Under the pieces are notes generated by a model, which was given only the letters and a program-made list of their open reading frames with translations, did no database searches and was not told the DNA's origin. DNA of 64,000 nucleotides, taken from NCBI GenBank assembly GCA_030998015.1, contig JARWMV010000010.1:62001-126000 (forward strand), given 5' to 3'. The position numbers and the translations under genes were made by a program. This document shows, one piece after another, positions 1 to 64,000 of this stretch (the stretch's first letter is position 1; the number at the start of each line of letters is the position of its first letter). The stretch comes from Ceratorhiza oryzae-sativae. Its lineage: Eukaryota > Basidiomycota > Agaricomycetes > Cantharellales > Ceratobasidiaceae.

Positions 1-560
1 AAGCACTGTCATAACCTCTCCCTGCACACAATCCTAGCTACTTCCACCCTCTTCTCATACTTGAAGGCTGGTCTTGTTAAGCCTGGGAAATTGGCCCTGC
101 CATTGTGTGGCAAGGAGACAGCAAAGGCAACAGGCTAAGTGGGGGTTTGCAGCTGCTGTTATACAATGCTCATGTTTGTTCTATGATTTCTTACAATGTA
201 TTTGCTTGTGCCTAATGATGACCTGTGCTCTAAGCACATATCCTTCTCTGTGCATGAACTGCACAATCTAGTGTGTACCTCTTACCAAATGTCAACCTCT
301 CCATACATTATTTTCCTCTGGTTTTGTGCCAAAACTGCAGGAAGTTTGCCAGCAGTTTGCCGGAATTACCCCAGAACCAGAACTTCGCCAGAACAATGGC
401 TCTTAATGGCAGGAGCCAGGAGCGGTAGAGTGATTCCAGCACTGCTGGCGCTGGCATAGCCAGAATATGCCGGAATTTTTGCTGCCAGAAGCCGGAATTC
501 CGGGGTGCTGGATTCCGGCTTGACATCTTTACCGCAAAGTATATAATTTACTCACAATTC
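1..560. other. Non-coding flank, possible transposon remnant
   Basis: No supportable gene is seen here. The first 300 bases are CpG-poor. Bases 330-525 hold repeated GCCGGAATT / CCGGAATTCCGG motifs in both orientations, which suggests a decayed inverted-repeat element, but no clean terminal repeats or target duplication could be defined. Confidence 0.3.
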
Positions 561-2364
561 TTTAAAATCAAAGGGACCATTACAGCCTATCTGCTTGCAG
601 CTGTGAAAGAAAGCAATACAGACAGGTCAGATGCCATGCATCCCGACACACTGTTGTCATGTACGACAAGCTAGGGCTGATCAACCTGGTGCAAATAGAT
701 ATGATCATTTCAGTATTTGGGCGCATTTAGCTGGGCCAGACATGGGCGATTGTCTACCAGAGTAGGGACAATGTGCGTCCTCAATTCAACGATGACTACA
801 ACAACGGCAACGACAACGACGGTGAAAACTAGGACATGACCACTCCAATTTGTAATGGGAATATACAAATCCTGTTCAATAGTACAAATTCAGGTTGTGT
901 GGCACCAAGATACCCTGGCCGTACCTCGCATAGTGCATCAAACTTAGCCAGAGTACCAATGGGCGGCATGGTTGCGAAAAAAAAGACGAAGTGCTGGAGA
1001 GTATGAGTCTGGCACCCTGGAGTTTCCTGACAGGACCAGGGCGTATGGCGTACTTAGGCTAAGTACCGGCGTTTGCCATAGTGCAAATGGAGTGGGGTCG
1101 GAGAATGTTCTAGTACGAAACAGTATCAATGCATTAGCGAGCATAGAAGGCTCAGCTACAGGCATGGCCTTACAATAGGCATGCTTTTTTTCCGTCTTGC
1201 ACACACCCCTCAGTAGTGTGAAATTCCCGATATATTGGTGCAGGTTTTATTGTCATTTGAAGAACCTTCGCCAAACTCTTGAGGCTCTCAATCTCAGGTT
1301 TTGACTCTCGGCAAATCTCCGGATACAGATTTCTGCTCAGTGCTGTCGAACCAACTTGGTCAAGCAACTCCTGTACCGGAAGGTTTGTGTGACACTGCAA
1401 TCTAAGAACTTGATATCGACAAAGGAAATCCCATATAAAGAACTTAGCGAAATTGTGGAGGCGTATAGTTTATAGTTTGCAAGCTAAATCCGAGCCTGCA
1501 GTGGACCATAGTTGGTCTGGGCACTAAGAGGCCATTTGCTCCTTTTGAAGTCAGCCAACCCCGCTGAAGGTTCAGACCTCTTCGGAGCTTCCAAAACATC
1601 CTACGGATCGAGATTGGTCACGAGGAACCCCGATACTAAGTTTTGATTCTGCGGACTGTCTGGTTCACTCCCGAACACTTAGAATTCCCAGCTGATTTGC
1701 TTGAGAAGCCTCTGTATCGTGGGGATGTAAAAACGAATCCCGTGTGTTCAAAGACTGGCAATCACTAACACGATCTCGCTGGACGGTTATATACCTGCTC
1801 CAAATATCTGACTGGACGCCTCGAATACGAGTAACGGTCGGAATGTCTCAAATGCGATTGAGCTTGATTGTAATGGATGAAGACTACTTTGGGCTGATGG
1901 TCAATAACCAGAGTCCTTTGATATCATGTCTGTTGAGGTCGTCGATTGAGGACCACCGAACCGTCTTGAGCCACTGATCGCGTCGATCTGATGATGTTTC
2001 TTGTCCTGTCTCTCCCGTTTCGCCGTGCATACGTCTACACTGCCTGCTACTAATATGTGGTGTCTAGCCATTCACGTGTTCTCTTGCCTTGTGTACAGCT
2101 ACTATAAATACGCCTGTATTTCGTTGGCTATACACAACCGCTCTTGTATCGCCCCTATACTACTATATCGTACCTTCCTAAGCGCTTTGAAGCATTATTA
2201 CATTGAGTGGTGATCGATCTGCTATTACCTAGTCCCATAATTCTCAATAGTGTAAAATGAAGAGATCTTTCGGTAGATTGAATTTCAAGGGGAAATTGGC
2301 CAGCCGTTGGGAACAAATGAGCAGCAGAATATTGGAAAAGCCGCTTGCGAAATAAAAGCTCTAC
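561..2364. other. Intergenic DNA downstream of the NLR gene; no gene seen
   Basis: This stretch is host-like and CpG-containing, with only short open frames that have no recognisable domain, intron signal or start context. A plus-strand TATA-like motif (TATAAATA near 2104) is followed by no credible coding frame. The minus-strand NLR gene ends at 2365, so part of this region should hold its 3' UTR. Confidence 0.5.
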
Positions 2365-5300
2365 CTATTGTGTACTAATTCCCTCAATAGTCGCGTACAC
2401 GTTGCTCCATCCAATGCCATGTTTGAAATCCGACATATCGAGCCACACCGGATGATCTGTAGCTTTAGAAGAAATGACAAGCACCGAGTCATCTTGTCTG
2501 GGTCGCCGATACTCGGGGGGTAGCCAGAAGAGACGTTTGCCAGGTGACACAGAGACCCATCCATCTGATTCGAAAAGTTGCCTCAAGTGAGAAACATTCT
2601 GATGAAGGGGGACATTGGATATTTTATCGCGGTAAATTGTAGCCAAAGGGGTTGAGATCCCTTGGGTGATATTGTGTCCAGCCCAAACTGAGTCTGTGGC
2701 AGGGTTATGATAAACATATTGCCTGGTAGGAGAGACATCTGAGAGGTTGTTACGCTGTAATCGGGTTGTTTTGTCGCATGAACCAGAGAAAATGTGAGAA
2801 CCACCGGGAGAGTATGCAACAGATGAGACCGAGGATGAGTGATCAGCAAATGGTTGACCAACTGCAGCACCTGTATGCGCATCCCACACTCGCACTGTGT
2901 TGTCTCTTGAGCCAGAGACGATTTGATGACCATCGGGCGAGTATGCGACAGAGTTGACCCAGTCTGAGTGACCAGCAAGTGGTTGACCAACTGCAGTACC
3001 TGTATGCGCATCCCACACTCGCACTGTCTTGTCAGATGAGCCGGAGACGATGTGACGACCATCAGGCGAGTATGCGACAGACCTGACTGAGTATGAGTGA
3101 CCAGCAAGTGGTTGACCGACTGCAGCACCTGTATGCGCATCCCACACTCGCACTGTCTTGTCATCTGAGCCAGAGACGATGTGACGACCATCAGGCGAGT
3201 ATGCGACAGAGTTGACCCAGTCCGAGTGACCAGCAAGTGGTTGACCAACTGCAGCACCTGTTTGCGCATCCCACACTCGCACTGTGTTGTCTCTTGAGCC
3301 AGAGACGATGTGACGACCATCAGGCGAGTATGTGACAGACCTGACAGAGTCTGAGTGACCAGCAAGTGGTTGACCGACTGCAGCACCTGTATGCGCATCC
3401 CACACTCGCACTGTCTTGTCATCTGAGCCAGAGACGATGTGACGACCATCAGGCGAGTGTGCGACAGAGTTGACCCAGTCTGAGTGACCAGCAAGTAGTT
3501 GACCAACTGCGGCACCTGTATGCGTATCCCACACTCGCAATGTCTTGTCAGACGAGCCGGAGACAATGTGACGACCATCAGGCGAGTATGCAACAGACCT
3601 GACAGATTCTGAGTGACCAGCAAGTGGTTGACCAACTGCAGTGCCTGTGTGCGCATCCCACACTCGCACTGTCTTGTCAGATGAGCCAGAGACGATATGA
3701 TGACCATCAGGCGAGTATGCGACAGAACAGACCGAGTCCAAGTGGCCGGCAAGTGGTTGACCGACTGCAGCACCTGTATGCGCATCCCACACTCGCACTG
3801 TCTTGTCCCATGAGCCAGAGACAATTTGATGACCGCCAGGCGAGTATGCGACAGAGTTGACCCATTCGGAGTGACCAGCAAGTCGTTGACCGACTGCAGC
3901 ACCTGTATGCGCATCCCACACTCGCACTGTCTTGTCATCTGAGCCAGAGACGATGTGACGACCATCAGGCGAGTATGCGACAGAGTTGACCCAGTGTGAG
4001 TGACCAGAAAGTGGTTGACCCACTGCAGCACCTGTATGCGCATCCCATACTCGGACTGTGTTGTCAGATGAGCCAGAGACGATGTGACGACCATCAGGCG
4101 AGTATGCGGCACATAGAACCCTTTCATCATGAGGTATAAGTTGCGACCATGGCGCCCATCGCTGTGACATGCCTCTTATGACCCGGATCGTGTTCGAGAA
4201 CTGGTTTTTCTTCACCACCCCGAGCAAGGAATTGGATGGTAAAAAGGCCAGCGCTGATGTGTACAAGTGCGGTGTACTTTCTCTGATAGGAATAGAGAAT
4301 GCTTGTACGAAGCGCTCAACATCTTTCAATTGCTTGTAAATTTCCGTATCTGCTTCCTACAAAGGAGTCAACTCATCAGTATTGTATGAATGCTCTGGGG
4401 CCTGTATACGCTACGTGCATGTTTGCTCACCGTGAGGTAGGACTGTAAGGCTTGTATACTTGGTGACACGACATTTAGCCGCATGAGCAAACTCAGGACT
4501 TCTATCCAGTACAGCACGGTGGCACTAGAAAAGAAACTCTTTATTCCTTCACGAAGCCTCCTGTCCTGGTCCTCCACGCAGCTAGCGAGGTGGTCTGTCC
4601 AGTACATGCAGGAGTATCTCAGGTGAGGTTGGACGTTTTCATCTATGCGTTGCTTCAGATTCCCCACCTCATCGTTGCGCTTGTACGATGTTTCAAGTCC
4701 GCAGATATTAAACTTGAGCTCCCTCTTCATAATAGACAAACTGCGAGCCGCAAAGCGCGAGTTTTGCTCGCTTTGGTTTACGGCATACTCCCCAGATCTC
4801 GCAGGATCGAGTATATAGTCTGCAAAAGAGGCATGATACACACGAATGGCATCCCCTAAACCGTGGTCGACGTAGAGTACGGAGCCTAAACGATCGACCA
4901 CTGATTGCAAGACGTGCTCGCTCATTTCGTCTCCGTATAGCTTGCTCAACACCTTGATGGACAGGGGTGTGCGAGTGGAGCATACAACAATAGCACCCAA
5001 GCATTTTCGCACAGCTTCCGTTGCCTTATCGGCCCTTTGTCTCCGATCTCTGCTTGCCTTGATAGCCATCGTGTATAAGTCGTCGAGCGCTTGGGACGAC
5101 TGCCCAGTCATCGTGCTATTCAAGATGTCGTCCAAGGCTTTGGGCGGGTCGTCGTCGTATAGTACCAGCTCGCACGCAGTGCGGGCCCAAATGAAAAGCC
5201 CCGAGGACTTTGCAACAATGCTTTGCGCTGCGTCTTTTGGTAGTAGCTTTGATCGAGATGGTTTTTGATCGAGTTCGTGCTTGACGTACACGCGGATATC

Positions 5301-6795
5301 ATCGGAAGCGTTGTGTTCAAACACGTTGCAAATGGCAAAGTTTTGCCCACAGCCACTCTCGAAGAATCCCTTGATATCGGGGTCAGGTCGGCTAGTAACA
5401 ATGATCTTCAGCCAGGATAACATTCCCGATAGGACCTCGAGATATTCAAGAAGCTGTCGACGCTCGCTGGTAGATTCGGCTTCGTCGAGTGCATCCACTA
5501 AGATAATCTTTTGTGGACCTGCGTATACTAGCTCCTGCGATTCAATGACCCCTTGGACCAATTTTTCGAATTGCATCTGCATTGGTGAGTCGGAGAGTAT
5601 CGGGTCTGCCTCTAGCTCCTTCTGGAGAGCAACTCCATATGTAGGGTGAACGATAGCCAAGCTGTATATTATGGTTGCGAGAATTCGCTCAGGGTTGCGG
5701 CGTCTTGGGTCATCACGCTTACAGAAGAAACTAGCTGCAAGAGAGCTGGAGTTGTCTAGACTTTGACAGACAGAGGTCGCGATGGCGCTTTTTCCGAGCC
5801 CAGCCTGGCCATGCACCCACAATAACTTGCTTTCTCCCACGTTGTTGGACTCCGTGGGACGTCCAGCCCAGGTAATTATTTCTTCAATTATCCCTGTGCG
5901 AGTACCAGACAGGCAGGCGCGTTTTGAGTTGTACCTCGCCTTGCCTATGGGTTTTAGCTGATCCAGTAGTACGCTTCGAACTTTATTGTGTGGGTAAGTA
6001 ACATCGTAGGCGTACCATCTTACACTGCACTCACCGCCCTCGTCCAAAATCAAGAGTGCTTGAACGCTCACACCTCGGTCGAATTTCTCCTTTAGCTTCC
6101 GTAACCTGTTCAACAGCTGATCGACATTGTCTTGCGCACTATGGCCAGTAACTGTACTCCATGTGGAAACTGTGGAGGAAACCTTCAGTACAAGCGGAGT
6201 AGTCAAGCAACCGTTTCTCACTAGGTTTGCCTGTAGACTTGTACTTCATTACAAACTCCGAGGCATCTTCGATGATTTTCCATATATCTTCTATGTTTTG
6301 ACGAAGCTGGGGCAGCCTCGTAGCTTCCTTCACAGCATTGGCGGAGGGGAGGATATCGGCAAGTGCGTCCACCAGTGTCGCTACGCTTTCGTCACACTTT
6401 TCTTGCGCCTCTAGTTTCTATAAACGATGTACGGTTGTCAATCCGAGAGCTATTGTGAAAGCAATCGAAGCGGATTGCGTACCCCCCACGCCATATTAAA
6501 CACAGCGAATAAATCCTTGGCGCGAGGATCGAGCTGACGGACGCTCAACGCTTGTTCATGTCCACGGATGCGATATCGACTCACTTCAGCCACTGCATCT
6601 CCAAACGCTAGAACAGCTTTTACGACTTTCCTGGCTGGGCCGAGCTTCTCCAGTAGGCGTTTCTGGCGTTCGGTGGCCGTCGCATTCGATAATTCCCTTG
6701 CTGCGATATCTTCGTTCTGCGATTGAATTGCGAGTGAGTATGGGTGTCATCAATGATGCACGACTCACCGATTCAGGAACAGGGTGGGCGATCAT
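2365..6795 (-). CDS. NACHT-WD40 (NLR-like/STAND) protein, seven exons
   Basis: Inferred role: a STAND-type intracellular sensor like fungal NWD proteins used in non-self recognition; the ligand is unknown. Proposed exons, in minus order: 6795-6769, 6716-6585, 6533-6483, 6417-6222, 6169-6035, 5980-4431, 4356-2365. The introns are 51-74 bp and the model sums to 1,360 codons with no stop. Residues 10-180 form the helical N-terminal region typical of basidiomycete NACHT proteins. The NACHT P-loop GQAGLGKS lies near 238-245 and Walker B ILVDALDE near 341-348. A WD40 array of ten full and one degenerate 43-residue blades spans about 773-1240, followed by the conserved WVSVSPGKRLFWLPPE-type tail. 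The 54-bp intron 5981-6034 keeps frame and has an AAG acceptor, so it might be retained. Further 5' exons are possible. This is the only clearly intact host gene in the window. Confidence 0.85.
2736..4131 (-). repeat. 129-bp tandem repeats encoding WD40 blades
   Basis: Ten complete 43-codon units and an eleventh degenerate one lie in tandem inside the last exon of the NLR gene. Each reads roughly GH-x-x-x-V-x-SVAYSPDGRHIVSGS-x-D-x-T-VRVWDA. The units are nearly identical at DNA level except for a few surface codons: positions after GHS alternate among HWVN, EWVN, DSVC, ESVR, DWVN, DSVR and YSVR, and the residue before D-K/N-T varies as S, D, W or R. The eleventh unit has lost the VRVWD strand. 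Confidence 0.93.
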
Positions 6796-8218
6796 TATGG
6801 AGGCGCCTGGTTGACCACAATCTACCGAGCCAACATCAACTCACGAACGACCGAGGCAATTGAAGGAGCTAGTAACAAAACTTACCGCGATTAATGACGA
6901 GAGACGCGTCGAGTTCCGTGACGAGATAAATTACAGACCAGATGCGCAACTTGCGACCCAAAGAATGATGCTCGTATGCGCGAATTTCGATTTGGGAAGC
7001 GATGTGAACGTCACTGCGAATCGAGCATGGGTGCCAGCACGGTAGAACGATTTATAGATTACGGGTTCACATATGGATGGGGCTGCTCCAGTGTAATACG
7101 CTTCCCGATAGTATTATAGGCGAAAGGTGCTTCTGGACGCCATCGGCCAGGATCTTGAGGCTCATGTCGTATTTGGAAAGCGTCGGTTGTAGTTTGATTT
7201 CTAGGCGAGAAGGGTGAGCTGGGCGGGGAGCAAATACAAGGACCAGTGAATACCTTGAATGCGATATCTCAAGGCCTCTGGAGGTCTGATGGTATTGTTA
7301 GTTGTCATATTGAGGGCAAGTGTGCGATAGCAAGTGGTTAGGGTGTAGTGGTCCAGCTGAATGCAACGAGGCGCTGCCTTCTTGGGTGTGCTGACAAATA
7401 TCGATGAGCATTGCCTCTTGCATGAACACAGCCCCGTCTCGGCATGGTAGACTTCGCTTCCGCAACTGTAGTGTGCTGTTCATTTACTCGTCCACACGCA
7501 TCCCATGCGATGTTCTCACAAATGGGGCTGTGGCATATGTCAGGCTCAATTGTTGCGTTTACCTTTTTTGTGGAATACAAACATAAATATATCGAATGTG
7601 AGAATGCTCCGACAACCGCATGCCTCGTGTAGTACGGCTCGCGTACTTCAAAGTTCTACGACTTACTCGAACGAGTCTTAATGTGTATGTAAGGAGGGAT
7701 TTCCGGCTCCGTAGGTAGCATCCTACATGCAGTTAAGATTTTCGCTTTTACTCATCTTATGCGTTCTGCGCTAAGCGCATTTATTGCGTTATCTTAGCAT
7801 CGATTTCCAGATTTTTTGCGCACAGGCCCGACGGAGAGCACGTAATACCGGCTTTTGGTGCGACTCGAGGGCGATAGTTGGGGACAAAGCTTGTCGTCAA
7901 GGTGAGCATGTCTCTCCGGTTTCGTCACCTCTATACTACGTAGTATCGAAATATGAGGCTCTGCCTTGAACGACTATAGTATTCGCATTATGTTGAGGAT
8001 ATTGATTAGTATGTTTCGTAACTCACTTCATGTATCATTTCACATATCATCTCATGCATTGACTCATGTACCGAGCCGTACGCTTATGCGTTGTCTTATA
8101 AACTCCCACCATTGATCATATAAATAGCCTACATTTGCTCTCATCAATACAACATCAAATAGATTTCATTCCACTGCACATATACACGAAGCCATAGCTC
8201 TTGAAGACTCTCCCAGTC
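6796..8218. other. Intergenic region upstream of the NLR gene; no gene seen
   Basis: This region is CpG-containing and host-like. The NLR promoter and possibly undetected 5' exons should lie near its left end. Open frames here are short (about 60 codons) and lack start context, domains or intron signals. A TATAAATA motif at 8119-8126 points right and lies 93 bases upstream of a small open frame. Confidence 0.45.
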
Positions 8219-8311
8219 ATGTCTTCAACGGATTACGAACGAACGAACGAAAAGATGATCATGAGGCATATGTGCCATCGAGTTAATATCACAAGGCCGA
8301 ATTACCGATAA
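8219..8311 (+). CDS. Possible truncated gene start (30 aa)
   Basis: The short frame begins MSSTDYERTNEK and stops at TAA after 30 codons. What makes it worth listing is its upstream layout: TATAAATA at 8119-8126, a pyrimidine-rich leader and CAGTC before the ATG, which together resemble a genuine fungal core promoter and start. It contains a short GAAC tandem repeat. It may be the 5' stump of a host gene cut off by transposons that begin about 300 bases further on, or chance. No domain is recognisable. Confidence 0.2.
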   Translation: MSSTDYERTNEKMIMRHMCHRVNITRPNYR

Positions 8312-8604
8312 TAGTTTGAATTAGGCAGCGACAAGACCTGTGTATGGCTATATGCGCAAACAGAGAGCTGGCATTCGCTGGTAACTCATCTCTGTGAACG
8401 ACAAATAGCATAGATTAGGCAACCAACGCTCAACACTAGGCGCATTTAAAAGCTTGATTGCTACACACCACATAACAAGCACTTCAACTACAACAAGCTT
8501 GTACAAACAAAGAAAAATACAAGATAGCCACACTATGGAATGACTACAAGACTGTTGAGCCCGGCTATGGGATGCCAACATCAATAGTGGCTCTTCATGC
8601 CCCA
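8312..8604. other. Non-coding stretch, no gene seen
   Basis: This is AT-rich sequence between the small open frame and the first inverted-repeat element. No gene, repeat end or regulatory motif could be supported. Confidence 0.4.
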
Positions 8605-8879
8605 GACATCCAATTTTTTTGGACAAGTTAAAAAAAAATGCACAGTATGTCCATTTTGACCATCTGTGATCATATTTCAGCTGCTAGATACTTAAGAGAT
8701 GCAGTACTGTGTGAAGACAAGTGTATTCTAAATTGTTATGACCTTGGTGTAGACATATTGAAAATGTGCATTTTGTCCAATTTTTGAGCAATTGGGATAG
8801 GATATTTACAAAATCAAGCTTGACAGACTGTAGTAAATGGTCAAAACATCCATTTTGTGCATCCAAAAAATTTGGATGT
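8605..8879. mobile_element. Short inverted-repeat (MITE-like) element
   Basis: The ends are imperfect inverted repeats: ACATCCAATTTTTTTGGA on the left and TCCAAAAAATTTGGATGT on the right. The homology runs further in, as CCATTTTGACCATC against ATGGTCAAAACATCC. It is about 275 bp with no coding capacity. No clear target duplication was found, so the class is uncertain. Confidence 0.45.
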
Positions 8880-9362
8880 TCCCCACATACAGAGTGGTGC
8901 CTCCTTTGTTCCTTCCCAAAGTACCCTCAGGAGCTCTCTCTCCACCCATGCCATTCTGTGGCATAGTGGTGGTAGTTGTGCCTCCAGCAGCCCCTTTGCT
9001 GAGAACATCAGTCCCAGCCCCAGCCCTAGTATCACTTTAGGAACCCTGTGGGTGTACCCTGACTCTGTGTGGGGGGAATAAGGTAGAATCCCTGCCAAGA
9101 ACTCTTATTAAATCCCTGGAAATATATACAAGTCCCATGTCTTGCAGCCAGGTATTATGTTACACTGTTTGTATGGGCATCACAAGAAGTCCTAAAATGA
9201 TCAGAAAAGTGCATGTGATGGCTATTTGTAGAAGTCTGCAGACTTTTCTGAGTGCCTAATCTTTGGATATATAACATATCCATTTATCAGGACTTTTCCA
9301 AATATCTACTCCTGGGACCTTGCATATATGTTGCATGATTTCAAACCAAAAGGTATCTGAAC
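8880..9362. other. Transposon-like sequence without recognisable gene
   Basis: The sequence is CpG-poor and resembles the retroelement DNA to its right. A 20-bp palindrome-like motif centred near 9240 (AGAAGTCTGCAGACTTTTCT) is the only local structure noticed. No coding domain was identified. Confidence 0.35.
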
Positions 9363-10784
9363 TGAAGGCAGGCACAACAGATGGGATTCTTAGCTGACTA
9401 CAACTATAGGATCAAGTACAGATCAGGTGCTCAAAATGGCAATGTGGACATCCTCTCTTGTCAAGAAGAACTCCAGGAACAAGCAGCTAAAGAGGGGGGT
9501 GAAGTTCCACTGCTTATCAGCCCTGAACTGTTTATCTCAGTGATTCTAACAGACCATACCATGAATGACATGATAAGGGATGTTCTACCTGATGATGAAT
9601 TGGTTGAGAAGATCCTGAAGACCCTGCAGGAAAACATCCCAGTTAAAGGCTGGCACCTCAATAACAACTTGTTGTACTACCATGACTGCATGTATGTACC
9701 AAACAAGTTGGAAATCAGGCAAGCTATCATAGAAAGCCAGCATGGCAATCCTGTGGTAGGGCACCCAGGTGTCACAACCTCTGAAAGCAGTTGTTGGACT
9801 TTGCTTTACAAGTGGCTACTGCCTCTGATGGGTCTGGAATATGTCCTGACTACTGCTGATTAGGGATGCTGTGCCAGAATAGATTTTTGTAATAGTCTTC
9901 ATTCCTGCAATTACAATTTGTATATTCCTGCACCTGCCAGAATTTAGAATTCATTCTGGCACAGCATCCCTACTGCTGATGCATGGCATGTCTGGGCTTG
10001 AGGCCTTATGTGTGTCTACTATCTTGTGGTTCAACACTGTATGCACTTTATGTGCTTGTGGCTGATGGACACCTGTTGCTGAGTAAGCAACTGTGGACAG
10101 CAGCTAAGTCAGATGCTTAGTGCTGGGACTTGCAACTCATATATCCAGAACAAGCATTCAGCCCAAGCTCCCCCAGGGTTACTCCAACCCATTGATCTAC
10201 CTAACAAACCCTGGGAGGAGATTACATATGACTAGATCACTGGATTACGATTTTCAGAAGGTTACAACACAATACTCACTGTAGTAGACTGATTATCCAA
10301 AATGGTGCACCTTATCCCAACACACTTGGATGCCTCAGCAGTAGTTGTTGCCAACCCATTTGTCAATTTTGTATGGAAACTGCACAGACCACCCTACAAA
10401 ACTGTCTCTGACCAAGGTCCCAACTTCAATGCAAAATTCCTGCAACAGGTTTACAAATGTCTGGGGATTGAGCCACATGACTCAACAGCCTATCACCCTC
10501 AAGTAGATGGACAAAGTGAATGACTCAACCAGTGTGTTGAAATTTACCTTCATCACTATATCAATTGTCATCAAATGGACTGGGTCACTGCATTACCTAT
10601 GGCAGAATTTGCATACAACAATGGGAAACACTTGCAATCACAACACTCACCTTTCTTTGCCTGCTATGGTTTTAACCCAGACTTCACTATGGGAAATACC
10701 AAAGAAAGCAGTATCCCTCAGGCTGACCAATATGCCAAGCACCTCAGGGCTATCCACAATGAAGCCAAGGCAGCACTCACAATT
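9363..10784 (+). pseudogene. Ty3/gypsy element D fragment: RNase H end and integrase
   Basis: Degenerate pol fragment of a fourth Ty3/gypsy family. It opens with the last RNase H residues (QQMGFLADYNYRIKYRSGAQ), then the linker and the start of the zinc-binding integrase domain to about 9860. A MITE lies at 9861-9972. The integrase core follows at 10150-10784, with SDQGPNFNAKFL and STAYHPQVDGQSE (D and E of the D,D-35-E triad). In-frame stops interrupt it (for example in ITYD-stop-ITG and VVD-stop-LSK). The left end is cut within RNase H, and the right end is cut within the integrase C-terminus by the LTR of A1. No LTR of its own is visible, and it cannot be functional. Confidence 0.8.
9861..9972. 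mobile_element. hAT-type MITE (subtype a), 112 bp
   Basis: The terminal inverted repeats are TAGGGATGCTGTGCCAGAAT and its complement at the right end. A perfect 8-bp target duplication CTGCTGAT lies at 9853-9860 and 9973-9980. The TAGNGATG-type ends and 8-bp duplication fit the hAT superfamily. It has no coding capacity and is inserted in the integrase of fragment D. Confidence 0.88.
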
Positions 10785-12086
10785 TGTTACAGATCAATAA
10801 CATTTTTCTATTATTTTAGTCTGCTCTGCCAACCTCAAGCAATGCCTCTGTGATTTTCTTGAAATTAAATGAATTTGTACACATCTTAATTTGTACTATT
10901 TGTATTCCATTAAATAGTACAAAATCTCCTCTTTCCAACGCATATTTTATTGTGATTTTATCTTAAGAACTCAGAGAGATATAGAGGTTGCAATATTTCC
11001 TCTTATCAGGAGATATTGATTACAACATCACACTGCTCATATCTCAGCAACCACTTATGCTATCAAAACGATCTCATGCTCTATCAATAGCTAATCTTTG
11101 GCGGTATCTGCTGCCCAAAGATCATCGCAATCCACCAGATCCTCATGCTGGAATGGCCTGAAGATCATTAGAATCTTACTGGACCATCAATCAAGATCTA
11201 ATCACTCCAGTGAGTCAGGAGAGCCTTCCAAATTGATCCAGAAGCTTCTCTGACTCACTTTATGACTCACTGAGATGTAGCCTCCATTCATACATGTATA
11301 TACTATGATAATATGATCTACAAGCCAATAGCAGGTCTCAGATGCATCAATGCCTTCGATCCACACCCTGTCTTTACTCTTTATCCTATACTGGGCTAGA
11401 GTGTACCCCAAGTATAGCAGTACCCTCTTTTGATGATCGCACTGGCATGCATGTATCTATTTGGCTCTGGAATGCCCTCCTCAGGGTATAAAAGGACCTC
11501 CTCTGAGGCCCTTCCAGACCACCTCCCTCCCTCTACTCAACCCAGACTGGTTATTGGTTTTTTTTCTCTTTCTATTTCTCTTGTCTGTGTGTGATTTCTT
11601 ATATAACTAGTACTGAGGAATAAAGTACCATATTAGTTATATACTGTCTGAGTCATTGTATCTTATATACAGAGATATATAAGGATACAATATTGCCTGA
11701 TTGAGCATGACATTAAGTACCAGCTATTAGAGGAAATCTAAGTACCTGTAGCTGAGGAAGTACATGCATTAGGCAGCCCACCATCTATCCTATAAGCTAT
11801 CGCTTAAGCTAGTATTAAGATTAGTATCAGTTAGTCCAAGCAACTAGGGCTGAACTACATTTAAGATATCTAAGGGAACCTGACCATAGTAGTCTTGCTC
11901 TTTATACCTATAAATTAGTCAGTTTACACTGTGAAAGATTAAGACTACCTTGAGTGTTACTTGATGCATTGCAACTACTTTGAGCCTTCTTACTCTAGTC
12001 TAAGAAGTATTGAGTACGATTAGTGTATACTAACATATCTACATTTGCTTAAGCTCTAGATATTCAAGTGTACCCTGACCGTAACA
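10785..12086 (+). repeat. A-family LTR, 5' LTR of A1
   Basis: A 1,302-bp LTR running from TGTTACAGATCA to CGTAACA. It includes a core promoter TATA box (GTATAAAAGG, 11486-11495) and an AATAAA signal (11619-11624), which bracket the likely R region. Compared with the 3' LTR it shows many transitions, often at positions where other copies keep CpG. Confidence 0.92.
11486..11624 (+). promoter_or_regulatory. LTR core promoter and poly(A) signal
   Basis: TATA box GTATAAAAGG and AATAAA are spaced about 130 bp apart. The same pair recurs in the A-family LTRs at 24586/24721 and 45183/45316 on the plus strand, and the TATA motif recurs on the minus strand in the LTRs at 25193-26215 and 53874-55183. 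Conservation across copies supports their role as the start and end signals of the element transcript. Confidence 0.7.
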
Positions 12087-12607
12087 TTGGTGAAGCGACC
12101 CAGGTCCTTACATCAAGTAACTATCAACTAACATTGCCATTTTTGGTCAATCTATTGCCCAAAACGGAATTTCTCAATTTTGACCACTCTGTGTATAGAA
12201 ATACCTTTCTTACCACAGAATCAACAACATATCTTGGGCTCTTGAGATAGATCCTGTCTGGATTCAAGCCCCAAACCCTACAATTACTGTTTTAGGTTAT
12301 AGTAGTACTGGTGGTCCACCCCCACATATTACTCTGACATTTACCTTTAGGAATTATAGGCCATATATTCCAATAAATTCAGTATCAAGTGCTCTAAGTG
12401 CTGGACTTGAATTTGAAGTCTATATTCAACATCTTCCTGATCAACCACAACCAATAAAAGTTCAACACACATTTATTAGGTCTTTCTGGTCACCCCATAC
12501 CAGCTACTGGGATACAGTTTATCAAGCCATTTATCAATTTGTAACTGAATCATATTTTGAAAATTATTCCTAAGTATGGATTCATCTTGAATTGGAGAAG
12601 AACTGTT
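12087..12607. other. Leader of A1 with candidate primer-binding site
   Basis: This is the untranslated leader between the 5' LTR and gag. TGGTGAAGCGACC (12088-12100) starts with the TGGT expected opposite a tRNA CCA end; the tRNA was not identified. Some short open stretches occur in it, but no supported gene. Confidence 0.5.
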
Positions 12608-15600
12608 ATGGCCAGTGCTTCAAATATGTCTGTGCATGTCCCTGGAAGTTTTTGGGACAGTACTCACCATCCATTACCACCTGAAGATCCTTATGCATCA
12701 GATTCCATGGTAGGAAGTGATGAAGGAGGTAGGCATGTACAATCAGACTATAGTTATCATCACCAAGATACTGTAGATTATGAACAATATTTGCCCATCC
12801 CTCCTAATGGATCTAGTTCATATATTGCTCTTACTCCTAGAGAGCAAAGGCATCTGACTTACCAACCTGCTGCTACTAGGATGACAAACCTAACAAGGAT
12901 GCATCCAGAGATAGCAGAGAGGAGAAGGTTAGTTAGAGCAGTAGGTAGGAAGATATATGAACATCCTCATCCCCATGTAATGCACATTAAATATCCATCT
13001 ATTGGGTGTAGAGAATTCTTCAAGGATCTCTTACAAGATTTGGATTATTTATGTACATTTAGGCCAGAATGGTCTTGGTCTGCTTCTGGAGAACCTGTCA
13101 TGTTCATTGACTTGAACAGGCATAGGAGTTTTAGGACTAAGCTCTCTGCTTTCCAAGTCCCAACTACTCCCTGTCAGGAGCAGGCATCCTATACCTCATC
13201 CAGATGTTCCTGCATTCCCTGAAACTAGGAAGCATTTTGCTTTCAGTAAGAAACAGCATGAAGTTGCTTGTGTATTATTCAGGGATGAAGTTGAGCGCTT
13301 CTTGGCTTACATCTTTATTGAACACCAAGCTATGCAAGACCTTGGTAAAGGGAAGCAAACAGAGCTCAATGAAATAATGTGGGAAAATTCTGAGAGTAGA
13401 TCCAAGACTCCAGAATATGCTCCAGCCCCTCATCCTAAGCACACTATTGACTCAATTAGGTCTCCTACTGGTCGTCTAGAATTCAAACCTCTAGAAGTTC
13501 AGGAGGACCCAGATGAGCCAGCGAGTGGTGGAGAGGAGCTAGTTCAAATAGAAGAGCAGGAAGTGGAAGATATCACAAGGATAGCAGATGATTCTGCTGA
13601 AGATACTACCATGACTGCAATTCAACCTTCTGGATTTGCATCTACTTCAGCTATGGCTCAGGAAGAGCTTCTTGGCCCTGTAACTAGTTCTCCAGCTAGA
13701 CCAGAAGCTTTAGGTGCAATTACTCCTATAAGGACTCCAAGTGAGAAGAGACTACAAGCTCTATTTACTCCAGAATCAGTTTCTCAAATAGAAGCTACTC
13801 GCATTCTGGGAGTTAGAGGTCCTTCTACTTACTTGGAAAGTTATCTAGGAACTTCATTTACTCCTGTAGAGAAAGACTATCCTAGACGCATAGGAGTAGG
13901 TCCTAGGCAATCAGGAAGAGTGCTAGAACCTCTATTACCTCCTGCTCAAGTGACTGAAGCTGGTCCTTCAGCTTTACCCACTATTGGAGAAGTAAATGAG
14001 GATGATACTGATCAGGACCAGGACTCTCCCTTGGTAAATAAACCTGCTAGACCTCGTCAATCTTTTGACAATGCTATTAGGAAGGAACCTTTTAGGGGTC
14101 GACTTAGCAAAGGTCATGCAGTCACTATTGAGGAAGAGTTTCCTCCTCAGGAACAGTATACTGGAAGACCAGCATCTCCTTACCCACCTAGGGAGCCAAT
14201 AACCCCTTCTAGGCCAGTAAGGGATGACTCTGGGACTGTTCCTCAAGGGGCTGTTCCCCTTATTGTTACTCCAAGTGAAGAAGACTCTTCTGAGGAAGAA
14301 GCTAGGAGACCTAGGCATAGGAGTTCTAATAGAACTTCAGATGCTGAAGCTGGCAGGCCTACAGAAGATCATAGGGCTGAAGGTTTTAGAGAGCCTACTG
14401 GACCTTCTGTAACTATGACTGGAGATCCTTCAAAGATGCCAGTTTATAGTCCTGAAGGGAATACCTTATTAGGTTTCCAGCCATTAGTACCTCAGTCACA
14501 ATTACCTGCTGATGCTAGCATACATATGCCACAAGTCTCTAGACCTACTGAAGCTGAAACATTTAGAACTCAGAGGTTTGATCCTTATCAACCCTTTGTG
14601 ATAATCTAGGACCAGGTTCTCTGGTCTGGCTTCTACTCCACCTAGGAGGCCACCAGGACCTCCTCCCACTGGACCTCCTGCCTCTAGTGGTAGGAATTTC
14701 TCAGGAGGAGTGCAGGTCCACCTAATCCTCCAGGAGGAGGACAGGGGCCACTTAACCCTCCAGTAGGTCAAAGTTACCCTCATCAAGGAGGAGGACATAT
14801 TCCTCATGTTCCTCCCATTCCACCTATTCCACCCAATACTCCTAGGCCACAAGGACTACCAGGACCACCAGGACCACCGGACCTCCAGGGCCCCCTGGAA
14901 ATCCTCCTAATGGTCCTTATCCTTGGATTCAAGGCCCTCCAGGACGTCCAGGAGACCAAGGTCCCCCTGGAAGGGATGGCAGGGATGGAAGAGATGGTCC
15001 ACCAGGTCCACCAGGTCCACCAGGCCCAGAAGGCCCTAGAGGAGCTGGAGGAAATGGTAACAATAACAACCAAAATAATCGACCTCATCTAGACATGAAA
15101 TTGAAGCCTGAAGTGATACCAGAGTATGATGGTGATCCAGATGAACTATATGATGGATAGACCAAATCAGTCGTTATATAGCCAGGGGTTTAAATGAGAA
15201 CAACAGACTCACCCTGACTATCCCATTCAGGTTTACTGGAGATGCTAAACAATGGTGGTACCAGTTCAATGAGGAACAAAGGCTTAGAATGTTGACAGAC
15301 TGGAATCAGATGAGAGCTCGCTTAATTAGTTTCTTTTGGACTCCTACTTGGATTACCAAGGCTAGGAACAAAGCTTTGGCAGCCAGGTTCAAGGATTCAG
15401 GCAACAATAAAGAAACTACAGTTCAGTATGCACTTTGCAAAAAGAAACTACTTGACATGGTTGAAGATTGGGATGACCTCACTATCATTGCTGAAGTGGC
15501 TAGGTCAGCTCCTACACAATGGAGAACTATAGTCAACCATGAGGATATTGCAGACTGGTCCACCTATGTGACTAGAATTAAGGAACAAGAAGATTTATTG

Positions 15601-16089
15601 CAAGATTGGCCCCACCATATGAACAACCAAGCTACCTATGACACAGTCAAGGAGGTGATCAAAGCTTTGAAGGCTGAAAAGCATCAGAAAAAGCATGGTC
15701 ACAAAGCTAGTGCTCATGCAGTAAATTCTTCTAACTCTAAGTTCAAGTCAAAGCAGCCTGATAAATTCAAAGGCTATAAGAGGCCCTTCCCTCCAGACAA
15801 TTCTAATGTTTCCAAACATAAGAAAGGGACTCCTAAAGCTAGAGGAATGAGAGGCTGTATTCATTGTGGAAGTCTTATGCATTATGACAAGGAGTGCAAG
15901 CATAATAAATCTAATGCTAACAATGTCCAAGTTTATTTTGCTGAAACTATTGAAGCTGAACAAACTGCTTATGCTGAATATGAAGCTGCCTGCAATGATT
16001 CTGATCCTGAATCATCTGAAACTGAGCCATCTGAAGACCAAGAGGAAGAATCTGATTCTTCTAGCTCTTCTTCTGACTCGGATTTTTAA
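12608..16089 (+). pseudogene. A1 gag, with collagen-like tract and zinc knuckle
   Basis: Gag polyprotein region, read in several frames. The first frame starts at 12608 (MASASNMSVHVPG) and runs to a frameshift near 13170. It continues through an acidic, proline-rich section to 14609. Next comes a Gly-Pro-Pro/Gly-X-Y tract (about 14640-15060, including [16 protein letters not shown]) and then the capsid-like part (FTGDAKQWWYQFNEEQ, from about 15225). The last frame ends with the CX2CX4HX4C knuckle CIHCGSLMHYDKEC near 15860 and a Ser/Asp/Glu-rich tail. Frameshifts near 13170 and 14600 and stops around 15150 break the frame. It would form the particle core and package element RNA. The collagen-like insert is unusual. 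Confidence 0.75.
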
Positions 16090-16291
16090 TTAATTCCCAG
16101 CCTTCTGAATCTAATGAGACAGAGGACTTGGGAGTAAATGCAGATGACCAGGATATACAGGCAGTACACAATTATAATGCATTAGCAAATCAAACAATGG
16201 CTACCAAATCATTTTCTATTCAATTATCTACAGGAATGAGCCTCTTGACCTTAAATCAATCCCTGAGGATAAAACTATTACTCTTAAAAAG

Positions 16292-19200
16292 GTGATGGAA
16301 CGTCCTTCAGGAACTCATTTCTTGGGAACTAGACCTACAGTAGCTATGGCTAGGGTAGGGAATGAAGAAGGCTTAACAGAAATTACTGTTGACTCAGGCT
16401 CTGATATTACCCTGATTAGCTTTAATTTTCTGACTGGCCTGAAACAACCTCCTAAAGAGAAATCTGGCCAAAAGATAAATCTTATTCAAGTGACTGGTAA
16501 AACTAGTATTACAGGATATGTAGTATTAGACTTAACCTTCCCTACTAAGGATGGACCTGTAAAGATGCAGGTAGAAGCCTATGTAGTGAAAGGAATGAAA
16601 GTACCTTTCATTCTGGGTAATGACTTTTCTAACCAATATAGAATCTCTTTAGATCATCTTTCCTCTCCTAGCAGAATACTTTTTGGCAACTCTGGTAGGT
16701 CTGCTGAAGTAATTGAATTAGAAACTGAACCAAGATTGGATGAAGCTGGAAATGTATTTCAAGTTTACACTAGACCAGACTTCAAGACAAACCTAGAGAG
16801 AAGAGCCTTTCACAGGAAAAAATCTTCTAAGAAGAAAGCCTTAAAGAAAGGGCCTGAAGGTGCTACCCCAGTTAAACTAGCTAGGGATGTATTTTTAAAG
16901 GCTGAATTCATTACACAAGTGCCTATTCTAGTTGAATTCCAGGAAGGACAGCAAGAAGGTTTTATTGAAGGTAGTCTAGAAAGTAATAATGGAACTCTAG
17001 ACGTCCCTGGAACTACAGACAGCATCATCACCTCTGCTATTGAAACTATTCAGATAACCAACTTTTCTCAGAGGCCAGTGCATTTACCCAAAGGACATGT
17101 CATAGGATATATGCATGACCCCAAGATTGCATTGGATAAAGAAAAAGATTTGCCTGAAGAACTTAGGAAGGCAGGAGAAGCCAAGGCACATCTAATAAAT
17201 ACTCTTATGAAGGAAGTCAAAGTACCTTCTCCTACTGAAGAGATTGAACTCTCAAAGCAGCCAGGGAGGCCCTAAAACTGCTGAACTGCCTGACCCAGAG
17301 CCAGTCCCTAGGGAAAGACTCTTGGCAGAAGTACATTGGGGAGACAATTTGACTCCAGATCAGAAGAAAAGCTTGCAAAAGGTTGTGAAGAAGAACTTTG
17401 AAGCTTTTGGATTAGATGGCAGGCTTGGCAATTACCCAGCCAAAGTAGAGATTAATCTCAGACCAGGTACAAAGGAAATTGCTTTAACTCCTTATAGGCC
17501 AAGTGAAGAAGCTAAGGCTGCTATAGACAAGCAAATAGATGATTGGTTGCGCTTAGGTGTAATTGAGGAATCTAAGAGCCCTTGGGGCTTCCCAGTGCTT
17601 GTAGTATGGCGGAATAATAAGCCTTGCTTGTGCATTGATTACAGGAAGCTTAATGCAGTAGCTATACCAGATGAATACCCTCTACCTAGGCAACAAGACA
17701 TCCTTCATTCACTTGAAGGAGCCCAATATCTCAGTACTCTAGATGCACTAGCAGGCTTTACTCAACTCCAGATAAAGGATGAGGATAGGCCTAAGACAGC
17801 ATTTAGATGTCACAGAGGACACTTTCAATTCAGAAGAATGCCTTTTGGATGGAGAAATGGACCTCCAGTATTCCAAAGGGTTATGACTGATGTTTTGGCC
17901 CCATTCTTATGGATATTTGCTCTAGTATATATAGATGACATTGTGATATACAGCAAGTCATTTGAAGACCACTGTGAGCATTTAGACAAAGTATTAAAGG
18001 CCATTGCAGACTCTGGATTGACTCTTTCTCCTGGTAAATGCCACCTTGGATATCAATCTCTCTCCTTTTAGGACAAAAGGTGTCCAGACTTGGCATGTCT
18101 ACCCATAAGGAGAAAGTGGAAGGCATTCTACAATTAGAGGAACCTAAGGATATACCTACATTACAAACATTCTTAGGAATGATGACCTACTTTTCAAGTT
18201 ATATTCCATATTATACTTGGATAGTAGCTCCATTATTTAATCTCTTAAAGAAGAGTGTCAAGTGGAAATGGGATAAATTGGAATCCCATGCTTTCAAACT
18301 AGCTAAGCTAGTCCTAGCCAATGCACCAGTTCTCTCTTACCCAATACCAGGGATGCCCTATAGGCTTTATACTGATGCATGTGACTTTGGAATAGCTGCT
18401 ATCTTACAGCAAATTCAAACCATGAAACTTAAGGACCTGAAAGGAACTAGAGTTTATGATCAATGTAAGAAAGCTCACCAAGAAGGGTTACCTGTCCCCA
18501 GGTTTATTACACCTGACTCCAAAGGAAAGGTCATCCTGACTGGGGGGGCTGATGGTACTGAAACTTTTGACTATGAAGATACTTGGAATGAAGACTTTGA
18601 AGAAACTGAAGTACACATAGAGCGAGTCATTGCCTACTGGTCAAGACTCCTCAAATCAGCTGAGACAAGGTACTCAGCCACTGAGAGAAAGCTCTAGGTG
18701 TAAGAGATGGTCTAGTGAAATTCCACATGTATCTTGAAGGTGCTAAAGTTGTAGTAGTGTCAGATCATGCTGCCCTTAAATGGAGTAAGACTTACCAAAC
18801 TGTGAACAGAAGACTATCTGGTTATGGCATAGTAATAGCTGCCTTCCCAGACCTAGTAATAGTTCATAGAGCAGGCAAAGTCCATACTAATGTTGACCCA
18901 ATCTCTAGATTAAGAAGAAGGATCCCTAGACAAGATGGATCTTTAGCAGACTTATCAACCCCTCTTACCTTTAACAATGACACTGAAGATGCCCTGAAGA
19001 ATCTGTACCAAGAAATAGGTGTAGACTTTGAGAAGGATTTGCTAGTCCAATCGACTATGCATGCTTTAGCCAATGAAGAAAAGCCTTCCAAAGGTTTTAG
19101 GACAAGGTTTAAGGTAAGAAACAAAGTATATAAAGCTAATGTCTCTCTTGCTACATCAGGTTTGAATGAGCTACACATCAGTATTAATGAATCTGAAGTT

Positions 19201-20639
19201 AATCACTTTTATGAAGCATACACTAATGATCCCCATTTTGCTGATGTACTCAAGAAGCTGCAAGAGATGACAATTACAAGCTGTGTGTCCCTAAAGACTT
19301 ACAGAAGGAAGTAGTAGCTGAAATACATGACTCTCTTCAAGAAGGAGCTCATGCTGGCTACCATAGGACCTACAACAAAGTAGCTTCCACCTAATACTGG
19401 CCTAAGATGATACAAGTCATTAAGGAATATGTGTGCACTTGTGATATTTGTCAAAAGGCTAAGCCTAAAAGACATGGACAAAGAGGTCTTCTTCAATCTA
19501 TTCCAATTCCTAGTCAGCATTTTGAAGTAGTAACCATGGATTTTATAATGGATCTTCCTCCTAGCAATGGATTTAATGCCATACTAACTGTAGTTGATAA
19601 ATTGACTAAGTATGTGCACTTTATCCCTTGCAATACTTCTATCAAAGAGGCAGAGACTGCCAAACTATTCCATGCACATATATGGACCAAGTATGGTCTT
19701 CCAAGACAGGTTATTACTGACAGAGACACTAGATGGACAGGAGCCTTTTGGGAACACTTAACTTCTTTGGTTGGCATTCAGAGATCGCTTACTACAGCTT
19801 ATCACCCACAAGCTGATGGACAGAGTGAAATTATGAACCAAACCTTAGAGATTGCCTTAAGAGCTTTTGTCTTTCCTTCAATGGACAATTGGAGTGACCT
19901 CCAAAATGATTTTAGGTTTGCTTACAACACCATGGAGCATACATCTACAGGATTTACACCTTATCTTCTTTTAGGATTTGAACCACTTCAACCCTCAGAT
20001 TTACTTACTTCTACTGGTAAAGCTTTAGCCAGACCCTCTGTAGAAGATCCTAAAGCTGTGAACTTTGATGAGATGATGAAAGCAATTTGCTCTCAAGCTC
20101 AGGATGCCTTGAAATTGGCTCAAGTTCACATGGAGGATCAATACAACAAGAACCATAGTTATCTTGATCTACAGGAAGGAGATTTGGTCATGCTGAATCC
20201 ACATTCCCTGAACCTGCTGAGAAATCAGAAGGGAAAGGGAGGGAAACTCCAGATGAAATATAATGGTCCCTTTGAAATTCTAGAAAAACTTTCAGATGTA
20301 ACTTATTGCATCAAGATTCCAGCCAGCTACAAAATTCACCCTGTGATTAATATAGTTCATCTGGAATCTTATCATAGAGATAAAGATGGTACAGACTGTC
20401 CCAAGAAACATCTGAATAGATCTGACTTTGACAAGGAACCTGAATGGGAAGTGGAAGAAATTCTGGATGAAAAGATGATCAAGAAAGGACAGAGAAAAGA
20501 GCATCAATATCTTACAAGATTTGTGGGTTATCCACCTGAATGGGATGAATGGCTATCCAGGCAGCAGCTGACAAATGCTCCCAGGATACTCAAGGAATGG
20601 GAACTTAAGCAACACCTCAAGACATCTAAGAAGTCTTAA
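16292..20639 (+). pseudogene. A1 pol: protease, RT, RNase H, integrase, chromodomain
   Basis: Ty3/gypsy polyprotein. An aspartic protease (VDSGSDITLIS) lies near 16390. The RT (16.9-18.1 kb) has the intact catalytic motif YIDD (VYIDDIVIYS). RNase H (from 18.36 kb, TDACDFG) carries a long insertion before VIAYWSRLLKSAE. The integrase has its zinc-binding CTCDICQKAK, catalytic MDFIMDLPPS, DRDTRWTGAFWEHL and YHPQADGQSE. It ends in a chromodomain (EPEWEVEEILDE ... TRFVGYPPEWDEW). Compared with copy A2, a 2-bp deletion near 17262 and a 1-bp deletion near 18055 shift the frame; a third break lies near 18700 and a stop near 19390. The chromodomain marks it as a chromovirus. Confidence 0.88.
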
Positions 20640-20715
20640 CCCTTTCCTGAAAATCATTCCAAGAACAACATGTGATTTCTCTGTTGTTTGTTTACTGACA
20701 AAGTCATTTTGTAGA

Positions 20716-20722
20716 TATAAAT
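20716..20722 (+). promoter_or_regulatory. TATA-like motif before accessory ORF3
   Basis: TATAAAT in GATATAAATTGG, 37-43 bases upstream of the ORF3 ATG. The motif and its spacing are conserved in copy A2 (minus strand, about 59531-59537). It suggests a promoter separate from the LTR; transcription has not been shown. Confidence 0.45.
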
Positions 20723-20758
20723 TGGCTGGCATTTACCTCTGGAAACACCACACCAACC

Positions 20759-21217
20759 ATGGCTAACTTCACCACCATTATTGCTGTCACTCTCCCAATC
20801 GCCCTCTTGATAATGGCTGCTCTCTACTACCTCTTCAGTCTTGGGGAAGACTTTATATGGGTCACACCTGGACAAAAGGTAGTGTTGGAGTACTCCAACT
20901 TGGAGCACACCATAACTGTCACTGGCAAGGTGGTCATTTCCCTGCCACACAGATTGGTATACCTTAGCAGGCAGAGGACCCTCTGGACAGTAAAGCCTGC
21001 TAACATCCTCTCCATTGCCTTGGTGAGGAATCATAGGCAGTATAGTCCTTACAGGGGTCCAGGAAACAGTGGCATGCCCTCTGAACTTTTCATCCTGCCT
21101 GATCATCCATATTGTAAGTCCAAATCTATTTACAGGGTTTGATGCTTATGGTACTGGACAGATCAAATGCAAGGGATGGAGCAACAGCAATACCTAGGAT
21201 CTTTTCTACAACTGTAG
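20759..21217 (+). CDS. A-family accessory ORF3: small membrane protein, spliced (136 aa)
   Basis: Not a recognised family. Exon 1 is 20759-21113 and exon 2 is 21162-21217, separated by a 48-bp intron (GTAAGT donor, GGACAG acceptor). In the A2 copy the intron is 49 bp, the exons keep the same length and both spliced products end QQYLGSFLQL, which supports the model. Residues 5-27 form a strongly hydrophobic segment (IIAVTLPIALLIMAALYYLF), followed by a soluble beta-rich part containing GEDFIWVTPGQKV and LWTVKPANILSIALVRNHRQ. The ATG sits in a good context (ACCATGG). It lies 119 bases after the pol stop on the same strand. A membrane or envelope-like role is only a guess. Confidence 0.62.
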
Positions 21218-21614
21218 ATAAGATTAACCAAGCTTGGTAAGTCAGATCTTTCCTGATCATCTTATCAAGTCCACTGATCTATTTGGATTGACCACATCTA
21301 GTCCCCATCCAGAAACCTTTTCCCCTTATCTCCTCTTTCAGTCTTGTACCAGAACTTTCTGTATATAGATTTAAAGTATAAAGTTGTCTGATCCCCTAAG
21401 CAATCATCAGAATGAGTCACTGCAAAGTAATCTCAGTTGACTGCTTGGACTGATCACCAACTGTAAGGTTTAAGGACTAGATAAGAAAGATCTGGAAGGA
21501 TCAGCATGTGATAACTGTACAGATAGCAGCAGAGTGCATTCTATTTGGCCAGTTACAAGCATCTTTTACTTGGAGAAAGCTTCCTATTGGCAACTGGATG
21601 TGAAATACATGCAG

Positions 21615-21620
21615 TATAAG
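21615..21620 (+). promoter_or_regulatory. TATA-like motif before accessory ORF4
   Basis: TATAAG in GCAGTATAAGATTTTT, about 60 bases before the ORF4 ATG. In A2 it reads TATAGG, so conservation is only partial. Confidence 0.3.
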
Positions 21621-21678
21621 ATTTTTGTGTTATCTCTGAGGTACTACAGCTGTGTACTGCACAGTTTACCCTCTAAAC

Positions 21679-22514
21679 ATGTCTGACTACTCAATCAAAC
21701 ATCCCCAGACTCCCAGCACCCATCTGGACATTCTGGAGCATTGCTTTATGGGCCTCAGATGGGAACACACTAGGGTGCAATCTCAAAACAGGCAGAATAG
21801 GCAACAATCTAGAAGGGAGGGCATTGAGCCTGCCCCAGATGTGCCTCTTCCTGTGTATCCCAATCCAGCACCCTCTCTGCTGTATCCTCCACTTCCAACT
21901 TACCCATTGGAAGCTCCCAACCAAGGCCCTCATTTCAAGATTGGATGGCTGACTCCTCCCTCTCCAGGGTTGGAGCCAACCCCATTTGATCTGGTTCTGA
22001 TGCATGGATGGGGCAGGAGGGATGAAAGGCCTGTGCCTCCCCCAAGGAGCACAAGCCCTGTTGACTATGAGGAATTCCTGGAGAGGATGGACTGGTAAGT
22101 TCTTGACTTTGATTGAGTCAAGATCTAAAGCTGATCTGTTTAGGGATTATGCACATTGGCCCCATGAGGCTTCCAGAGAGCCTTCCATACTCTCTGAAGC
22201 ACCTAATGATGGGGAATATGAGTCAGGAGGAGAGCTTCCTGAATATCAGTGAGGTTGCTTCTTTTGAGTCAAGATCTAAAGTTGACTTGTTTAGACTTGC
22301 TTACCCTCCTTCCCCTTCTCCTGAATACCAGCCAGAATCACCATCTGACTCACTTTCTGACAGAACTGAGTCATCTGGTGACCTTCTGGTGATGGAGTTG
22401 GCCTTAGAAGGTAGGGTGCAGGAGTTGCACAGGGAACTAATGGAAGAAGTAGGAAACCTCAGAGCTGTGCAAAGACGTCTGAGGGATATCATGGAGACTC
22501 ATGACTTGTATTAG
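21679..22514 (+). CDS. A-family accessory ORF4: proline-rich protein with two twin introns (246 aa)
   Basis: Not a recognised family. Exons are 21679-22094, 22144-22248 and 22295-22514. The introns are 49 and 46 bp with GTAAGT/GTGAGG donors and TTTAG acceptors, giving 246 codons without a stop. The A2 copy (57740-58575, minus) has identical exon and intron lengths and is also open throughout. The protein begins MSDYSIKHPQTPSTHLDILE, has a Pro-rich middle (VPLPVYPNPAPS), a Ser/acidic region, and a C-terminal stretch with heptad-like leucines (LEGRVQELHRELMEEVGNL) that could form a coiled coil. The two introns share a 29-30 base core. It has the same orientation as pol. Function unknown. Confidence 0.65.
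22095..22294 (+). repeat. Twin introns with duplicated core in ORF4
   Basis: The intron at 22095-22143 and the intron at 22249-22294 both end with GAGTCAAGATCTAAAG, then YTGAYYTGTTTAG. The 105-base exon between them is unrelated to this core. The same pair occurs in A2 (58111-58159 and 57960-58005). Confidence 0.7.
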
Positions 22515-22616
22515 TTTAGTCTGCTTGGAATTTATGCTATTGTCCCCCAATTCCACTTGTGTGAACTTAAGGGACAATCCTATAATTCCAAAGAGCAAAG
22601 TAGGATGTCTCTGGGC

Positions 22617-22623
22617 TATAAAA
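22617..22623 (+). promoter_or_regulatory. TATA box before accessory ORF5
   Basis: TATAAAA in GGGCTATAAAACCAGCC, 90-96 bases before the ORF5 ATG and followed by a pyrimidine-rich leader ending CACCATG. The A2 copy keeps TATAAAG at 57632-57638 (minus). This is the strongest of the three internal promoter candidates. Confidence 0.5.
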
Positions 22624-22712
22624 CCAGCCTTGGGGAGCCCTCCCTCCTCAGCAGTTCATCACCCTACCAGCTCTTAAGCACTTTTCACCCACTATCTCTC
22701 TATTCTTGCACC

Positions 22713-23860
22713 ATGCAGTCCCCTCCTATGATGCTCAATGAGGAGCAAGCCAAGGCAGTAGCAGATTCAATTCTGCTGTCCAAGTACTTTGCTTGCCTGG
22801 CAGCCTCTATGTGCATGGGGGAAGGGCTATATGCCTCCAGTACTTCCATCTTGGAATGAAATTTCAGGGATGTCATTGAACTTTACTATAGTTTCAATGA
22901 GGACTGGGGCACTGATGGATGGTATGTGCATGATCAAGTTGCCCATGCCTTGGTAGATGCACTTCTCCAAGTGCAAGATGCTGTGGGAACTTACTTGCAG
23001 AATGGGACTTTGCAAGAGGCCTACAGGTCTCATAACTTTTCAGTGGATTTGCCTCTATATGCACACTTCAGGGAAGCAGGAATCACTTTCCCTATGGAGC
23101 CAATAACAGGCTTCACTGCTTGGGACTGGCAGAATCCTTTTGAATCTCTTCCTGCCCTTATTTCTGAAGTAGTTTGATTGCAGATTTGGGCCTTACAGAT
23201 GGTTTGCAGCCTGCACTGTCTGGCTATGTATGATGGCAGGGACAAGACAGCTGTCCTCCCTCCTTTCCCTTGTGCCATGATAGCTGTAGGAAAGGATTAT
23301 TTCCATCTATATCACTCTATATTCTGCAAGAAGGGATGGCTGGAGCCCAATAAGTCTGGAGTTCCTAAGACTTGGGGAGATGATATGGTAAGCCCAATCC
23401 CACTACCCTTGGGTTAGAAGCTAACAATTAAGGAGCAGCATGTCTACTTCACCCTGAGGCAGCAATTGTCTGCCAAGAAGTTCTACCAGTTCCTGAGGAG
23501 CAAGATGGAACAATTGGCTGCTGCTACAGGGCCCAAAACTGTCCCTTGGTATGCTTAAAATCCTAGCAAAGGGAAGTGGCATATCCAGCTAACCAAATGG
23601 ATTATAGGTCTTCCAACCCCAAGGATACAGGGGTGATAGATGGTTGCCCTAGGGTTCATTTTGAAGATGAAGCTGGACCATCTCAATCTGTCTCTCTCTC
23701 TGAAGCTGATCCTGAGGCAAAGGAGTCAGATGATGAGTCCCTCACTGTGTCTGGCGCTTCCACTCCTTCTGAACTAGCTGAGCCAAGCCAGTTGGAAGAG
23801 AGGAGTACAGTTACATCAGCTCTGATGATGAGGGATATGATTCTCTCTAATGTGAGTTGA
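22713..23860 (+). pseudogene. A-family accessory ORF5, spliced and partly broken in A1
   Basis: Not a recognised family. It starts MQSPPMMLNEEQAKAVADSI. Stops after about 48 codons (near 22857) and near 23175 interrupt A1 where A2 reads through, so they look like lesions. Later intron candidates keep frame: 23389-23433 (GTAAGC donor, GCTAAC branch, AAG acceptor) and about 23550-23608 (GTATGC, GCTAACC branch, TATAG). The middle carries YVHDQVAHALVDALLQVQDA and an acidic Ser-rich C-terminus (SLSEADPEAKESDDESL). The A1 3' end is frameshifted relative to A2, whose frame ends ISSDDEGYDSL. It is the last gene before the polypurine tract. Function unknown. Confidence 0.5.
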
Positions 23861-23881
23861 CATACCAGACTGGGGGGGCTA

Positions 23882-25192
23882 TGTTATGGATCACTAACAT
23901 TTTTCTATTATTTTAGTCTGCTCTGCCAACCTCAAGCAATGCCTCTGTAATTTTTCTTGAAATTAAATGAATTTGTATGAATCTGAAATTGTACTATTTG
24001 TGTTCCATTAAATAGTACAAAATCTCCTCTGTCCAACGCATATTTTATCGTGATTTTATCTTAAGAACTCAGAGAGATATAGAGGTTGCAATATTTCCTC
24101 TTATCAGGAGATATTGATTACAACATCGCACTGCTCATATCTTGGCAACCGCTTACTCTATCGGATCGATCTTATGCTCTATCAATAGCTAATCTTCGGC
24201 AGTATCTGCTGCCCGAAGATCATTGCAATCCACCAGATCCTCGCGCCGGAATGGCCCGAAGATCGTTAGAATCTTACTGGACCATCAATCAAGATCTAAT
24301 GACTCCAGTGAGTCAGGAGAGCCTTCCAAATTGATCCAGAAGCTTCTATGACTCACTTTATGACTCACTGAGATGTAGCCTCCATTCATTACATGTATAT
24401 ACTATGATAATATGATCCACAAGCCAATAGCAGGTCTCAGGTGCATCAATGCCTTTGATCCACACCCTGTCTATACTCTCATATCCTATACTGGGCTAGG
24501 GTGTACCCCAAGTATAGCAGTACCCTCTTTTGATGATTGCACTGGCATGCATGCATCTATTTGGCTCTGGAATGCCCTCCTCAGGGTATAAAAGGACCTC
24601 CTCTGAGGCCCTTCCAGACCACTTTCCCTCCTCTACTCAACCCAGACTGGTTATTGGTTTCTTTTTTCTCTTTCTATTTCTCTTGTCTGTGTGTGATTTC
24701 TTATATAACTAGTACTGAGGAATAAAGTACCATATTAGTTATATACTGTCTGATTCATTGTATCTTAAATACAGAGATATATAAGGATACAATATTGCCT
24801 GATTAAGCATATCATTAAGTACCAGCTATTAGAGGAAATCTAAGTACCTGTAGCTGAGGAAGTACATGCATTAGGCAGCCCACCATCTATCCTATAAGCT
24901 ATTGGTTAAGTCTAGTATTAAGATTAGTATCAGTTAGTCCAAGCAACTAGGGCTGAACTACATTTAAGATATCTAAGGGAACCTGACCATAGTAGTCTTG
25001 CTCTTTATACCTATAAATGAGTCAGTTTACACTGTGAAAGATTAAGTCTACCTTGAGTGTTACTTGATTGCATTGCAACTACTTAGAGCCTTCTTATTCT
25101 AGTCTAAGAAGTATTGAGTACAATTAGTGTATACTAACATATCTACTTTTTTCTTAAGCTCTAGATATTCTAGTGTACCCTGACCTGTAACA
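23882..25192 (+). repeat. A-family LTR, 3' LTR of A1
   Basis: A 1,311-bp LTR from TGTTATGGATCAC to CTGTAACA, preceded by the polypurine tract. TATA box at 24586-24595 and AATAAA at 24721-24726. It retains more CpG than the 5' LTR (for example around 24240-24265). Confidence 0.92.
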
Positions 25193-26215
25193 TAGCTTAT
25201 AGGATAGATGGTGGGCTGCCTAATCCATGTACTTCCGCAGCTACAGGTACTTAGATTTCCTCTAATAGCTGGTACTTAATGTCACACTCAATCAGGCAAT
25301 ATTGTATCTTTATATATCTCTGTATATAAGTTACAATGACTCAGACAGTAAATAACTAATATGATACTTTATTCCTCAGTACTAGTTATATTAGAAATCA
25401 CACACAGACAAGAGAAAAATAGAAAGAGAAAAGAAACCAATAACTGGCCTGGGTTGAGTAGAGGAGGGAAGGTGGTCTGGAAGGGCCTCAGAGGAGGTCC
25501 TTTTATACCCTGAGGAGGGCATTCCAGAGCCAAATAGATGCATGCATGCCAGTGCAATCATCAAAAGAGGGTACTGCTATACTTGGGGTACACCCTAGCC
25601 CAGTATAGGATAAGAGAGTATAGATAGGGTGTGGATCAAAGGCATTGATGCATCTGGGACCTGCTATTGGCTTGTAGATCATATTATCATAGTATATACA
25701 TGTGATGAACAGAGGCTACATCTCAGTGAGTCATAAAGTGAGTCAGAGAAGCTTCTGGATCAATTTGGAAGGCTCTCCTGACTGACTGGAGTCATTAGAT
25801 CTTGATTGATGGTCCAGTAAGATTCTAATGATCTTTGGGCCATTCTGGCATGAGGATCTGGTGGATTGTGATGATCTTTGGGCAGCAGATACTGCCGAAG
25901 ATTAGCTATCGATAGAGCATAAGATCGCTTTGATAGTAGAGTAAGCGGTTGCCAAGATATGAGCGGTGCGATGTTGTAATCAATATCGCCTGATAAGAGG
26001 AAATATCGCAACCTCTGTATCTCTCTGAGATCTTATTGTAAAAACTTAATAAAATATGCGTTGGAGAGCGGGAAATTTGTACTATTTAATGGAACGGACA
26101 ATAGTACAATTTGGAGCGCATACAAATTCAAGTATTTCACAATTAATTACAGAGGCATTGCTTGAGGTTGGCAGAGCAGACTAAAATAATAGGAAACTGT
26201 TAGTGATCCATAACA
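25193..26215 (-). repeat. Truncated A-family LTR (minus)
   Basis: Inverted relative to the A1 LTRs and abutting the 3' LTR of A1 directly. It lacks about 290 bases of its own 3' end and keeps its 5' end (ATCCATAACA on the plus strand, ending at 26215). Its likely target is the integrase C-terminus of C1. The head-to-head contact with A1 points to a rearrangement. Confidence 0.85.
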
Positions 26216-28391
26216 AAGACATTGTGGATCTTGATGCCTTCTGGGAGGTCCAGCCTGTATCATGTGAGCCTATGCACTCAGCAACTGGGAAGGGGCCATA
26301 TCGCTTGTGATCCAGCTTCTTGTTGGCTTGCTGAGACATGATATTTGTGCTCAGGAGCCAAACCTGCTCAGCAATGCTGAATTCCAGGTGAGATTTGCCT
26401 TTATCTGCTTGTTTGTTGTGTTCCTGTGTCCATTTGAGTGCAGTATTGACTTCCTGGATTTTCTGGTGGAGTTGCATAGCCCTGTCTGTCATCTGCCACA
26501 GCCACTCTGGTGGGTTGCAGAGATGGTGCAATGGCTGGGGAGCAACCATACACAATCTCAAATGGAGATTTGCCTGTTGCTTCACTTCAAGCGTTGTTGT
26601 GAGCAAATTCAGACAGAGGAAGCCAGTCTGCCCAATTTGTTTGCTTGTGTTTTTACCAAGGTGTGCAAGTAAGCCTCTACCCACTGATTCTTGATCTCAG
26701 TTTGCCCATCAATTTGTGGCTGATAGGCTGTAGAGAATTTGGGATTAATTTGGAGTGATTTGCAAAGAGCCTTCAGGAATCTGGCATTGAAAGATGGCCC
26801 TCTATCTGACAGAGTGGTTCTGGGAGTCCCATGCAGCTTCCAATCATGATGGAGAAACATCTCTACAACACCTTCTGCTGATGATCCTCTCTGCAAGGGA
26901 TCAGGTGTTTATCTTGGAGAAGTGGTCTACCATTGTCATAATGCTGTCAAAACCCATGGATTTTGGCAGCTTGACAATGAAATTATATGATATATTTTAC
27001 CAGGGACTGGCAGGAATAGGGAGCAGTTGTAGGGCAAAGTGTTTTTCAATCCCATTGCTCCTTTGGCAGATTTTGCAAGAATCAACATAGTAATTGACCT
27101 GGAAATTTGTAGCTGGCCAGTAGTAGTGTCAGGATAACAGCTCCAGAGTATGTGTGCATCCTTAATGCCCAGCAGCTGGAGAATCATGGAAATGAGACAA
27201 TACACTTAGTGTGATGTCAGGCTCATCAGGGACAACAACTCTTCCCTGATAGAGCGAAACTCCATCCTCCTGCATTGCATAACATTTGAACTTTGCTGCC
27301 ACAGATTGGGGCATGTTCTCTGCACTAGAGACGGCAGAGATAATCACTTCCAGGCTAGGATCCTCTGGCAGGACATCTTTGATGTGGGAAATAAGCAGGG
27401 CTGACATATCTGCTGCCTTGCCAACAAATAGGTGTTCTGGAAGCATGATTTGTGGCTCAGGCTCTGAAGGGATGTGATCCAGCTGCTGTGAGAGAGCATC
27501 TGGTTTCTCTGATTGTTTACCAAGCCTGTGTTCAATTAGACAATTACAGGAGGTCAGGGTGAGGTGCCAGCACACATGTCATCTGTTAAAGTTTATTGAA
27601 GTCTTCAAGTTCTGCATATTCTTGTGATCTGTCAAGACAGTGACCAGGTGTCCTATTCCTTCCAGGAAAATGTGCCAGGGTTCAAATGAACAAATGATAG
27701 CCAACAGTTCCTTGTCATGAGTACTGTAATTGAGATCTGCAAGGGAGAGCTTGCTGAGATGAAGGCTACAGGGTGCATGTGTCCATCCACCTGTCACTGA
27801 GACAGCACAGCCACCACTTCATCCTCATTTGGGTGTGCCAGCACAGGTTCTGAAGAAATTGCCTGTCTGATCCCATCAAAGGCTGGTTGCTTCTGTTCTC
27901 CCCAATCCCTGACCAGATATTCAAATAGCCCATATTTGGTGTGGAATGCTGTTTTCAACTTGTCCCATTCCTTGATGTGCCCATCGTTGTATCCAGAGTG
28001 CAAATCCAGCTTGGTGAAGATCTTTGTACATTGGAGCTTTTCAAACAGCTCATCCCTATGCAGCAGTGCTTAGCATTCCTTGATGGTGATACTATTCAGG
28101 TGTTCATAGTCAACCACCAGTTGCAGGCAGCCATCAGCCTTCTTGACAAACATTACTGGAGCACCTGCAGGGAGGTGTTGGGATGGATCTTGCCGCTTGT
28201 GAGCTCTATATCGATATGCTCCCTGAGCGCAGCTGTCTCAGCTAGTGTCATTGGGCAGATAGGACCCCAAGGAACATCCGTGCTGTCTTACGGAGGAATT
28301 GAACAATCATAGGGCCAGTAAGGGGGTAGAGAAGTAAAGAACTCTTCCCCATACGTGTTTTGGAACTTGTGAAACTCAGGAGAGATTTCCA
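26216..28391 (-). pseudogene. C1 pol remnant with RT core deleted
   Basis: Minus-strand Ty3/gypsy pol of family C. From its start to its end: RT amino-terminal part (about 28391-28010), RNase H remnant (27797-27579, DHKNMQNLKTSINF), linker and integrase zinc region (27575-27162), integrase core (26940-26600, SDRGPSFNARFL and YQPQIDGQTE), and C-terminal part to 26216. The sequence jumps from FEYLV straight to RDWGEQKQPAFDGIRQA near 27900. In related copies the same FEYLV is followed by MPFGLTNAP and the catalytic YLDD region, so the RT palm is deleted. Several further stops and frameshifts occur. It is non-functional. Confidence 0.8.
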
Positions 28392-28935
28392 TGTCACAAC
28401 TGATGACTTGTAGATGGTTGGGATGAGAACTGAGCCTTTAAAAGTAGAGATGTTGTGCCAGAATTCCTGCATTCTGGCATCAAGTGTAACTCAATTTCAG
28501 AAGCAGCTCAAAAGTGCTGATTGGTAAGCTGATGGAATAAAGTTACCCTTGATGCCAGAATGCAGGAGTTCTGGCATAACATCTCTATTTAAAAGTACTG
28601 CAGAGGAACTCTGAGGGAAGTCAGGTGGTCTGAGAGCAGAAAGTGAAGTGAAACGACAAGGTGAAGCACTCTGGAGAGCAGAGATGCTTCACATACTTGC
28701 TTAAATACTATTCTATGCCAATATTGCAAGCGATGCGTAACTACAAGCAAGGGCTAATACAGTACAAGCAACAGGAAGTGAATCTAAGCAAATATAAGTG
28801 AGGCAAGCAGGAACAAGCAAGAATGGAAGAACATGTACAAGCATACGTGGCAAGAGGCAGCAAAAATCAAAGAAATGAGCAAGGAATATTGCGATCGGAG
28901 TAACTAAGCATGTCATGAGCAAGGCTTGTGTGACA
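28392..28935 (-). repeat. Solo C-family LTR containing a MITE
   Basis: Starts TGTCACAACTG and ends TGTGACA. A perfect 5-bp target duplication TTCCA lies at 28387-28391 and 28936-28940. It splits C1 between protease and RT and itself carries the MITE at 28445-28587. Confidence 0.9.
28445..28587. mobile_element. hAT-type MITE (subtype b), 143 bp
   Basis: The ends TAGAGATGTTGTGCCAGAAT are inverted at the right end, and the homology continues through GCATTCTGGCATCAAG. A perfect 8-bp duplication TTTAAAAG lies at 28437-28444 and 28588-28595. Inserted in the solo C-LTR. Confidence 0.92.
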
Positions 28936-31213
28936 TTCCAGAGTGTTTGTAATTTCTACATTCTTCCTAGAGATTATTTCTGGAAGTCTGAAGGTCATGT
29001 TTGTCCAGTCCATGTCACGATTGACCTGATGCAACAAGGGGAGTCCCAGAATGATGTTCCTGTCACCAAGAGGGAGACAAAAGAATTTTGCAGTGAAGGA
29101 ATGCGCTTGTGCAGTGAATTTGAGGGTGCATTTGAAGCACACCAATTTCATGACTTCTTTGCCATTAATCCCAACAACGTGTTGCAGGGTATTGAGTTCT
29201 GAGAGGGGAATAGATAGACAATGCACATGTTGAGGGTTAATAAAATTTGCTAGGATCCAGAGTCAATAAAAGCTGAATGAGAGCCTGTGATTGCCTCAAT
29301 GTCAAGAGTTATTGGGAGAGAGGATTTGGATTGAATTGCACAACAGATTGGTGGTTTTGACTACATAGGGGGAGGTATTGCAGGACCAGACACAGGTAAA
29401 ATGTGCTGCATAAGGCTTTTCTCGATTCTGTAGGTTCCTCTTGATCAATTAAGCTTCTAACCTTCCCTGAGACTTGCTTAGGATCTTTTTCAGCTTTGAG
29501 CTTCCAGCCATTGGGGCAGCTTTCAAACTTATGACCAGAATTGCTGCATTTGGGCATTGTCCTGCCTTCCTGTGCTTCTCCTGGATCTCTGCAGTCACAA
29601 AGCTGCCTGATCTTGCATTCATGGGTTTAGAGGGGCCTGGCGATGAGGAGTTGGAGGTTGACTGCATTTCTTTGCATGCCTCAAAGAGTGTGTTATCAAC
29701 AAGACAGGCACTACTCATCAGCTCATCCAAATTGGTGATGCTCCTGCCAATGGTGTGCTCAATCAGCTTGCTGTGGACAAAGGGCTTGAGAACTTGGCGG
29801 AATCGAGCCATTAGAGCGCTGTCAGACCATTCCAGCTCTCCTGCAATGACCCTAAGCTCTGTGGCAAAGTTGCTGGCAGAGCCTGTTTGTTTCAGCTTGT
29901 TGATTCAGCGCTCAGTAACCAATTGGCCAGGAATCTGGATTCAAATGCTTCCCAACTGTTAATAAGTGGATCCTGGTCTCCCCCAAGTAGTTCATTGAGG
30001 TAGTATTGGCCCCATTGTTTGGGGATGCCCTCCTTAAGGTTCATCATTACATACATGATCCTGGAATTGTATGTATGTGGGAAAGCTGGAGAGGTTTGCA
30101 ATGAAGTATGTTTTGCAGTCAAGGATGAATGACTTTGCTGCATTCCCCTTCCTGCCACTGTACTTATCTGGGGCAGGAATCTTTGACTTTGGCTGAAGGG
30201 GGGCTGGGGTGTGTGTTGCTGCATGCACAGCTTGCTCCAGAGGACATGTGAGGGCATGGGTGAGGACTTTGGCATTGTTATTTATGGTACATACTTCCTC
30301 TTGCTATTTTGTCTCTTGCTCATGTGTGGAAGTCTAACGCAGGCCATCAGCACTGAAAGGGATGGCTTGTGGGGGTGAATTGGTGTGCAAGGGATTTCTG
30401 CGATCACTGGGGTGGTGCAGAAGGTCACTTTGCTTGGCTGGGAGGGTGTGGATGTTCCACTGGGGTTGAACTCCAGCACACTTTGCTCTGCTAAACTCCT
30501 AGGTGCGTGTGTACGTTGTGTATCGTCCTCCTCTGTGATGGCTTCTGCCTTGAACTGCCTGAGTAAGCCTGAGGGATCTTCTGACCCAAATCTGGTCGGG
30601 ATGGTGCGGTCTCTGTATTCTGGTCCAGTGCCCAGTATTGGTTTGGGTGTGTTTTCTCCAGCTGGGGTGCTTGAGCAGACTGGAGTGTGTTGTTCTGGTT
30701 CCTTCACAAGCCTGCTGATGTCTTGATGCCTTTCTGTGAGAGCAGACATGACCCTTGCCTACAATGCATGAATCTTGCTGTTGCGATTGTTGCGTAGCAA
30801 TTCTAGCATCCCATGGAGCGCTGGGGCTTCAAAGCTGTCGCTCCTGGTGCCATTGAGATAGTTGGAGAGACAACCTAGTTTTTGACAGTCTCCTGGACCA
30901 TAAAGAGAGGCCTGTGCACTTTCTGAGGATGTTGTGGTGCCTGGTGCACTCCCTACTGGTGCAAGAGATGCAGCTGGGAGTAGCGGGGAGTTCCTGGCTG
31001 ATGAAGTGGCCAATGTGGAGTGTTGTTTGGACATGCTGTCACAGGTGCAGTATTAGTGCCTTGAGTTGTGGGTGTAGGTAATAACAATATGCTGATATGT
31101 CCAAGATGTGGGTGGCAAGCTGTTTATATGCTTGCACACAGTGACATTAGAATGGATGGTGGGGAATCAAGTCCAGAGTGATGAGGCAACAGCCTGATAA
31201 GAGTGCTTTACAA
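28936..31213 (-). pseudogene. C1 gag and protease remnant
   Basis: Gag of family C, minus strand, from MSKQHSTLATSSARNS (31034) through a Pro/Thr-rich region with one in-frame stop near 30760. The capsid part (about 30275-29820, with IPKQWGQYYLNELLGG) and the zinc knuckle CSNSGHKFESC near 29540 follow. The protease-like domain (29226-28936) contains LPLGDRNIILGLPLLHQ. Frameshifts near 29850 and 29550 break it. Bases 31035-31213 are the leader next to the truncated LTR. Gag would form particles and the protease would process them. Confidence 0.75.
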
Positions 31214-31461
31214 TATTACAACCGACAATGTGTAGACAGCTGGGGAACTCCCTAGATGGGAATACTGAGATCTGGGAGCAGTGAAAAGTGTGAATAGCCA
31301 AGGTCAAGTGCTCTGGAGACTAGAGACACTGCACGGACTTACTTAAATACTATTTCGGACAAAAATGGCAAGTGACACGGAAGCACAAGCAATGGCTAGT
31401 GCAGAACAAGCGACAGGAAGCAAGTATAAGGAATGATAAGTGAGAATAGGCAAGGGCACGC
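31214..31461 (-). repeat. Truncated C-family LTR
   Basis: Begins TATTACAACCGACAATG where intact copies have TGTCACAAC, so the G and C of the end have become A and T. It is probably the 5' LTR of C1. It is cut at 31461, where an inverted LTR starts. Confidence 0.75.
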
Positions 31462-31839
31462 TGTCATGAGCTTTGCTCCTGACATGTTATTGATTTAATT
31501 TGTGATATCTCTCTTGTGTCCTAGATTTTGCCTGCTATTTGCAACGTGTACTTGTGCATGTGCTTCTGTTTTTGCCTACTCTAGCTTATCTGCTTGCCCT
31601 TGCCTATTCTTGCTTATCCTTGCCTATACTCACTTCCTGTTGCTTGTACTGCGCTAGCCATTGCTTGTACTTGCATGTCACTTGCCATTTTTGTCCAAAA
31701 TAGTAGTTAAGCAAGTCTGTGAAGTGTCTCTGGTCTCTACAGCACTTTACCTTGGCTATTCACCCTTTTCACTGCTCTAAGAACTCAGTAATCCACTCTA
31801 GGGAGTCCCCCAGCCAGCTACACATTGGCGGTTGTGACA
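31462..31839 (+). repeat. C-family LTR in inverted orientation
   Basis: A full-length plus-strand copy running from TGTCATGAGC to GGTTGTGACA. It abuts a truncated minus-strand copy, giving a head-to-head LTR pair that could fold back. No matching 5-bp duplication was found. Confidence 0.8.
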
Positions 31840-31933
31840 AGATATACTTCCAGGGACTGGATGGAATGGGGAGAGGCTGTATGGCAAAGTGTTTTCATAC
31901 CCCTTGCTCCTTTGACAGATTTAGCAAGAGTCT
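31840..31933 (-). pseudogene. C-family integrase scrap
   Basis: About 95 bases similar to the region just upstream of the integrase zinc domain in C3 (36466-36560), for example CTCCTTTGACAGATTT. It is too short and damaged to translate meaningfully. Confidence 0.5.
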
Positions 31934-32265
31934 ACAGTTCAGAACCGACAACTTGTAAATAGCTGGGAGAATCCAAGGGGGGGATTATAGGCTCTGAGAG
32001 TTGTGGGTTGGGTGAACAGACAAGGTAAAGCGCTCTGGAGTCCAGAGATGATTCACAGATTTGCTTAAATACCATTGCAGGTTAATGTGACAGGCAACAC
32101 ATAAGTACAAGCAAGGGATAGCACAGTAAAACTAACATGAAGCAAAGATAAGCAAGTATAAACCAGAACAGGTGAGGATAGGCAAGACAAGCAAGAACAG
32201 GCAAAAATGGAAGCATGTGCACAAGTACATGTTGCATGGAGCGTGCAAAAACAAGGAAATGAGAG
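31934..32265 (-). repeat. Truncated C-family LTR
   Basis: Recognisable from CGACAACTTGTAAATAGCTG through the CTTAAATACCATTGCAG core. It lacks the outer end, because pol sequence starts at 32266. Confidence 0.7.
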
Positions 32266-33534
32266 GTGTTCTGGAAGCATTATCTGAGTCTTTGGTGGGA
32301 TGTGATCCAGCCACCATCAGAGTGCATCTGGTTTTTCCAACTGTTTACCTGTCCTGGGTTCAACAACAAAGTTGTAGGATGCCAGGGTGTGGTGCCAGTG
32401 TGCATACTGTCTATTACAGTTCTTGGAAGTTTTCCAGTTCTCCAGATTCTTGTGATCAGTCAACACAGTGACTGGGTGCTTTGTTCCTTCCAGGAAAATG
32501 CACCAATGTTCAAAGGAGCAAAGTATGGTTAGTAGTTGCTTGTCATGAATGTTGTAATTAAGCTCTGCAGGGAGAAGCTGGCAGACATGAAGGCTGCGGG
32601 ATGCATGTGTCCATCAGCCTGTTGTTGAGACAGCACAGCACCTGTTGCGTTGCCAGAAGAACCAGTTTCTTGAAGACAGGGTCCATCCTCATTTGGGTGT
32701 GCTATCACAGGTTCCAATGAAATTGCCTGTTTGATGCCATCAAATGCTGCTTGCTGCTCTTCTCCCCAATGCCACTGGGTGAAGACTTGTGGAAGGGCAT
32801 GCAGTGGCCTTGCCAACTGGCTGAAATCTGCAATGAAGCAACGGTGGAAGTATGCACATCCAAGGCAACTCTGCACTTGTTTCAGAGTAAGAGGAGCTGG
32901 ACATTTGATAATTGCCTTGACCTTCTCCTTCTCCATTGAGATTCCTTCAGGAGTAATCACCAAGTCAATGTAGTAACTGTGGTGAATGCAAAATGGCACT
33001 CGGAATGGTTGCAGAATTGGTAATGCTTCTCTCAACGTGTGGGAACCTTCTTGACATTTTCCACATGCTCCTCTTTGTTGTTTGAGAAGATCAGAATGTT
33101 GTCCAGGTAAGCAATGACAAAGATATCCAAGAGGTCCCTGAACATGTCATTGATGAAACACTAGAACACAGCAGGCACCTTTGTGAAGCTGAATGGCATG
33201 ATCAGGTATTCAAACAGCCCATATTTGGTGTGGAATGCTGTTTTCCACTTGTCACCCTTGTTAATGTGCACATGGTTGTATCCTGAATGCAAATCCAGCT
33301 TGATGAAGATCTTTGCACATCAGAGCCTCTCAATCACCTCATCCTGATGCAGCAGTGCATGGCGGTCCTTGATGGTGATATTGTTGAGGCACCAATAGTC
33401 ACCAGAGAAGTTGCAGAATGGTATCCCAGTCACCAAGAGGGAGACAAAAGAATGTTGCAGTGAAGGAATGTGTTGTACAGTGAATTTGAGGGTGCATTTG
33501 AAGCAGACCAAATCCCTGACTTCTTTGCCATTAA
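32266..33534 (-). pseudogene. C2 fragment: RT/RNase H fused to protease
   Basis: Family C pol, minus strand. RNase H to RT sequences (33035-32530, with VKAIIKCPAPLTLKQVQSCL and WHWGEEQQAAFDGIKQAI) are followed upstream by RT N-terminal residues. These join directly to protease sequence near 33410 (LLVTGIPFCN), so the segment between protease and RT is lost. Several frameshifts are present. The right end is cut at 33534, where a C-LTR begins. Confidence 0.7.
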
Positions 33535-33926
33535 TTTTACAACCAACAGCTTGTAAGCAGTTAGGATGAGGCCTGAGCTTTTGAGAGTACTTCAAAAGAG
33601 CTCTTGGGCATAGCCAGACACTCTGAGAGTATAATGGGAAGCAGAACAACAAGGTGAAGTGCTCTGGAGAGCAGAGACACTTCAGATACTTGCTTAAATA
33701 CCATGTGGGGCCAATATTGCAAGCAACGCATAACTACAAGCAACAGCTAACACAGCACAGACAACAGGAAGTGAATCTAAGCAAGGATCAGCAAGGCAAG
33801 CAGGAACAAGCACAAATGGAAGCACATGTACAAGCATATGCAGCAGGAAGCAGGGAAAATCAAAGAACTGAGGGAGGAATATCACAATTGGAATCACTAA
33901 GTGTGTCAGGAGCAAGGCTTGCAACA
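33535..33926 (-). repeat. Degenerate C-family LTR
   Basis: Starts TTTTACAACC where the family has TGTCACAAC, and ends GCTTGCAACA. It keeps the CTTAAATACC core and AGCAAGGC end region. Confidence 0.7.
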
Positions 33927-34698
33927 TTGCCCCCCTGTTTTGACCACAATGGAAGATCAACCGGGGCACGCCTCACACAAGGAGAGCATCTTCTCCCAAT
34001 CCTCCATTGTCAACTCAGCATATTCCTTCATGGCTCCACTGTCATCCCCTCTGCTCCTGGTCCAGGTCCATGAATCTGCCATTTGCACCTCCAGCGTTTT
34101 TGCCTCTTGCGGATACAGAAGGGACAAGTCTCTAAAGCAGGCAACCAGCTTGTCTTAAGTGGCAGGCTCTGGAACCTGCCAGTAGTTGTGACAATTGGAG
34201 TGGCACTGCATCATCTAGGCAAAAGAGGAGCAGTCTGCAGCAATGAAATGCAGCCAGCAGTAGTAAGTGCCAGTTGCAAGCAACTTGGGAGCATCCTTGC
34301 TGTGGAGATCCAGCCAGGATAGGAACCCAAAGCAGGGTTGCTTGTAGACACCTCTGCTGGTCCAACAGTGGGCTGTGCAGGTGTGATGGCTCATTAGGTC
34401 ACCTGAGAAGGCATCCTCCTGTCCCAGGCAGTTGAGTAAGACCTTGAGGATCGTGCATATCTGTTGGTTGATGTCAGCAATGTGGTTGAACTTGATGTGC
34501 AGTGACATGGTGGTTTGGAAGTGTATAGTGCAGGGAGGAGCAGAATTGGGAGTGAGAGAGGCAGCAGCAGAGTGAAATATCCCAAAACGGGCAGTTTTAG
34601 ACTAGCTGCTCCATTGCCCCACCCTCCTTCTTTTAGCTGGGAGTCTGCTCACAGGAACAGGGTCTCCAGGCGCCAGAGAATCCAGGTGGTTCACCTAA

Positions 34699-35056
34699 TG
34701 TCACAACTGACAACTTGTAGATGGCTGGGAGAATCAATAGATGGGAATACTGAGACTCAGAGAAGTGGAAAGGGTGAATAGACAAGGTACAGCACTCTGT
34801 TGACAAGAGACACTTCACAGACTTGCTTAAATACTATCTGGTCCTAATATGACAAGTGACGCATAAAGACAAGCAACAGGAAGCAAATATAAGCAATTAT
34901 AAGCAAAAACAGGCAAGGACAAGCAAGAAAAGCAAGAGCGGGTAAAAATGGAAGCAGATCCACAAGTACATGTTGCAAGAAGCTGGCAAAATCGAGGAAA
35001 CATGTGAGAGATAGCACAAATCAAATCAATAAAATGTCAGGAGCAAGGTTGTGACA
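34699..35056 (-). repeat. C-family LTR
   Basis: A clean 358-bp copy with TGTCACAAC and GTTGTGACA at its ends, which are themselves inverted repeats. It abuts a chromodomain-coding end of C3 on the right. Confidence 0.85.
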
Positions 35057-38000
35057 AGGAAGTCCCTGATTTTCCCACCCAAGTGTTTCAACTCCATCAC
35101 ATCATCCCATATGTTGTCAAGCAGAACAGAGCCCTTCCATCTGACCCTGTAGCGCCATTTCCCATCCTTAACTTTCCAATCCAGGAATTTGTCAAACTCA
35201 TAATGTTCCTCCCCCTGTTGAGTGATTACTGTCAGGGGAGGTGCAAAGGAGCAGCCAAAATCGACATCTTTAACCACAGGGGATAGAGGTGAGATGTCAC
35301 AATCGACAATGTGTAGAAGGCTGGGGGAATCCCTAGAGGGAAATACTGAGTCTCAGAGCAGTGGAAAGTGTGAATAGACAAGGTAAAGCACTCTGCACAC
35401 CAGAGAAGCTTCACAGACTTGCTTAATTACTATTTGGGGCAAAAATGGCAAGCAATGCATAAGTACAAGCGACAGCTAATGCAGTACAAGGGACAGGAAG
35501 CAAGTATAAATGAGTATAAGTGAGAACAGGCAAGGGCAAGCAAGACAAGTGAGAGTAGGCAAAGATGGAAGCACATGCACAAGTACACATTGCAGAAAGC
35601 AGGCAAAATCAAGCAAACACAAGAGAGATATCACAAATGAGATCAATGACATGTCAGGAGCACGGCTCATGACATGAGACATTGAAGACATTGTGTACCT
35701 TCATGCCCTCTGGGAGGTCCAGATTGTATGCATGTGAGCCTATGTTCTTGACAGTTGGGAAGATACCATATTGCTTGTGATCCAGCTTCTTGTTGGGGTG
35801 CTGAGATGTGATATTCATGCTCGGAAGCCAAACCTTATCCCCAATGCTGAATTATGGGAAAGATTTGCCTTTTTCCGCCTGTTTGTAGTGTTCCTGTGGC
35901 CATTTTAGTGCAGAAGTGACTTCCTGGATTGTCTGGTGGACCTACAAACAGATGGGCTAACAGAAATCAAGAATCAGTGGGTAGAGTCATACTTGTGCAC
36001 CTTTGTAAACCGCAAGCAAACAGGCTGGGCGGACTGGCTTCCTCTGGCTGAATTTGCTCACAACAACACTTGAAGTGAAGCAACAGGCAAATGACCATTT
36101 GAGACTATTCATGGTTGCTCCCCAGTAATCGCACCATCTCTGGATCCCACCAGAGTTGCTGTGGCAGATGATAGGGCTATGGGGGTGATAGGCTGTAGAG
36201 AACTTGGGATCAACTTGGAGTGATATGTAGAGTGTCTTCAGTATTCTAGCAATGAAAGAGTGCCCTCTATCCAACACAGTGGTCCTGGGTTTTCCATGCA
36301 GCTTCCAGTCATGATGAAGAAACGTTTCTGCAACATCTTCTGCTGATGACGCCTCTCTGCAATACATATGTTGCATCATCTTGGAGAAGCAGTCTACAAG
36401 TGTCAGGATGCTGTCACACCCCTTGGACTTTGGCAGCTTGACAATGAGATCACATGATATATATCTTCCCAGGGACCAGCATGTTCAGGGACAGGCTGCA
36501 GAGCAACATGTGTCTCATATTCCTTGCTCCTTTGACGGATTTTGCATAATTCTATGTAGAGATTGACCTGGAATTCCCTAATGGGCCAGTAGAAGTGTCA
36601 GGCTGGTAGTTCTAGAGTGTGTGTGCATCCTTGATGACCAGCAGCTGGTGAGTGGTGGAAATGAGACAATAAGCTCTGTTTGATGTCAGGCTCATTGGGA
36701 ACAACAATTCTGCCTTGGTAGAACAGGACTCCATCTTGCATGGAGTAGTCTTTGAACTCTGCTGCCACAGATGGGGATAGCTTCTCTGTACTGGAGATGG
36801 TGGAGATAATTAAAGTGAGGCTAGGATAATCTGGTAGTGTGACCTTGATCAGGGAGACAAGGAGGGCTGACATGTCTGTTGCTTCACTAACAACCATGTG
36901 TCCTGGAAGCATTATCTGTAGCGCAGGCTCTGAAGGGATGTGATCTAGCTGCTGTGAGAGCATACCTGGTTTCTCTGATTGTTTCCCAGGACTGTGTTTG
37001 ATCATGAAGCTGTAGGCTGCAAGGGTGAGTTGCCAGTGTGCATGCTGCCTGTTGAAGTTCTGGGAAGTCTTCCAGTTGTCCAGATCCTTGTGATCTGTTA
37101 GTGCAGTGACCAGGTGCTTTGTTCCTTCCAGAAATATGTGCCAGTGTTCAAATGAGCAAATGATAGCCAGTAATTCCTTGTCATGAGTATCATCATTGAC
37201 CTCCGCAGGGGAGAAGCTGGCAGACATGAAAGCCATAGGGTGAAAGCACCCATCTGACTGTTGCTGGGACAGGACAGGAGCCATTGCATTGCCAGAAGCA
37301 TCAGTTTCCAGAAGGTAGGGATCATCCTCATTTGGGTGTGCAAGCAAATGTTCTGATGAAATTGGTTGCTTGATGACATCAAATGCTGCTTGTTGCTCTT
37401 TTCCCCAGTGCCACAGGACATCCAGATGTTTAAGAGCATAGAGTGGTCTTACCAACCAGCTGAAATTTGAAATGAACCAACAGTAAAAGTTTGCAAATGC
37501 AAGGAATCTCTGCACTTATGTCACAGTCACAGGAGCTGGCCATTCAACAATTGCCTTGACCATTTTGGTCTCCATAGAGATAACTTCAGGAGTGATTACC
37601 AAGCCGATGTAGGTGACAGAGGTGACAGCAAAATGGCACTTCTCTGGATTGCAGAAGAGGTTGTGCTTCTGCAAACAGGTGATAACTTCCCTGACATGCC
37701 CCTCATGTTCCTCTCTGTTGTTAGAGAAGATCACGATACCATCTAGGTAGACAATGGCAAAGATGTCCAAGATGTCCCCAAAGATAGTGTTCATGAAGCA
37801 CTGGAACACTGCAGGTGCATTTGTGAGGCCAAATGGCATGACCAGATATTCAAACAGCCCATATTTGGTGCAGAATGCTATTTCCCCCATCTCCCCTGCC
37901 TTGATGCACACATTGTTGTAACCTGAGTGTAAATCTAGGTTGGTGAAGATTTTTGCATGTTGGAGCTTCTTGATTAGCTCATCCTAACCCTGCAGTGCAT

Positions 38001-38807
38001 AGTGGTCCTTGATAGTGATATTATTCAGGCACTGGTAATCAACCACAAGGCAAAGTCAGCCATCAGCTTTCTTGACAAACATTACTGGGGTGCCTGCAGG
38101 AGATGTGCTGGGCTGTATTTTGCTGCTTGCAAGTTCTGGATTCAGGTGTTCCTTGAGTGTAGCTGTTTCAGCTGGTGTCATTGGGTAGATGGGAGCCCAA
38201 GGCACATCATTGCCATCTTCCAGGGGGATTGTACTGTCATATGGCTGGTGGGGAGGTAAGGAAGTGAAGAATATTTCCCCAAACATCTTATTACATTCCT
38301 GCAACTCAGGGGGGATTTTGAGAGTGTTGCCATGTCTGCACTCTTTTCAGAGAGCAGTTCAGGGAGTTTGATGGTCATATTTGCCCAGTCTACATCAGGG
38401 TTGTCCTAAAATGATATCCCAGTCACCAAGAGGGAGACAAAAGAAGGTTGCAGTGAAGGAATATGATTGGACTGTGAATTTGAGGGTGCATTTGAAGTGG
38501 ACAACATCCCTGACTTCTTCACCATTAATGCCAATGACCTGTTGTAGGGAGCTGAGTTCTGTGAGGGGAATAGAAAGTCAACACGCATATTGTGGGTTGA
38601 TGAAATTTGCACAGGATCCAGAGTCAATGAGAGCAGAATGACAGCCTGTGATTCCCTCAATGTCAAGTGTTATTAGGAGAGAATATTTTGATTGGATTGC
38701 ACACCAGACTCCAGGCTTGGATCACATTGTGGGGGTTCCACAGCACAGCACCAGACACAGGTAAAATGGGCTGCACTAGACTTTTTCTGACTCCACAGGT
38801 TCCTCTA
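35057..38807 (-). pseudogene. C3 pol: protease to chromodomain, RT active site altered
   Basis: Minus-strand family C pol without gag. Protease-like sequence (38666-38406) leads into RT (38304-37516), RNase H and linker (37515-36598), integrase (36379-35987 and around) and a C-terminal chromodomain (35286-35057, HYEFDKFLDWKVKDGKWRYR). A solo C-LTR at 35295-35674 splits integrase and chromodomain. The RT catalytic motif reads YLDG (IVYLDGIVIFS) instead of YLDD, which removes a metal-binding aspartate. Other stops and frameshifts occur, and the end of integrase near 36150 is scrambled. At about 38807 it switches abruptly to the B' fragment. Confidence 0.78.
35295..35674 (-). repeat. Solo C-family LTR
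   Basis: 380 bp, TGTCACAATCG to CTCATGACA. A perfect 5-bp target duplication TGAGA lies at 35290-35294 and 35675-35679. Inserted in C3. Confidence 0.9.
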
Positions 38808-40795
38808 ATGGTGTCCTCTATGGGATCATATCTTTTCCATCTGATGCAGTAGTATAAGCCATCTTTCCTTTGTTCCCAGTTGACAATCTTCTCAACTTTG
38901 TATTCCTGTTTGCCTTCCTCAGTCGTTACTGGTGCTGGCTTGCTTTGTTTCCTGTTGAAATCCTTATCTTTCTTGAAGGGTGTGAGAAGGTTGATGTGGA
39001 TGATATTATGGATCTGCATGGTCATGGGAAGCTCAAGGCAATACACATGGGAAGAGATTTTTTCTGATATGATGGGAAACAGGCCTATCCTTTTTTTCTC
39101 TAGTTGTTTGGTTGGGTGCTGTGTTTTGTTGTTGGCAGTGTTTAGCCACACCAGATCTCCCTTCTGCAATTCCATGGCTGGCAGTACTTCAGCTGTCCTG
39201 TGATATTCCATGGAGGCTTGGACTTCATCCTGTATGGCCTGCAATTCTTCTGCTGTGTTCTCAGCCACTAGTGATGCAGTGTTGATGTCTAGGTTATCCC
39301 ATCTTGGGTTAGTGCCCTAGACTGTGTGGAATGCAGTTTTCCTAGTTGTGGAGTTGATTTGGTTGTTATGGCAAAATTCTGTTATTGGTAGCCATTGGAC
39401 CCAATTGTGTTGCCTGTAATTGCAGTATGACCTAAGGAATCCTTCCAGCCATTGATTTGTCCCCTTGGATATGCTGTCTGTTTCAGGGTGGTACAGTGTG
39501 GAGAAGTAGGGTTCTATTCCTACCTTTTGATAGTCGGCTTTCAGGAATTGGCTGTTGAAGGTGACCCTGTGATCCAACACCATTGTCTTGGGTAGGCCAT
39601 GTAGCCACCACACCTCCTTGACAAATATGTCTGCTACATATACTTGTTGTGTCCCTCTGGATGCTCCCTTGCAGAACACTTAAGTAGTGGCTGCATTGAT
39701 GGTTTGGTGTTATGTGGTAAGTATTGAGTGTTCTAGTTACAGTGTTTGCTATGGTCTATGGTGGTTGATAAGATAAAACAAGCTGAGGTGTCCAGTCTTG
39801 CTTTATCCCCCTTATATACCTGTGGCTGCAGTGGCTGCAGATGTCTTATCTAAGCACAGTCCACAGTAGGTACAGGTTATATACAGTACTATGGGTTAGG
39901 TAATTGTTTATCTTAAGTTTGTGCAGCTCCAATTCTTATAGAGCTGTGCAAGGTCCCAGGGTCACATGATTTAAGCACTGAGGTCATGTGACAACTTGCT
40001 CCTCACTCCAAGTAACATGGGAGAGACATGCTGGAGCAAGTTCAGGGTAACCACCATAAGTGCCAGGTAAGCACCAAGGTCACGTGACCTTGTTTATTAT
40101 GGCTTGTTCTGCTTCAGGACAAATGCCATAAATCTGTAAAATATTTGGTTACTCTGTTATGTCTGTTTGACAGGTCATAACACTATTGCATTGATGGCCA
40201 CATTGAAAGGGGTGAAATGGGCTAGCCTGGAGAAGCAGTCTGTTACCACAAAGATGCTATCAAATCCCTCTGATTCAGGGAGTTTGACAATAAAGTCATA
40301 GGCTATGTCCTCCCAGGGCCTTTCTGGAATTGGTAGGGCTTTGATGGGTGCTTTTGTTTTGTGTCCTTTACTCTGCTTACAGGTTTCATAGGATTTGGTG
40401 TACCAGTTGACTTGTACCCCAATCCCTGGCCAGTAGAATCTTCTGGAAATGAGTTTAAGGGTCCCTGCTTGGCCTTGGTGGCTGGCTATGGGGGAGTCAA
40501 GGTTCATATCCAGGATTCTGAGATTTGTGTCCTTGTCTTCATGGATCATGATTTTCCCTTCATACCATAGGAGGTTATGCTTCCAGTCATACTTGTCATA
40601 TCACTTCCTGACTGTGGGCAGTAGGGAGTCCTTGGACTGTACAGAGAGGATGAGGGCCTGTAGTCCATCATCCTCTTCCTGACATTCCCTTATTTTGGAA
40701 ACAAGGTCTAGGTACAACTCTGCTTTGAATCTGATGAATTTCTCTGGGGGAATCATGATTTGATCAGGGATGACATGTGGCTTGTGGTCAGTGTG
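38808..40795 (-). pseudogene. B' fragment: RNase H end, integrase, chromodomain
   Basis: Minus-strand pol related to element B but distinct from it. It includes the zinc-binding integrase part (40549-40300, ASHQGQAGTLKLISRRFYWP and CKQSKGHK). The integrase core is split by the LTR at 39645-40182. The C-terminal part and a chromodomain (39268-38808, YKVEKIVNWEQRKDGLYYC) follow. It is cut on the left by C3 and on the right, inside the RNase H/integrase linker (HTDHKPHVIPDQIMIPPEKF), by the A2 LTR. Few frameshifts remain apart from insertions and isolated stops. Confidence 0.8.
39645..40182 (-). repeat. Solo B-family LTR
   Basis: 538 bp, TGTTGTGTCCCTCTGG to GGTCATAACA. The flanking pentamers ATACT and CTATT match at three of five positions. 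Removing the LTR and one pentamer restores an uninterrupted integrase reading frame, so it is probably a solo insertion whose duplication has decayed. Confidence 0.85.
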
Positions 40796-42049
40796 TATTA
40801 CAGGTCAGGGTACACATGGATATCTAGAGCTTAAGCAAATATAGATATGTTAGTATACACTAATCATACTCAATATTTCTTAGACTAGAGTAAGAAGGCT
40901 CAAAGTAGTTGCAATGTGATCAAGTAGCACTCAAGGTAGTCTTAATCTTTCATAGTGTAAACTCACTAATTTATAGGTATAAAGAGCAAGACTACTATGG
41001 TCAGGTTCCCTTAGATATCTTAAATGTAGTTCAGCCCTAGTCACTGGGACTAACTGATACTAATCTTAATACTCGACTTAACCAATAGCTTATAGGATAG
41101 ATGGTGGGCTGCCTAATGTGTGTACTTCCTCAGCTACAGGTACTTAGATTTCCTCTAATAGCTGGTACTTAATGTCATGCTCAATCAGGCAATATTGTAT
41201 CCTTATATATCTCTGTATATAAGATACAATGAATCAGACAGTATATAACTAATATGGTACTTTATTCCTCAGTACTAGTATTATAAGAAATCACACACAG
41301 ACAAGAGAAAAATAGGAAGAGAAAAGAAACCAATAACCAGTCTGGGTTGAGTAAGAGTAGGAGGGGGGATGGTCTAGAAGGGCCTCAGAGTGCAATCATC
41401 AAAAGAGGGTACTGCTATACTTGGGGTACACCCTAGACCAGTATAGGATAAGAGAGTAAAGACAGGGTGTGGATTGAAGGCATTGATGTATCTGAGACCT
41501 GCTATTGGCTTGTAGATCATATTATCATAGTCCATACATGTAATGAATGGAGGCTACATATCAATGAGTCATAAAGTGAGTCAGAGAAGCTTCTGGATCA
41601 ATTTGGAAGGCTCTCCTGACTGACTGGAGTCATTAGATCTTGATTGATGGACCAGTACAATCCTAATGATCTTTGGGCCATTCCAGTGTGAGGATCTGGT
41701 GGATTGCAACAATCTTCAGGCAGCAGATACTGCTGAAGATTAGCTATCGATAGAGCATAAGATCACTTTGATAGCATAAGCAGTTGCCAAGATATGAGCA
41801 GTGCAATGTTGTAATCGATATCTCCTGATAAGAGGAAATATTGCAACCTCTATATCTCCCTGAGTTCTTAAGATAAAATCATGATAAAATATGTGTTGGA
41901 AAGAGGAGAATTTATAATATTCAATGGACCACCAATAGTACAAATTCAGATGCATACAAATTCATTTAATTTCAAGAAAAATTACAGAGGCATCACTTGA
42001 CATTGGCAAAGCAGACTAAAATAATAGAAAATGTTAGTAATCCATAACA
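40796..42049 (-). repeat. A-family LTR, 3' LTR of A2
   Basis: 1,254 bp; its outer end is TATTACAGGTCAGGG (the family has TGTTACAGG). It is followed on the right by the complement of the polypurine tract (TAGCCCCCCCAG). It is the most CpG-decayed A-LTR, for example at 41675-41740. The region equivalent to the TATA box has been lost by a deletion near 41390. Confidence 0.9.
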
Positions 42050-42119
42050 TAGCCCCCCCAGTCTGGTATGTCAACTCACATTAGAGAGAATCATATCCCT
42101 CATCATCAGAGCTGATGTA

Positions 42120-43563
42120 CAGTGGGCAACAAATTAAATGGGACATGTGACCATCTGATAGAGAATCAACTGTAAAAGATGAAGGATAGACAATATCAGA
42201 CTCATGTGTTGGTGGAATATATAGCTATATGCCATATGATTTCCCTGGCAAAATTTCAGGACAACAGCTTGACTCTATGGCAAGATAATGATTGGAGAAA
42301 TTTTTGGCTGTCCCATTTGATTTGACATTTTGTACCTGGATGCTCATGCTGGGTAAACACCAGCTAGTCTGCTCATTTCCTGGACAATTTATCTAGAAAA
42401 AATATGCCAGGCATCTTTTAAACACCATATGAGTATGTTTTCAGAGTTTCAGCAAGTTGGGATGCACTATTAGAAAGTTATAGGCTGTTCAAGATGCGAG
42501 GTTTGCATGCTTTCCCACCCCTTGTTTCACAGTGATTTAGGCAGTTCATCTAATACAAATGACATTAAGACATTCAATGGCCATTTATAAGCTCTAAATG
42601 CATGACTGAAACCAGCTAAGAGGCACATACAGGAGTGGAAGTAGCTGGGATACATTTCCATGCATACACCCACTGGAATAAACCAGTCATGCTGAGGGCA
42701 GGAGTTCAGCTGGAAGTCTAAAAGCTACATGGATTATAACACCCCTGGGAGGGAATCTTCAATCTAAGTTTCAAGGGGACAGGGCAAAGACAAGGAAAGT
42801 TACAGACCATGCAGTACAAAAATTGGACTTTTTGATCAGATTTACTATGAGATTGGAGACAATTTGCACTGCATGGTCTGTAACTTTCCTTGTCTTTGCC
42901 CTGTCCCCTTGAAACTTAGATTGAAGATTCCCTCCCAGGGGTGCTATAATCCATGTAGCTTTTAGACTTCCAGCTGAACTCCTGCCCTCAGCATGACTGG
43001 TTTATTCCAGTGGGTGTATGCATGGAAATGTATCCCAGCTACTTCCACTCCTGTATGTGCCTCTTAGCTGGTTTCAGTCATGCATTTAGAGCTTATAAAT
43101 GGCCATTGAATGTCTTAATGTCATTTGTATTAGATGAACTGCCTAAATCACTGTGAAACAAGGGGTGGGAGAGCATGCAAACCTCGCATCTTGAACAGCC
43201 TATAACTTTCTAATAGTGCATCCCAACTTGCTGAAACTCTGAAAACATACTCATATGGTGTTTAAAAGATGCCTGGCATATTTTTTCTAGATAAATTGTC
43301 CAGGAAATGAGCAGACTAGCTGGTGTTTACCCAGCATGAGCATCCAGGTACAAAATGTCAAATCAAATGGGACAGCCAAAAATTTCTCCAATCATTATCT
43401 TGCCATAGAGTCAAGCTGTTGTCCTGAAATTTTGCCAGGGAAATCATATGGCATATAGCTATATATTCCACCAACACATGAGTCTGATATTGTCTATCCT
43501 TCATCTTTTACAGTTGATTCTCTATCAGATGGTCACATGTCCCATTTGATTTGTTGCCCACTG
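42120..43563. mobile_element. Tc1/mariner-type foldback element, 1.44-kb near-perfect palindrome
   Basis: Two arms of about 705 bases (42120-42825 and 42860-43563) are inverted copies with only a handful of differences, around a loop of about 34 bases. The ends are CAGTGGGCAACAAATYAAAT, flanked by TA on each side (42118-42119, 43564-43565), the target duplication typical of Tc1/mariner. No transposase frame is visible. It is inserted in the last codons of A2 ORF5. Confidence 0.92.
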
Positions 43564-44478
43564 TAAATGTGCTCCCTTTCCTTTCCTTTGTTGTTAGGAC
43601 AAGGCTCAGGAGTACTGGGAGGTGAAGGAGGGCAGGAGCCACTGAGAGTCTCAGAATCTGAATCTTCATCTCCAAGAGAAGGCTCAGGGCTCAAAGAAGG
43701 TTCTGCAGCCTCAGAGACTTTATCCCCAAAGAAAACTCTAAGGCAAGCATTAAGCTTCTTATCTTTCTGCCCTGCCCACCATTCTTCATATTTAGCCTTA
43801 GCTGTCCTATGAGAATATTCCTCTGATAGGGCCACCAAGTAGCACTAATTAAGAGTCAGTAAATGAAGAAAGCATGAACTAGGAGGCACCTACTACATTG
43901 TTTCCCCAAACAGCAGGGACTCCATCATCTGCAGGCAACTCCCAGCTCCCATAAGGGTGTTCAAGCAAATACTTATCCCAGGTGCACTGGGCAAATGCTA
44001 GAATCCCACAGGGCACAGGAGGAAGATCCAGCAAGTGTCCTTCATCTGGAAAAAGCCCTCTAGAGCAAGCCAGATGATTCAAGGAACTCAGCATGTGATT
44101 GCCCCAGATTTGGAGACAAACTACTGTGTAGATCAGGTCAGAGAAGGAATCAAAAGGCTCATGCCAGTCCTGGATGTGAAAACCTTTTTCTGGCTCTAGA
44201 GTGTAAACAATATTTGCCACCCTAAATTGTGCATACAGAGGGGAGTCCACTCCAAAGCTGTTCAAAGCCTCAGCCTTCTTAAGGCCTCCATCATTGCAGA
44301 AAGTGGCAACACAGTCTTGCACTTGCAATAGAGCATCAGTAAGAGCATGAATGGTTTGGTCACTCAGGTACCAGCCATCCTTATACCAGCTCTGGCCTAC
44401 ACTGTGCTGTACTTCAATGCCCTCCCTGAACTTGCACTCAAGGATGGATGGGCCACTGAAAAACTTACTCTCCCCTTG

Positions 44479-45788
44479 TGTTATGGATCACTAACATTTT
44501 CTATTATCTTAGTCTGCTCTGCCAACCTCAAGCGATGCCTCTGTAATTAAATTGTGAAATACTTGAATTTGTATGCACTCCAAATTGTACTATTTTACGT
44601 TTCATTAAATAGTACAAATTTCTTGCTTTCCAACGCATATTTTATTAAGTTTTTACGATAAGATCTCAGAGAGATACAGAGGTTGCAATATTTCCTCTTA
44701 TCAGGAGATATTGATTACAACATTGCACCACTCATATCTCGGCAACTGCTTATGCTATCAAAGCGATCTTATGCTCTATCGATGGCTAATCTTTGGCAAT
44801 ATCTGCTGCCCAAAGATCGTCGCGATCCACCAGATCCTTGCACCAGAATGGCCTGTAGATCATTAGAATCTTACTGGACCATCAATCAAGATCTAATGAC
44901 TCCAGTCAGTCAGGAGAGCCTTCCAAATTGATCCAGAAGCTTCTCTGACTCACTTTATGACTCACTGAGATGTAGCCTCCATTCATGACATGTATATACT
45001 ATGATAATATGATCTACAAGCCAATAGCAGGTCTCAGATGCATCAATGCCTTTGATCCACACCCTGTCCTTACTCTTTTATCCTATACTGGGCTAGGGTG
45101 TACCCCAAGTATAGCAGTACCCTCTTTTGATGATTGCACTGGCATGCATGTATCTATTTGGCTCTGGAATGCCCTCCTCAGGGTATAAAAGGACCTCCTC
45201 TGAGGCCCTTCCAGACCACCTTCCCTCCTCTACTCAACCCAGACTGGTTATTGGTTTCTTTTTCTCTTTCTATTTTCTCTTGTCTGTGTGTAATGTCTTA
45301 TATAACTAGTACTGAGGAATAAAGTATCATATTAGTTATATACTGTCTGAGTCGTTGTATCTTATATACAGAGATATATAAGGATACAATATTGCCTGAT
45401 TGAGCATGACATTAAGTACCAGCTATTAGAGGAAATCTAAGTACCTGTAGCTGAGGAAGTACACACATTAGGCAGCCCACCATCTATCCTATAAGCTATT
45501 GGTTAAGTCTAGTATTAAGATTAGTATCAGTTAGTCCAAGTGACTAGGGCTGAACTACATTTAAGACATCTAAGGGAACCTGACCATAGTAGTCTTGCTC
45601 TTTATACCTATAAATTAGTGAGTTTACACTGTGAAAGATTAAGACTACCTTGAGTGTTACTTGATCACATTGCAACTACTTTGAGCCTTCTTACTCTAGT
45701 CTAAGAAGTATTGAGTATGATTGGTGTATACTAACATATCTACATTTGCTTAAGCTCTAGATATTCAAGTGTACCCTGACCCATAACA
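44479..45788 (+). repeat. Solo A-family LTR
   Basis: 1,310 bp, TGTTATGGATCAC to CCATAACA. A perfect 5-bp target duplication CCTTG lies at 44474-44478 and 45789-45793. TATA box at 45183-45190. Inserted in A2 ORF5. Confidence 0.95.
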
Positions 45789-45907
45789 CCTTGATGCATG
45801 ACACTAGCAAACACATGGAAGTGCTTGCAGGACAGGATCAGGTTGATGCTGGCCATAATCTGGACATCATTCAACATGGAGGGAGGAGCCTGCATGGTGG
45901 AAAGAAG

Positions 45908-46452
45908 TGTCATGACCCTCTGGATGCTTCCTTGTGAAGCACTTAAGTAGTGGCTGCATTGACGGTTTGGTGCTATGCAGTATGTATTGAGTGTTCTAGT
46001 TACAGTGTTTGCTATGGTCTATGGTGGTTGACAAGATAAAGCAAGCTGAGGCGTCCAGTCTTGCTTTATCCTTCTTATATATGCCTGTGGCTGAGGTGAC
46101 TGTGGATGTATTATCTAAGCACAATCTGCAGTAGGTGTAGGTTATATACAGTACTATGGTTTAGGTAATTGTTTATCTTAAGTTTGTGCAGCTCTGAATC
46201 TTATAGAGCTGTGCAAGGTCTGAGGGGTAAGTGCTGAGGTCACATGATCCTGTGGTAAGTGCCAAGATCACGTGACAACTCACTCCTTGCTCCAAGTAAC
46301 AATGGAGAGAAATGCTGGAGCAAGTTCAGGGTAACCACCATAAGCACCAAGATCATGTGACCTTGTTTATGGCTCATTCTGCTTAGGAAAAATGCCATAA
46401 ATCCATAAACATATTTGGTTACTCTGTTATGTCCATTTGACAGGTCATAACA
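45908..46452 (-). repeat. B-family LTR, 3' LTR of element B
   Basis: 545 bp, TGTCATGACCCTCTGG to GGTCATAACA. It contains CACGTG (46267-46280) and CACATG/CATGTG versions of the same motif. Confidence 0.95.
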
Positions 46453-46701
46453 TCATCCCCCCCTTTGGACATGTCTTGGGGGACCTTGAGACATGGTTTA
46501 GATCCTTATGCAAAAGGAATCTCATGCACCTAGGAGGTTAAGGGTGCTGGACTTGAACCAACAACCTTTTGGCTGATTCAGTATTGTTCAATGAGGTCAG
46601 GCTGAGTCAGGCTAGACCCCTTAACCTCTTCGTTACAAGAGATTGTTTTTCTTTTCCTTGTTGTGGAGGTTATTCAGGGGTGAGGAGTTGTCTGCTTCTT
46701 C
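46453..46701. other. Region between Rep pseudogene and 3' LTR of B
   Basis: Holds the polypurine tract (46453-46468 as its complement) and a tRNA-like patch (about 46545-46630), with no supported gene. Confidence 0.5.
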
Positions 46702-48078
46702 TCAGAATGCCCCAACTGTTTGGATAGGCATAGCAGAAGTTGTACAATAAGGTAAATTATTCTGAGGGAATACAAAGAATGGTTTTCCTCCTGAGTACAC
46801 CCATTCTACATTTCTTGATACCCATAAGTCCCCTTCTTCCCCCTCTATGTCTGACCAACACTTCATGATTGCTGACTGGCTATTTCCCAGAATAACTGTC
46901 AGTCGTACCTTCATCGATTTTACATGTGTGTACCTGCCTGTGAAGTCTGCCTTGTACTGGCTCAGGGCCTTGAGTGAGTACTTCCCATTTTACTGGACCA
47001 TGTCATCCAGGATCCAAATGTCAGCATCTTCTGACAAGTTGCCCACATTCCACACATTGCACATCTGGCTGTGGCAGCCCTTGGATTGTGCATACACCTT
47101 TTTCCCTGTTCCAGTTTCTCCTTCTATCACCAGGATGCAATGGCGCACCCCTCTTCCCCTCTTCTCAACCTCCTTGGCAAACCATCTGTCTGCTTGGTCA
47201 ATGTGCTCCTGGTCTTCCAGGACCTCTAACTCCACAGGGATTGCAGGCATGCAACCCTGGTCTTCCTTGTATGTGTACTTGGCATATGCTTGTACTGAGT
47301 TCCACATCATCACCATCTGGAGGGGGCAGAGGTGCTTGAACACCTGGTAGTACTCCTGTTTTGTTGCCAAGGCAACAATCTCCATCCCATCCTCCAAGTC
47401 TGCCTCCATCCTTGACCATTTTCCACCCTTTCCCTTCACCAATATCTCCTCCAACCTTTCCAAGGTCAGGTCCCCCACCATCAAATCCTCTATCTCCTCA
47501 CCATTGGCTCCAACATCCTTCCAGAGATAGTTGAAGGTGTCCCTTGCTGGGTTACCTCCTGGCCCATCCTTGAGGTCTTTGGGCTGTATGTTGGGGTGTT
47601 GCCCCTTGAAGTCCCAGAACCCTGCGTTCTGGGTGTTCCACCTGCCCTTCTGTTCCTGACTGATGGAGAGGGCATGGACATGCAGGGGCTGGGTCAGGTT
47701 GTAGTTCGGCTCCTCCAGGTTGTGCTGTTCAACCATGGCTAAGGTTGCCCAGTGATTGGGCCAATGGCAGCAGAACACCTTGTATCAGGTGGCAAGCCCA
47801 CTTGAGGGCTGATCACATAGCTTCAACCAGGTCAGCAGCACTGCCCTGGTCTGGACACGGAATTGGGGGGCCAGTGCGGTTTCAGTTGGCTCTTCAGACC
47901 TGTGATCCATCAGCATAAGCTGTGTAGAAGCAGGTGAGGGGGCTTGGCTTGATTCCGAGGGCGCCAGCAATGGTGATGCCAACCTCTGCCCTGTGCTTGA
48001 TTCATTTGGCTGGGGTGTTCCCATGTTCAAGCCATCTTTGCTTAGCATTGTTGGTGTTTTTAGAGGTAGATGTGTCAT
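46702..48078 (-). pseudogene. CRESS-DNA-type replication initiator (Rep) pseudogene
   Basis: 458 codons from the ATG at 48078, one continuous frame with two in-frame stops: TGA at codon 98 (47785-47787) and TAA at codon 363 (46990 region). All hallmark motifs are present in order: a motif I-like AVLLTW near 79-84, motif II HVHALS near 133, motif III YLWKD near 184 (Tyr and Lys as in YxxK), Walker A GETGTGKK near 320, Walker B WILDD near 355, and a motif C-like VILGNS near 395-400. Reps nick an origin and unwind DNA for rolling-circle replication; relatives occur in ssDNA viruses, plasmids and as fossils in fungal genomes. The first 70 residues are Ser/Pro-rich and not typical. It lies between pol and the 3' LTR of element B, in the same sense. 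TATA-like GGGTATATC lies about 50 bases upstream. It is broken and not functional as it stands. Confidence 0.82.
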
Positions 48079-48510
48079 GTGGGGAGGGCATGAAATGATA
48101 GCCCCTTTTACCCCCAAAGGTGTCCCCTAGATATACCCTCTCTGGTTGTTGTGATCATGTGGTTTCCTGATGTAGGCTTGTGCTGGTTATGACACATCTC
48201 CAAGGGGTGCCCTTCCTGCATTCCCCCACATTGGCCTTATTCCTCACTATGCTTGGGGCCTCCACTCCTCCACTTCGGTTGGTGCCCCCTCTCCGACACC
48301 TCTGGTAGTTAGGGGATAGTGTATATTCATGTGACTAGGCTATGTCATGTGATTCCTGTGCTTTGTTGTTTGTTTTCTGGCAGATGGTCACGTGTCCATT
48401 GGTGTCACCTGACCAGACTTTGTTTTGATGTTTGTGCAAGTTATTGTGTTGCACTGTGATTTTTTAATGTTTGTGGTTTTGTTGTTTCCCTTCCTCATCC
48501 CATCTTTACT
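48079..48510. other. Divergent intergenic region between Rep and the antisense gene
   Basis: 430 bases between two diverging starts. It was searched by eye for a CRESS origin (stem-loop with NANTATTAC); none is convincing. The TATA-like motif GGGTATATC (minus, near 48131) points to Rep. T-rich sequence precedes the plus-strand start. Copies of CATGTG/CACGTG occur near 48340-48395. Confidence 0.45.
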
Positions 48511-49043
48511 ATGTGTGTTATTTCCCTTAACTACAATCCCCTTGACTGCACCTGCTGGTCTCTCCCTGAGGGGGAGTACTGTGCCTACTGCAATGCCATG
48601 TGCAACGCCTCCCTTCAAGACTTCTATGGAGGTGTTGGGGATTGGTTCTTCTGTGGGGTGCCAGGTACATGTGCCTGTTCTTTGTCAGTCTCATGTTGCT
48701 AACTTGCTCTGTAGAAGAGCGCATACTCCTTGATGGTCAGGCCCATGAGGCCACCCTTGAGTGTGTCTGGGCACTTGTTGATCAGGACTACAAGTCCTTT
48801 GAGGAGCAGTCTCACCAGGCTGCTCTTGCTGAATTCTTCAAGGAGGGCTCTGCCCCCCTGTTTGATGAGGCTTTGCCCTTTGCAGCATCTGGTTCTGGGT
48901 GTTTCCAGAACTACATGGCTGACTTCCCAGGGGGGGAGGCCCCTTGGCTGCAGCCCACTACCTGGTCAGTTGTTCAGACCAATAAGAAGGATAAAAAAGG
49001 TAAGAAGCCCTACACCTGGCCCCTCAAGGGCAAACATAAATAG
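48511..49043 (+). CDS. Antisense, intron-containing Cys-rich gene inside element B (160 aa)
   Basis: Not a recognised family. Exon 1 is 48511-48664, the intron is 48665-48714 (50 bp; GTACAT donor, textbook TGCTAAC branch site, CTGTAG acceptor), and exon 2 is 48715-49043. The spliced frame is open for 160 codons. The N-terminus has clustered cysteines (CTCWSLPEGEYCAYCNAMC) that could bind metal, a central acidic/helical part (DQDYKSFEEQSHQAALAEFF), and a basic end (NKKDKKGKKPYTWPLKGKHK). AATAAA follows the stop by about 30 bases (near 49074). It is read against the retrotransposon, divergent from Rep and convergent with ORF3. The open frame despite decay of its neighbours suggests recent acquisition or selection. 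Confidence 0.6.
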
Positions 49044-49122
49044 AGAGTAAAATGTATTAGGTTTGACATGTAAAAATAAAACTCTTATACATTTGAGAAA
49101 AAATCCATGGGAGGCAGAGTGG

Positions 49123-50095
49123 TCATATGGGGGCTGGTTCCAACAGTGGCACCTCCTCCAGAGCTTCGACAAGCTCATTTTCCCACCAGTCCCAGTCCTG
49201 TTTGGCTTCCTCTGCAGCTGGGTCCAGGGTGGGTTCCTTTATCACTGGCTTTGCTTCTTCCTCAGCCATGACCAGTGATTCTAGGCTTGATGTAAGGCTC
49301 ATCATATCTGTGTTGTAATTGGTGTTTTTGTTTGGGTGCACCTTCACCCAATTTTGGAAGTCACTCATGTTTGCCTGCTTTGTCCTGATATAGAGATGTT
49401 GTGCCAGAATTCCTGCATTCTGGCATCAAGGGTAACTCAATTGCAGAAGCACCTCAGAAGTGCTGATTGGTCAGCTGATGGAATAGAGTTACCCTTGATG
49501 CCAGAATGCAGGAATTCTGGCACAACATCTCTATCCTGATAGCAGTAAACATCTCATCAGTGGTAGTTGCTTCAAGCAGTCCCACATATGGTGCAGCTGG
49601 TGTCAACTTCCACTCTTCCAACAATGCCTTGGCCTGGTGCTCCACCTCCCAGTCCCCCCTGTCTGCCATTTGGCCTGCAGCCCTCCTCTGTTGTCTTGCT
49701 GCCTTGGCCACCATGTCAACTGTTGGTCCCACAATATCATCAATGACATACATCAGTGTTCTTAGCAAGGTGTTTCTTGTTGTTGGCTTCCAGCTTCCAT
49801 GCCATATCAGGACCCCTAACCTGGGATCCAGGTACTTGTCATTGTTGATCCAGTTCCTTTCATCCCTTAACTTCTTTGGGATGTACACTAGGTTAGCCCC
49901 TGGCAACAGTCGCTTGGCATACCTCTGGGTGTCTTCCACACTGGAGCAGTACATCCCTAGTTTAGGACAATTTTCCCTGCCAGGGTAGGGTGCTGGCCCC
50001 CTAGTGGTGGGTGGCTGCCAAAGTGGGGCCACCTGATTTTCAGCAAGTGGTATGTAACAGTTGGGATGTGTGACTGGGTGAGTGATGAAAGGCAT
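49123..50095 (-). pseudogene. Element B ORF3, interrupted only by a MITE
   Basis: Not a recognised family. It starts MPFITHPVTHPNCYIPLAEN 87 bases after the pol stop. The frame is open to the MITE at 49533 and resumes in frame after 49383 (MSDFQNWVKVHPNKN) to the stop at 49123. Without the MITE and one copy of its duplication the frame counts 273 codons. Features: LGMYCSSVEDTQRYAKRL, a central LGVLIWHGSWKPTTRN, an Ala/Arg-rich helix (VAKAARQQRRAAGQ), and an acidic C-terminus (EEVPLLEPAPI). It is co-oriented with pol and Rep. It may be a third retroelement protein or part of the Rep-bearing cargo. Confidence 0.6.
49391..49533. mobile_element. hAT-type MITE (subtype b), 143 bp
   Basis: Same length as the MITE at 28445-28587 and near-identical at its ends (TAGAGATGTTGTGCCAGAAT); inner arms GGTAACTCAATT / AATAGAGTTACC. 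Perfect 8-bp duplication TCCTGATA at 49383-49390 and 49534-49541. Disrupts ORF3. Confidence 0.94.
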
Positions 50096-50182
50096 GTTTT
50101 GGGGTTTTTGCAGGTGTATTGTGGTGCAAGTGAGGTGGTAGAGCAGGCTCTGGCCTTTCTTAGGTATCCTGGATGGCTCCTT

Positions 50183-53100
50183 TTAAAGCTTTCCAGGTCC
50201 TTGTTTGGTTCTCTTTGGCCTGCCTTTCAAGTCACCTGAGTGCTGACTTGTCTTGACTGGCATTGGTGCATCTGGTAAGCACCTTTGCAAGTCATTTAGA
50301 GCCTCTTTCATGTCAGCAAACTTGCTGGCCTGTTCCATTGTGTCTTCTATTGGGTCATAGCCCTTCCATCTGATTTGGTAAAACAGCTTGCCATTCCGCC
50401 ATTCATAATTTGCAATGTGGTCCACCTCATACTCCTCCTCTCCTTCTTCTGTTATGATTAGTGGTGGTTTGGCCTGCCTTCTTTGGAAGTCTTTATCTTC
50501 TGTGAATGGTGAGAGGAGATTTACATGGAATACATTGTGTACACATATGGTTTTAGGTAGGTCCAGGCAATACGCACAGGACAACATCTTTTCTGTGATT
50601 TCAAAAGGGCCCCCTTTTTGGTTGTCCAATTTCTTGGAAGGTCTCTTGGACAAGAGGTTTGTTAGGAGCAGCCAAACCTTGTCCCCTACCTTGAATTCCT
50701 TCCCTTTCTTTTCCATTTGTTGGTGTAATTCCATTGAGGCTCTTGCCTCATCCCATACCTTTTCCATTTGATTATGCATGTTGTCTGCAGTGGGTGCCTC
50801 AGACACTTCTTCTCCCCCTCGGACAACCCATCTTGGGTTTTTTCCATATACTGTTTCAAACAGGGTTTGTCCTGTTGTAGCATTTATGTGGTTGTTATGG
50901 CAGAATTCAGCAATGGGTAACCATTTTACCCAATCATCTTGTCTATAATTGCAGAAGGTTCTTAAGAACCCTTCTACCCATTGATTTGTTCTTTCCAACA
51001 GTCCATCTGTTTCTGGATGGAAGGTGGTGGAGAATCTGGGCTTTGTCCCAATTCCCTTGTATAGGGCTTTTAGGAATTGGCTGTTAAAGGTTGGCCCTCA
51101 GTCTGAGACAGTGGTTTCTGGGGTCCCGTGATGTCTCCATACCTCCCTTATGAATATTTCTGCCAGTTCTTCTGCATTGGTGCTCTCCAGACATGGTACA
51201 AAATGGGCCTGCCAGGAGAAGCAATCTACAACTGTCAAGATGCTGTTGTACCCCTTTGAGACAGGTAATTTGACAATGAAATCATATGCAACATCTGCCC
51301 ATGGTTTCCATGGGATTGGTAAGGGCTTCAGGGGAGCACCTTGTTTGTGTCCTTTGCTTCTTTGACATGTTTCACAAGATTCCACATATCGGTTTACTTG
51401 GGCCTTCATGCCTGGCCAGTAGTAATCCCTTGATAGTAATTCTAGTGTTCGGGCTTGTCCCTGATGACCTGCCACAGGGGCATCATGGCACTCCTCAAGG
51501 AGGCTCAACCTCAAGTCCTTGTCATCTGGGATGTAGAGCCTATTGTCATACCTTAATAGGCCCTCCTTCATTTCATACTGTCTAAATTCCTTCTGTACTG
51601 AGGGTGGCAGTTGTTCTTTATTTGCCACACTCAGCCTTAAGGCTCTGATAGATTTGTCTTCTTCCTGAGCTTCTTTAAGCTCCTCCCAGAAATTCCCCTG
51701 TACCTCTGCCTTGAAACCTATGAACCTTTCTTCTGGAATGATGATCTGTGGTTCCATAGGGGTGTCCCCATGTTCACTCCTCCTGGAAAGGGCATCTGGC
51801 TTCTGTGAGAGTTTCCCTGGTCTATACACAATCTGAAAATTGAAGGGTGCCAGAGTGAGATACCATCTGGCATGCCTTCTATTCCACATCTGGGCATTTT
51901 GCCAGTACTGGAGGTTCCTATGGTCAGTTTATATCACAATAGGTTCTTCTGTCCCTTCTAGGTATAACCTCCAGTGCTCTAGGGACTTAACAATTGCAAG
52001 CAACTCCTTGTCATAGGTGTCATAATTTTTCTCTGGTGGGGTGAAGCTCTTTGATAGGAAGGCAATTGGATGCAATCGGTTGTCATCCCCCTTTTGGCTT
52101 AGTACTGCCCCCATGGCCACTCCTGAGGTGTCTGTTTCCAGTATGTATGGCTTGTTTGGGTTTGGGTGGATTAAGACCGGTTCTCTTGCTACTGCTTCTT
52201 TAATAGCTTCAAATGCTTCTTGTTGTTTTCTTTCCCACAGGAATTTGACATCTTTTTGAGTGAGATCTGTGAGGGGTTTGGCTAAGGTGCTAAACTTCTC
52301 TATCCACCTTCTATAGAACCCCACGAAGCCTAGGAATGCTTGGACTTCTTTTACTGTGTTAGGTTCTGGCCATTCTAGTACTGCCTTTACCTTTTCCTTT
52401 TCCATCAACATCCCTTCTGGGGATATGACAATTCCAATGAAGCTTACCTCCTTCACAAAGAACTGACACTTGTGTGGTTTGAGGAAGAGGTTGTTTTCCC
52501 TCATTCTTCTTAACACTTCCCTGACATGTTGTATGTGTTCTTCCCTGTTTCTGGAAAACACTAGTACATCGTCCATGTAGATTACCACATAATCATCTAT
52601 TATGTCATGGAACTTTTCCATCATGAACCTTGTAAAGGTTCTTGGTCCTTCTTTTACTCCAAATGGCATGACCAAGCATTCAAACTGGCCTTCTCCTGTC
52701 CTGAAAGCTGTTTTCCATTTGTCTCCCTCTTTTACCCTGATATTGTTGAACCCCTATTGAACGTCCATTTTTGAATAGATGGTTGCATCCTTCAGCCTCT
52801 CAATCAATTCTACTTGAATTGGAAGTGGAAACCTGTCTGGCTTGGTGATGTCATTCATCTTACAGTAGTTGACTACCAATCTAAGCCCTCCATCTGCTTT
52901 GTTCACATAGAAACAGGGTGCAGCTACAACTGACTGGCTGGGCCTTATTTTTCTGTTTCTTAGTTCCTCCTCTAGGTACTCCCTGAGCGCCTTTGTTCCT
53001 GCTGGCGACATACTGTACCTCTTTGCAGGCTTTGGCAGCTCTGCTCCCTTGATCAGGTCCATTTTGAAGTCCAGGTTTCCTCAGTCAGGTGGAAGTTCTC

Positions 53101-53873
53101 AGAAACCTTCTTCCCCAAACAGGTCTTCAAAATCCCTAAATTCTTCTGGGATTTGTAGGCTTTCACTTGCTGCCCTTGCCTTGATTTCATCTGGGTATGA
53201 GATGGTAAGGTCTTTCCAATCTATGATAGGTTCTGCTTCCTCAAGCCATTCTTTCCCTAGGACTATGTCTGTGTCGCCTAGGGTCATCACATAAAGGGAG
53301 CATTTCAGTGTGTTTCGTTCCACTTCAATATTTAGTTCTGCCCTTTCTTCTATGGCATCCATGATTTCATTTCCATCAATGGCCACAATTGATTTCTTGT
53401 GTTTGAGGGGAGTGGTCAGAATCCCCTTTTCCCTTGAATAGGCCTTATCAATGAAGTTGGTTCAAGATCCTGAGTCAATCAGTGTCTTTGCTGGTTCCAT
53501 GATTCCCTCTACTGTAGTGTATATTATTGATTGATTACTAGACTTCTTGAGGTAACATACATCTGCAGTAGGGGTTATATTGGGGTCCTCCAACATGGAA
53601 GTGGTAGGACCAATTAGTTTTCCGACTCAGAGCTGCTTTCTTCTTCAACCTGTCTGCTGGCCTTCCCTTGTATCTTAGCTTTGTTGTAGGTCCACTGGCC
53701 TTGGCAGTCCTTCAGGACATGCCCTGATTTACTGCATTTGATACAGAGTCCTTCTTTCCTTTGCCTGTCTTTTTCACTGTTTGGTATCCTTACCATGTTG
53801 TTAGTGTGGGTATTCCCCTGTTTGCCACTGGTCCCTGAAGGCTTGTTCCCCCTGGTTTGTATTTTGCTGGTGC
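50183..53873 (-). pseudogene. Element B gag end and pol: protease, RT, RNase H, integrase, chromodomain
   Basis: It begins with the gag zinc knuckle CIKCSKSGHVLKDC (53796-53614). Protease-like sequence (53386-53190, LGDTDIVLGKEWLEE) leads into RT (53062-51929), where the catalytic YMDD (VIYMDDVLVFS) is intact. RNase H includes LETDTSGVAMGAVLSQ. The integrase has its zinc region (CETCQRSKGHK) and core (VAYDFIVKLPVSKG). The C-terminal chromodomain includes YEVDHIANYEWRNGKLFYQ. From 53386 to 50183 the frame is never shifted. The only breaks are stops: two TGA near 53080-53096, TAG near 52750, TAA near 51930 and TGA near 51100. Each is explicable as one transition from Arg, Trp or Gln codons. It was thus intact until base-substitution decay. 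Confidence 0.9.
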
Positions 53874-55183
53874 TGTTACTGGTCAGGGTACACTTGAATA
53901 TCTAGAGCTTAAGCAAATGTAGATATGTTAGTATACACTAATTGTACTCAATACTTCTTAGACTAGAGTAAGAAGGCTCAAAGTAGTTGCAATGTGATCA
54001 AGTAACACTCAAGGTAGTCTTAATCTTTCACAGTGTAAACTGACTCATTTATAGGTATAAAGAGCAAGACTACTATGGTCAGGTTCCCTTAGATATCTTA
54101 AATGTAGTTCAGCCCTAGTCGCTTGGACTAACTGATACTAATCTTAATACTAGACTTAACCAATAGCTTATAGGATAGATGGTGGGCTGCCTAATGCATG
54201 TACTTCCTCAGCTACAGGTACTTAGATTTCCTCTAATAGCTGGTACTTAATGTCATGCTCAATCAGGCAATATTGTATCCTTATATAACTTCTGTATATA
54301 AGATACAATGAATCAGACAGTATATAACTAATATGGTAATTTATTCCTCAGTACTAGTTATATAAGAAATCACACACAGACAAGAGAAATAGAAAGAGAA
54401 AAAGGAACCAATAACCAGTCAGGGTTGAGTAGGGTAGTGAAGGTGGTCTGGAAGGGCCTCAGAGGAGGTCCTTTTATACCCTGAGGAGGGCATTCCAGAG
54501 CCAAATAGATGCATGCATGCCAGTGCAATCATCAAAAGAGGGTACTGCTATACTTGGGGTACACCCTAGTCCAGTATAGGATAAAAGAGTAAAGACAGGG
54601 TGTGGATCGAAGGCATTGATGCATCCAAGACCTGCTATTGGCTTGTAGATCATATTATCATAGTATATACATGTAATGAATGGAGGCTACATCTCAGTGA
54701 GTCATAAAGTGAGTCAGAGAAGCTTCTGGATCAATTTGGAAGGCTCTCCTGACTGACTGGAGTCATTAGATCTTGATTGATGGTCCAGTAAGATTCTAAT
54801 GATCTTCGGGCCATTCCGGCGCGAGGATCCGGTGGATCGCGACGATCTTCGGGCAGCAGATACCGCCGAAGATTAGCTATCGATAGAGCACAAGATCGCT
54901 TTGATAGCGTAAGCGGTTGCCAAGATATGAGCGGTGCGGTGTTGTAATCAATATCTCCTGATAAGAGGAAATATTGCAACCTCTGTATCTCTCTGAGATC
55001 TTATTGTAAAAACTTAATAAAATATGCGTTAGAGAGCGGGAAGTTTGTACTATTTAATGGAATGGAGAATATTACAATTTGGAGTGCATACAAATTCAAG
55101 TATTTCACAATTTAATTACAGAGGCATTGCTTGAGGTTGGCAGAGCAGACTAAAATAATAGAAAATGTTAGTGATCCATAACA
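53874..55183 (-). repeat. Solo A-family LTR
   Basis: 1,310 bp, TGTTACTGGTCAGGG to CATAACA on the plus strand. A perfect target duplication GGTGC lies at 53869-53873 and 55184-55188. It is the most CpG-rich A-LTR (CCGGCGCGAGGATCCGG region at 54817-54835), so probably the youngest. It splits the gag of element B. Confidence 0.95.
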
Positions 55184-56763
55184 GGTGCCCAGGTTGAATT
55201 TGATGAGTTGCTGGTCCTTGCATTCATTTTCTGGTTTGCAAACTGCATGTCATCCATTTTGCTGGCAAAGTCGATTAGTTGATTTAAGGTATATGATGGA
55301 CCTTCAGCCTCATTTGCCAGTACTTTAATCCTTAAGATCTCTTGTCATACTTTGGGTTTTAACCCTTCCCTTAATTGGTCCTTGAGGGCTTCCTGGTTCC
55401 AGTCTACCTCTTGGATCAGGATCCAGAATTGGGTAGCATAATCCAATGCACTCTTGGTTTGTGTTAATTTCCTTAGTTTCTGGATGGTCTTTTCCTTTAT
55501 GACTGGGTCATTAAAAGCATCCAGGAATCCCTTCCTGAAATCCTTCCAGGATGCAAGGATACCTGTGCGTTTGCCTGCTAGTAGTTTCCAGTGGTAAGGT
55601 TGTGCCCAGTTTGCTGCTTCCCCATCCTCCATGTTCATTAACACAGCAGATATCTTTTTTTGGTTGTCAAAGGCTGATTTGTCATAGGCAGCAAAGAAAA
55701 GTTCCATGCCAATTATGAAGTTCTCTGCTTCCTTCCCTTTTTTCCCATTAAATTTGCTGGGTCTCCCTAGTCGCGCCTCCTTAGGAGTGTGGGTTGTGGT
55801 AAGGGTAGGTTGGTTTGCTCAGGATGGAGGTTCTGTTCAGGGTCTTATTGTGGACTCAGCCTGGAAGGTTCTTCCCAGAAAGGGTGTTTGTACTGGGGAG
55901 GCTGAGGGGGATTGTGAGGGGCTTCCTATGACCACCCTAGTTCTTCCCCTGGTCTCTTCTGTCCTTTCCCTTGGCCTTCCTGCTTCAGTTGTTTTCTGGA
56001 GCTCATTTCCTAGATCAGTTACCTGTTGTTCTAGTGCGGTCAGGATCTCCCCTGTGTTTTCAGTTTTCTTCTCTAAGCTTTCAAGCTTTTGCTCTTGCAT
56101 TCCAAGTACCCAGTTTATTTCCATGGAGATGTCCTTTAATTCTTTTATCATGTTCCCCATTTCTGCTTTTAGGTCATCCTGGTTCTCTGCCACATAGAGG
56201 ACATTTTTGTTGGATGTTTCCATTGATCTTACCATCCAGTCCACATTTCCTTCTTGCCAGGTTAGTGATATTTGACACTGATTTATACCTGTGATTGCCT
56301 TTTCTAGTTCCCTATGGTTATTGTCTCTAAGTTCCTTGAGCCCTGCCCTGATGGCAGTGGCAATGGTGTGAATAGGGTTGGCAGTGGTTATGGTTCCAGG
56401 GCCTGGCTGGGGTTGTGTCCTTGCCTCTTCTGCCAAGGCTGTGCCTTGTTTGTATATGGTTCAGGTCATATCTTCTACCTCATCCCTCTCTGCATTTGAG
56501 ATATCTTCTGGGTCTGGATTTATCAGGTGAATTGGCAGTTGAGGGCTGCAGAGTGGTATTCCCCCTATTTGCCCTCCCAGGATGGGGGCCTGAGTGGGGT
56601 TAGGTTGAGCCACTGGTTGTGGGTTTTGTGGCAACCCCCCTGGCATTCCTTGGAGGGTCTTGTCTGGGTTACCTTCAGCCTCTGGGGGAGTAACAGGTTT
56701 GGGTGATTGTGGTCTACTATTTGCCACTCTGCTTTGAGATTGAGTTTGTGGTCTCTGTGACAT
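55184..56763 (-). pseudogene. Element B gag (main part)
   Basis: Starts MSQRPQTQSQSRVANSRPQS at 56763 with a Pro/Gln-rich N-terminus. It continues through a coiled-coil-prone section (56436-55840, KLESLEKKTENTGEILTALEQQV) into the capsid domain (about 55790-55345, RLGRPSKFNGKKGKEAENFI and WKDFRKGFLDAF). The same frame holds throughout; one stop near 56461, two TGA near 55820-55836 and a stop at 55345 interrupt it. The zinc knuckle lies beyond the solo LTR at 53796-53614. Gag would form the particle. Confidence 0.8.
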
Positions 56764-56883
56764 AGTTTCTTTGTGTTCTCTTATGTATCACAGGAGTTAG
56801 CTGGTTTCTTGTGTACTCAGCCCTTAGTATCTGTGTAGTATACTTATGTTTGCCACTAGTTAAGTTAAGAGCTTGCTTTATAA
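56764..56883 (-). other. Leader of element B
   Basis: 120 bases between the 5' LTR and the gag start. The first bases after the LTR (TTATAAAGCAAGC on the minus strand) do not look like a tRNA-primed site. Confidence 0.5.
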
Positions 56884-57541
56884 TGTTGTGACCCTCTGGA
56901 TGCTTCCTTGCAAAGCACTTAAGTAGTGGCTGTGTTGATGGTTTGGTGCTATGCAGTATGTATTGAGTGTTCTAGTTACAGTGTTTGCTATGGTCTATGG
57001 TGGTTGACAAGATAAAGCAAGCTGAGGTGTCCAGTCTTGCTTTATCCTTCTTATATATGCCTGTGGCTGAGGTGACTGTGGATGTATTATCTAAGCACAA
57101 TCTGCAGTCAGTGCAGGTTATATACAGTACTATGGTTTAGGTAATTGTTTATCTTAAGTTTGTGCGGCTCCAAAGCTTATAGAGCTGTGCAAGGTCTGAG
57201 GGGTAAGCACTGTGGTCACATGATCCTGCCATAAGCGCCAAGATCACATGACAACTTGCTCCTTGCTCCAAGTAACAATGGAGAGAAATGCTGGAGCAAG
57301 TTCAGGGTAACCACTGTAAGCGCTGAGATCACATGATCCTGCTGTAAGCACCAAGATCATGTGACAACTCACTCCTCACTCCAAGTAACAAGGTAGAGAA
57401 ATGCTGGAGCAAGTTCAGGGTAACCACTGTAAGCACCAAGATCATGTGACCTTGTTTATGGCTTGTTCTGCTTAGGAAAAATGCCATAAATCTGTAAACA
57501 TATTTGGTTACTCTGTTATGTCTGTTTGATGGGTCATAACA
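56884..57541 (-). repeat. B-family LTR, 5' LTR of element B, with 113-bp internal duplication
   Basis: 658 bp against 545 bp for the 3' LTR. The difference is exactly one 113-bp tandem repeat: a unit starting at 57239 (CAAGATCACATGACAAC) repeats from 57352 (CAAGATCATGTGACAAC). Confidence 0.93.
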
Positions 57542-57631
57542 AGAAGATGAGAATATGAAGATAAGAGAGTAGTAGAGCTGTAGAACTGGAGGGTGTTGAA
57601 CTGCTGAGGGGAGAGGGCTCTCAAAGGCTAC

Positions 57632-57638
57632 CTTTATA
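57632..57638 (-). promoter_or_regulatory. TATA box of A2 ORF5
   Basis: TATAAAG (minus), matching the position of TATAAAA at 22617-22623 in A1. Element B was inserted between this motif and the ORF5 ATG, separating them by 11.6 kb. Confidence 0.45.
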
Positions 57639-57739
57639 GCTAAGAGATGTCTTAGTTTCTCCTTGAAATTACAAGGTTGTCCCTTAAGTTCACACAGGTG
57701 GAAGTGGGGGACAATTGCATGAATTCCAAGCAGACCTAT

Positions 57740-58575
57740 CTAGTACATGTCATGAGTCTCCATGATATCCCTCAGCCATCTTTGTGCAGCTCTGAGGTTC
57801 CCTACTTCTTCCACCAGTTCCTGATTCAACTCCTGTACCCTACATTCTAGGGCCAACTCTGTCACCAGAAGGTCACCAGATGACTCAGTTCCATCAGAAA
57901 GTGAGTCAGATGGCAATTCTGGCTGGTATTTGGGAGAAGGGGAAGGAGGGTAAGCAAGTCTAAACAAGTCAACTTTAGATCTTGACTCAAAAGAAGCAAA
58001 CTCACTGATATTCAGGATGCTCTTCTCCTGAGTTGTATTCCCCATCAGTAGGCTCTTCAGAGAGTATGGAAGGCTCTCTGGAAACCTCATGGGGCCAATG
58101 TGCATAATCCCTAAACAGATCAGCTTTAGATCTTGACTCAATCAAAGTCAAGAACTTACCAGTCCATCCTCTCCAGGAATTCCTCATAGTCAACAGGGCT
58201 TGCACTCCTTGGGGGAGGCACAGGCCTTTTGTCCCTCCTGCCCCATCCATGCATCAAAACTAGATCAAATGGGGTTGGCTCCAACCCTGGAGATGGGGGA
58301 GTTAGCCATCCAATCTTGAAATGAGGGCCTTGGTTGGGAGCTTCCAAAGGATAAGCAGGAAGCAGCAGATAGAGGGCAGAGGGTGCTGGATTGGGATACA
58401 CTGGAAGAGGAACATCTGGGGCAGGCTCAATGCCCTCCCTTCTAGATTGTTGCCTATTCTGCCTATTTTGAGATTGCACCCTAGTGCATTCCCATCTGAG
58501 GCCCATAAAGCAATGCTCCAGAATGTCTAGATGAGAGCTGGGAGTCTGGGGATGTTCAATCAAGTAGTCAGACAT
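57740..58575 (-). CDS. A2 accessory ORF4, intact (246 aa, two twin introns)
   Basis: Same exon and intron lengths as the A1 copy: exons 58575-58160, 58110-58006 and 57959-57740; introns of 49 and 46 bp with GTAAGT/GTGAGT donors and TTTAG acceptors. The frame is open. Amino-acid differences from A1 are scattered substitutions (for example MSDYLIEHPQTPSSHLDILE and LECRVQELNQELVEEVGNL), with no indel. The Pro-rich centre and C-terminal leucine-rich helix are kept. Function unknown. Confidence 0.65.
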
Positions 58576-59034
58576 GTTTAGGGGGTAAACTGTGCAGTAT
58601 ACAGCTGTAGTACCTTAGAGACAACACAAAATCCTATACTGCATGTATTTCACATCCAGTTGCCAATAGGAAGCTTACTCCAAATAAAATAAGCTTGTAA
58701 CTGGCCAAATAGAGTGCGCTCTGCTGTTATCTGTACAGTTATCACATGCTGATCCTTCCAGATCTTTCTTATCTAGTCCTTAAACCTTACAGTTGGTGAT
58801 CAGTCCAAGCAGTCAACTGAGATTACTTTGCAGTGACTCATTCTGATGATTGCTTAGGGGATCAGACAACTTTATACTTTAAATCTATATACAGAAATTT
58901 CTGGTGCAAGACTTAAAGAGGAGATGAGGGGAAAGGTTTCTCAATGGGGACTAGATGTGGTCAATCCAAATAGATCAGTGGTCTTGATAAGACGATCAGG
59001 AGAGATCTGACTTACCAAGCTTGGTTAATCTTAT

Positions 59035-59494
59035 CTACAGTTGTAGAAAAGATCCTAAGTATTGCTGTTGCTCCATCCCTTGCATTTGATCTGTCCAGTA
59101 CCATAAGCCTCAATTCCAGTAAATAGGTTTTGAACTTACAGTATGGATGATCAGGCAGGATGAAAAGTTCAGAGGGCATGTCTCTGTTGCCTGGACCCCT
59201 GAAAGGACTACACTGCCTGTGATTCCTCACCAAGGCAATGGAGAGGATGTTGGCTGGCTTAACAGTCCAGAGGGTTTTCTGCCTGCTGAAGTATACCAGC
59301 TTATAGGGTAGAGAGATCACCACCCTGCCAGTGACAGTAATGGTGCACTCTAGGTTGGAATACTCCATTACTACCTTTTGTCCAGGAGCAACCCATATAA
59401 AGTCTTCTCCTAGGCTGTAGAGGTAGTAAAGGATGCCAAAAACCATGAGAGCAAGGGGGAGAGTAACAGCAATGAGGATGGTGAGGTTAGCCAT
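59035..59494 (-). CDS. A2 accessory ORF3, intact membrane protein (136 aa, one intron)
   Basis: Exon 1 is 59494-59140 (355 bases), the intron 59139-59091 (49 bp) and exon 2 59090-59035 (56 bases). Exon lengths equal those of A1 while the intron differs by one base, as expected if it is spliced out. The hydrophobic N-terminal segment is conserved in character but changed in sequence (IAVTLPLALMVFGILYYLYS); the following GEDFIWVAPGQKVVMEYSNL is nearly unchanged. It lies 120 bases after the pol stop in the same orientation. Membrane location is inferred from hydrophobicity only. Confidence 0.62.
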
Positions 59495-59613
59495 GGTTGG
59501 TGTGGTGTTTCCAGAGGTAAATGCTAGCCAATTTATATCTACAAAATGAGTTTGTCAGTAAACAAACAACAGAGAAATCACTTGTTGTTCTTGGAATGAT
59601 TTTCAGGAAAGGG

Positions 59614-62600
59614 TTAGGACTTCTTAGATGTCTTGAGGTGTTGCTTAAGCTCCCATTCCTTGAGTGTCCTGGGAGCATTTGTCAACTGCTGCCTGGATAA
59701 CCATTCATCCCATTCAGGTGGATAACCCACAAATCTTGTAAGATATTGACACTGCTCTCTCTGTCCTTTCTTGACTATCTTTTCATCCAGAATCTCTTCC
59801 ACTTCCCATTCAGGTTCCTTGTCAAAGTCAGATCTATTCAGATGTTTCTTGGGATGGTCTGTACCATCTTTATCTCTATGATAAGGTTCCAGATGAGCTA
59901 TATTAATCACAGGGTGAATTTTGTAGCTGGCTGGAATCTTGATGCAATAAGTTACATCTGAAAGTTTCTCTAGAACTTCAAAGGGACCATTGTACTTCAT
60001 CTGGAGTTTCCTTCCTTTTCCCTTCTGATTTCTCAGCAGGTTCAGGGAATGTGGATTCAGCACAACCAAATCTCCTTCCTTTGGATCAAGATAACTATGG
60101 TTCTTGTTGTATTGATCCTCCATGTGAACCTGAGCCAATTTCAAGGCATCCTGAGCTTGAGAGCAAATTGCTTTCATCATCTCATCAAAGTTCACAGCTT
60201 TAGGATCTTCTACAGAGGGTCTGGCTAAAGCTTTACCAGTAGAGGTGAGTAAATCTGAGGGTCAAAGTGGTTCAAATCCAAAAAGAAGATAAGAAGGTGT
60301 AAATCCTGTAGATGTATGTTCCATGGTGTTGTAAGCAAAGCTACAATCATTTAGGAGGTCACTCCAATTGTCCATTGAAGGAAAGACAAAAGCTCTTGAG
60401 GCAATCTCTAAGGTTTGGTTCATAATCTCACTCTGTCCATCAGCTTGTGGGTGGTAAGCTGTAGTAAGTGATCTCTGAATTCCAACTAAAGAGGTTAAGT
60501 GTTCCCAAAAGGCTCCTGTCCATCTAGTGTCTCTGTCAGTAATAACCTGTCTTGGAAGACCATACTTGGTCCATATATGCAGATGGAATAGTTTGGCAGT
60601 CTCTTCCTCATTGATAGAAGTATTGCAAGGGATAAACTGTGCATACTTTGTCAATTTATCAACTATAGTTAGTATGGCATTAAATCCATTGCTAGGAGGA
60701 AGATCCATGATAAAATCCATGGTTACTACTTCAAAAGGCTGAGTAGGAATTGGAATAGATTGAAGAAAACCTCTTTGTCCATGTCTTTAGGCTTTGCCTT
60801 TTGACAAATATCACAAGTGCACACATATTCCTTAATGACTTGTACCATCTTAGGCCAGTAGTAGGTAGAAGCTACTTTGTTGTAGGTCCTATGGTAGCCA
60901 GCATGAGCTCCTTCTTGAAGAGAGTCATGTATTTCAGCTACTACTTCCTTCTGTAAGTCTTTAGGGACACACAGCTTGTAATTGTCATCTCTTGCAGCTT
61001 CTTGAGTACATCAGCAAAATGGGGATCATTAGTGTATGCTTCATAAAAGTGATTAACTTCAGATTCATTAATACTGATGTGTAGCTCATTCAAACCTGAT
61101 GTAGCAAGAGAGACATTAGCTTTATATTCTTTGTCTCTTGCCTTAAACTTTGTCCTAAAACCTTTGGAAGGCTTCTCTTCATTGGCTAAAGCATGCATAG
61201 TTGACTGGACTAGCAAGTCCTTCTCAAAGTCTACACCTATTTCTTGGTACAGATTCTTCAGGGCATCTTCAGTGTCATTATTAAAGGTAAGAGGGGTTGA
61301 TAAGTCTGCTAAAGGTCCATCTTGTCTAGGGTTCCTTCTTCTTAGTCTAGAGATTGGGTCAACATTAGTATGGACTTTGCCTGCTTGATGAACTATTACT
61401 AGGTCTGGAAAGGCAGCTATTACTATGCCATAACCAGATAGCCTTCTGTTCACAGTTTGGTAAGTCTTACTCCATTTAAGGGCAGCATGATCTGACACTA
61501 CTACAACTTTAGCACCTTCAAGATACATGTGGAATTTCACTCAACCATCTCTTACACCTAGAGCTTATCTCTCAGTGGCTGAGTACCTTGTCTCAGCTGA
61601 TTTGAGGAGTCTTGACCAGCAGGCAATGACTCACTCTATGTGTACTTCAGTTTCTTTGAAGTCTTCATTCCAAGTATCTTCATAGTCAAAAGTTTCAGTA
61701 CCATCAGCCCCCCCAGTCAGGATGACCTTTCCTTTGGAGTCAGGTGTAATAAACCTGGGGCCAGGTAACCCTTCTTGGTGAGCTTTCTTACATTGATCAT
61801 AAACTCTAGTTCCTTTCAGGTCCTTAAGTTTCATGGTTTGAATTTGCTGTAAGATAGCAGGTATTGCAAAGTCACATGCATCAGTATAAAGCCTATAGGG
61901 CATCCCTGGTATTGGGTAAGAGAGAACTGGTGCATTGGCTAGGACTAGCTTAGCTAGTTTGAAAGCATGAGATTCCAATTTATCCCATTTCCACTTGACA
62001 CTCTTCTTTAAGAGATTAAATAATGGAGCTACTATCCAAGTATAATATGGAATATAACTTGAGAAGTAGGTCATCATTCCTAAGAATGTTTGTAATGTAG
62101 GTATATCCTTAGGTTCCTCTAATTGTAGAATGCCTTCCAATTTCTCCTTATGGGTAGACATGCCAAGTCTGGACACCTTTTGTCCTAAAAGGAGTAGAGA
62201 TTGATATCCAAGGTGGCATTTACCAGGAGAAAGAGTCAATCCAGAGTCTGCTATGGCCTTTAATACTTTGTCCAAATGCTCACAGTGGTCTTCAAATGAC
62301 TTGCTGTATATCACAATGTCATCTATATGTACTAGAGCAAATATCCATAAGAATGGGGCCAAGACATCAGTCATAACCCTTTGGAATACTGGAGGTCCAT
62401 TTCTCCATCCTAAAGGCATTCTTCTGAATTGAAAGTGTCCTCTGTGACATCTAAATTCTGTCTTAGGCCTATCCTCATCCTTTATCTGGAGTAAGGATGT
62501 GATGCTGATATTCTGGCATTCTGGCATCAAGGGTAACTGAATTGTAGAAGCACTGATTTATAAGCTGATGCAATTGAGTTACCCTTGATGCCAGAATGCC

Positions 62601-64000
62601 AGAATATCAGCATCACATCCTTAATCTGGAGTTGAGTAAAGCCTGCTAGAGCATCTGGAGTACTGAGATATTGGGCTCCTTCAAGTGAATGAAGGATGTC
62701 TTGTTGGCTAGGTAGAGGGTATTCATCTGGTATAGCTACTGCATTAAGCTTCCTGTAATCAATGCACAAGTGAGGCTTGTTATTCCACCATACTACAAGC
62801 ACTGGGAAGCCCCAAGGGCTCTTAGATTCCTCAATTACACCTAAGTGCAACCAATCATCTATTTGCTTGTCTATAGCAGCCTTAGCTTCTTCACTTGGTC
62901 TATAAGGAGTTAAAGCAATTTCCTTTGTACCTGGTCTGAGATTAATCTCTACTTTGGCTGGGTAATTGCCAAGTCTGCCATCTAATCCAAAAGCTTCAAA
63001 GTTCTTCTTCACCACCTTTTGCAAGCTTTTCTTCTGATCTGGAGTCAAATTGTCTCCCCAATGTACCTCTGCCAAGAGTCTCTCCCTAGGGACTGGCTCT
63101 GGGTCAGGTGGTTCAGCAGTTTTAGGGCCTCCTTCTGGCTGCTTTGAGAGTTCAATCTCTTCATCAGTAGGAGAAGGTACTTTGACTTCCCTCATAAGAG
63201 TATTTATTAGATGTGCCTTGGCTTCTCCTGCCTTCCTAAGTTCTTCAGGCAAATCTTTTTCTTTATCCAATGCAATCTTGGGGTCATGCATATATCCTAT
63301 GACATGTCCTTTGGGTAAATGCACTGGCCTCTGAGAAAAATTAGTCATCTGAATAGTCTTAGTAGCAGGAGTGATGATGCTGTCTGTAGTTCCATGAATA
63401 TCTAAAGTTCCATTATTACTTTCTAGACTACCTTCAATAAAACCTTCTTGCTGTCCTTCCTGGAATTCAACTAGAATAGGCACTTGTGTAATGAATTCAG
63501 CCTTTAAAAATACATCCCTAGCTAATTTAACTGGGGTAGTACCTTCAGGCCCTTTCTTTAAGGCTTCCTTCTTAGAAGATTTTTTCCTGTGAAAGGCTCT
63601 TCTCTCTAGGTTTGTCTTGAAGTCTGGTCTGGTGTAAACTTGAAATACATTTCCAGCTTCATCCAATCTTGGTTCAGTTTCTAATTCAATTACTTCAGCA
63701 GACCTACCAGAGTTGCCAAAGAGTATTCTGCTAAGAGATGAAAGACAATCTAAAGAGATTCTATATTGGTTAGAAAAGTCATTACCCAGAACGAAAGGTA
63801 CTTTCATTCCTTTTACTACATAAGCTTCTACCTGCATCTTTACAGGTCCATCCTTAGTAGGGAAGGTTAAGTCTAATACTACATATCCTGTAATACTAGT
63901 TTTACCAGTCACTTGAATAAGATTTATCTTTTGGCCAGATTTCTCTTTAGGAGGTTGTTTCAGGCTAGTCAGAAAATTATAGCTAATCAGGGTAATATCA
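59614..64000 (-). pseudogene. A2 pol (continues beyond the window)
   Basis: Chromovirus pol read leftwards: protease and linker (63912 down), RT split by the MITE at 62492-62623, RNase H (to about 61630), integrase (60940-60262) and chromodomain (EPEWEVEEILDE, ending 59614). The RT catalytic motif reads HIDD (LVHIDDIVIYS) where A1 has YIDD. Other breaks: near 61600-61540, a frame change near 60790, and one TGA near 60258. Unlike A1 the protease-RT junction is in frame (KQPEGGPKTAEPPDPEP). It is not functional, but it is useful for locating the A1 indels. Confidence 0.88.
62492..62623. mobile_element. hAT-type MITE (subtype c), 132 bp
   Basis: Ends TAAGGATGTGATGCTGATAT inverted at the right end. 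It shares the inner arm GCATTCTGGCATCAAGGGTA with subtype b. Perfect 8-bp duplication ATCTGGAG at 62484-62491 and 62624-62631. Inserted in the RT of A2 between LQIKD and EDRPKT. Confidence 0.94.

What the first reader, a model, noticed from the sequence alone, without database searches (positions are those of the whole stretch)
46702..48078. A CRESS-DNA Rep gene carried between pol and the 3' LTR of a complete retrotransposon
Seen: one frame holds all rolling-circle and SF3-helicase motifs. It lies inside an LTR pair with matching AGAAG duplications and upstream of a proper polypurine tract. Known: Rep fossils occur in fungal genomes, but usually as isolated inserts. Inference: Rep was captured by, or inserted in, an LTR element and could have been copied with it. 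Because the insertion is inside the TSD-bounded element, it may have spread with the family.
Basis: partly seen in the sequence, partly recalled or inferred. Interest (0 to 1): 0.88.

Follow-up and report, generated by a model that had tools for sequence, protein, structure and literature searches.

The report
Retrotransposon that carries viral replication gene
In what is likely a fungal genome, a family of copy-and-paste jumping elements carries, in dozens of checked copies, an extra gene that resembles the DNA-copying (Rep) gene of small circular DNA viruses; the gene was likely captured long ago, has been copied along with the element, and is predicted to help the element multiply.

Summary
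A worn Ty3/Gypsy chromovirus-type LTR element (45908-57541, minus strand, AGAAG duplications) carries a Rep-like frame between pol and the 3' LTR. All rolling-circle and SF3 motifs are present in order, but with two in-frame stops. Profile support is weak (best Gemini_AL1_M E=0.001, in a relative, below cut-off).

Rep spread with the family. Two 26-base Rep tags mark 147 places (87 subtype A, 60 subtype B); an integrase tag marks 137. Of 100 integrase places listed, 77 have a Rep tag 3.0-4.4 kb downstream on the same strand (random-offset control 0.26 per 100). No clean pre-capture element was seen among the copies checked.

Rep was under selection: between subtypes dN/dS is 0.07 (helicase), 0.13 (central), 0.18 (endonuclease), against 0.77 in the N-terminus. 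Rep belongs to a three-gene module with orphan gene Y and an antisense gene X with a predicted intron. Some Rep relatives have an inferred intron at a site where Rep here has none. This fits capture as DNA, then passage through RNA.

Best reading: a resident, formerly functional Rep gene of an LTR retrotransposon; its biochemical role is inferred. The nearest precedent found is a Rep-bearing DNA transposon in truffle.

The parts
45903..45907 (.). left target-site duplication AGAAG
   Evidence: read from sequence
45908..46452 (-). 3' LTR (TG..CA, 545 bp)
46453..46470 (-). polypurine tract next to 3' LTR
46765..48048 (-). Rep-like gene (427 codons in the frame of relatives; two in-frame stops in this copy)
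48049..48510 (.). intergenic region between the divergent genes Rep and X; no TAATATTAC-like nonanucleotide found
48511..49043 (+). gene X, antisense to the element: predicted exon 1 48511-48664, predicted 50-nt intron 48665-48714 (GT..GCTAAC..TAG), exon 2 48715-49043, about 160 aa
49123..50095 (-). gene Y (orphan, about 273 aa in other copies), split here by a hairpin insertion
49390..49534 (.). later hairpin (MITE-like) insertion, absent in 15 of 15 fetched copies with matches on both sides
50183..50998 (-). integrase C-terminal part with SH3 and chromodomain
51098..51889 (-). integrase core region (by eye)
51929..53080 (-). reverse transcriptase and RNase H (two frames)
53099..53461 (-). 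protease-like region (by eye)
53614..56787 (-). gag region with CCHC zinc knuckle (by eye), interrupted by a solo LTR
53874..55183 (.). later solo-LTR insertion of another family
   Evidence: L019 joins 53873 to 55184
56864..56883 (-). predicted self-priming primer-binding site (ATAAAGCAAGCT, complementary to an LTR stretch)
   Evidence: by eye
56884..57541 (-). 5' LTR (658 bp, with an internal 113-bp tandem copy)
57542..57546 (.). right target-site duplication AGAAG

Best explanation
The window holds a worn copy of a Ty3/Gypsy LTR retrotransposon family in which a Rep-like gene with geminivirus/genomovirus-type motifs sits between pol and the 3' LTR; this gene was likely captured once in an ancestor, has been copied with the element into at least 77 tag-checked places (likely about 150), and is predicted to have served the element as a nicking and unwinding enzyme on its DNA. 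Shown here: the position, the spread, the ordered motifs, the two subtypes and the low dN/dS. Inferred: the capture brought in, as DNA, a divergently arranged pair (Rep and antisense gene X, perhaps with Y). Passage of the element through RNA then removed a sense-strand intron from Rep, while the antisense intron of X survived. Proposed mechanism, untested: Rep nicks an origin-like site in unintegrated element DNA (cDNA or LTR circles), joins its tyrosine to the 5' end and drives rolling-circle copying with its SF3 helicase, multiplying templates for expression or integration. I give this specific role about 35%. An anti-silencing or regulatory role, as known for geminivirus Rep (recalled), is the next choice.
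For: Spread: 87 + 60 Rep tags and 137 integrase tags, reversed-pattern controls 0. 77 of 100 listed integrase tags pair with Rep 3.0-4.4 kb downstream on the same strand; random offsets 0.26 per 100, opposite strand (mirrored side) 0. Rep is joined to this LTR in 20 of 20 fetched copies, in 18 to within 6 bases of its outer end.
Selection: subtype A versus B over 84 pairs gives dN/dS 0.17 for all of Rep, and 0.77 N-terminus, 0.18 endonuclease, 0.13 central, 0.07 SF3. Motif III YLWK is kept in 25 of 25 copies and HPNI in 24 of 25. Y 0.20-0.36 and X exon 2 0.23-0.50 between subtypes.
Family: motifs II, III, GRS, Walker A, B and C fit the definitions and the genomovirus table in print; Gemini_AL1_M in 7 of 16 family members, best E 0.001.
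RNA passage: five metagenome relatives and two AG-Ba gene models carry GT..AG-compatible inserts at VAR^(Y/F)EAFC (P0021, P0040, P0066, P0071, P0073; P0010, P0032). Here the site is continuous in P0058, L032 and the window, and none of the 38 other full-length matches exceeds 1375 bases. The X intron keeps GT and TAG in 21 of 21 covered copies and GCTAAC in 19 of 21.
Against: No member reaches a Pfam cut-off for a Rep domain. Other families score as often or better: nSTAND3 in 11 of 16 members (best E 0.043), Transpeptidase E 0.0028 against Gemini_AL1_M 0.019 in L029, Jiv90 0.0048 against 0.053 in P0023. No named virus among 69 homologues, though only the 7996 best candidates were scored; no Rep among PDB sequences. 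The only structure model was unusable (pLDDT 34). No TAATATTAC-like origin in the intergenic region of 22 copies; hairpin signal weak (z -1.9 for one stretch, about 0 for another). 24 of 25 copies have stops in Rep, so present activity is doubtful. Motif I has W and K where the printed consensus has Y and Q. Walker B reads ILDN, not ILDD, in 10 of 25 copies. Within subtypes dN/dS is 0.40-0.41. Pol is about equally alike in A- and B-bearing copies among the 40 best matches while Rep differs by about 23%, so module and pol have partly separate histories. Several relatives lack the intron (P0016, P0018). No expression or circular-DNA data were available.
Confidence: 0.72

Rival explanations
1. 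The Rep/X/Y module is a selfish replicon that uses the retrotransposon as its vehicle; Rep works on the module's own origin, not for the retroelement.
For: Rep and X are divergently arranged around an intergenic region, as Rep and capsid genes are in ambisense genomoviruses (layout in print). The module is more diverged than pol in B-type copies and mosaics exist. Relatives with an inferred intron suggest forms not recently passed through spliced sense RNA.
Against: In 20 of 20 copies fetched by Rep match, the element's LTR is attached; no origin-like nonanucleotide was seen; no free module was found, though no search was aimed at one.
Confidence: 0.2
2. Rep is passive cargo: it landed in a master element and was merely carried along.
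For: 24 of 25 examined Rep copies have stops; within-subtype dN/dS is only 0.40-0.41.
Against: dN/dS of 0.07-0.18 across the enzyme domains between subtypes against 0.77 in the N-terminus; motif III unchanged in 25 of 25. Differences within subtype A are mostly transitions (ts/tv about 15), which fits wear after insertion (inference).
Confidence: 0.08
3. Subtypes A and B acquired their Reps in separate captures from related donors, so the selection seen acted outside the retroelement.
For: Among the 40 best pol matches, A- and B-bearing copies are both 94-96% alike, and the one further B copy with readable pol is 93% (L049), while Rep differs by about 23%.
Against: A and B Reps (4 and 2 rows) form one group against the other relatives (100/100). 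The same gene order is found in the B copies. X and Y are diverged too in L029 and L032, Y in L031, and the LTR in L044 (86% against 89-93% in A copies); mosaics exist, such as L030. This fits old sister subfamilies with later exchange of pol.
Confidence: 0.12
4. The protein is not a Rep at all but another P-loop ATPase with look-alike motifs.
For: Weak profile hits only; nSTAND3 in 11 of 16 members at E down to 0.043; an ORC1-type hit at E 0.0066 in P0016.
Against: Seven motifs in the right order, including the GRS-like stretch after motif II and YxxK before a Gemini_AL1_M-like central domain that runs up to Walker A; the competing hits do not explain the N-terminal half.
Confidence: 0.06

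Closest known systems
Geminivirus-like DNA transposon of Tuber melanosporum (Liu et al. 2011, PMC3198968; passages and section 8 read)
   Same: a geminivirus-like Rep gene amplified to dozens of copies (42 Rep genes or remnants) as part of a fungal transposable element; Rep interrupted there too
   Different: there 37-bp terminal inverted repeats and transposase ORFs, no obvious target duplications; here an LTR retrotransposon with TSD, gag-pol, PPT and two further genes
Genomovirus and geminivirus Rep (motif table in PMC10821283, definitions in PMC11052389; passages read)
   Same: motifs II, III, GRS-like, Walker A, B and C; a divergent gene on the other strand
   Different: motif I W/K instead of Y/Q; below Pfam cut-offs; no capsid gene or TAATATTAC origin found; carried in an LTR element
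Ty3/Gypsy chromoviruses (Tf1/sushi-like self-priming type, recalled)
   Same: LTRs, gag, protease, RT/RNase H, integrase with chromodomain, PPT, predicted self-priming PBS
   Different: extra 3.7-kb block with Y, antisense X and Rep between pol and the PPT
Gain of env by LTR elements on the way to retroviruses (mentioned in PMC10175614, passages read)
   Same: an LTR element gains a foreign viral gene
   Different: the gained gene here is a DNA-replication initiator, not an envelope gene

Membership tests
CRESS-type Rep (Gemini/Genomo-like) | RCR motif I uuTYxQ | tested here: not met
   LLTWSK/FLTWSK: hydrophobic and T kept, Y to W, Q to K; a TW variant (VFTWNN) is listed for a CRESSV2 Rep in PMC10821283
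CRESS-type Rep (Gemini/Genomo-like) | RCR motif II xHxHx and motif III YxxK | tested here: met
   LHVH/LHIH in 24 of 25, YLWK in 25 of 25 copies
CRESS-type Rep (Gemini/Genomo-like) | GRS between motifs II and III | tested here: met
   FWDFEGNHPNI against printed genomovirus FDVDGYHPNI; HPNI in 24 of 25
CRESS-type Rep (Gemini/Genomo-like) | SF3 Walker A, Walker B (uuDDu), motif C (uxxN) | tested here: met
   GETGTGK in 22 of 25, ILDD in 14 and ILDN in 10 of 25, ILGN in 24 of 25; definitions from PMC11052389
CRESS-type Rep (Gemini/Genomo-like) | profile hit above curated cut-off (Gemini_AL1, Gemini_AL1_M) | tested here: not met
   best Gemini_AL1_M 19.5 bits, cut-off 24 (P0016); Gemini_AL1 own-genome search 0 hits, but the control genomes rang nowhere either
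CRESS-type Rep (Gemini/Genomo-like) | HUH and SF3 folds | tested here: inconclusive
CRESS virus genome | stem-loop origin with TAATATTAC-like nonanucleotide | tested here: not met
   none in the intergenic region of 22 copies; other origin sequences not excluded
CRESS virus genome | capsid gene | tested here: inconclusive
   window ORFs of X and Y have no Pfam match up to E 1 and Y no homologue; X was not searched in the large protein set
Ty3/Gypsy chromovirus | LTR pair, TSD, PPT, RT/RNase H, integrase with chromodomain | tested here: met
Tuber-type Rep DNA transposon | terminal inverted repeats and transposase ORFs | tested here: not met
   element bounded by LTRs with TSD; no transposase family among the eight ORFs scanned

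The most novel reading that the evidence does not exclude
A dual-mode mobile element: an LTR retrotransposon that, besides reverse transcription, amplifies its own extrachromosomal DNA by rolling-circle replication with a captured Rep and an associated antisense gene, that is, a stable fusion of a retroelement with a CRESS-type replicon, older than the split of its two subfamilies.
Probability: 0.27. Interest if true: 0.95.

Novelty: new variant of a known kind. Interest (0 to 1): 0.83.

Why it matters
Rep genes in eukaryote genomes have been described as integrated viral sequences, some of them conserved and expressed (PMC3198968, abstract passage). Here a Rep-like gene has become a standing gene of a multi-copy LTR retrotransposon family and shows an enzyme-like selection signature. 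That makes a question testable: can an RNA-based element also use rolling-circle DNA replication? It also suggests a route by which single-stranded DNA virus genes persist and multiply in genomes. An intron apparently lost on the sense strand and kept on the antisense strand would be a direct trace of passage through RNA. The full-text searches made (listings seen, in a library that lacks most subscription papers) showed no LTR retrotransposon with a Rep gene.

Tried and rejected
Single late insertion of Rep in one copy: rejected. Rep-less copies: four integrase copies without the A tag nearby were fetched, and all 4 have a diverged Rep. Of the 12 integrase tags with no Rep tag within 12 kb, 8 were fetched: 2 have diverged Rep (L040, L044), 1 has the Rep N-terminal part followed by another insertion (L045), 4 are interrupted before Rep or run out of the fetched stretch (L039, L041, L043, L046), and 1 is an internal deletion from within pol to the LTR that also removes the chromodomain (L042); none is a clean empty site. 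One more of the 12 (C4:368168) has a Rep match. The remaining 3 of the 12, and the 37 integrase tags not listed, were not examined.

Looked for viral relatives: IMG/VR by alignment (0 relatives) and by two degenerate motif patterns (5 and 1 matches on contigs of 11-93 kb, not followed up); plasmids by tblastn (9 weak hits, E 0.1 or more); PDB; PHROGs and NCBIfam. None gave a Rep. A tree against viral Reps was therefore not possible. Y gave 0 homologues. Searching for a B-type element with its own diverged pol: 3 stretches fetched, 1 with pol 93% like the window's, 2 interrupted by other DNA. The intergenic block matches no Rfam family (0 hits in the window) and folds no better than shuffles (z about 0). 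The other RT matches in the window are distant (51% or less), and I recognised no clear LTR pair for the nearest, so there is no Rep-less outgroup.

Full report
OBSERVATION. The window (G000:C10:62001-126000 of a 48.8-Mb, 253-contig assembly) holds on its minus strand an LTR element from 57541 to 45908. LTRs, AGAAG duplications and a polypurine tract were read from the sequence. Gag with a zinc knuckle and a protease-like region (by eye), RT/RNase H, and an integrase end with SH3 and chromodomain (Pfam) make it a Ty3/Gypsy chromovirus type. The primer-binding site looks self-priming: ATAAAGCAAGCT beside the 5' LTR is complementary to a stretch of the LTR itself (by eye; the Tf1/sushi comparison is recalled). 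Two later insertions interrupt this copy: a solo LTR at 53874-55183 (copy L019 joins 53873 to 55184) and a hairpin element at 49390-49534, absent from 15 of 15 fetched copies with matches on both sides. That the host is a fungus is inferred from the Rep relatives.

THE REP FRAME. Between the pol end (50183) and the PPT lies about 3.7 kb with three genes: Y (sense), X (antisense) and Rep (sense). The Rep frame runs from 48048 to about 46765 with two in-frame stops in this copy; 1 of 25 copies examined has no stop. Protein searches gave 57 relatives with one window piece and 69 with an alignment of 16 (only the 7996 best candidates scored); those named are Ceratobasidium species, the rest unnamed metagenome-type records, none a named virus. 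The family alignment shows FLTWSK, LHVHA, FWDFEGNHPNI, YLWK, GETGTGKTAYAR, WILDDM and VILGN. Printed genomovirus motifs are LLTYAQ, THYHA, FDVDGYHPNI, YATK, GPTRTGKTSWAR, AVFDDI/AVFDDM and WCNN/WLSN (PMC10821283, passages; definitions in PMC11052389, passages). Profile support is weak: Gemini_AL1_M in 7 of 16 members, best E 0.001 at 19.5 bits against a cut-off of 24; this genome's B-type copies L029 and L031 give 0.019 and 0.023; nSTAND3 scores in 11 of 16 and a few unrelated families score better in single members. The window's own pieces give no Rep family. A structure model failed (pLDDT 34). I therefore call it Rep-like of the geminivirus/genomovirus kind, not a member of a virus family.

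SPREAD. DNA of the Rep region has 41 matches in the genome, with 40 of 183 candidates scored. Twenty copies from the top of that list were fetched. In 20 of 20 Rep is joined to this family's LTR (18 to within 6 bases of the outer end). In 14 of 20 homology continues in the same orientation into Y or pol, in L015 across a nested insertion. Of the other six, L014 has Y nearby but inverted, L019 has an internal deletion that joins Rep to pol, L017 ends with its contig, and L011, L012 and L026 border other DNA. A 26-base Rep tag occurs 87 times and an integrase tag 137 times, reversed controls zero. Four integrase copies with no such Rep tag nearby were fetched; all four have a second Rep subtype (about 77% DNA identity) in the same place. 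A tag for that subtype occurs 60 times. Of the 100 integrase places listed (37 were not shown), 41 pair with an A tag and 36 with a B tag at 3.0-4.4 kb, same strand; 11 more have one within 12 kb; 12 have none. Of those 12, 8 were fetched and none is a clean pre-capture site.

SELECTION. Nei-Gojobori counts (own script) on 25 copies: within subtype A dN/dS 0.41, within B 0.40, between A and B 0.17 over 84 pairs. By domain, between subtypes: N-terminus 0.77, endonuclease 0.18, central 0.13, SF3 0.07. Wear after insertion should push these values up, so the true constraint is probably stronger (inference). Differences within A are mostly transitions (ts/tv about 15), as expected for methylation damage (inference). 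Y gives 0.20-0.36 and X exon 2 0.23-0.50 between subtypes, against 0.48 for both within A. A-versus-B dN/dS of pol could not be computed on the stretches held. By identity, pol is 94-96% alike in A- and B-bearing copies among the 40 best matches (a capped list that favours similar copies), so pol and the 3' module have probably recombined. L030 and L031 look like mosaics. In L044 the LTR is also more diverged (86% against 89-93% in A copies), which favours old sister subfamilies with exchanged pol over a second capture.

GENE X AND THE INTRON ARGUMENT. X is predicted from two frames joined by a 50-nt intron. In 21 copies where the site is covered, GT and TAG are kept in 21 and GCTAAC in 19. 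X lies antisense to the element, so its intron would not be spliced from the element's RNA. Rep lies in sense and has no intron in the copies read (window, P0058, L032); none of the 38 other full-length matches is longer than 1375 bases against 1377 in the window. Five metagenome relatives (P0021, P0040, P0066, P0071, P0073) have an in-frame insert at VAR^(Y/F)EAFC that begins with C or Y, as a GT donor within the arginine codon would require. Two Ceratobasidium AG-Ba gene models (P0010, P0032) read through a stretch at the same point that fits a roughly 50-nt GT..AG intron. Others (P0016, P0018) lack it; for spliced gene models such as P0001 it cannot be told. The introns are inferred from protein letters only. 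The simplest reading is capture of Rep and X as DNA, then loss of the sense intron by passage through RNA. The tail of AG-Ba protein P0022 resembles X (score 63; best of 1000 shuffles 49), so an X-like gene may accompany Rep there too.

TREE. Thirty-one Rep rows group by source: this genome (A and B together, 100/100), AG-Ba, other Ceratobasidium, metagenome. A and B thus appear to have split inside this lineage. No viral rows could be included.

MECHANISM. The enzyme motifs and the strong constraint on the helicase argue for catalysis on DNA (inference). The most economical role is nicking and copying of unintegrated element DNA. No origin-like nonanucleotide was found in 22 copies and folding of the intergenic region is unremarkable, so the target site is unknown. 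Alternatives are a selfish module riding on the element, or an anti-silencing role.

LITERATURE. The closest precedent found is the Tuber melanosporum DNA transposon with Rep and transposase ORFs (PMC3198968, passages and section 8). A review of element-virus fusions (PMC10175614, passages) describes other fusions; the passages shown name no LTR element with Rep. The full-text searches (listings and abstract starts seen) showed none either; the library lacks most subscription papers.

VERDICT. What it does remains to be tested.

Noticed in passing
window 42109-43574, within 40795-45789: Near-perfect palindrome: 712-nt arms 99% complementary, 42 nt apart, flanked by an inverted pair of LTR-like repeats of the same family as the solo LTR at 53874-55183.
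   Followed up: no
window 49390-49534 and 62489-62626: Hairpin (MITE-like) elements; the first splits gene Y with about 8 bp duplicated, the second is a diverged relative.
   Followed up: partly
Rep N-terminus, e.g. L029:1474-1899, L032:2085-2495; proteins P0002, P0003: A second reading frame overlaps the start of Rep; a stretch like (F/Y)AAYADGSRVRRAD is shared between this genome's frames and AG-Ba gene models. It may be a real overlapping gene or only a by-product of DNA similarity.
   Followed up: no
L031 intergenic region (about 2110-2560): A GC-rich block between Rep and X appears twice in L031 and once in the other copies printed (by eye); possibly iteron- or promoter-like.
   Followed up: partly
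window 48320-48460 and the LTRs: Several CACGTG/CACATG-type palindromes in both the Rep-X intergenic region and the LTRs, which may mean a shared promoter type (by eye).
   Followed up: no
window 49123-50095; L030:180-998: Gene Y has no homologue at E 0.001 among the 972 candidates drawn from 5.8 billion proteins yet shows dN/dS 0.20-0.36 between subtypes.
   Followed up: partly
L030, L031: Mosaic elements with A-like and B-like segments, for instance A-like pol beside a diverged Y in L031, and diverged Rep beside A-like X and Y in L030, suggesting template switching.
   Followed up: partly
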